From the NCBI RefSeq assembly GCF_004944975.1, contig NZ_SPQG01000008.1:102614-138301 (forward strand): a stretch of 35,688 bases of DNA, in the 5' to 3' direction. The translations under genes were made by a program, and so were the position numbers. Below are positions 1 to 35,688 of the stretch, one piece after another. This DNA comes from Halorhabdus amylolytica (GTDB lineage Archaea; Halobacteriota; Halobacteria; Halobacteriales; Haloarculaceae). Positions within the stretch are counted from its first letter, which is position 1. Every line of letters begins with the position of its first letter. The notes beneath the pieces are model-generated. The model was given only the letters and a program-made list of their open reading frames with translations. It was not told the DNA's origin and ran no database searches.

Positions 1-44
1 AACACCGCCGTCTTATCCGATTCCAATTATATCACAACAGAACC

Positions 45-52
45 TTTATAAT
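45..52 (+). promoter_or_regulatory. TATA box of the FGE gene
   Basis: TTTATAAT lies about 26 bases before the ATG at 78. This is the archaeal TATA-to-start-site spacing, so the transcript is probably leaderless or nearly so, and it supports the ATG at 78. Inference from spacing only. Confidence 0.5.
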
Positions 53-77
53 GCAATGAGCGAAAAGTACCTCCAGC

Positions 78-1088
78 ATGACAGAAGACGACTCAGCCTG
101 CTGTACGGCCGCTCGCGAGGGGGTTGAGCGCCCCTCCCGCGAGCAGGACCCCGAGGCGGCGTCGAGTACCCACAGGTCGACCAACCCCGCCGATGGCGAG
201 GACGACCGAACGACGGGGATGGTTCGGCTTGACGGCGGGACGTTCACGATGGGAACGGACTCGGACGTGGGCTTCCCCGAGGACGGGGAGGGGCCGGCCA
301 GAGAGGTAACGCTCTCGCCGTTCTATGTCGACAGGTACGCCGTGACCAACGCCGAGTTCCTGGCGTTCGTGCGCGAGACCGGTTACACTACTGAAGCCGA
401 ACGCTACGGGTGGTCGTTCGTCTTCGAGGACTTCGTCCTCGAGGCCGACCAGGGGCACGTCACCGCCAGCGTCTCGAACACACCGTGGTGGGTGGTTGTC
501 GAGGGGGCCAACTGGCTCCGCCCCTTCGGGCCGAGTTCGAACGTGCTCGAGGACCGCGAGCGTCTCAAACATCCCGTGACCCACGTCTCCTGGAACGACG
601 CCCAGGCCTACGCCGAGTGGGCGGGCAAGCGCCTCCCGACGGAGGCCGAGTGGGAGTACGCTGCCCGCGGCGGCCTCGAAAGCAAGCACTACCCCTGGGG
701 TGACAACCTGCGCCCCGACGGCGAGCACCGCTGTAACATCTGGCAGGGCGAGTTCCCCGAGTACAACACCGGCGAGGACGGCTACGAGGCGACAGCCCCA
801 GTCAACGAGTACGAACCCAACGACTACGGCCTCTACAACGTCTCCGGCAACGTCTGGGAGTGGTGTGCCGATTGGTTCAGCGCGGACTACCACACGACCG
901 ACGCCTACGACCCGGTGGACCCGACGGGGCCGGATGACGGCCAGAGCCGCGTGATGCGCGGCGGCTCTCACCTCTGTCACCGCTCGTGGTGTAACCGTTA
1001 CAGGGTGGCTGCACGCTCGAAGAACACCCCCGACAGCTCGACCACTAACATCGGGTTCCGGTGCGTGGTCGATCCTGCGCCCGAGTGA
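78..1088 (+). CDS. Formylglycine-generating enzyme (SUMF1/FGE family)
   Basis: Aerobic sulfatase maturase of 336 aa. The family uses copper and O2 to oxidise the Cys of C-x-P-x-R in nascent sulfatases to formylglycine. The FGE-sulfatase domain begins near residue 48 (GGTFTMGTD) and includes HPVTHVSWNDAQAY and LPTEAEWEYAARGG, typical of the family. Near the C-terminus, RGGSHLCHRSWCNRYR holds the C-x4-C pair (about Cys300 and Cys305) matching the two catalytic cysteines of human SUMF1, and NTPDSSTTNIGFRC follows as in true FGEs. Many FGE-sulfatase-domain proteins lack this Cys pair, so a genuine maturase is favoured. The first 45 or so residues are acidic and low in complexity, with no signal peptide, so it should act in the cytoplasm. 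A TATA box 26 bases upstream supports the start. The next gene downstream is a pseudogene; likely clients are the sulfatases at 3928, 5589 and 17377. Confidence 0.92.
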   Translation: MTEDDSACCTAAREGVERPSREQDPEAASSTHRSTNPADGEDDRTTGMVRLDGGTFTMGTDSDVGFPEDGEGPAREVTLSPFYVDRYAVTNAEFLAFVRETGYTTEAERYGWSFVFEDFVLEADQGHVTASVSNTPWWVVVEGANWLRPFGPSSNVLEDRERLKHPVTHVSWNDAQAYAEWAGKRLPTEAEWEYAARGGLESKHYPWGDNLRPDGEHRCNIWQGEFPEYNTGEDGYEATAPVNEYEPNDYGLYNVSGNVWEWCADWFSADYHTTDAYDPVDPTGPDDGQSRVMRGGSHLCHRSWCNRYRVAARSKNTPDSSTTNIGFRCVVDPAPE

Positions 1089-1160
1089 CTCGGCGCGACC
1101 GCTCCGTTCAGGTACTGTTACGCCGAAATATTTGTCATACCTTCTACACAGTCCGCGCGT

Positions 1161-2339
1161 ATGGGAACCGCAAAGTATTGAGACCGTGACCGGCTCGAAA
1201 ACGAAATCGAGGGCGTCCTCTCGTTCTATCACTCGAGATGTATGGATGAGGAGTTCGGAGGCTGTATCGCTCAACTCGACGAGGAGACGGGCGAGGTCTA
1301 CGACCGGAAGTCGCGCCACCTCGTTGTCTCGGCTCGCTTCCTGGTGAACTTCTCCGTCGCCGACCGACTGGCGGGTACGGGCGAGTACGAGTCGGCAGCG
1401 ACCCACGTTCTGTCGTTCCTGGAGAAACACCAGCGCGATGCCGAGCGCGGCGACTATCACTGGCTGCTGGGGGGACCGAACCCGTCGACTCCCGACGAGT
1501 CTGCTACGGTCACGCATTCACGTTTCTCGCGCTCACGCGAATCCTGAAGGCCGGCATCGCCGACATCAAGGACGACAGCGCAGCTGTACGACCTGCTGGA
1601 CGAGCGGTTCTGGGAACCCGAACACGGCCTCTGCAAGAGCGAGTACGACGACGACTGGAAAACGGCCGATGACTACCGCGGACAGAACGCGAACATACAC
1701 ATGTTCGAGGCGATAATCGCCGCGTACGAGGCCTCCGATACCGAGCGCTATCTCTACCGCGCGCTGACCATCGCACGGTCACTGACGGTGGACCTCACAG
1801 CGGACACCGACGGTCTCGTCTGAAAGCACTACACGGCCGACTGGGAGAACAACTTCGCGTACAACCGTGACCAGCCTTGCCACACCTTCCGGCCGTGGGG
1901 ATACCAGTCTGGCCACCAAGTCGAGTGGGCGAAACTACTGGGCGTGCTCGCGCGTCACGCCGACTGGCTCGTCCCCCGGGCTGAGGAGTTGTTCGACGCG
2001 GCACTCGAACACGGCTGGGATGACGACCGCGGCGGATTCTACCACTCGTTCGACCGGAGTCACGAACCGCTCGTGACCGAGAAGTACTCCTGGGAGGTGG
2101 CCGAGGCCGTTGACGCCGCAGCCGTGCTGTTCGAGCAGACCGACGAAGCGTCCTATCGAAAGTGGTACGACCGCTTCTGGTCGTACGCCAAACCAAATAT
2201 GGTCCACCCGGACTCGCGCAACTGGTACACGATAGTCACTGCGGACAACGAGGCCGTGCCGACGCGCGAGGGCGTGGCGGTCGAACCGGGCTATCATCCG
2301 ATTGGAGCATGTCTGGACGGCGTCCGGGTGTTCGGCTGA
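1161..2339 (+). pseudogene. Broken N-acylglucosamine 2-epimerase (AGE) family gene
   Basis: Joined across frames this gives about 390 codons, the usual length of AGE-family sugar 2-epimerases/isomerases, which have an (alpha/alpha)6 barrel and cytoplasmic location. Recognisable pieces are DRLENEIEGVLSFYHSRC at the N-terminus, YGHAFTFLALTRILKAGI, WEPEHGLCKSEYDDDW, and GYQSGHQVEWAKLLGVLARH with a conserved His. Lesions: an in-frame TGA at 1179 just after the ATG at 1161; a frame change near 1498; a return to the first frame near 1580; and a second in-frame TGA at 1821, where relatives usually have Trp before the HYTADW stretch. The final part, 1944-2339, is open to its own stop. With two nonsense codons and two frame changes I call it a pseudogene. 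It probably once interconverted a sugar released from the imported glycan. The exact epimerase subtype cannot be told. Confidence 0.82.
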
Positions 2340-2630
2340 GTCAGCAGTATTTCGTCGCGACGAATCCTCGACGATGGGACACCGAGGGCGGCACTCTTCG
2401 GCGTCTTCCGTAGTTCGTCACAACCTTTCACATCTCGAATCGACGAGACGGCCGATATGAGGGCGATTCCCTGAATTCCGTCTCAGGGACGGCAGGACTT
2501 TCTCACGCACAAACACCGTAACGTCGTCTCGAGCGCATACTGTTATATTTGACGGGCCGCGTTGCGGGAGGGCCCACGGACCGTCGATAACGACTCCGGA
2601 ACAGTTCAACACTGTCGCGTTTCCAGTACT
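2340..2630. other. Intergenic stretch, no gene seen
   Basis: No ORF here resembles a protein I recognise. A perfect 14-base palindrome (TTCGTCGCGACGAA, 2351-2364) lies just after the AGE pseudogene; its role is unknown. Confidence 0.4.
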
Positions 2631-2633
2631 TAA

Positions 2634-2652
2634 AACCGGCGCGAAGCCGGTT
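2634..2652. repeat. Hairpin near left edge of transposase remnant
   Basis: AACCGGC, loop GCGAA, GCCGGTT: a perfect 7-bp stem. It lies just before the transposase remnant that starts near 2690 and may be part of that element's end or an old terminator. Confidence 0.45.
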
Positions 2653-2689
2653 ATGACGATCTAATGACTCGGTGCTCAAAGGAACCAGT

Positions 2690-3441
2690 CAGGTCCTCAT
2701 CGGGTAAAACGCACGTCGAAAACTTCAATCTTGACCAGTCCACAGCCAGCGCCAGTGTATTCGCTGCTCGACGAATTTGCCAGCGAGTCCGTCGCTGACG
2801 AGTTCAACATTGGCAAACACACCAAGAAACACGACTTCGACAACGACGTCAAAGTCGCTGCGCGTGAAGGGATCGATCCTTCAGATTCGGTGGCCGAACT
2901 CGAAGAAACAACCGGCACAGACGCTGACATGGAGAAGATGTTGCCTCTACGTTCTCATGGTACACAAACGACCGCGACTACCACGCTGTCGTCCGCACCA
3001 TGTTCGAACTACTCCACATTCCACAGTTGTGCCATCAACGTGCCGTCCAGCGGAAAACGACTCCAACGACTCATGCGAGGCGTTGTTGCGACCGATGCTA
3101 CCAATCTCGAACTCGCACGGTCGGTCGTCGTCTCGGACGAATTCGTCGGCGACGACATGCAATCCTACAAGATCGACAGCCTGTATGAGGCGTTGGAGCG
3201 ACTCCCCAAGAGCAACTCTCGGAGTACGGTGTTGAGGTCGACAGCGTTGAGGAGCCCTACATTTTCCAGGCGATCAAATAGTAAATTCATCGAAACCTAC
3301 GCGAAGGTGTCGAGCGGGTGTTCTCTCGGCTGAAGTCGTTCACCGGTCTTGATCAGGCGCACGCAAGGTGAAAAACGTCGAGAAACACGTCGTTCTCTCA
3401 GCGTTCGAGCTGGTTGCAGCGTCACTGACCGCAAAACCATG
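2690..3441 (+). pseudogene. Decayed, internally deleted IS4/ISH8-like transposase
   Basis: Fragments in different frames look like one haloarchaeal DDE transposase. The N-terminal part (from about 2731) contains LLDEFASESVADEFNIGK and then HDFDNDVKVAAREGIDPS. A second frame gives MFELLHIPQLCHQ (from 3000). A third gives GVVATDATNLELARSVVVSD, with an Asp resembling the first catalytic Asp. After this the central part is missing and the C-terminus resumes as ERVFSRLKSFTGLDQA (about 3309) and, one frame over, VKNVEKHVVLSAFELVAASL to a stop at 3439-3441. So there are several frameshifts plus an internal deletion, and it cannot be active. The family call (IS4, ISH8-like) is from memory of haloarchaeal transposases and is moderate; that it is a transposase remnant is more secure. 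Confidence 0.65.
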
Positions 3442-3508
3442 ACAAACTAGAACTGATACGCTCTTCAAGCCAACTCATCTGAGCGTCACGGGCAACCGCG
3501 CAGATGCC

Positions 3509-3538
3509 GCCGCCTGAGAGACATCGCTCTCAGGCGGC
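3509..3538. repeat. Perfect 12-bp hairpin
   Basis: GCCGCCTGAGAG (3509-3520), loop ACATCG, CTCTCAGGCGGC (3527-3538). It lies about 70 bases after the transposase remnant. It may be an IS-end hairpin; no T-run follows, so a terminator is less likely. Confidence 0.6.
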
Positions 3539-3544
3539 TCTCAT

Positions 3545-3925
3545 TCGTGACTGACTCCTTATTAATCGGGCTAGATTACCGGCTTACTCAGCCGAATATA
3601 TCAGATCGAATATGACATCTGGGTCGGGTTCATCACTGCTGAGTCAGATTCAGGCCCGGCTGTGCAGTCCGGCGAATTAGTTTTGAACGTACAACAAGGT
3701 ATAAAATTATAGTAAACACCCCATCAGATACTATTTTCACAGAAATGTTCTCGGAAGAATATGACTTATTCAGAGCCGGTTCTGGCCAAATCATGCGATA
3801 ATTGGAATCCGCCACGCAGTCAACCTCTCCGAGGGGCTGTGTGTCGTCACCGTCGAGTCGCTCACTCTCGACTCCGAGCGAGCGTGACCCCAACGCTCCG
3901 CCCGTATCCCCCCTCTCCAGATCTC
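3545..3925. other. AT-rich intergenic region, no gene seen
   Basis: Between the hairpin at 3509 and the 3' end of the minus-strand sulfatase no convincing gene is present. Base composition is clearly lower in GC than in the genes to the right. AT-rich patches (for example around 3700-3715) look promoter-like but face no gene. Probably debris of old insertions. Confidence 0.4.
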
Positions 3926-3927
3926 GT

Positions 3928-5376
3928 TCACCAATGTCCCCGGCGCTCCGGGAGCGGGTCGACCGTCCGCGCCATCCTGTCGGTGAGCCGCGTCACCAGT
4001 TCCTGCTGCACACTGGTGTAGTCCGGGTCCCCCCATCGATTGACCCGTTCCTCGGGGTCGCGTTCGAGGTCGTACAACTCCCCGTCTTCGGGCCCGTGGT
4101 GGCGGACCAGTTTGTAGCGCTCGGTCCGCAGCATCGTCGCGTACGCCGGCGGATCGGTGTGGCGCTTGGAGGCGTTGTAGAACTCGCAGTAAGCGGATTC
4201 GCGGTGGGGGCGCTCGCGTTCCGTGTCTCCACCCGTCAGTAGCGGCCAAAGCGACCGTCCCTGCATCCCGGGTGGGTGTTCCTGGCCGGCGGCGTCCAGA
4301 ATCGTCGGCGCGAGGTCGGTCAACTCCACGAGGTCGTCTACCACGCGGCCCTCCCGGACCTGCCCGGGCCAAGAGACCACCAGCGGCACCCGAACGGTGG
4401 GCTCGTAGAAGTACGGCCCTTTCTTGTAGATGCCGTGGTCGCCGAGCATCTCGCCGTGGTCGGCACAGAACACAACGAACGTGTCCTCACGCTGGCCCGT
4501 CTCCGCCAGCGCGTTGAGCAGACGCGCCACGTTGTCGTCGACGTGGTCGATCATCGCGTAGTAGGCCGCCCGCACGAGTCGGTGCTCGTCGTCGGTCAGA
4601 TTCGCACCTTCTAGCCGGCCCGAGGTGGCCGCCTCTCGCTGGACGGCGGGTTTGCCGTCGAGTTCGCCAGGGTCGAAGTTCGGTGTCTCGATCTCCCGGT
4701 CGAGGTACCGTTCGAGGGAGGCCCGCGGCGGATCGAACGGGTGATGTGGGTCGAAGTAGTTGAGCGAGCACAGCCACGGGTCGTCGGTATCGGCGGCCGT
4801 CCGCACGTACTCGATGGCGCGGTCGGTACACCACGTCGTATGGTGGCGCTCTGTCGGCTGGGACGTCTCGACGTAGGGCGACCCCTCGTAGGGGGACGGG
4901 TCGAAGCGCTCGCCCTGCCCGCGGAGCCACTGTCGGTACTCGTTCTCGGGAGCGTCATCGCCGGGGCTCGCCGACCAGTGGGCCGTCCCGTACCCGTCGT
5001 CAACCGGACGGACCGGCTCTCGGGCCGTCGCGTCGGTCGCGTCGTCGGGATTGGTCGGCGAGAGATGGAACTTCCCGGCCAGCGCACACCGATACCCCGC
5101 TTCGGCGAGGTGGGTCGTCACGAGCCGCTCGCGCCGCGGGATGGGCTGGCCGTTCTGCCGACAGCGCGTCGTCCGGGGGTAGCGCCCGGTCAGCATGCTC
5201 GCCCGACTGGGCGTACATACCGGTGACTGGCAGTACGCCCGGTCGAAGCGGACCCCGGAGTTCGCGAGGGCGTCCAGCGTCGGCGTCTCCACGACGTCGT
5301 TGCCGGCGGCGCCCAGCGCGTCGTAACGGTGCTGGTCGGTACAGATCCACAAGACGTTCGGACGTTTCGATGGCAT
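3928..5376 (-). CDS. Type I sulfatase (motif CTPSR), cytoplasmic
   Basis: 482 aa arylsulfatase-fold enzyme predicted to hydrolyse a sulfate ester on a sugar. NVLWICTDQHRYD opens the fold, with metal-binding Asp14/Gln15. SPVCTPSRASMLTGR carries Cys54, the residue to be converted to formylglycine. GKFHL follows (Lys and His of the sulfate pocket), and FCADHGEMLGDHGIYKKG holds the second metal-binding Asp-His pair. The C-terminal subdomain has the usual RTERYKLVRH and LYDLERDPEE. There is no signal peptide or membrane segment, so it should act in the cytoplasm. The ATG at 5376 is supported by a TATA-like GTATAC at 5409-5414. It is divergent from the sulfatase at 5589 across 212 bases. The sulfation position it attacks cannot be read from sequence. 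Confidence 0.92.
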   Translation of the reverse strand: MPSKRPNVLWICTDQHRYDALGAAGNDVVETPTLDALANSGVRFDRAYCQSPVCTPSRASMLTGRYPRTTRCRQNGQPIPRRERLVTTHLAEAGYRCALAGKFHLSPTNPDDATDATAREPVRPVDDGYGTAHWSASPGDDAPENEYRQWLRGQGERFDPSPYEGSPYVETSQPTERHHTTWCTDRAIEYVRTAADTDDPWLCSLNYFDPHHPFDPPRASLERYLDREIETPNFDPGELDGKPAVQREAATSGRLEGANLTDDEHRLVRAAYYAMIDHVDDNVARLLNALAETGQREDTFVVFCADHGEMLGDHGIYKKGPYFYEPTVRVPLVVSWPGQVREGRVVDDLVELTDLAPTILDAAGQEHPPGMQGRSLWPLLTGGDTERERPHRESAYCEFYNASKRHTDPPAYATMLRTERYKLVRHHGPEDGELYDLERDPEERVNRWGDPDYTSVQQELVTRLTDRMARTVDPLPERRGHW

Positions 5377-5588
5377 GGGTCGGGCTCCGACGGCAGGTGC
5401 CGCCGGTCGTATACCACACTACGACGGCCGCCTCCCTAAGGGTTCCTCCACGCCGACGCGTGGTCGTCCGCCGCCATCCACGGGCAGAGCCGGCGCATCG
5501 CGCCCGCTCCGACCGGTCGTCTGGGTTCGAGGTCCACTCGCTACCGTGGGACAAGGTATATCCCCCTGCTCGCCGAGTTTTCGAGGCG
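5377..5588. promoter_or_regulatory. Divergent promoter region between two sulfatase genes
   Basis: TATAT at 5557-5561 lies about 28 bases before the ATG at 5589. GTATAC at 5409-5414 lies about 36 bases before the ATG of the minus-strand sulfatase at 5376. The gene pair may be co-regulated. No clear operator was seen. Confidence 0.45.
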
Positions 5589-6899
5589 ATGGCCCCTGAC
5601 CGCCCTAACGTTCTGTTCGTCTTGACCGACCAGCAGCGCTGGGACACCGTCGGTCCCCACACCCCGATGGACCTCACGCCGAACCTCGACGAGATGGCCG
5701 CGGCGGGAACGGCCTTCGACCGGACGTTCTCGCCACAGCCGTTGTGCGCTCCCGCGCGCGCATCGCTCCAGACGGGGCAGTACGCCACCGACCACAGCGT
5801 CTGGAAAAACGACATCGCGCTTCCCGACGACGAGCGCTTGCTCGGCCGGGCGTTCTCACGGGCGGGCTACGACACCGGCTACGTCGGCAAGTGGCACCTC
5901 TCGACGGCGGGCACCGACCCGACGCCGCCCGACCGCCGTGGCGGCTACGACTACTGGCGGGCGGCCGACGTCCTGGAGTTCACCTCACACCCCGACGAGG
6001 GCTACGTCTACGACGACGAGGGCGAGCGACGCTCGTTCGAGAGCTACCGCGTCGACGCCATGACCGAGTACGCTCGGTCGTTCATTCGCCGCGATCGCGA
6101 GGCGCCGTTCTTCTGCTTCCTCTCCTATCTCGAACCCCACCACCAGAACGACATGGAGGCGTACGTCGCGCCGGAAGGCTACGCTGAGCGGTACGCGAAC
6201 CCATGGGTCCCGCCCGACCTGGAGGGTGTTCCCGGCGACTGGTACGAGTCACTGCCCGACTACTACGGTATCTGCAGGCGCATCGACGAGTGTCTCGGCG
6301 ACCTGCTCGCCACGCTCGAAGCCGAGGGCGTCGCCGACGAGACGGTCGTCGTCTTCACGTCCGATCACGGCTCGCACTTCCGGACGCGCAACGAGGAATA
6401 CAAGCGCAGCTGCCACGAGGCCGCTATCCGCGTGCCCGCAGTCGCCACTGGCCCGGGCTTTCGCGATGGGGGCCGCGTCTCGGAACTGGTGAGCCTGCTC
6501 GATTGGCCACCGACGCTGCTGTCGGCGGCGGGCATCGACGTGCCGGACCAGATGGCCGGGCGCGACCTCCACCCCCTCGTGTCTGGCGTCGATGACTGGC
6601 GCGAGGAGGTGTTCGTCCAGGTCAGCGAGTCCTCTCTCGGGCGGGCACTGCGGACCGACCGCTGGAAGTACGGCGTCTACGACCCCGACTCCGAGGGGAC
6701 CGACGTGCCCGCCAACGATACCTACCGCGAGCGCTACCTCTACGACCTGCAGGCCGACCCCTACGAGCAGGTGAATCTCGTCGGCCACGACGACTACCGT
6801 GAGGTGGCCGACCACCTCCGGGAACGACTAACCGACCGCATCGAGGCCGTCGAGGACGAACGCCCGACGATCCGCCGCCAGCCGCACCAGCACTACTGA
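5589..6899 (+). CDS. Type I sulfatase (motif CAPAR), cytoplasmic
   Basis: 436 aa from the ATG at 5589. The reading frame is open back to 5223, but that extension lies over the opposite-strand sulfatase and its promoter. The family N-terminus NVLFVLTDQQRWD begins right after this ATG, and a TATAT box is about 28 bases upstream. Asp14/Gln15 are metal ligands. PLCAPARASLQTGQY carries Cys53 for formylglycine; Ala in place of the usual Ser after the Pro still fits C-x-P-x-R. GKWHLS and TSDHGSHFRTRNEE complete the active site, and RALRTDRWKYGVYD plus YDLQADPYEQVNLVG mark the C-terminal subdomain. No signal peptide. Its stop overlaps, tail to tail, the stop of the GH42 pseudogene at 6893. The substrate is unknown. 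Confidence 0.9.
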   Translation: MAPDRPNVLFVLTDQQRWDTVGPHTPMDLTPNLDEMAAAGTAFDRTFSPQPLCAPARASLQTGQYATDHSVWKNDIALPDDERLLGRAFSRAGYDTGYVGKWHLSTAGTDPTPPDRRGGYDYWRAADVLEFTSHPDEGYVYDDEGERRSFESYRVDAMTEYARSFIRRDREAPFFCFLSYLEPHHQNDMEAYVAPEGYAERYANPWVPPDLEGVPGDWYESLPDYYGICRRIDECLGDLLATLEAEGVADETVVVFTSDHGSHFRTRNEEYKRSCHEAAIRVPAVATGPGFRDGGRVSELVSLLDWPPTLLSAAGIDVPDQMAGRDLHPLVSGVDDWREEVFVQVSESSLGRALRTDRWKYGVYDPDSEGTDVPANDTYRERYLYDLQADPYEQVNLVGHDDYREVADHLRERLTDRIEAVEDERPTIRRQPHQHY

Positions 6900-8902
6900 G
6901 TACTGTCTCCTTCAAGGAGAATCTCGAGCGAGGAAGCGTCGCTCTCGGTGACGAGGACGTCGTAAGCCCCGACGGGCGTCGTCCCGATAATGGGTTCGCC
7001 ACCGTCGACGTGAACCCGGTCGGACGTGAAGTTCACGCAGAAACAGTACTGCCCGGGCTGGGTGAGGCGCACGCCGTCGGGTAGCGGTTCCGCGCGGTAG
7101 TCGACGCCCACCGCGTCCAGCAGGTCAGTACAGAGGGCGTCGGCCAACTGGCCCTCCGGCCAGACGTCGACGTACGTCACCGTCCACTCGCCGACATCGT
7201 TGGTCGTGATTTCCGCCTCGCCCCCACTGACTCCGCTCCGATTCTCGCCCAGGATTCGGGCCGATTCGGTGTGAGCCACTCGCCCCACGTCCGGTAGTTG
7301 TAGTGGTTGCCCTCGTAGGAGACGAAGGTGTCGAGCGCGTCTGTGACAGTCTCGTGCTCCTCGACAGTCGCGCCCACGAGCGAGCGCATCGGGCCGGGTC
7401 GAGGCGTCTCATAGACGCGGTCGTACCTGTCCTTGCAGCCCATGCGGATGGACACAAGCAGGTGGCCGCCGTCGCGGACGTACGATTCGAGGCGGGCCAC
7501 CCATCCATCGTCGACGAGGTACAGCGTCGGCGCGACGACGGAGTCGTATGCACCGAGGTCGTCGTCGGGGTGAGCCACATCGACGGGGACGCCGCGTGCG
7601 CGCAGGATGTCGAAGTACGTCTGGAGATGCACCCAGTAGTCGAACTCCGGCGAGTGGGGCTATTCGCTCAGCGCCCACAGACTCTCGTAGTCCAGCAGTA
7701 CGGCCACGTCGGCATCCGGCTGGGCCGGGGCCGCCAGCGCGTCAAGGTTGCCGGCGGCGGCGTCGGCGTCGCGGTAGCCCCGGTCGATTCGGCCGACGTG
7801 GCCGAGTAAGCCGCTGTGGTACTGCTCCTGACCCTGCGAGCAGGTCCGCCAGCTGAAGTACACGACCGCCTCGGTGCCGTGGCCGTTCGCCTGCAGCGTC
7901 CACAGCCGCATTGTGCCCTCGACGGGCTGGGGGCTGGCCGGCGGCCAGTTGATGTCGCTCAGCTGTTGCTCCATCCTCCAGAACGCCCCCTCGGCCGCGC
8001 CGCGGCAGATAGCGTGGTACAGCGCGAGTTCGTCTGGGTCGCCCGCCCACAGTTCGTCACGGGTGGGCGACTCGTCCGAGCGGGTCTGGACGAATCTCGT
8101 CGGGTAGGAGTCCCACGCGGGGAAGTCGACGGTGTCACCCAGCACGTGGACGTCCAGCGTTTCGAACCCGCCGATGACGTTGTGCGTCAGGAACCACTCA
8201 TCGTTCGCCTCGCGCAGGCGCGCCGCCTGACGCTCGTTGTAGGTGACGGCGCTGTCGCTGGCGAAGCGGTAGTATTCTAGCAGGAGCGACGGGAGGTGTC
8301 CCGAGGGCGTCGGCTCCGGGAGATCGACGTCCGAAAGCGACCTGTACTGCTGGCTCCAGAAGGCCGTCCCCCAGGTCTTGTTGAGCGCCTTGACGTCCTC
8401 GTAGTGCTCGGGGGGCACGCTCGGAATGCGTCGGCGCAGTCGTCACAGTAACAGCGGATGGTCCCGTGACAGCTGTACTCGTTGTCGATCTGCCAGCCGG
8501 CGACCCCCTCGTGGTCGGCGTAGCGCTCGGCCAGCACGTCGACGATACGATCGGCTCCTTGTAGTAGGCAGGGCTGTTGAAACAGTACGCTCGACGACTA
8601 CCGAAGCCCTGGACCGTCCTGTCGATGCTCTCACGGTGGATCGAGGGGCGTTTCTCGTAGAGCTACTTCGTCAGCGCGGCCGTGGGCGTACACAGCACCC
8701 CCTGCATGTCGCGCTCGGCGATAGATTCGAAGACGTCGTCGAGCCACTCGAACGCGAAGCTACCGCGCTCGGGTTCGAATGCGCCTCAGGCGAACTCACC
8801 TATCCGGTCGTATTCGATGCCGGCTTCGGCCATCCGCTCGATAGCGGGGTCGTGTGTCGATTCGTCCCAGTGCTCTGGGAAGTGGCAGACGCCAACGTGC
8901 AT
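6893..8902 (-). pseudogene. Broken GH42 beta-galactosidase
   Basis: Reading back from ATG 8902 (MHVGVCHFPEHWDE) gives a GH42 beta-galactosidase of normal length, about 665 codons, in several pieces. Both catalytic regions are visible: QIDNEYSCHG (acid/base Glu, near 8480) and WRMEQQLSDINW (nucleophile Glu, near 7970). Lesions: an in-frame TGA at 8786-8788, where relatives have Trp after GEFA; TAG at 8663-8665, also at a Trp position; a frame change near 8565; another near 8420; an in-frame TAG at 7660-7662; and a final frame change near 7280. The last frame ends at 6893. It would have cleaved terminal beta-galactosides inside the cell. The many substitutions argue for true decay rather than sequencing error. 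It lies directly downstream of, and on the same strand as, the TrmB/GH43-like pair, so it was probably the third gene of that operon. Confidence 0.88.
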
Positions 8903-8904
8903 AC

Positions 8905-9963
8905 TTAGAGCTGGATGATCTCGATGCCGTCGGCGGCGATGTCCTCGATGGTCGCCTTCCAGCCGCCTACGGTGAGGGTTTCTCTGTCCGTGTCGAGGAC
9001 GAGCTCGGCCTCGACAGGAGATGCGATGGTGTAGTCGGCCTCGACCGGGCCGGACAGCACGTAGTCGACGATTTCGCCCTCCCAGGTGCCCTGGCGGTGG
9101 GTCTCGGTGTCGGTACCTCGGACCGTCGCATACAGTTCGGCCTCCGGATCGAGGATGCGCTTGATGTCGTTTATCACGCGCCAAGGGTCCAGATAGCGCC
9201 CGGCCACCTCGTCGGCCGACCGGACGATCTCCGAGGTCGACCAGATCTGTTCGCTGTAGTTCTGCAAGAGCAAGACCATGTTGCGCTCCTGGGTGATGAT
9301 GTACGGCTGGCCCGAGCGGGCAGGGTGCTTGCTGCTGAAGACGCCGTACTCGCGGTCGGCCGCGATGAACGTATCGGCGGTTTGGCGATAGCGGACGCGC
9401 AGGCTGTCTGGGCAGTCGAACGCCTCGAGAGCGGGGTCTTTCTCGCTGAGGAGCAACCGCACCGTGACCCCGCGGTCGATGGCGTCGGCGATGTACTCGG
9501 CGAGGTCGGAATAGATGCGACCCTCGATGGAGATGGTGACCCACCACTCCGCCTGCTGGATGGCCCGCCGGATGTGTCGCAGCGCCGACTCCTCGCGGCC
9601 GACCATCGTCACGTAGGCGTCTGGGTTCTCTTCGGTCCGGTGGTAGAACGGTTCAAGGTTGGTGATAGCCTCCGAGATGTTCTCCTTGAGTTCGTCGATG
9701 CGCCGGTGGCGGAACTGGTCGAGGACCGACTGCGGTGAAGGCGCAGTCACCTCCTTGCCCTCGGGCTTATCGTACACTTCGATGAGGTCGGCGTCCTGCA
9801 GATCGTCGATGACGTCGTAGATGCGCGCTTGGGGCACGCCCGACTCCTCGGCGAGGTCTGCCGGCCGCCCTCTCCCGAGCTTCACTGCGGCGAGGTACGC
9901 CCGCGACTGGTACTCGGTGAGGCCGAGGTCCTGCAGGATTTCGATAGCGCTTTGCTCACTCAT
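8905..9963 (-). CDS. TrmB-family sugar-responsive transcription regulator
   Basis: 352 aa. Residues about 8-75 form the TrmB-type winged helix: LQDLGLTEYQSRAYLAAVKL, then VPQARIYDVIDDLQDADLIE. A coiled linker (KENISEAITNLEPF) leads to the larger effector domain with the GREESALRHIRRAIQQAE stretch, and the C-terminus (about 260-352) is the beta-rich sugar-binding part seen in long TrmB proteins. Such proteins in archaea bind sugars and control sugar ABC transporters and glycolytic genes. The ATG at 9963 overlaps the end of the GH43-like gene by 8 bases, so the two are co-transcribed. The adjacent divergent ABC-importer operon and the inverted repeat at 10930-10949 make this the likely local regulator. 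The ligand is unknown. Confidence 0.9.
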   Translation of the reverse strand: MSEQSAIEILQDLGLTEYQSRAYLAAVKLGRGRPADLAEESGVPQARIYDVIDDLQDADLIEVYDKPEGKEVTAPSPQSVLDQFRHRRIDELKENISEAITNLEPFYHRTEENPDAYVTMVGREESALRHIRRAIQQAEWWVTISIEGRIYSDLAEYIADAIDRGVTVRLLLSEKDPALEAFDCPDSLRVRYRQTADTFIAADREYGVFSSKHPARSGQPYIITQERNMVLLLQNYSEQIWSTSEIVRSADEVAGRYLDPWRVINDIKRILDPEAELYATVRGTDTETHRQGTWEGEIVDYVLSGPVEADYTIASPVEAELVLDTDRETLTVGGWKATIEDIAADGIEIIQL

Positions 9964-10882
9964 AGATCAGGTCGGTATGACGGAGTTCGAACGCGCCGTC
10001 TTCGCGCGCGACTTCGTAGTAGGCCTCGTAGCCGTCCGGCCCCTCGAGGATGTCGAGGTAGCGCAACGTGGCGAACGTCTCGACGCCCGTGGCCGTGCCC
10101 GCGACCGGCGATCCGTAGCGCGGCCCCTGCGGCGAGGTGTCGACCACAGTCCGAAGGTCCGGACTTGTCGCGAGAGCCGTCCGAAGGTTCCAGGTCTTGC
10201 CGTAGTCGGTGGTGGCGCTGGCCTCGTAAAACACCCACCAGGCGGGCGCGTCGGGTGCGGGCAAGACACAGGAGAGACGCGTGTGATGGTCGTGCCAGTA
10301 CTGGCGACCCAGCACGGGGTTGTCCCCGTACCGTTCGAAGTGCTTGCCGTCGACGCTCGTCGCGAGGTGGGCCTGCTCGGAGTTTCCGTCGTGGCCGGCG
10401 TAGAACATGTGATAGCGCCCGCCGACCGTCACCACGTAAGGGTCTTTGACCGTGACCGAGTCAGTCGCGCCCGCCTGCGGCGCGAGCACTTCCCGTGCCG
10501 TCGTTGGATCAAGGTCCGCGGGGTCGTCGACGGCGTCGAGTCGCCGGATAGTCCACTGGTTCGAGCCATGGTCGACGGGCAGGAACGCGACCAGTCGGCC
10601 GCTTTTGGGGTCGGTCACTAGCGACGGCCGCTCGACGCTCACGACGCCGAGGTCGTCGGCCGTGACGGTCGTCAGTCGCTGCAGGTCCTCGTCGTGGTGG
10701 TACAGGTGGACTGCGCGCCCGCGCTCGTCGGGCGTCCGCTCGCGCACACCGAGTAACCGGCGGCCGTCGTACTGGAGGACGCAGGGCGCGCCCGTCCAGT
10801 ACCCCTCGTCGTCGCCGACGGGGCGGAGAACCGTCGTCGCGCCCGTCTGGTCGAGCGCTGGTGAGTTGTCATACGTTGGCAT
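9956..10882 (-). CDS. GH43/GH32/GH130-like five-bladed beta-propeller protein
   Basis: 308 aa from the ATG at 10882. An in-frame ATG at 10906 exists, but the best TATA box (10921-10926) would place the transcript start near 10898, downstream of it, so the shorter form is preferred. The pattern fits five-bladed propeller glycosidases and phosphorylases: GYWTGAPCVLQYDGRRLLGV, then SLVTDPKSGRLVAF, then VKDPYVVTVGGRYHMFYAGH, then HLATSVDGKHFERYGDNPVL, then VFYEASATTDYGKTW. The Asp of VKDPY sits where these families often place a catalytic or transition-state Asp. I cannot tell glycosidase from phosphorylase, nor name the linkage. No signal peptide, so it probably works on imported sugars. It is the first gene of the minus-strand operon with TrmB and the former GH42 gene. 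Confidence 0.68.
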   Translation of the reverse strand: MPTYDNSPALDQTGATTVLRPVGDDEGYWTGAPCVLQYDGRRLLGVRERTPDERGRAVHLYHHDEDLQRLTTVTADDLGVVSVERPSLVTDPKSGRLVAFLPVDHGSNQWTIRRLDAVDDPADLDPTTAREVLAPQAGATDSVTVKDPYVVTVGGRYHMFYAGHDGNSEQAHLATSVDGKHFERYGDNPVLGRQYWHDHHTRLSCVLPAPDAPAWWVFYEASATTDYGKTWNLRTALATSPDLRTVVDTSPQGPRYGSPVAGTATGVETFATLRYLDILEGPDGYEAYYEVAREDGAFELRHTDLIYE

Positions 10883-10917
10883 CGAAACGTTCCAACGTCG
10901 CGGCATACCTTAGATGT

Positions 10918-10970
10918 TGGGTATATTGCAACCACTGGAGATAGTGGTTAGACCGGAGTTTTAAGTGGTG
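10918..10970. promoter_or_regulatory. Bidirectional promoter with candidate TrmB operator
   Basis: Between the divergent operons lie GTATAT (10921-10926, TATA box of the minus-strand genes) and GTTTTAAG (10958-10965, TATA box of the importer operon, about 28 bases before ATG 10990). Between them is a perfect inverted repeat, AACCACT-N6-AGTGGTT (10930-10936 and 10943-10949). A further half-site AGTGGT occurs at 10964-10969, exactly 21 bases after the same half-site in the repeat, about two helical turns. This places the repeat against the upstream edge of both TATA boxes, where a bound regulator would block or help TBP/TFB. That TrmB is the binder is inference. Confidence 0.6.
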
Positions 10971-10989
10971 CTCTACATAGTCATCAATC

Positions 10990-12351
10990 ATGGTCGATTC
11001 AGACCAGCACACAGATTCGCTCGTGAACCGGCGGCGGTTCGTCAAGGCGGCAGGCGTGACGGGCGTCGCGGGGCTGTTGGCCGGCTGTAGTGGCGGCGAC
11101 AGCACGACGACGAACGGTGGCGGCAACGGGAACGGCGGCAATGGCAACGGTGGCACGACCACCGGGAACCAGACCTCGAAGACGTTCACTCTGGAGTACA
11201 TCGACGTCGACGGCGACCGGACCAAGGAGATGTTCATGCCGGTCATCGAGGAGCTGAACTCCAAGTACGACGCCGAGATCAGCCTCAACTTCCGGGAAGT
11301 CCCTTACGGAAACTATAAGAAACAGCTGCTCACTCGCGTCGGCGGCGGCAACGCGCCAGACGTCGCGGCGATTGACCAGATCTGGCTCGGGTCGTTCTAC
11401 AATAGCGGCAAGCTGATGACGTTCAACGACATCCAGGAACAGATCAACTTCGACGACTACTTCGCGGGCTTCAAAGAGGCCGTCGTTCAGGAGGAGAACA
11501 TCGTCGGGTTCCCGATCACGACCGACGTTCGCGGAATGTACTGGAACAAAGACCAGTTCGAGTCCGCGGGCCTCGATCCGAACACCGGCCCGGAAACGTG
11601 GTCGGAGTTCTACGACGTCGCCGCCCAGCTGCACGATCCGCCGAACCGGTACGGCACCGGCATCATCGTCGCCGCGGGGATCTACAGCGTCCCGCTGTTT
11701 TCCGCCGGCGGTCAGTTCCTCAAATCGGGCGGCTCCGAACCGGCGTTCACGAGCGACGCGGGCGTGAAAGGCGCGGAGTTTATCGACAAAATATACAACG
11801 AAGAGAAGATCGGCCCCTCCAGCCCGATCACCGGAGGGGGCAACTACCCCCAGGAGTTCCTCAACGGGACGTACTCGATCGCACCCGTCTACGGCTCCTG
11901 GATGGACTTCTTTGCCCGACAGAAAGGGATGAGTAATGAAGAGATCAAACAGAAATACGGCTTCAGCATCTCGCCACACCCCTCCTCGGGATCGCCCGCG
12001 ACGATGATGGGGGGGTTCGCCTGGTCCGCGTTCAACACGACCGACCGACCCGACATCGTGAAGGACTTCATGGGCCGCATCAGCGGCCAAGAGTTCAACC
12101 GGAAGATCGCCCGCGAGACGGGACGCATCCCGACGCGGAAGGCCCTGCTAGACGCCTCCGAGGTCTGGAGCAACATCCTCTGGTCAGACACGATCAAGGA
12201 GATGCTCGAGTACGGTGGGACGCGACCGGTGAACAACTGGTCGGCCGTCGACGAGATCCTCACGACATCCCTCCAGGAAGTCGCCTACGATCGGGCCGAA
12301 CCCCGAGAGGCACTGCAGAGCGCGGCAGACGAGCTCGCGGGGGAGCTGTAA
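10990..12351 (+). CDS. ABC sugar importer, substrate-binding lipoprotein (CUT1)
   Basis: 453 aa extracellular solute-binding protein (family 1 type). The N-terminus has a twin-arginine motif (RRRFVKAAG, Arg14-16) and a lipobox ending LLAGC at Cys33, so it is a Tat-exported lipoprotein held at the outer face of the membrane. A Gly/Asn-rich spacer (about residues 45-58) tethers the binding domain. The body shows the usual pattern: KEMFMPVIEELNSKY near the start, GGGNAPDVAAIDQIWLGSF, and DVRGMYWNKDQFESAGLDP. It is the first gene of a six-gene operon with permeases, ATPase, debranching-type glucosidase and sulfatase. The TATA box 28 bases upstream supports the start. From context the ligand is probably a sulfated or branched oligosaccharide, which is inference. 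Confidence 0.93.
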   Translation: MVDSDQHTDSLVNRRRFVKAAGVTGVAGLLAGCSGGDSTTTNGGGNGNGGNGNGGTTTGNQTSKTFTLEYIDVDGDRTKEMFMPVIEELNSKYDAEISLNFREVPYGNYKKQLLTRVGGGNAPDVAAIDQIWLGSFYNSGKLMTFNDIQEQINFDDYFAGFKEAVVQEENIVGFPITTDVRGMYWNKDQFESAGLDPNTGPETWSEFYDVAAQLHDPPNRYGTGIIVAAGIYSVPLFSAGGQFLKSGGSEPAFTSDAGVKGAEFIDKIYNEEKIGPSSPITGGGNYPQEFLNGTYSIAPVYGSWMDFFARQKGMSNEEIKQKYGFSISPHPSSGSPATMMGGFAWSAFNTTDRPDIVKDFMGRISGQEFNRKIARETGRIPTRKALLDASEVWSNILWSDTIKEMLEYGGTRPVNNWSAVDEILTTSLQEVAYDRAEPREALQSAADELAGEL

Positions 12352-12375
12352 GCCCGTCCCCGACCACGTCTAGCC

Positions 12376-13347
12376 ATGTCGGACTCCGAGCCGTCGTACC
12401 TGGACGGGTTTGAGGCGAGACGGGAAACCCAGACGGAGCTCTCGCGTCTCGAGCGGTTGTACGACCGGGTCGATCAGAAGCTGCCGTACATCATGATCGC
12501 GCCGGTGTTCATCATCGTCGTCGGGCTGATGCTGTACCCCGCGGTGTGGGCGTTCAAGCTCAGCCTCTACGACGTCCCGATCTCCAACCTCGACAACCAG
12601 GTGTTCGTCGGTTTCCAGAACTACGTCGAAATCCTCATGAACAGCTTCTTCTACAAGGTGATGAAAAACAGCGTCGTCTTCGTCAGCGCGAGCGTCGTCG
12701 GGCAGGTCGGCATCGGCGTGACCCTCGCCGTCCTCCTCGACCGCGGCTGGCTGGACGATCGCCTCGCGCGGTTCTTCCGTGCGACCTACATCCTTCCCTG
12801 GGCGACGACGGCCGTCATCGTCGGCTACTCCTGGCAGTTCCTGTTGAACCCGCGAGTCGGCCTGGTCAACCAGTTCCTGCGGGCGCTCGGGTGGGCGAAT
12901 CCGCCGCCCTGGCTGACGAGCGTCCAGTGGGCCATCGTCGGCCTGATCATCATGAACATCTGGCGCGGTACGCCGTTCTCGATGATCTTCCAGACCAGTG
13001 GCCTCCAGAGCATCCAGGAGTCGTTCTACGAGGCCGCCAGAGTCGGCGGGGCCTCTCGGCTCCAGACGGTCCGCAACGTCACGCTACCGCTGTTGCGCCC
13101 GTTCATCCTGATGAACCTCATCCTGGTGACGCTGTTTACCTTCAACGTATTCGGGATGATCCTCGTGATGACCGGCGGGGGCCCGCTGGACGCGACCAAC
13201 GTGCTCGCCTTGCACATGTACCAGACGGCGTTCAGCCTCGGGAACTTCGGCAAGGCGAGCGCGCTGGCGGTGTTGCTCTTCCTCTTTAACCTGCTGACCG
13301 TCGCCTTCTACCTGCGGGTGTTCGGGGGGGTCGATCAAGCGATCTAA
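12376..13347 (+). CDS. ABC sugar importer, permease 1 (MalF-like)
   Basis: 323 aa inner permease with a cytoplasmic acidic N-terminus of about 33 residues followed by six hydrophobic segments. The first is in YIMIAPVFIIVVGLMLYPA. The EAA loop that docks on the ATPase is clear: FYEAARVGGASRLQTVRNVT. With the next gene it forms the membrane channel of a CUT1 importer. It starts 24 bases after the binding-protein gene and ends 2 bases before the second permease, so all are one transcript. The length is typical of MalF homologues that lack the large periplasmic loop of the E. coli protein. Confidence 0.93.
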   Translation: MSDSEPSYLDGFEARRETQTELSRLERLYDRVDQKLPYIMIAPVFIIVVGLMLYPAVWAFKLSLYDVPISNLDNQVFVGFQNYVEILMNSFFYKVMKNSVVFVSASVVGQVGIGVTLAVLLDRGWLDDRLARFFRATYILPWATTAVIVGYSWQFLLNPRVGLVNQFLRALGWANPPPWLTSVQWAIVGLIIMNIWRGTPFSMIFQTSGLQSIQESFYEAARVGGASRLQTVRNVTLPLLRPFILMNLILVTLFTFNVFGMILVMTGGGPLDATNVLALHMYQTAFSLGNFGKASALAVLLFLFNLLTVAFYLRVFGGVDQAI

Positions 13348-13349
13348 CC

Positions 13350-14249
13350 ATGAGCATGAAACAACGATTCATCAAAGCGCGGTACTACCTGCATAACGCG
13401 GCGCGGTTCGCCAAGATCTACCCCGAGGAGGCGCTGATCAGGGCGGTGGTGATCTTCAGCCTGGTGTCAATGTCCGTGTTCTTCATCGTCCCGCTGTACT
13501 GGCTGTTCTCCGCGGCGTTCAAGCCGCCCAACTCCGTCGGCTTCCCGCCGGAGCTCGTCCCGTCGACGATCACCTTCGAGAACCTGAACCACATCATCGT
13601 GAACACCGAGTTCGTCGGCACCTTCTTGGTGAACTCACTACTCGTGGCCGTCGGCGCTGTGATCATAGTGCTTGCCATCGCGACGCCGGCGGGCTATGCC
13701 TTCTCCCGGTACGAGATGAAGCACAAGCGCGTCCTGATGGTGTCGATCCTATTCGTCCAGATGATCCCGTTCCTGGCGATGATCATCCCGCTGTACCGCA
13801 TCTTCGCCATCGTCGGGCTGCTCGATACACTGATCGTCATCACGCTGGTCTCGGCGGCGAACACCATCCCCGTCGCGACTTGGCTGATGAAGGGGTACTT
13901 CGATACGGTCCCCGACGGGCTGGAGGAAGCCGCCCGCGTCGGCGGCGCCTCCCGGTTCCAGGCGTTCCGCATCATCACGCCGCTGGCGAAACCGGCGCTG
14001 GGCGCCGTCGCCATCTACTCCTTCGTCGGCGCGTGGAACAAGTTCATCATTCCGCTAACCTTTACCTCGAGCAAGTCGAAATGGGTCCTTCCGGTCGCAC
14101 TCTACAAGTTCATCTCCCGGCGCGGGGTCGTGGAGTGGGGACTGCTCGGGGCCGCGACGCTGATCGCGATGTTGCCGGTGTTGATCCTGTTCGTAGTCTT
14201 CCAGAAGCAGTTCGTGGCCGGTCTGACCGGCGCGGAGTACAAAGGGTGA
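13350..14249 (+). CDS. ABC sugar importer, permease 2 (MalG-like)
   Basis: 299 aa, six hydrophobic segments, starting with VVIFSLVSMSVFFIVPLYWL. The EAA loop is GLEEAARVGGASRFQAFRII. It is the partner of the preceding permease in the CUT1 channel. Its ATG comes 2 bases after the previous stop. Its 3' end (AAAGGGTGATCAC) contains GGTGATC, complementary to the archaeal 16S rRNA tail, which is the ribosome-binding site of the ATPase gene that follows. Confidence 0.93.
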   Translation: MSMKQRFIKARYYLHNAARFAKIYPEEALIRAVVIFSLVSMSVFFIVPLYWLFSAAFKPPNSVGFPPELVPSTITFENLNHIIVNTEFVGTFLVNSLLVAVGAVIIVLAIATPAGYAFSRYEMKHKRVLMVSILFVQMIPFLAMIIPLYRIFAIVGLLDTLIVITLVSAANTIPVATWLMKGYFDTVPDGLEEAARVGGASRFQAFRIITPLAKPALGAVAIYSFVGAWNKFIIPLTFTSSKSKWVLPVALYKFISRRGVVEWGLLGAATLIAMLPVLILFVVFQKQFVAGLTGAEYKG

Positions 14250-14252
14250 TCA
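14245..14252 (+). promoter_or_regulatory. Ribosome-binding site of the ATPase gene
   Basis: GGGTGATC overlaps the stop codon of the permease gene and lies 4 bases before ATG 14257. It matches the haloarchaeal anti-SD sequence and suggests translational coupling inside the operon. Confidence 0.55.
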
Positions 14253-14256
14253 CGAT

Positions 14257-15393
14257 ATGAGTACCATCGACCTCGAAAACGTAACGAAACGATTCGGTGA
14301 CGTAACGGCGGTCGAGAACGTCGATCTGACCATCGAGGACGGCGAGTTGCTCGTTCTCGTGGGACCGAGTGGCTGTGGAAAGACCACGCTGCTCCGGACC
14401 ATCACGGGCCTCGAGCTCCCGACAGAGGGGACGATCTCCGTCGACGGCAACGACGTGACGGGTATCCCCGCCCGTAAGCGGGACATCGCTCTCGTCTTCC
14501 AGAACTTCGCGCTTTTTCCCCACATGAGCGTCGAGGAGAACATGTCCTTCAACCTGCGAATGCAGGGCGATCTCGACGCCGAAGAGATCGACCAGCGCGT
14601 CGCCGACATCGCCGAGATGCTCGACATCAGCGAACTCCTCGACCGCGACATCAGCGAACTCAGCGGCGGGCAGAAACAGCGCGTCTCGCTGGGTCGCGCC
14701 ATCGTGACGAACCCGGCGGCGTTCATGCTGGACGAACCGCTGGCGAATTTGGACGCCAACCTCCGCGACCAAATGGAGACCGAAATCGTCCGCCTCCAGA
14801 AGCAACTGGGCATCACAACTGTCCACGTCACACACAACCAGAGTGAGGCGATGACGATGGGCGACCGAATCGCCGTCATGAACGACGGCGAACTCCAGCA
14901 ACTCGGGCCGCCGGAAGAGGTGTTCTACGAGCCTGCGAACCTCTTCGTCGCGAAGTTCATCGGCAGCCCCAACATGAACCTCTTCGACGCGACCGTCGAC
15001 GCCGACGGGGCCCACTTGCTAGAGGAGTCCGGCCCGGGCCTCGCCGTGCCGATCGACCTCGATCGCTCGGATCCGATCGTGCTCGGGTGTCGCCCGGAAC
15101 ACGTGCTCGTCGACCGGGACGACCGGTCAGGCGGCGGCTGGGCGACGCTAGAGATCGCGTTCACGGAGTTCCACGGCGCGAGCAAGTACCTCTTCTTCGA
15201 CGTCGGCGAGGACACGGAACTGATCGCGCGGGTCGACTCCGACGAACCCTTCGCGGCCGGCGAGACCGTCAGCGTCGGATTCGACCCCGAGCAAGTCCAC
15301 GCCTTCGACCCGGCCACGGACGAGCGAATCGACCAGAGTGCACGAACTGACCGAACACGGATCGCGGAGGGAACACGCCCCAGCGATGACTGA
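14257..15393 (+). CDS. ABC sugar importer ATPase (MalK/UgpC-like)
   Basis: 378 aa. Walker A GPSGCGKT at residues 36-43, Q-loop in VFQNFALFPHMSVEENM, signature LSGGQKQRVSLGRAI near 134, Walker B AFMLDEPLANLD, and the H-loop in TTVHVTHNQSEAMTMGDR. Behind the nucleotide-binding domain comes the C-terminal OB-fold regulatory domain typical of CUT1 ATPases (VLGCRPEHVLVDRDD). It powers the importer encoded just upstream. The gene overlaps the next one by 8 bases (ATGACTGA). The last 25 or so residues are polar and variable. Confidence 0.94.
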   Translation: MSTIDLENVTKRFGDVTAVENVDLTIEDGELLVLVGPSGCGKTTLLRTITGLELPTEGTISVDGNDVTGIPARKRDIALVFQNFALFPHMSVEENMSFNLRMQGDLDAEEIDQRVADIAEMLDISELLDRDISELSGGQKQRVSLGRAIVTNPAAFMLDEPLANLDANLRDQMETEIVRLQKQLGITTVHVTHNQSEAMTMGDRIAVMNDGELQQLGPPEEVFYEPANLFVAKFIGSPNMNLFDATVDADGAHLLEESGPGLAVPIDLDRSDPIVLGCRPEHVLVDRDDRSGGGWATLEIAFTEFHGASKYLFFDVGEDTELIARVDSDEPFAAGETVSVGFDPEQVHAFDPATDERIDQSARTDRTRIAEGTRPSDD

Positions 15394-17377
15394 GCGCGTC
15401 CTCGTGGATGGCGATACGTTCTTCGTGACCGACGAGCGCTTCAAGACCGCGGCTGCGGGCGGACTGTACCACCGCGACACGCGGTACCTCTCGGAACTGT
15501 CGGTGTCGGTCGAGGGGACGTCGCTGACGCCGGTCGGGAGCGATCTCGTCGCGCCCTGGCGGCGCGTCCTCACCTGTGCGGACGTCTCCTCGGCCGTCAA
15601 CGAGATCGACAACTCCGAAGAGCAGAAACACACCACCATCACCCTGACCCGCGACCAGGTGGTCGCCGAGGGCCAGGGGCTGGTCGAGACGCTCGCGCTG
15701 ACGAACCACGTCCCGGAGACGAGGACACTGACGCTGTCGATTGACGTCGCGAGCGACTTCAGCGACCTCTTCGAGATCCGTGGGCTGCGCTCGGACATCG
15801 AACGCGAGGTTGACAACGCGGTCGTCGACGGCGGCGTTCGATTCCGCTATGACGAACCCGGCTCTGACGGCGACGGGCCGACGCTCCTCGCGGGCTTCGA
15901 TCCCGTTCCGTCGACGCTGTCGACCGACGGCGGGACCTACGAGTTCGAACTGGCACCGCAGACCTCGACCGAGGTGACGGTGGCGGCTACCGTCGGCAGC
16001 GGATCGACGGCCGAGGCCATCTCGCGTGCCGTCGCGGCGGCCGGGTGGGAACCGCCGGGTGGTACGCCGGCAATCGAGCACTCCGACAGTCGCTACGCCT
16101 CGTTGTTCGAACAGTCCTGGCAGGACCTGCAGGCCCTGGTCACGGAGACCGAATACGGCCCCGTCGCGGTCGCCGGCGTCCCGTGGTTCGCGACGGTGTT
16201 CGGCCGCGACGCCCTGCTTACGGCGTATAACGTGCTCCACGTGGCGCCGACGCTGGCCGAGGGAACGCTCCGGTACCTCGCCGCGTACCAGGGCAAGGAG
16301 GTCGACGACTACCGCGAGGAACGACCTGGGAAGATCTTCCACGAGATCAGGCGGGGCGAACTCGCCCGGCGCGGCCGCATCCCCCACACCCCCTACTACG
16401 GGACTGTCGACGCGACGCCACTGTGGCTGATCCTGCTGGACGAGACGCGGCGGTGGACGGGCGAAGACGCGCTGGTCGACGACCTTTGGAAGTCGGCACA
16501 GGCCGCCGCCTCGTGGATCGAGCGCGCCGTCGACGACATCGGGGACGACCCGTTCCTCTACTACGGAGCTTCGACGGCCGACGGCCTCGAGCACAAGGCC
16601 TGGCGCGACACCGAGGGCTCGATCCAGTTCGCCGACGGCGAGGCGGCCGAACCGCCCCTGGCCAGCGTCGAGGTGCAGGGCTACGCCTACGACGCCCTCC
16701 GCCGGATGGCGTCGCTGGCCCGCGAGCGCGACTTTGAAGCGGACGCCCGCGAGTACGACCGCCGGGCCGACGCGCTCGCGGCCGCCTTCGACGAGAAGTT
16801 CTGGCTCCCCCAACGGAGGTACTATGCGACGGCGAAGACCGGCGACGGCCGGCTCGTCGCCTCGAAAAGCTCGAACATGGGCCACGCCCTCTGGTCTGGT
16901 ATTGTCCCCGAGGAACGCGCAGATACCATCGTCGACACCCTGCTGGGCGACGGCCTGTACTCCGGGTGGGGGGTGCGCACGATGAGCAGCGACAACAGCG
17001 GGTACAGCCCCGTCTCCTACCACGTCGGGAGCGTCTGGCCCCACGACAACGCGCTCATCGCGCTCGGGGTAGACGCGTACGGCCGGTCGGCGGCCGCCGA
17101 ACGCATCGCCACGGACGTCCTCGACGCCTGTCGGTCGTTCGACTACCAGCGCGTGCCGGAGTTGTTCTGCGGGTTCGACGACGACCGCCCGCCGTATTCC
17201 TATCCCTCGGCCTGCGAACCGCAGGCCTGGAGCGCCTCTGCCCCGTTCGCGCTCCTCCGGCCGCTGTTCGATATCCATCCCGGCGAGACGGGCAGTCCAA
17301 TGGCCAACGCCACCCCCTCCGAGGTCGACATCGACCTCGGGACCGCGCTCTCGGCCGTCGACCCCGGGGGGAACTGA
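15386..17377 (+). CDS. Amylo-alpha-1,6-glucosidase / debranching-type glycosidase
   Basis: 663 aa from the ATG at 15386. An in-frame ATG at 15338 would give a 48-base longer overlap with the ATPase gene, and the family N-terminus begins near the later ATG (VLVDGDTFFVTDERF). The N-terminal beta domain has GGLYHRDTRYLSELSV, typical of bacterial-type debranching enzymes. The C-terminal (alpha/alpha)6 domain shows GVPWFATVFGRDALLTAYNV, then RPGKIFHEIRRGELAR, then GTVDATPLWLILLDETRRW, and GSVWPHDNALIALGV. Related enzymes cleave alpha-linked glucosyl or rhamnosyl branches inside the cell. The specificity here is unknown, and its place between an importer ATPase and a sulfatase suggests it acts on the imported oligosaccharide rather than on glycogen. 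Cytoplasmic. Its stop overlaps the sulfatase start (TGATG). Confidence 0.82.
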   Translation: MTERVLVDGDTFFVTDERFKTAAAGGLYHRDTRYLSELSVSVEGTSLTPVGSDLVAPWRRVLTCADVSSAVNEIDNSEEQKHTTITLTRDQVVAEGQGLVETLALTNHVPETRTLTLSIDVASDFSDLFEIRGLRSDIEREVDNAVVDGGVRFRYDEPGSDGDGPTLLAGFDPVPSTLSTDGGTYEFELAPQTSTEVTVAATVGSGSTAEAISRAVAAAGWEPPGGTPAIEHSDSRYASLFEQSWQDLQALVTETEYGPVAVAGVPWFATVFGRDALLTAYNVLHVAPTLAEGTLRYLAAYQGKEVDDYREERPGKIFHEIRRGELARRGRIPHTPYYGTVDATPLWLILLDETRRWTGEDALVDDLWKSAQAAASWIERAVDDIGDDPFLYYGASTADGLEHKAWRDTEGSIQFADGEAAEPPLASVEVQGYAYDALRRMASLARERDFEADAREYDRRADALAAAFDEKFWLPQRRYYATAKTGDGRLVASKSSNMGHALWSGIVPEERADTIVDTLLGDGLYSGWGVRTMSSDNSGYSPVSYHVGSVWPHDNALIALGVDAYGRSAAAERIATDVLDACRSFDYQRVPELFCGFDDDRPPYSYPSACEPQAWSASAPFALLRPLFDIHPGETGSPMANATPSEVDIDLGTALSAVDPGGN

Positions 17378-18900
17378 TGCGCGTCCTTGTCGTCGACGTC
17401 GACTCGCTGCGGCCGGACCACCTGGGCTGTCACGGCTACGACCGTCCGACGTCCCCAACTATCGACGCGCTGGCCGCCGAGGGTGTCCGTTTCACGTCGT
17501 GTTACGCCTCAGATACGCCGTGTCTGCCCTCGCGGACGGCGCTCGTCTCCGGACGCTTCGGCGCGCGCACCGGGGTCGTCACCCACTTCGGCGACGGCCA
17601 GTGGTACGACCAGCCGGCGGGCGGCCACGACGCCGCGACCGCCCGCCCGCTCGTCCCCCGTTACCTCTCGCGCCACGGCGTCCACACGGCGACGGTAAGC
17701 AGTTTCGGCGACCACCACAGCGCGTACCACTTCAGCGGGTCGTTCACCGACGCCATCCAGCCGACGCCCCGGACCGAAGACGAACACGCCGCGGACGTAA
17801 CCGCCCGCGCGGTGGCGTGGCTTGACCGCCACGCCACCGACGAGGACTGGCTGTTACACGTCCAGTACTGGGACGTTCACCACCCCTACGAGGACGTCGC
17901 CGAAGACGTTGAACGGGTACGACGTGCGGGGTGGTCGCCGGCGTGGCCGGACGCCGAGGCGTTGGCCGCTCAGCAGGGCATGACCGGCCCCCGCAGCGCG
18001 GACCTCTGGCCGACACCCGGCGCCTACGGCGACCCCGCCTACGAGCGCCAGTACGACGACTGGTCGATACCGGACCGCTTCGACTCCACCGACGACGTCG
18101 CGCACCTCGTCGACGGCTACGACGGCGCCGTCCGCAAGACCGACCGCGAGGTCAACCGCCTGCTCGACGCGCTGGCCGCCGCTGGAGTGCGCGAGGACAC
18201 GACCGTCGTCGTCACGGCCGACCATGGCGACGCGCTCGGCGAACACGGCATCTACGCCGAACACGCGCTGGCCCACCCGCCGACCCAGCGCGTCCCGTTT
18301 GTCATCTCCGGCCCCACGGTCACAAGCGGGGGCCGCGCCGTGGACGCGCAGGTCTACCAGTTCGACCTCGCGGCGACGCTGTGTGACTGGTTCGACGTGC
18401 CTGTCCCCGATGGGTGGGATGCCCGCTCGCTGACACCCGCCATCGACGGCGAGTCTTTCGCCGGCCGCGAGGCGCTGGTTTGTGGCCACGGCATCTACAC
18501 CTTCAGTCGTGCCGTCTACGCCGACGAGTGGGTGTACATCCGTATCTACCACCCCGGCGTGTTCTCCCACCCGGGCCTGTTCAACGACGACAGCGCCGAC
18601 GGCCCCGCTGCCGGGCTGGAACTCCTCCACGATCTCGAGGTCGACCCGCACATGACCGAGAACATGCTCGCCGACCGGCCCCGCGTGGCCGGTGAAATGC
18701 GCGACCGCCTGGCCGACTGGGAGCGCCGAACCCGGACGACACGGGACGCAGGCGGCACCGACCCGCTCGTGCACATGGCCGTCGAGAGCGGCCCGTTCCT
18801 GTACGTCGACCCCGTCGAACTGGCGGCGCTGTACCGCGACCTCGGGCGCAGTGACCGCCAGATACGGACGGTCAAACGCGCCGGCGACTTCCCGTTATAG
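17377..18900 (+). CDS. Divergent type I sulfatase (motif CLPSR), last gene of importer operon
   Basis: 507 aa. The start is the ATG overlapping the previous stop by one base. The longer open frame upstream lies inside the glucosidase gene and is not coding. The N-terminus VVDVDSLRPDHLGCHGY differs from the DQ/DD type of the other sulfatases but carries acidic metal ligands. DTPCLPSRTALVSGR has Cys49 for formylglycine, and TADHGDALGEHGIYAEH the second metal-binding Asp-His. The usual GKxHL motif is absent; the equivalent place reads VSSFGDHHSAYHFS. The closest relative in this window is the sulfatase at 27825, also the last gene of an importer operon, sharing the same Cys position and the C-terminal RxxYHPG-like region (IRIYHPGVF here, IRTFHPGMW there). 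No signal peptide. Sulfatase is the best call; the substrate is unknown. Confidence 0.87.
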   Translation: MRVLVVDVDSLRPDHLGCHGYDRPTSPTIDALAAEGVRFTSCYASDTPCLPSRTALVSGRFGARTGVVTHFGDGQWYDQPAGGHDAATARPLVPRYLSRHGVHTATVSSFGDHHSAYHFSGSFTDAIQPTPRTEDEHAADVTARAVAWLDRHATDEDWLLHVQYWDVHHPYEDVAEDVERVRRAGWSPAWPDAEALAAQQGMTGPRSADLWPTPGAYGDPAYERQYDDWSIPDRFDSTDDVAHLVDGYDGAVRKTDREVNRLLDALAAAGVREDTTVVVTADHGDALGEHGIYAEHALAHPPTQRVPFVISGPTVTSGGRAVDAQVYQFDLAATLCDWFDVPVPDGWDARSLTPAIDGESFAGREALVCGHGIYTFSRAVYADEWVYIRIYHPGVFSHPGLFNDDSADGPAAGLELLHDLEVDPHMTENMLADRPRVAGEMRDRLADWERRTRTTRDAGGTDPLVHMAVESGPFLYVDPVELAALYRDLGRSDRQIRTVKRAGDFPL

Positions 18901-19553
18901 CGACTCCAGAACGTCGGCGCCTCGCTCTAGGCAGGCCATCAGTTCCTCGGGGTCGTCGTGTTCGTAGACGAACCACAAGACGTCCGCCTCGCGCGCGGCG
19001 TCGGCACAGCCCTGCACGTCTACGTCGCCCTCTCCGAGTTCGCAAAACTCCCCGTCGGCCATGTCCTTCATGTGGACCAGTTTCACCCGGTCGCCGTAGC
19101 GCTCCAGCAGTTCCAGGGGGTCGTGGCCAGCGGTCGTGACCCACCCCACGTCGATCTCCAAGCCGACCGTCGAGCCGTCGGCGAACACCTCGAACCCGGT
19201 GGTCTCGTCAACTGGGACGAACTCGTGGTCGTGGTTGTGGTAGTGCAGGTCGAACCCGCGCTCGTCCAGCCGCTCCCCGGGACGTTGAGCCGCCCGACGG
19301 TGGCTTTGACGGCGTCGCTGCTCTCTAAGTGCTCCGCGTCGAGGTCGTCCTCCAGTCCCTCGACGCCGACGTGGGCGGCGGCCGCCGCGAGGTCGTGGTT
19401 GCCAAGCAGGTCGACCGCAGGTACGTCGAGGCCCGCGATGCCGCCCGCCAGTTTCACAACGTCGTAGCCCGCTGCAGCCACGGTGTCGAGAATCTCTCGC
19501 ATCGGTCGCTCGGCCGCCCGCACGGTATATAGGTTGATCGCCGTCCGTGTCAT
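18895..19553 (-). pseudogene. Broken TIM-barrel sugar isomerase/epimerase
   Basis: Xylose-isomerase-like TIM barrel family (sugar phosphate isomerase/epimerase, IolE/YcjR type). The first half, from ATG 19553, reads MTRTAINLYTVRAAERP and DVVKLAGGIAGL in one frame up to about 19280. The second half, GERLDERGFDLHYHNHDHEF, then STVGLEIDVGWVTTAGHDPL, then KLVHMKDM, is in another frame and ends at 18895. The metal-site residues of the second half (HNH, GLEIDVGW, HMKD) are intact. Relatives have about 30 more residues between the halves, so a small deletion with a frame change is likely at about 19275-19285. Its stop overlaps the sulfatase stop, tail to tail, by 6 bases. It would have processed a released monosaccharide in the cytoplasm. 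Confidence 0.8.
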
Positions 19554-19624
19554 GTCTCATCGTTCTCCCCACCCCGACAAAAGTACCGGCCCCTCATCCC
19601 AAACGTTTGCGTCCACGCGCTTGT

Positions 19625-19995
19625 GATGACGAGCGCGTTAAGGAGTTGTACAAGGAGGTCCGCTACGAGGAGTTGGAAACGTATCTTTAAGCAGAGTATG
19701 AGACGCTGTACAAGGGCGAAGTAGAGCGGCTCAAACCAGAGTATCCGTCCTTCTGGGACGAAGAGACAAAAGCGTTCACAGGGCCTGTAACGACAAACGC
19801 GATTGAAGGTAAGAACTGACGGATAGTTAAGAAGTTAGGCGTGACATATCGACGGTACCGATCGGCACGCGGCCGGGTATTACTGTAAGCGGTGAGTGAT
19901 TCGCTGTCGCTCTACAGGAACGGACGTCCACACGTGAGCTTTGCCCAAAGTCACGGGACGTTTCGCTTTGAGAAGATCATGGTAGATCACCCACC
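19625..19995 (+). pseudogene. Decayed transposase C-terminal fragment
   Basis: Fragments read DERVKELYKEVRYEELETYL, a stop, then EYETLYKGEVERLKPEYPSF, then FTGPVTTNAIEGKN followed by a stop where relatives have Trp, then RIVKKLGVTYRRYRSARGR, and after a further break VSDSLSLYRNGRPHVSFA. The TTNAIEG and NGRP stretches resemble the C-terminus of haloarchaeal transposases of the mutator or similar type. The family is uncertain. At least three in-frame stops make it non-functional. It sits directly before the IS110-type element. Confidence 0.5.
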
Positions 19996-19999
19996 GCCC

Positions 20000-20305
20000 C
20001 GTCCCACCCAAGTGAAGTGTAATTGCGTATGGCTCGCCGTCTTTCCTCTCAGGATACGATAACGAAGTGAGTCCGCTGCGGGATACATGGGTAGGGTTTC
20101 GATGAAAGCCTGCTAAGTCCCTATACGCCTGGAGTAAGCTAGGGTGGCACGAGGCCGCTATCTGAACGGAGCGAAAAGCGCGTGGTAGTGATCGGCCCGC
20201 ATGCCTAGGAAGTAGCATCATGGGAGGCCGCCCGACTGCCGCCGCAGTCGGGCGGCAAGCCCGCATAGGTGTGGCTCCCTCCAGACAGCCAACCCGGAGG
20301 CAACC
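20000..20305 (+). other. Non-coding left flank of IS110-type element, possible bridge RNA region
   Basis: About 300 bases without a gene before the IS110-type transposase. IS110-group elements are known to encode a structured bridge RNA in the non-coding end upstream of the transposase. Here I see a 5-bp stem CCCTA/TAGGG around 20119-20142 and the strong hairpin at 20227-20256, but I cannot fold the region, and the element boundaries are not certain. A GGAGG ribosome-binding site lies just before ATG 20306. Confidence 0.35.
20227..20256. repeat. Perfect 13-bp hairpin left of IS110-type transposase
   Basis: GCCGCCCGACTGC (20227-20239), loop CGCC, GCAGTCGGGCGGC (20244-20256), 50 bases before the transposase ATG. 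A second hairpin flanks the other end of the gene (21311-21339). Confidence 0.75.
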
Positions 20306-21314
20306 ATGTACACACTCGGCATTGACGCCCATGAACGTGAGTCGCAGGTTGCCGTCTTAGACGAGGATGGCGAAATCGTTCGCGAGGTTCGCGTCCAGAA
20401 CGCGAACCTCGACGACTTCGGACAGGAATACGCCGGAGCAGACCCTGCGATCGAAGCTACCGGCAACTACTACACGATCTACGACACTTTAGACGAACAC
20501 CTTGACGTCACGGTGGCTGATCGCAACCAAACCAAGGCCATCAGGATCGCTGAGATCAAAAACAACCGGCTCAATGCGAAGCTGCTCGCGCAGCTTCGTC
20601 GAGCCGAGATGATCGCCGACAGCTACGTTCCACCGGACGAAATCTGCAAGCGACGCTCACTCGTGCGCGCCAGCAAACGACTTGTTGAGAAGCGCACCGA
20701 GTTCAAGAACGAAGTTCACACATTGCTGAACAAGCACAGAATCTCTCTCGATAAGAACGTCTTCAGTGCCAAAGGACGCGAGGTCCTCGCTGGCGAGGAC
20801 TTCGCTCTCGATCGCGTGAGTGAGACGTTTCTAAAGTCGTATCTATCGATAATCGACGAACTCACCGCGCAGATTGAGGCAATCAAAGATATGATTGAAG
20901 AATTCGCTGCGTCTCCTCTAGAGACGCAGCTGTTGATGACGATCCGAGGCATAAGTTTCTATTCGTCGCTATGGATCACCGCAGAGATCGGCGAGATTGA
21001 TCGGTTCAATGAGGCAGGTGGAGTCGTGAGTTATGCCGGATTGGATCCTATCGTCCGCGAGTCCTGGGAGTTCGCGGACTGAAGGTGGGATTTCGAAACA
21101 CGGAAACAGTAATTTACGGTGGTTTCTCGTCCAGTGTGCGAACGTAGCAGTCCACAACTGCCACGACGAATATTTGGAACGATTCTATACGCGGCTGAAA
21201 CGACAAAAGAACCACAATATAGCGATTGTTGCAACAGCACGCAAATTGCTGGTGTCAATCTTCCATATGCTCAGGAAGAAAGAAGCGTACGACCCACCGG
21301 GGATGAGTAGCTGA
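20306..21314 (+). pseudogene. IS110-family (DEDD) transposase, frameshifted
   Basis: The N-terminus MYTLGIDAHERESQVAVLDE is the RuvC-like DEDD domain start, with Asp7. IEATGNYYTIYDTL and ADRNQTKAIRIAEIKNNRLN follow, with the acidic residues expected in this family. The C-terminal transposase domain begins LLMTIRGISFYSSLWITAEI and GGVVSYAGLDPIVRES, with Ser after Glu at the place of the family's catalytic Ser. The first frame stops at 21082. The rest of the protein (RTEGGISKHGNSNLRWFLVQ to AYDPPGMSS, stop 21314) continues one frame over, so a single-base change near 21060-21075 breaks the gene. The joined product would be about 335 aa, normal for IS110. A good GGAGG ribosome-binding site precedes the ATG. 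The start codon, frame and most of the protein are otherwise intact, so the break is recent. Confidence 0.88.
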
Positions 21315-21339
21315 GGTCCGCTCGCTCGGCGGACCTCAG
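21311..21339. repeat. Perfect 11-bp hairpin right of IS110-type transposase
   Basis: CTGAGGTCCGC (21311-21321), loop TCGCTCG, GCGGACCTCAG (21329-21339). It overlaps the transposase stop codon region. No T-run follows, so it more likely belongs to the element end than to a terminator. Confidence 0.7.
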
Positions 21340-21708
21340 CGGCAGAGAGATGCGTCGGTGAGCACCAACTATCTCAAAGAAGAGGTCTACCGCCTATCGG
21401 CTGGATTGACAGGTATTACCGTCTCTGTGAGTGATTTTCTTGAATTCAGATATAAAGTCTTGGTAACTAGACACAAGAATTATTTTCTTCAGCGTAGATT
21501 ATTGTGGTAGTTTGCTTTCATAGGTGTTCAGATATGCTGGTTCCATGCGAACGCGAAGGATCTGAGTCAATCATCAGCTGTTTCTGCAGCGGTGTGACTG
21601 AAAAAGTTCGAAAATTAGCTCCAGAGTCTCCATGGTAGAACTCACTGAACTAAACACAACTCTATTGTTGGGGCAAACGCATAAGAACTACAATCCGCTT
21701 TTCTTACT
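21340..21708. other. Intergenic stretch before the IclR gene
   Basis: No gene seen. GC content falls sharply across this stretch, marking the change from the GC-rich left half to the AT-rich right half. A TATA-like CATAAG near 21680 lies about 26 bases before ATG 21709 and probably starts a leaderless IclR transcript. Confidence 0.45.
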
Positions 21709-22461
21709 ATGGAAGATACAAAAACGATCCAAAGTGTAGAAAACGCTATCGAAATCATCCAATACATAAGTGATAATGATAATGCCACATTAACATCAAT
21801 TGCAGATGATATTAATATATCGGTGAGTACTACTCATTATTATCTAAATACACTCCATTCAAATAATATTTTGAGAAAAACTGATAAGGGATACGAGCTG
21901 GGTTATAAAATTCTCGAATATGGGGGGGAAATCAAACATGAGAACGATCTTTATATGGCAGCTAAACCCCTAATGGACGATATTTCTCTTGAAATTGATC
22001 TACCTGTCTATCTTGGTATCGAAGACAGAATGAAAATTGTTCATATTGGGATTGCTTATGTTGGAAGAAATTCAATTGTGGGAGACTACGATGGAAAAAG
22101 GACGGATTTTCATTCAGCTGCTCTGGGAAAGGCAATTCTTGCATATCTTCCGAATGATAGGCAAAATGAGATAATCAATGACTTAGACTATCCTGAATTT
22201 ACTGATAAAACGATAACTGATCCGCAGAATCTACAATCTGATCTGAATAGAGTCAGAGAGAAGGGGTATGCAATCAACGACGAAGAGGACTTTCAGGGGT
22301 GGAAAGGAATTGCTGTGCCAATAATATTAGAAAACAGTGTAGAAGGAGCAATTAGTGTAGCAGGTCCGAAATCAAAAATAGACAATCGCAAAGAGGACAT
22401 CCTCCAGTTGTTACGAGAAGCAAAAGATGAAATAGAATTAACGCTCGGTGTTGACAACTAA
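21709..22461 (+). CDS. IclR-family transcription regulator
   Basis: 250 aa. Residues about 7-65 are the winged helix (SVENAIEIIQYISDNDNATL, then ISVSTTHYYLNTL). Residues about 80-245 form the IclR effector domain: HIGIAYVGRNSIVGDYDGKR, then FHSAALGKAILAYLPNDRQ, and WKGIAVPIILENSVEGAISV. IclR proteins respond to small metabolites, often sugar acids or aromatic acids, and control the matching catabolic genes; haloarchaea have many. The gene is strikingly AT-rich and rich in Ile/Asn/Lys codons compared with the left half, a sign of separate origin. It contains a run of seven G at 21922-21928. It is tail-to-tail with anSME; a small in-frame extension beyond the anSME stop ends 1 base from this gene. 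Probably the regulator of the right-hand module. Confidence 0.9.
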   Translation: MEDTKTIQSVENAIEIIQYISDNDNATLTSIADDINISVSTTHYYLNTLHSNNILRKTDKGYELGYKILEYGGEIKHENDLYMAAKPLMDDISLEIDLPVYLGIEDRMKIVHIGIAYVGRNSIVGDYDGKRTDFHSAALGKAILAYLPNDRQNEIINDLDYPEFTDKTITDPQNLQSDLNRVREKGYAINDEEDFQGWKGIAVPIILENSVEGAISVAGPKSKIDNRKEDILQLLREAKDEIELTLGVDN

Positions 22462-22566
22462 CTAGCGTCTATACTTGTGGATCCGCATATTGGTAGCGAA
22501 CGCAACAGCTATCAAACCGACAGCTTCGACGATCAATACACCATTTAGTCCACAGTGAACAATACC
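22462..22566 (-). other. In-frame tail beyond anSME stop encoding one membrane helix
   Basis: Directly after the anSME stop (TGA 22567-22569) the same frame stays open for 34 codons to a TAG at 22462-22464. It reads GIVHCG, then a hydrophobic helix (GVLIVEAVGLIAVAFA), then a basic tail (NMRIHKYRR). No ATG is present. It could be the remnant of a separate membrane-protein gene or, less likely, a read-through extension. Low confidence in any function. Confidence 0.3.
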
Positions 22567-23943
22567 TCAACTGGATAGGTGGTTATCACGAACAGTTACT
22601 TCATCCATTACCAATGGTAATGGCTTGTTCTCTTGGATTGTCCGTTCGATTATCTCGAGATACGGTTGTACATACCTGAAAAATGAGCGATACCCAGCGC
22701 ACAGATAATTCAGTCCGAAGTCTCCGGCAGGTGTCGTGATATGCCGATTCTTCGGGCATCCACCGTGACAGAACTCCAGTACGGGACATTCCTGACAGCG
22801 TGCCGGCAATCCTCTGCGCTTATATTCGCCGAACTTACGCTGCTCCTCGCTGTCAAGCATCTCCGTTAGGTGTGTCTGATGGATATTTCCACGTTTGAAT
22901 CCAGGATCAACAAAATGATCACAGGCGTATACGTCGCCATTGTGTTCCATGGCCACTTGATCACCACAGGTCTCATTGTGTACACAGAGACTGGCTTCAC
23001 CGGTTAGCGTTATCTCAAGACACTGGTCGAAAAGTTGAATTGATATGTTTCCGATATCGTTCCGGATCCACTCTTCAAAAATCGTTCGCAAAAATGTACT
23101 ATATACAGCCGGATCAACACTCCACGCAGTCGTCGATGCATCCTTAGCAGCGTCCAGCACATCCTGATACCCATCGTCAACATCCTCGGGTAGATCCGCT
23201 CGCTCTCGCACCCATGGGTACACCGGACGGTCGGATTTGTCCAAATCTGTCCTGAGGGTAGACGAATCCGAGCTGCCCGTACCTATTTCCGAATCAGAGG
23301 GAAACTCGACCAAGGGGATGAACTGTATCCATTCGACTCCTTGTTCTTTGAAAAACTCATAAATCCGTAATGGATACTGGCTGTTGTAGTCGTTGAGAGA
23401 GCAGAGAACGTTATACTCGATGTCATACTTCTGGAGAAGGGACAGGCCGTTCATCACTTCGTCAAAGGTTGGCTTGTCGTTTCGCGTCTTACGGTACCTA
23501 TCGTGGAGCTCGCGCGGACCGTCAATACTAATTCCAACAAAGAAGTCGTTCTCTGCGAAGAACTCGCACCACTCTTCGTCGAGTCGGAACCCGTTCGTCT
23601 GGATCGAATTGACGATATGTGTATCAGTTGGCGCATATTCCTGCTGGAGACGGACAGCCTTCCGATAGAACTCTATTCCACGAAGTGTAGGTTCGCCACC
23701 TTGCCACGCGAACGTGATCTGTGGGCCCGGCTGTGCTTCGATGTACTGTTTGATAAATTCCTCAAGCGTGTCCTCCGACATGCGGAAGTCTCCTCTTCCC
23801 GGATATAACTCCGATTTATCCAGATAGTAACAGTACTCACATTCGAGATTACACGCCGGTCCGGTCGGCATTGTCATCACGTGAAAGGGCACCTCACGTT
23901 CAAGTTCCGGACGGCGAGAGCGCTCTGTCATGTGAATCGACAT
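22567..23943 (-). CDS. Anaerobic sulfatase-maturating enzyme (anSME), radical SAM/SPASM
   Basis: 458 aa from ATG 23943. ATG 23931 is an alternative. The open frame to 24054 runs into a sulfatase fragment and is not part of the protein. Radical-SAM CNLECEYC (Cys31, 35, 38) binds the SAM cluster, and FAWQGGEPTL follows. The SPASM domain has the full auxiliary-cluster set: C-x5-C (CVHNETC), VYACDHF (Cys followed by the Asp proposed as general base in clostridial anSME), C-x2-C-x5-C-x3-C (CQECPVLEFCHGGC), and a last Cys in NYLCAGYRSF. Known enzymes convert Cys or Ser of the sulfatase motif to formylglycine without O2. No signal peptide. It is divergent from, and next to, two sulfatases (24359, 25995), its likely clients. 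AT-richer than the left-hand genes. Confidence 0.93.
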   Translation of the reverse strand: MSIHMTERSRRPELEREVPFHVMTMPTGPACNLECEYCYYLDKSELYPGRGDFRMSEDTLEEFIKQYIEAQPGPQITFAWQGGEPTLRGIEFYRKAVRLQQEYAPTDTHIVNSIQTNGFRLDEEWCEFFAENDFFVGISIDGPRELHDRYRKTRNDKPTFDEVMNGLSLLQKYDIEYNVLCSLNDYNSQYPLRIYEFFKEQGVEWIQFIPLVEFPSDSEIGTGSSDSSTLRTDLDKSDRPVYPWVRERADLPEDVDDGYQDVLDAAKDASTTAWSVDPAVYSTFLRTIFEEWIRNDIGNISIQLFDQCLEITLTGEASLCVHNETCGDQVAMEHNGDVYACDHFVDPGFKRGNIHQTHLTEMLDSEEQRKFGEYKRRGLPARCQECPVLEFCHGGCPKNRHITTPAGDFGLNYLCAGYRSFFRYVQPYLEIIERTIQENKPLPLVMDEVTVRDNHLSS

Positions 23944-24041
23944 TCGTCTTAGAAGGGCAAAACTCTTCCGTACGGAGGGGATTGTATTTCTTTCTGACTT
24001 TGGAGTCTGGCATGGTCCAGAGTGACGAAGCCGTGGGCCAC
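23944..24041 (-). promoter_or_regulatory. Upstream region of anSME
   Basis: On the minus strand GAAATACAAT (23981-23990) is a TATA-like stretch about 40 bases before ATG 23943, giving a predicted transcript start about 14 bases before the ATG. It fits the choice of ATG 23943 rather than the longer frame. Confidence 0.35.
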
Positions 24042-24190
24042 TGGCATTACCCACATGACGGGAATCAGAGTGCCCGCTTGTGCCGTACGAACCGGTTAGT
24101 GGAATCTGATCGAATTCTTTGAAACCATTTGGATCGAACTCGACGACCCCGAAAAGGATGTTTCCGAAGCGATCGAACCTGTTTTGGCCA
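24042..24190 (+). pseudogene. Sulfatase 3' fragment, decayed duplicate
   Basis: This stretch aligns at DNA level, with small gaps, to 25538-25696 inside the intact sulfatase downstream. Both read TGGCATTACCC, share GATCGA(A/G)TTCTTTGAAAC and GGATCGAACTC, and end in GGCCA. In protein terms it keeps HWHYPHDGNQS (HYPHYGNQG in the intact copy). The rest of the gene is absent and the frame is broken. The region 24191-24330 after it is unexplained; a minus-strand stretch LLRRLHFRTWAVKRKFG there may be an IS remnant. Confidence 0.78.
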
Positions 24191-24330
24191 GTTCCGCGAT
24201 CTCGTGCTGAAATGTGCCGTCAAAAATGCCGAACTTGCGCTTGACCGCCCAAGTACGGAAATGCAGGCGTCTCAACAAGGCCAATATTGTTTCAGTTTCA
24301 ATCGTATGCGAAATAATGCCACGGAAACAC

Positions 24331-24338
24331 TTTTTATT
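24331..24338 (+). promoter_or_regulatory. TATA box of the sulfatase at 24359
   Basis: TTTTTATT lies about 25 bases before ATG 24359. This favours that ATG over the in-frame TTG at 24344. Confidence 0.5.
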
Positions 24339-24358
24339 ATCCGTTGATCATAGTTAAT

Positions 24359-25816
24359 ATGGACCCAGCAGGCATGAATATCGTCTGTATCGTCGCGGAC
24401 GATCTAGGTTGGCGAGATCTGGGTTGTTACGGAAGTTCGTTTTACGAGACCCCGAATATTGACGCCCTCGCACGAGATGGTACACTGTTCACCGATGCTT
24501 ACGCAGCCTCGCCGGTCTGTTCTCCGACACGAGCAAGTCTTATAACCGGAAAGTATCCCACCAGAGCCGGGATCACTGACTGGATCGATTTCCGCGGTGA
24601 GACTCATCCACTTCGTGGCAAAGTTATCGACACGGAATATCAGACTCATCTATCTTCTCAAGAGACAACCCTCCCCGAGGTATTGAAAGAAAAGAATTAC
24701 GAAACCTATCACGTCGGAAAATGGCATCTCGGAGGAGAAGGTCAAAAGTCGCTCCCGGGTGACCACGGCTTTGACGTGAACATCGGTGGCTGTGAATGGG
24801 GCAAACCAAACGGATCAAACGGGTACTTCGCACCGTGGGAAATAGAGACATTAGAAGAGTCAGAGGAAGATGGGCGTTACCTTCCCGACAGACTCAGCGA
24901 AGAAGCAAGTAACCTAATAGAAAACAGCCTCGATAGAAATGATCCGTTTTTCTTACACTACAATCCCTATTTGGTACACACGCCGATACAGGCACCCGAC
25001 GAAACCGTAGAAAAATACGAAAAGAAACGTCAAATCCTGGGCCTCGACAATGTGAAGGAATTTGAGGTTGGTGATCGGATGCCGACTGAAGACAAGAAAC
25101 ACGAACGAATCAAACGCCGCAAGGTACAGTCGAATCCAACATATGCGGCCATGGTCGAATGGCTTGACCGGAGCGTCGGTCGAATCCTCAATTCGATTGA
25201 AAAAACCGGTCAGCTTGAAGATACTATTGTCGTGTTTACGTCCGACAACGGAGGGCTTGCCACCGCTGAAGGATCACCGACGACTAACAGGCCCCTTGCG
25301 GAAGGAAAAGGATGGATGGAAGAAGGAGGGAATCGGGTACCACTTATCATTCGCTGGCCCGGTGTCACGGACCAGTCGGTGCTGGCGTCCGTCCAGCGGA
25401 CGCCGGTAATAACACCGGACCTATACCCGACACTACTTGATGCCGCCAACTGTTCACTTCCTGCAGATCAATACATAGACGGAAGCGATCTACGACCACT
25501 TCTCAGCGGTAAAACGATAGAACGCGATGTCATTTTTTGGCATTACCCGCACTACGGGAACCAGGGTGGGACACCCGCTAGTGCCGTTCGAACAGGTAAG
25601 TGGAAACTGATCGAGTTCTTTGAAACTAATCGGATCGAACTCTACGACCTCGAAAGTGATATCTCCGAAACGATCGATCGAAGCAAAGACCGGCCAAAGA
25701 AGGCCGAAGAGCTCACCAATAGGCTCCACGAATGGCAGGAAAAGGTCGATGCTGCCATACCTGAGAGAAACCCCGAGTTCGAACCCTGGCCGGACCGTGC
25801 AGCCCCTGACCAGTAA
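24359..25816 (+). CDS. Type I sulfatase (motif CSPTR), cytoplasmic
   Basis: 485 aa from ATG 24359, chosen because the TATA box is about 25 bases upstream. NIVCIVADDLGWRDLGCYG is the classical arylsulfatase N-terminus with metal ligands Asp14 and Asp15. SPVCSPTRASLITGKYP has Cys54 for formylglycine. GKWHLGG and TSDNGGLAT (Asp-Asn metal pair, as in arylsulfatase A-like enzymes) follow. The C-terminal subdomain contains HYPHYGNQGG and AVRTGKWKLIEFFE, a typical surface of exo-acting carbohydrate sulfatases. No signal peptide or lipobox. Among the six, this one is closest to the classical arylsulfatase A/B type. A broken copy of its 3' part lies just upstream. It is divergent from anSME. Confidence 0.92.
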   Translation: MDPAGMNIVCIVADDLGWRDLGCYGSSFYETPNIDALARDGTLFTDAYAASPVCSPTRASLITGKYPTRAGITDWIDFRGETHPLRGKVIDTEYQTHLSSQETTLPEVLKEKNYETYHVGKWHLGGEGQKSLPGDHGFDVNIGGCEWGKPNGSNGYFAPWEIETLEESEEDGRYLPDRLSEEASNLIENSLDRNDPFFLHYNPYLVHTPIQAPDETVEKYEKKRQILGLDNVKEFEVGDRMPTEDKKHERIKRRKVQSNPTYAAMVEWLDRSVGRILNSIEKTGQLEDTIVVFTSDNGGLATAEGSPTTNRPLAEGKGWMEEGGNRVPLIIRWPGVTDQSVLASVQRTPVITPDLYPTLLDAANCSLPADQYIDGSDLRPLLSGKTIERDVIFWHYPHYGNQGGTPASAVRTGKWKLIEFFETNRIELYDLESDISETIDRSKDRPKKAEELTNRLHEWQEKVDAAIPERNPEFEPWPDRAAPDQ

Positions 25817-25994
25817 TTTTCTGCATCACCTGCTCGTACTGACAATGGGGGGTATCAGCCTCGGAATCCATTGTTCTACGTATCCAGAGATGTAACTCAG
25901 CAGGGAGTACAGCCCTTACAGGTGTATCGATATTAGCCATGTGTGATGCCAACGAAGGCAAAGATTTTGATGATCGTCTTCGAACTCAGCTAGT

Positions 25995-27290
25995 ATGCCT
26001 GCAGACAACCCGAACGTACTTTTGATTACCACTGATCAGCAACAGGCGACAGCACTTGGTTCCCTCGACGAAACGTTTGAGACACCGAACCTCGACCGTC
26101 TCGCGACGTCAGGGACACAGTTCACCGGATGTTATTCAACGAGTCCGCAATGTTCGCCCTCACGATCGTCATTGATCACGGGCCAGTATCCTCATCAGAA
26201 TGGGATGTATACACTTCCAGAATGGGGACCGGGATCATTGACCACTAACGTACCTAGCATCGGTCGTGTATTCCACTCATCAGGATACCGAACGGCGTTC
26301 ATTGGGAAGTGGCATCTGGGAGAGCGGAGTCCCAGCGAATATGGCTGGGAAACCGTCAAAAACGTTCACGAGACGTCGAATCCACCGGACGGATTCTCGA
26401 CGGACAAAGAGACGCGAGACCTCGCCGTCTCTCATCTCTCTTCGCATGACGACAATCCCTTTTTCCTGACTGTATCGTTCAATCTCCCCCACCCGCCATT
26501 TATGGAGGACAATCGCTTTGCCGACTGGTTCGCCTGGGAAGATGTCCCACTCCCAGAAAGTTTCGAGGACGACTTAGCTGACAAACCAGCGTTCCAGCGC
26601 GACCGTGCGGCTGATCCCGACGAGGGAAGTCTCAGTGCGGACGATGTCCGCGATATCGGCTACAAGTACCGGACAATGACCGCGCGGGTGGATGATCACA
26701 TCGGGCACATCCTTGATACGCTTTCGGATCAGGGACTAGACGATACCACCGTCGTTGTTTTCACGAGCGATCACGGTGATATGCAAGGGGCTCACGGTCT
26801 CAACAAGAAAGGAGTGATCGCCTACGACGAAATTCTCCGCGTGCCGCTGATCGTCCGTGTCCCTGGACGGGTTTCGAAACGAGATCGTATTCCCGACTTG
26901 TTTTCGAATCGCTCGATTCCAGCAACGCTACTCGACTCCGCAGGCATTGACGCTCCCGACCCGTTCGATACTGGGAGTGTTCTTGAAGCGTTCGAGCGGA
27001 CCTCACCACCGGCAGATGAGCGGATATTCTTCGAACACAAATACGCATACTGGGGAGAACATCCCTATCGTGGCGTCCGGACTCGACGATGGAAATTCGT
27101 CGAATACTTTCACGACGAGCCGAACGAACTGTACGACATGAAAAACGATCCTCACGAGCTGACCAACCTCGCTGAAGACCCTGCCCACAACGAGACTGCT
27201 AACCGTCTCAAACAGCAGGTTCATTCCTGGTGGCAACAGACTGGTGGCGATACCAACGAGTGGGTTGAGCCTGTAAACTACAATCACTAA
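25995..27290 (+). CDS. Type I sulfatase (motif CSPSR), cytoplasmic
   Basis: 431 aa. NVLLITTDQQQATALGSL opens the fold with Asp14/Gln15. SPQCSPSRSSLITGQYP has Cys53 for formylglycine. GKWHLGE, then FTSDHGDMQGAHGLNKKG (Asp-His metal site), then LRVPLIVRVPGRVS follow. The C-terminal part has GVRTRRWKFVEYF and ELYDMKNDPHELTNLAED. It belongs to the same broad group as the sulfatases at 3928 and 5589 (DQ-type N-terminus, DHG second site). No signal peptide. It follows the CSPTR sulfatase by 178 bases on the same strand, with a TATA-like GATTTTGA about 28 bases before the ATG, so it may have its own promoter. Confidence 0.92.
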   Translation: MPADNPNVLLITTDQQQATALGSLDETFETPNLDRLATSGTQFTGCYSTSPQCSPSRSSLITGQYPHQNGMYTLPEWGPGSLTTNVPSIGRVFHSSGYRTAFIGKWHLGERSPSEYGWETVKNVHETSNPPDGFSTDKETRDLAVSHLSSHDDNPFFLTVSFNLPHPPFMEDNRFADWFAWEDVPLPESFEDDLADKPAFQRDRAADPDEGSLSADDVRDIGYKYRTMTARVDDHIGHILDTLSDQGLDDTTVVVFTSDHGDMQGAHGLNKKGVIAYDEILRVPLIVRVPGRVSKRDRIPDLFSNRSIPATLLDSAGIDAPDPFDTGSVLEAFERTSPPADERIFFEHKYAYWGEHPYRGVRTRRWKFVEYFHDEPNELYDMKNDPHELTNLAEDPAHNETANRLKQQVHSWWQQTGGDTNEWVEPVNYNH

Positions 27291-27373
27291 CGATTGCTTC
27301 AGTACTCCACCGACCTACTGCAATCGATTGATCCGCTTGTACTTTCGCCGACAGTACGTCCAAGAGGTAAACA

Positions 27374-27401
27374 GCCTCGGGCGCGGTGGCCCGAGGCTTT
27401 T
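27374..27401 (+). terminator. Hairpin with T-run after sulfatase gene
   Basis: GCCTCGGG (27374-27381), loop CGCGGTGG, CCCGAGGC (27390-27397), followed by TTTT. It lies 84 bases after the sulfatase stop and looks like an intrinsic terminator, though it may equally be an end structure of the IS200/IS605 remnant that follows. Confidence 0.5.
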
Positions 27402-27430
27402 GTACTTCCCTCAGCCGTGCGCTAGCACTC

Positions 27431-27451
27431 CCTGTTCCGCAAGGGAACGGG
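27431..27451. repeat. Second hairpin in the IS200/IS605 remnant region
   Basis: CCTGTTCC, loop GCAAG, GGAACGGG: an 8-bp stem with one G-T pair. With the hairpin at 27374 it forms a structured non-coding block before the TnpA remnant. Confidence 0.45.
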
Positions 27452-27503
27452 ATGAGAGTGGGCGGCTTACACGCCCCGACCCGGACAGACGCACCAACCG
27501 AAC

Positions 27504-27765
27504 TTGCGGCTGGGTTTTGTGAGTCCGGTAATTCGATTCGTTACCGTCGAGTTTCGCCGTCTCGCGCCACGCGATGTTCATCCAGCGGACATCGCTCGGC
27601 AATTCAAGTCGTATTCGGGTAAGCACTTGCTGGACCGGTATCTCGAGATTCGGGAGGCGAATTTCTGGGGTGGCGGATTCTGGAAGGTCGGGTACTACGT
27701 AGGAACGATGGGAGCGGTATCGGAAGAAGTTATTGAACGGTAGATTGAGGAGACAGAACACTAGG
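27504..27765 (+). pseudogene. IS200/IS605 TnpA remnant (Y1 transposase C-terminus)
   Basis: The stretch ADIARQFKSYSGKHLLDRYL, then REANFWGGGFWKVGYYVGTM and GAVSEEVIER, is the C-terminal part of the small IS200/IS605 HUH transposase. The N-terminal half with the HUH motif is missing. After EVIER the frame meets TAG (27741-27743) where relatives have Tyr, then continues IEETEH to a second TAG (27762-27764). It is therefore inactive. Structured GC-rich DNA before it (27374-27500) may be remains of the element's ends. No TnpB gene is present in the window. Confidence 0.72.
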
Positions 27766-27824
27766 CCGAGTGTCGGGCTTCACCTCCGACCCCAGTGGGC
27801 CGGGGAACTCGCCCTCGCAGGTTG

Positions 27825-29201
27825 TTAGATACCCTCCCAATCGTCCTTGAAAGCGTTGTATCCTGATGGTCCATCATGGGCTACCGTTTTGAGTGGGTCG
27901 TCCTTACTATCGCCATAGGTTTCAATCCATTCTTCCATCAGATTCCGCATTTCTTCCGCTATCGGATCATGTTCGTCGATCACATTCTCTTGTTCCCAAG
28001 GATCATTCTTCATATCGTAGAGTTGCTCTTCGGGAACTACGCTCTCCCACATGCCCGGATGGAATGTTCTGATGTACTTCCAGCGATCCGTTCTGACCGC
28101 ACGTTGGGCAGTATAGAGCCCGTGATCGACGACAATATGATCACGCCAATCCGCGGTCTGTTCCTCGACGAGATTCCGGAGCGATCGACCGTGCCACCGA
28201 CTTGGCGTATCTATTCCCGCGTAGTCCGCGAGGGTGGGTGCTATATCGACGTTTGTAACTAACTCTTCTCGAGACGACTGAGCGACAGTATGATCTGTCG
28301 GCGGCTTCACGATCAGCGGCACCCGTTGGGTTGCGTCGTGGGTACTCCAATGTTCCCGGTAAAGACCGTGTTCTCCGAATTCCTCCCCATGATCCCCTGT
28401 AAGAACTATAGTGGCTTCATCATACAAGCCTGCGCTCTTGAGGTACTCAAGGAGTCGACCCACCTGTCGATCCGCATACCGAATCTCAGCGTCGTAATGT
28501 GACAGCAACTCGTTGAGGTCCGATCGATCATCCACATTCATGTGTGAAGCTGATCGCCACGCGTCCCACGTTTGATGCCGTTCGATATCATCCTGGGTCG
28601 GATATGGTGGCAGATCGACTGACCGGAACTGGTCAATTTCTTCTTCACTTCGGTTGTAGGGAACATGTGGATCCCACAGCTGAACGTAGAGATAGACGTC
28701 GTCCTCACGGACGCGCTTGATTGTGTCGAGAGCACGATCGATGATATATTCTCCCTGGATGGCCTGAAAGTCATCCGTCTGGGAAGATTTGGGCTGATGA
28801 TACTCGTCCCAGACATGGTAGAACCAAGGGGCTGGGTGTTGAGGAAACGACCCGATACCGATTGATTTCCACTGGTTCTCGAAAAACAGCTCAGGAAGAG
28901 TATACCAAAGTTCTGTATCAATTTTCTCATCAGGGCCGCCAGCCCAGTCAACCTGAGTTGCTGGGTGATTTATATGCTGTGATGCCTTTCCATGTGTTTC
29001 GATCCCCGTGTCGATTCCGTACCGGCCCGTAATCGTGCCAGCTCTGGAGGGAATACAGGGGGAATTTGCACAGTAGGCCCGCTCGAACTTCGTACCTTCA
29101 GCTGCCAGGGAGTCGATATTCGGTGTGGTTTCGGCTTCGTACCCGTACGATCCGATATGATCCGGTCTGAGCGAATCAATGTCTATATGTACTACTAGCA
29201 C
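27825..29201 (-). CDS. Divergent type I sulfatase (motif CIPSR), last gene of importer cluster
   Basis: 458 aa, with a GTG start at 29201 (no ATG fits the family N-terminus). VVHIDIDSLRPDHIGSYGY matches the sulfatase at 17377 closely. NSPCIPSRAGTITGR carries Cys49, at the same residue number as in 17377. LTGDHGEEFGEHGLYREHW is the second metal site. As in 17377, GKxHL is missing; the equivalent place is IGSFPQHPAPWFYHVW. The C-terminal DHGLYTAQRAVRTDRWKYI is shared too. It lies 57 bases after the second permease, on the same strand, ending the transporter gene set. AT-rich bases in the gap could hold an extra promoter. No signal peptide. The substrate is unknown but probably related to that of 17377. 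Confidence 0.88.
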   Translation of the reverse strand: MLVVHIDIDSLRPDHIGSYGYEAETTPNIDSLAAEGTKFERAYCANSPCIPSRAGTITGRYGIDTGIETHGKASQHINHPATQVDWAGGPDEKIDTELWYTLPELFFENQWKSIGIGSFPQHPAPWFYHVWDEYHQPKSSQTDDFQAIQGEYIIDRALDTIKRVREDDVYLYVQLWDPHVPYNRSEEEIDQFRSVDLPPYPTQDDIERHQTWDAWRSASHMNVDDRSDLNELLSHYDAEIRYADRQVGRLLEYLKSAGLYDEATIVLTGDHGEEFGEHGLYREHWSTHDATQRVPLIVKPPTDHTVAQSSREELVTNVDIAPTLADYAGIDTPSRWHGRSLRNLVEEQTADWRDHIVVDHGLYTAQRAVRTDRWKYIRTFHPGMWESVVPEEQLYDMKNDPWEQENVIDEHDPIAEEMRNLMEEWIETYGDSKDDPLKTVAHDGPSGYNAFKDDWEGI

Positions 29202-29258
29202 GTCGATTAATTAGAGATTGAAATAGTTAAATTTATCTTAAAGAATTTGAAATATACA

Positions 29259-30203
29259 CTATGCTGTTCCACCGCCGGTGATCCCCTTGGCGAACTTATC
29301 GCCCGCGAGAATGAAGACTACAACTGTCGGAAGTGCAGTCAACAGTGCACCGGCCATCCGGAGGCCATAATTGATTCCCTCAAGGGACTGGCCGAGGCCA
29401 CCCAATACGAGTGTCGCCGGCGCAGCTGGATGGCCTGAACCGGACATAATAATCAACGGAAAGAGAAAACTATTCCAGACTTGGGTGAAGTGGAAGATGA
29501 AGACAACTGCGAACATCGGGACAGAAATCGGTAGGATAATACGCTGATAAATTCGGAAAATATTGGCACCGTCGATTTTAGCCGCTTCAACCAACTCCTG
29601 ATTGATCGTCTGATAATACCCGCGGAATAATACTGTAACCACGGGGATCCCATACGCGATATCACTGATGATCAGTGCGATGAGATCGCCATGATACGGC
29701 TCAAGGAGAGGAAGACCCCACAAAATCCCAAGGTGATCTTCCAAGGGGACGTAGACTGTCCAGAACCGTGCTAACGGCACAATCGCTGCTTGCGTTGGGA
29801 AGAACGTCGCTGAGACCAATAACAATAGAACAGCAATCTGACCCCGCCAATCGATCTGAGTAATAGCATATGCAGTCAAGCTCCCGAGGACGGCAGTAAT
29901 TGTGGTTGCAGGGATCGCTCTGAGGAAACTATTGACCAATCCGCCTTGTAGAACGTCAAACGCTTGTCCCCATTGTGCGAGAGTAAACCCGTCCTGCCAC
30001 GGGAACACGGGAACGAACGGAAGAGTTCCTGTCACTGCAGTGCGAGTTTTGAACGACGTGACAATCGCGACTACAAGAGGGAACAGGAAGATGATAACAA
30101 GTGTGAACGCAATGGTGTATACGAGCAATTTCCGATACGTCCAGTCCTCGTAGCTGAACGTCAGCTTCGAAGCCACTCGACGATACGTCGATTCCGAACT
30201 CAT
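29259..30203 (-). CDS. ABC sugar importer, permease 2 (MalG-like), second system
   Basis: 314 aa from ATG 30203, which overlaps the stop of the upstream permease by 4 bases (ATGA). The open frame reaches back to 30299 but only inside that permease. Six hydrophobic segments, the first in LLVYTIAFTLVIIFLFPLVV. The EAA loop reads LVEAAKIDGANIFRIYQRII. It is the partner of the permease at 30200-31150. Sequence and codon use differ from the importer at 12376-14249, so this is a separately acquired system rather than a recent duplicate. Confidence 0.92.
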   Translation of the reverse strand: MSSESTYRRVASKLTFSYEDWTYRKLLVYTIAFTLVIIFLFPLVVAIVTSFKTRTAVTGTLPFVPVFPWQDGFTLAQWGQAFDVLQGGLVNSFLRAIPATTITAVLGSLTAYAITQIDWRGQIAVLLLLVSATFFPTQAAIVPLARFWTVYVPLEDHLGILWGLPLLEPYHGDLIALIISDIAYGIPVVTVLFRGYYQTINQELVEAAKIDGANIFRIYQRIILPISVPMFAVVFIFHFTQVWNSFLFPLIIMSGSGHPAAPATLVLGGLGQSLEGINYGLRMAGALLTALPTVVVFILAGDKFAKGITGGGTA

Positions 30204-31150
30204 AGTTGATTCACCCTGTATTGATAGTAAATATACGGAGAAATAATTCCAAGGGCGAGAGCGAACAGGATAACTGCGATCGCGGCACCATAGGCCCATT
30301 CGAGTTTCTGGAACGCTTCGCGCACCATCTTTGTCGCGAGTATATCTGCACCGACTTGAGGACGGTACTGACCGAACATAGCGAACAAGAAGTCGAAGGT
30401 TTTCAGTGCAAATACCATCAGAATTACTGCGGCTGAAGCCATTGACGCCTTCAATTGTGGGATGATCACGCGCCAGTAGATCCGATACTTCTTTGCGCCG
30501 GCTACTCGAGCAGCCTCAAAATGTTCATCCGGTATAGCTCGAAGGCCGGCCAGGTACACGACCATCGTGTATCCAGTGAACTGCCACGCGAGGGCGATGA
30601 TCACCGCAGCCAGAATATGATCCGGGTTTCCGATGATCTCGATGGGCGGAAGTCCTATCGCACCAGTAAGGGTGTTGACGACACCATAGTTGTAATTATA
30701 GATCCATAACCAGACCTGGCCGGTGACAATAAATGCGAGGCTAAACGGAAGCAAATAAATCGTTCGTAGTTTTCCTCGAGAGCGAATATCCTGATCTAGC
30801 AGGATAGCTAAAGCCAGACCGAGGATTAGACATAAAACTGTAAAGGCTACTAATAGTACAAACGTGTTCTGGGTGGCAAAAAGTAGCTGGGAATCCGATA
30901 GAGCGCGAACGTACATATCGAAATCCAGGCTATCGAAAGATGCACGGCCGAACCCGCTGAGATCGGTTAGAGAAATTATGAAGTTCCAAATTATCGCCCC
31001 ATAAATAAATAGACCAACAAGAGAGACGGGGAGAAGCCAGAATGGAAGTGATTTTACGAAGTCGTTTTTGGTTAGCTTCCTTATCCAGACTTGATTGTGA
31101 CCAATCTGTTTATTTTTTGCCCCTTTTTCTGTTCCCATCTTTTTCACCAT
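30200..31150 (-). CDS. ABC sugar importer, permease 1 (MalF-like), second system
   Basis: 316 aa. A short basic N-terminus is followed by six hydrophobic segments, beginning LPFWLLPVSLVGLFIYGAII. The EAA loop is HFEAARVAGAKKYRIYWRVI. It forms the CUT1 channel with the overlapping downstream permease. The ATG at 31150 is preceded by an AT-rich gap of 77 bases after the binding-protein gene. Confidence 0.92.
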   Translation of the reverse strand: MVKKMGTEKGAKNKQIGHNQVWIRKLTKNDFVKSLPFWLLPVSLVGLFIYGAIIWNFIISLTDLSGFGRASFDSLDFDMYVRALSDSQLLFATQNTFVLLVAFTVLCLILGLALAILLDQDIRSRGKLRTIYLLPFSLAFIVTGQVWLWIYNYNYGVVNTLTGAIGLPPIEIIGNPDHILAAVIIALAWQFTGYTMVVYLAGLRAIPDEHFEAARVAGAKKYRIYWRVIIPQLKASMASAAVILMVFALKTFDFLFAMFGQYRPQVGADILATKMVREAFQKLEWAYGAAIAVILFALALGIISPYIYYQYRVNQL

Positions 31151-31227
31151 GATGTGTTATAATATTGTATTATATTTCTCGGATAGGGTCGATTGTAGTT
31201 CATCATGTTTCGGTGACGGATAAACGT

Positions 31228-32595
31228 TCAGATTGTATCGATTATCCCTTGTGAAGTCTCATCAACATTATACGGTCCCATGAAGTTACTCGAAAATACC
31301 TCACGAAGATCAACCAAAGTACCAGGGGAAACAGCCAGTCCGTGGGCTACTGTAGGTGGTCGGTATTCAACGTTCTGGAAGTCTTCCATTGTCTCAGTGA
31401 GGAACGGACCGAATTCTTCCATCGACACGTCAGAACGCAGTGGTATCGAACCTTTGTGTTTGTTAAAGTTGACCTGTGCTTCCTTTGATCCGACATAGCG
31501 ATGCCATCGAATAGATTTTTCCGGTGAAGGATTATCCGCTGGAGAGACAAACGCGTCCATGTGCAAGGTGTACATGTTCGAAGTACCGGGGAAAGCGATC
31601 CAACCCCAGTCTTCTTCATACGTTAGATCGTTCGCATTGTACCCACCAGCCATCCAGTTACCCTGGTGGTAAAATCCGGCATCTCCGTTCATGATCTTCT
31701 GGTTTGCTTCTGGCGGATTCACCGTCGCCGAGTCCTCGTTGAAGAATTGGGCGTATTGACGGTGCATATCTACACTCTCTCGGACTTCTTCGAGATCTCC
31801 CTCTCCATTCATCACGTCCATGTATGATTGATACCCGTGCATCCCGAGGTGAATCGCACCCCATAACTGTAACTGGGTATTGGAATTTGCCATCGACTGT
31901 GCCATCCCGACAGCGTCCGTTTCGGCCTCGACGGTTTCCATCAGTGGGATCAGGTCAGCTGGTGACTCGACATCTTCGGGGTTGACACCAGCACTTTCGA
32001 TCACATCCATGTTGTAGAAGAGATTGTTGAGTCGGTGGGACCCGATCGGAACAGTGACGTATCGACCATCGAACCTGCTGAGTTCCTTAGCTTCATCAAT
32101 AAATGCACTTTCCATATCGTCATGGGCCCACACGGACTCAGTGATGTCCCCCAGTATTTGAGTATCCGCTTCGATGAATTGCGTGAGGTGGGCACCCGGC
32201 CATGCGTTGAACGAACCTGGTGGATTTCGATTAGCGAGACGCTGATTGATAAGTTGATTCAACTGGACGTTAGCTGTTGCACCGACCGCTCTGAAATTGG
32301 TCTCAATATCGGGATATCGCTCTTTAAATCCTTCAGCAACCGCGTTAATCGCATTTTGTCCTCCACCGCCTGTCCAAGCATGGAGAACTTCAAGGGCGGT
32401 GCTGTTGTACTGTGTTTCTTCAGTGGCCTCCGTACTACCGTTGTCTCCTGTATCACCGCCCTCAGTGTCGGCCGGCGCCTCGGTCGTGTCGCCGCTCCCA
32501 CAGCCTGCGAGGCCGACCGTCGCGAGCCCCGCGGCCGTTCCGATCACTGTTCGACGCGAAACCGAATCGCTGCCGGTACCGTTATCTGCTGTCAT
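31228..32595 (-). CDS. ABC sugar importer, substrate-binding lipoprotein, second system
   Basis: 455 aa solute-binding protein. Tat motif SRRTVIG (Arg14-15) and lipobox GLAGC (Cys32) make it an exported lipoprotein. An acidic Thr/Gly/Asp spacer (about residues 35-60) leads to the binding domain starting ALEVLHAWTGGGGQNAINAV, then QRLANRNPPGSFNAWPGAHL. A TATA-like CATAAAAATCG (about 32636-32645) lies upstream, so it may have its own promoter besides that of the ATPase gene. Odd: the first 140 or so bases, covering signal peptide and spacer, are GC-rich like the left half of the window and like the ATPase gene, while the rest is AT-richer. The ligand is unknown; from context it is a sulfated oligosaccharide. 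Confidence 0.93.
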   Translation of the reverse strand: MTADNGTGSDSVSRRTVIGTAAGLATVGLAGCGSGDTTEAPADTEGGDTGDNGSTEATEETQYNSTALEVLHAWTGGGGQNAINAVAEGFKERYPDIETNFRAVGATANVQLNQLINQRLANRNPPGSFNAWPGAHLTQFIEADTQILGDITESVWAHDDMESAFIDEAKELSRFDGRYVTVPIGSHRLNNLFYNMDVIESAGVNPEDVESPADLIPLMETVEAETDAVGMAQSMANSNTQLQLWGAIHLGMHGYQSYMDVMNGEGDLEEVRESVDMHRQYAQFFNEDSATVNPPEANQKIMNGDAGFYHQGNWMAGGYNANDLTYEEDWGWIAFPGTSNMYTLHMDAFVSPADNPSPEKSIRWHRYVGSKEAQVNFNKHKGSIPLRSDVSMEEFGPFLTETMEDFQNVEYRPPTVAHGLAVSPGTLVDLREVFSSNFMGPYNVDETSQGIIDTI

Positions 32596-32711
32596 ACACT
32601 TCGGTGTTCAACATACTCATACATAATGATTGTGTTCGATTTTTATGGGGGATTAGACGCAGAAGAAACTACACGGCCACGAGAACCGACGCGAAAGGGG
32701 GATCTCTGACG

Positions 32712-33872
32712 TCAGGCCGCCTCGGCGCCGCGGAGCGGGCGGTCGCCCTCGACATCCCCGAGGTCACGGTTGTGGAGGGATTCGCCGGTCTCGCCGTCGA
32801 AGATGTGGATCGCGTTCTCCGGAATCCCGACCCCGATTGACTCCGCCCCCTCGACGTTTCGCATGCCACTGATCGTCGCGGTCAGCTCGGATTCGGTCCG
32901 ATCCTGGCCCTCGAAGGCGACGTGGACGGTGTTCTCGTTCCCCATCGGTTCGACCACGTCGACGATACCCGGGAACTCGTGATCGCCGCTCGCCGCGTCC
33001 AGGATTTCGATGTCTTCCGGCCGGATTCCCAGAACGAGGTCCGTCTGATCTCCCAGATTCGCGCGCGTTTCCTCCCTAAGGGGATACTCGAAGTGCTCGC
33101 CGACGAGTCGACCGTCCTCGAGCGTTACAGGGAGGAAATTCATCGACGGTTCACCGATGAATCCGGCGACGAACTGGTTGTTGGGGCGGTGATAACATTC
33201 CAGGGGTGTCCCGATCTGCTGGAGTTTACCGTCATTCAGGACGGCGATCCGGTCCGACATCGTCATAGCCTCGGTCTGGTCGTGGGTGACGTAGATCGTC
33301 GTCGTGTCGAGGTCCTCCTGGAGGTGCTGGAGTTCGGTCCGCATCTCCGAGCGGAGCTTCGCGTCGAGGTTCGCCAGCGGCTCGTCGAGCAGGAACGCGT
33401 CCGGTTCGCGGACGATCGCCCGCCCGAGCGCGACGCGCTGTTGTTGACCCCCGGAGAGTTCGTCCGGTTTGCGATCGAGGAGATCGTCGATGCCGAGCAT
33501 CGTCGCCGCGTCCTCGACGCGCGTGTGGATCTCCTCATCGCTGAGATCGGTCGCCTCCTCGAGCCCGAAGGACATGTTCCCCCGGACGGTCATGTGGGGA
33601 TACAACGCGTAGGACTGGAACACCATCGCCACGTTCCGTTCCTGGGGCGAGAGATGCGTGACTGCCTCGCCGTCTACGCTGATGGTCCCTCTGGTCGGCT
33701 TCTCGAGGCCTGCGACCATTCGGAGCGTCGTCGACTTGCCACACCCCGACGGGCCGACCAGGACCAGGAATTCGCCGTCCTTGATGTCGATGTTCACATC
33801 GTCGACCGCGACGATTTCCCCGCTCTCATCCTCGAAGATTTTGGTCACTTCATCGAGCGTCACGTTCGCCAT
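32712..33872 (-). CDS. ABC sugar importer ATPase (MalK/UgpC-like), second system
   Basis: 386 aa. Walker A GPSGCGKS near residue 40, Q-loop VFQSYALYPHMTVRGNM, signature LSGGQQQRVALGRAI, Walker B AFLLDEPLANLD, H-loop TIYVTHDQTEAMTMSDR, and a C-terminal OB-fold regulatory domain (LVLGIRPEDIEILDA). It powers the second CUT1 importer and lies upstream of its binding-protein gene on the same strand. The gene is GC-rich, unlike the permeases and most of the binding protein it serves. A TATA box on the minus strand (CTTATTTAAAA, about 33895-33906) lies about 27 bases before the ATG, suggesting a leaderless transcript. Confidence 0.94.
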   Translation of the reverse strand: MANVTLDEVTKIFEDESGEIVAVDDVNIDIKDGEFLVLVGPSGCGKSTTLRMVAGLEKPTRGTISVDGEAVTHLSPQERNVAMVFQSYALYPHMTVRGNMSFGLEEATDLSDEEIHTRVEDAATMLGIDDLLDRKPDELSGGQQQRVALGRAIVREPDAFLLDEPLANLDAKLRSEMRTELQHLQEDLDTTTIYVTHDQTEAMTMSDRIAVLNDGKLQQIGTPLECYHRPNNQFVAGFIGEPSMNFLPVTLEDGRLVGEHFEYPLREETRANLGDQTDLVLGIRPEDIEILDAASGDHEFPGIVDVVEPMGNENTVHVAFEGQDRTESELTATISGMRNVEGAESIGVGIPENAIHIFDGETGESLHNRDLGDVEGDRPLRGAEAA

Positions 33873-33894
33873 GACCGTTTGTGGAGCTTTACAG

Positions 33895-33906
33895 TTTTAA
33901 ATAAGT
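33895..33906 (-). promoter_or_regulatory. TATA box of the second importer gene set
   Basis: On the minus strand CTTATTTAAAA lies about 27 bases before ATG 33872, the expected archaeal spacing. Confidence 0.5.
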
Positions 33907-34173
33907 TTCCCTATTCTCCGGCAGGCTCTGCATCGGAGGGGAGAAAATAAGTGAAATTAATAACTATCGCTCCTCTGTAGGAGATTGTTGATACAGTTCT
34001 CCAGAAGAGGGCGAGAAGAAAAACTGACCGGGAGATCGATCAGCGGGTCGGTTCTCACTTAGCACGCTCTATAGTAGAATAGCAAGACAGCTCTACGTCA
34101 ACAATGTGCTACGCATGAGCGAAATTGTATAATAATTGTTTAATAGAAGATAAGTATTTGTGCCACCTTGCGA
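33907..34173. other. Intergenic stretch, AT-rich, no gene seen
   Basis: Between the ATPase promoter and the 3' end of the kelch gene no ORF of interest or clear repeat is present. AT-rich patches at about 34125-34160 lie just beyond the kelch stop. Confidence 0.4.
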
Positions 34174-35202
34174 TCAGACCGCCTTCGGGCCGATCTCAGT
34201 GTAAATTGTGCCAAAATTCATTTTCCAAACTGGGGCAGGAGACATCTCAGTCCACTCTTCACCATCCCATCGAAAGATTTTGTTTGTATGTTGTTCGACT
34301 TGATCCGTAAATTGACCAACGTCGTGATCAACGTCTTCATCAATGGTCCCAAGGTACCTCCAGAGGTACTCCTTACTAGCCCGTGCACCCCCATGGTGCC
34401 AACGACCTGGAAGTGGTTTCTCGTATCGCCACTTATTTGCATCGTAGTTATAGACGATATGTTGATTTTTAACGGGGCCGATATAGTAGTCCTTCTCGGG
34501 ATTGTAAAAATCCTCGTTTACATTCCACCCGCCCAGGAAGTGTAATTCACCGTTCCATTTGTCTCCTTCTCCATCTGTAACAGGATGGGGGACCGGTGCA
34601 ACGACTTGCCAGTTGTCGGTAGAGGGGTTATATCGTTGATTAAGGGCTCCTGGGTAATTATTTTGTCCGCCCTTTGATTGTGTATTTCCGGTGCTATAGT
34701 AGAGCCAGCCATCATGGTACGTGGGTAGGGGGAAGGACTGTGAGTATGGAGCGTCAGCCACATCTGTGTCCCAGGAGTCGGTTTTTAGATCGTACTTCCA
34801 ATTCCAGTTGACCCTACTGAACCGACCGCCTTCGTCATCTCCGCCAAAAAGATATACATACCTATCTTTTATAACAGGATAGAACTTCCCCAGTTTACTC
34901 CGGCAAGATGGCATTTCTTCAAGTACAGTCCATTCATCATCCCCAATATCATATCTTTGGACGTAATTAGAACATCCTTCATGAGGCTCAGTCTTTCCAC
35001 CAAAAGCGTATATTTTCCCATCGTATAACGTCCATCCTGCACCTTGAACCGGATGTGGAATTGGGGCTAATTCACCATTTAGACTACTATACCACTTGTC
35101 CTCTTCTATACTATATACAGTGGTATCATCGACTGTCCGTTTGTTTTCTTTCTTTCCACTAACTGCCCAAAGGAACTCTCCTTCAGCCACTTTTATACTC
35201 AT
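34174..35202 (-). CDS. Kelch-repeat beta-propeller protein
   Basis: 342 aa with kelch-type blades: KIYAFGGKTEPHEG, then YVYLFGGDDEGG, then WLYYSTGNTQ, then ELHFLGGWNVNED, each followed by a strand pattern with a spaced Tyr and Trp (for example YDIGDDEWTVLEEMP, YNPSTDNWQVVAPVP). This predicts a single propeller filling the whole protein. No signal peptide or membrane segment, so it is probably cytoplasmic. Kelch propellers are binding scaffolds or, in a few cases, sugar epimerases or mutarotases (NanM type). No catalytic residues can be assigned here. Base composition matches the right-hand module. Its position next to the second importer suggests, but does not prove, a role with the same sugar. 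The start is ATG 35202. Confidence 0.75.
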   Translation of the reverse strand: MSIKVAEGEFLWAVSGKKENKRTVDDTTVYSIEEDKWYSSLNGELAPIPHPVQGAGWTLYDGKIYAFGGKTEPHEGCSNYVQRYDIGDDEWTVLEEMPSCRSKLGKFYPVIKDRYVYLFGGDDEGGRFSRVNWNWKYDLKTDSWDTDVADAPYSQSFPLPTYHDGWLYYSTGNTQSKGGQNNYPGALNQRYNPSTDNWQVVAPVPHPVTDGEGDKWNGELHFLGGWNVNEDFYNPEKDYYIGPVKNQHIVYNYDANKWRYEKPLPGRWHHGGARASKEYLWRYLGTIDEDVDHDVGQFTDQVEQHTNKIFRWDGEEWTEMSPAPVWKMNFGTIYTEIGPKAV

Positions 35203-35305
35203 TAGGCACTAACCTCATTACAAGATTGAAACAGGATATTAATGAATATTTCCTTTCGCTCTTGGGAAATAGGTTGTTGGTGGGAGAGAGCTGACGCTGT
35301 GAAAG

Positions 35306-35330
35306 GGTAGCGGGCAAGGGTGACGCTACC
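35306..35330. repeat. Inverted repeat before transposase remnant
   Basis: GGTAGCG (35306-35312) and CGCTACC (35324-35330) form a 7-bp stem. It lies 17 bases before the transposase remnant ATG and may belong to its left end. Confidence 0.4.
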
Positions 35331-35346
35331 GCGTCAACCGAATGCA

Positions 35347-35688
35347 ATGTTCCCATTTGAATTGCTGAACTCAGAGGCGAGCGCCGCGAACCTGCTCCAG
35401 CAGGTTCGCTGGCACGACGGCCTCTAATGCCCGCACTGCCGCAGTGAGTCAGTCATCAACTACGGCAGCTATCGCGTCTTTCAACGGTATTGCTGAACGG
35501 ATTGCAACCGCACGTTCAACGACATGACCGGCACGATCTTTGCCCACGCGAAAATCGGCTCGAGAAACTCATGTTAACGTTTTGCGCTCTCTTACGCTTC
35601 AATTCGATCATTCGCCAGCTAGACGCTGAGATCGACGTCTCATATCGGTCGCTTCGACGGCGCGTCGAGCAGTTCGCCAGAACGCTCG
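35347..35688 (+). pseudogene. Decayed zinc-ribbon transposase (IS1595/ISH4-like), cut by window edge
   Basis: From ATG 35347 the frame reads MFPFELLNSE, then LLQQVRWHDGL, then TAA at 35425-35427 where relatives have Tyr, then CPHCRSESVINYGSYRVFQR, another stop (near 35497), then TDCNRTFNDMTGTIFAHAKI. The paired CxxC and CxxC-like sites are the N-terminal zinc ribbon of IS1595-type transposases. A frame change follows near 35560, after which LRFNSIIRQLDAEIDVSYRS and LRRRVEQFARTL continue to the end of the window. At least two stops and one frameshift, so inactive as seen; the C-terminus lies outside the window. Confidence 0.68.

Follow-up and report, generated by a model that had tools for sequence, protein, structure and literature searches.

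A probable scar of a lost sister sulfatase gene between anSME and an intact sulfatase gene in Halorhabdus amylolytica

Two relics in the spacer between anSME and its neighbouring sulfatase gene

The divergent genes for an anaerobic sulfatase maturase (anSME) and an intact CSPTR-type sulfatase of Halorhabdus amylolytica are separated by 415 bases that hold two relics, one of a sulfatase gene and one of an IS5-family insertion sequence (IS), which meet at the tetramer TCGA (24173-24176; all positions are those of the window, the whole stretch of 35,688 nucleotides analysed here). We consider it quite probable that this stretch is the scar of a lost sister sulfatase gene, a neighbouring copy that was, together with an intervening IS, mostly removed by deletions. 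Taken alone the finding matters little; what it amends is the view of the anSME-sulfatase region, in which the spacer is occupied by the remains of two different elements.

The features of the locus are collected in Table 1. The start codon of anSME, as read from the sequence, is the ATG at 23943 or the one at 23931. The intact gene at 24359-25816 has both the sulfatase domain and the CSPTR motif that mark sulfatases of the PF00884 kind, and the motif TTTTTATTA, located about 20-28 bases before its ATG, could be its TATA box. Next to anSME, 23944-24041 was compared with the intact gene, with the flanks of that gene and with 25995-29300, and in no case did the similarity exceed that of 300 shuffles, so that we rejected it as a further recognisable sulfatase piece or a copy of the upstream region; a search of 146 family genomes with 23920-24045 gave, apart from the query, nothing but short matches with E values no better than 0.002.

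Table 1. Features between anSME and the 3' end of the intact sulfatase gene (window coordinates)
Feature	Position	Strand	Basis
anSME, anaerobic sulfatase maturase (radical SAM/SPASM)	22567..23943	-	NCBIfam TIGR03942 485 bits, cut-off 349; Pfam PF04055 and PF13186
Spacer sequence, anSME to sulfatase relic	23944..24041	.	no convincing similarity
Sulfatase gene relic (pseudogene), homologue of the intact gene's WHYPHYGNQGG region	24042..24176	+	alignment
TCGA at the junction, common to the intact sulfatase gene and the nearest IS copies L004 and L005	24173..24176	.	
IS5-family insertion sequence, 3' end (end of transposase gene and right end of element)	24173..24282	+	76-83% identity to four IS copies
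IS right terminal inverted repeat, one base off the form GGCGTCTAAACAAGGCC	24266..24282	+	
76-base region upstream of the intact sulfatase gene, after the IS end	24283..24358	+	
Intact CSPTR-type sulfatase gene, 485 aa	24359..25816	+	Pfam PF00884 182 bits; CSPTR in translation
Relic-matching part of the intact sulfatase gene	25538..25677	+	alignment, repeat finder

The sulfatase relic has sharp borders and a broken frame

Local alignment of 24042-24176 with 25538-25677 gives 114 identical bases among 135 aligned ones plus a single 5-base gap, and a repeat finder yields the same two blocks. The alignment score of 152 lies far above the maximum of 29 obtained from 500 dinucleotide shuffles, which rejects chance similarity and bears out the partial sister copy of the neighbouring sulfatase gene that the initial annotation had described in this spacer. 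That annotation had let the similarity run on to 24190 and 25696. The repeat itself is real; its homology ends at 24176 and 25677. Of the bases that follow on the right, 1 of the first 10 and 5 of the first 20 agree; to the left of 24042, agreement with the intact gene is likewise confined to 2 of the nearest 10 and 5 of the nearest 20 bases. Both borders of the homology are thus sharp, the longer extent is rejected, and 24177-24190 belongs to the 3' end of an IS5-family transposon rather than to the sulfatase sequence. Across the 26 contigs of the same genome, no match to the relic at E <= 0.001 was found besides itself and the intact gene.

As the initial annotation had noted, the 5' part of the gene is missing; the 3' part (25678-25816) is missing too, with IS sequence in its place. 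Instead of a partial duplicate inserted as such, the repeat looks like the remainder of a longer gene that was cut on both sides and fused at its right cut to an IS5-family relic. Its reading frame is broken by the 5-base gap, which shifts the frame, and by a TAG stop that replaces a lysine codon, and these two lesions show the decay of the relic. Judged from what is left of it, without active-site part, CSPTR motif or open frame, the relic falls outside the PF00884 kind of sulfatase gene and makes no sulfatase.

Twenty of the 21 base differences of the relic (one at its end was left out) were set against 81 relatives, i.e. 80 loci and genome G061. At 24069, 24142 and 24149, each of them a first or second codon position, the relic stands alone: its base occurs in none of the 81 relatives, which all share that of the intact gene. 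All relatives likewise carry the intact gene's base at 24057, an agreement that was built in by selection, since IFWHYPHY was one of the scan patterns and WHYPHY the motif used to choose the rows. When the differences are polarised with two outgroups, G061 and Halocatena marina, we count 9 of 20 sites at which both have the base of the intact gene and 1 of 20 at which both have that of the relic; the other 10 stay undecided.

At the codon level, 18 of 41 codons differ between relic and intact gene, and 11 of these 18 differences are nonsynonymous, a share as low as was reached in 2.0%, 5.2% or 7.1% of neutral simulations (5000, three transition rates). For pairs of intact genes, nonsynonymous changes account for 11 of the 26 codons in which the intact gene of the window differs from that of G061, for 12 of 30 when it is set against Halocatena, and for 12 of 22 when G061 is compared with Halocatena. 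The share seen in the relic is not far from the last of these values, so that the codon measure alone does not show decay. It falls between both expectations and gives a weak hint that part of the divergence may have arisen while both copies were in use.

An IS5-family relic is joined to the sulfatase relic at a shared tetramer

To the right of the sulfatase relic, the sequence from 24169 or 24173 to 24282 matches dispersed copies of an IS in related genomes. With only four candidates per genome scored, matches to 23930-24360 at E <= 0.001 were obtained in 14 of 146 family genomes, the own genome included; of the matches listed for the other genomes, each of the 29 falls in query positions 239-371, which is the IS part; searched at the same depth of four candidates per genome, the sulfatase part of the relic was found in none of the other genomes among these 146. 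Used alone, 24190-24345 matches 13 of the 146 genomes at E up to 0.1, and 4 of these 13 have nothing better than 0.01. The own genome has one other, weak match to the IS, with 66% identity over 354 bases.

The window piece covers the transposase C-terminus only (tblastn E 2e-9). What it matches in L004, L006, L007 and L009 is the C-terminal end of a complete transposase frame, and the whole transposases of L004 and L009 match the IS5-family model NF033579 at 212 and 209 bits (cut-off 140). The alignment with the IS copies stops exactly at the right terminal repeat: the copies terminate in GCGTCTAAACAAGGCC or near forms, of which the end in the window has one changed base. Of the 15 IS loci inspected, both ends are present in 14, and in 13 of the 14 there is flanking sequence on either side; L008 and L010 are counted as two loci yet are alike in the stretch shown. 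By our reading, a direct repeat of 8 or 9 bases adjoins the ends of 6 of the 13 flanked copies and is absent from the other 7. Within the IS5 family, the ISH1 group makes target duplications of 8 bases; the relic described here is not assigned to ISH1.

Neither a left terminal repeat nor a whole element was found in the window, so that the piece is a relic, and the 8 bases that follow its right end have no partner (at up to 2 mismatches) starting between 23901 and 24180. As both the left end and a target duplication are absent, the place of IS insertion is a presumed one; the left flank of the IS has probably been deleted. Downstream of the intact gene, where an IS relic could be a trace of an IS-flanked tandem duplication, none of four IS copies matched.

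At the joint of the two relics, the sulfatase part ends in a TCGA that the intact gene has at 25674-25677 and that the IS copies L004 and L005 carry at the same place in the transposase gene. At even base composition, 1.6% of random joints would share four or more bases. A tetramer that is common to the intact gene and to IS copies, and that would so rarely be shared by chance, points to a deletion at a 4-base microhomology. Among the observations that count against the scar reading as a whole, no partner was identified for the left cut, where 23944-24041 matches nothing convincing, and the near IS copy L006 is without TCGA at the joint.

The history that we propose would start from a sister copy of the intact sulfatase gene that was once whole, had arisen next door and stood in the interval towards anSME, pointing the same way as the intact gene. 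An IS5-family IS, the right end of which preceded the intact gene by 76 bases, would have lain between the two sulfatase copies and carried a TCGA of its own in the transposase gene. In the order presumed here, a deletion joining the two TCGA tetramers would have taken the 3' end of the sister copy along with the left part of the IS, and a separate loss would have taken the first part of the sister copy. The remaining scrap has gained a frameshift and a stop. The undeleted arrangement was not found in any genome searched, with one genome per species.

Origin of the second copy

Among the loci compared, the nearest relative of the relic is the neighbouring intact gene, with a score of 88.5 against 47.5 for the next best locus, L088, under the same scoring. 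This makes an old sister copy next door the likely and simplest reading of the relic's sequence; local duplication itself is not proved. Relic and intact gene also have in common the bases of 21 sites at which neither outgroup agrees with them, a likeness to which their shared low G+C may add. That the neighbour is the nearest relative is what a local tandem duplication would produce, whereas the flanks show no similarity and neither G061 nor G040 has two full copies. A full second copy in relatives, for which the initial annotation had suggested to look, is thus not seen in these two genomes, each of which has one match to the intact protein. Matches to this protein at E up to 1e-100 occur in 3 of 146 family genomes (at most 10 candidates scored per genome) and in 2 of a sample of 391 genomes of the class (at most 4 candidates scored per genome), with a single match per genome and the own genome included in both counts.

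A variant that is compatible with this best reading, and that we regard as a somewhat doubtful possibility, is that the second copy did not come about by local duplication, the relic being a resident gene beside an imported, diverged allele or the reverse. An imported allele next to a resident relic would look the same as the loss of a sister copy, and an import would fit the composition of the island genes (about 50-54% G+C, compared with 64.6% in window 1-20000), the few family genomes with an orthologue at the threshold given above, and the codon changes (11 of 18 nonsynonymous), which are less often nonsynonymous than in neutral simulations and hint weakly that both copies were used. Against it stands that no compared sequence is nearer to the relic than the intact gene is, L088 being the next best. 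It is improbable that the scrap arrived already truncated, for example as cargo of the IS or through repair, without ever having belonged to a whole gene at this place. The 135 bases that alone remain and the IS end directly attached to them would suit such an event, whereas in L004, L006, L007 and L009, the four copies with an intact gene among those whose frames were inspected, the transposase frame runs through this place and holds no sulfatase sequence; the joint lies inside the transposase gene, which argues for deletion rather than cargo. We give hardly any credence to a present role of the stretch as part of a control region or as a gene for a short peptide. It does make up much of the 415 bases between two divergent genes, and the relic shares its frame, in the first part, with an ATG at 24012, but the sulfatase part occurs in no other of the 146 family genomes (again with four candidates scored per genome) and the intact gene retains 76 upstream bases after the IS end.

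The initial annotation had further proposed that recombination between the two copies could delete the segment between them. Such an event would cost about 1.5 kb and with it the beginning of the intact gene, and the longest identical runs shared by relic and intact gene measure 11 bases, which is short for homologous recombination; the proposal is therefore weakly founded, and we consider such recombination doubtful.

The sulfatase island and its relatives

The six sulfatase-like proteins of the window that we compared, five confirmed by Pfam and the sixth (16966-18900) placed by similarity alone, are 23-32% identical to each other. This gives no support to a general expansion of sulfatase genes by recent local duplication, as had been suggested from the repeat, and each orthologue-bearing relative has a single match. 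The anSME, sulfatase and transporter genes on the right of the window (22567-33872) have about 50-54% G+C, the first 20 kb 64.6%, and these genes perhaps form an imported island. In G061, the sulfatase orthologue is found near the same transporter genes, with permeases of 75% and 77% and a binding protein of 83% identity. Between a permease gene and this orthologue lies a 40-residue fragment (L126 9123-9242) that is 75% identical to the third sulfatase of the window (27825-29201). Halocatena marina, the sulfatase gene of which (L036) is identical to that of G040, has an anSME homologue in pieces that adjoins the sulfatase orthologue (L127 6116-8239), and between these pieces there are transposase-like frames with a DDE_3 domain and a helix-turn-helix domain. 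Broken genes thus occur in both related islands examined. anSME is rare in the family, with matches at E up to 1e-60 in 2 of 146 genomes, the own one included; in the second, G046, no match to the other compared window proteins was seen within the 19.5 kb covered.

It is a tentative and rather unlikely generalisation that haloarchaeal sulfatase islands turn over as sister or foreign copies are gained again and again and then lost piece by piece at short repeats. If it were true, scraps between genes would record the history of changes in substrate, and the G061 fragment and the anSME pieces of Halocatena marina would be further cases.

Comparison with known systems

The stretch combines the remains of two known kinds of element. 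At the transposase end and in the right terminal repeat, its sequence is that of the haloarchaeal IS5-family insertion sequences that match NF033579 (L004, L006, L009 and others), of which it retains only about the last 110 bases. Its other part is homologous to the conserved WHYPHYGNQGG region of PF00884-kind CSPTR sulfatases encoded beside anSME, from which it differs in having neither the active-site part nor an open frame.

A close parallel comes from Haloquadratum walsbyi, for which short direct repeats of 4-20 bases are reported as sites of deletion (4-mers in six cases), as well as short C-terminal transposase remnants and many pseudogenes (PMC3119063). The likeness to our locus covers the haloarchaeal host, the proposed short-repeat deletion, the C-terminal transposase remnant and the pseudogene. 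In that study, however, the deletions are seen as indels between two strains and the transposons described with the remnants are of the IS605 type, whereas here an IS5-family element is concerned and the deletion is deduced without its undeleted state (PMC3119063). Decay of this kind has already been described in Haloquadratum (PMC3119063), and the probable scar reported here is an ordinary trace of gene loss: a worked example, in a haloarchaeal sulfatase island, of a gene lost probably at a short repeat.
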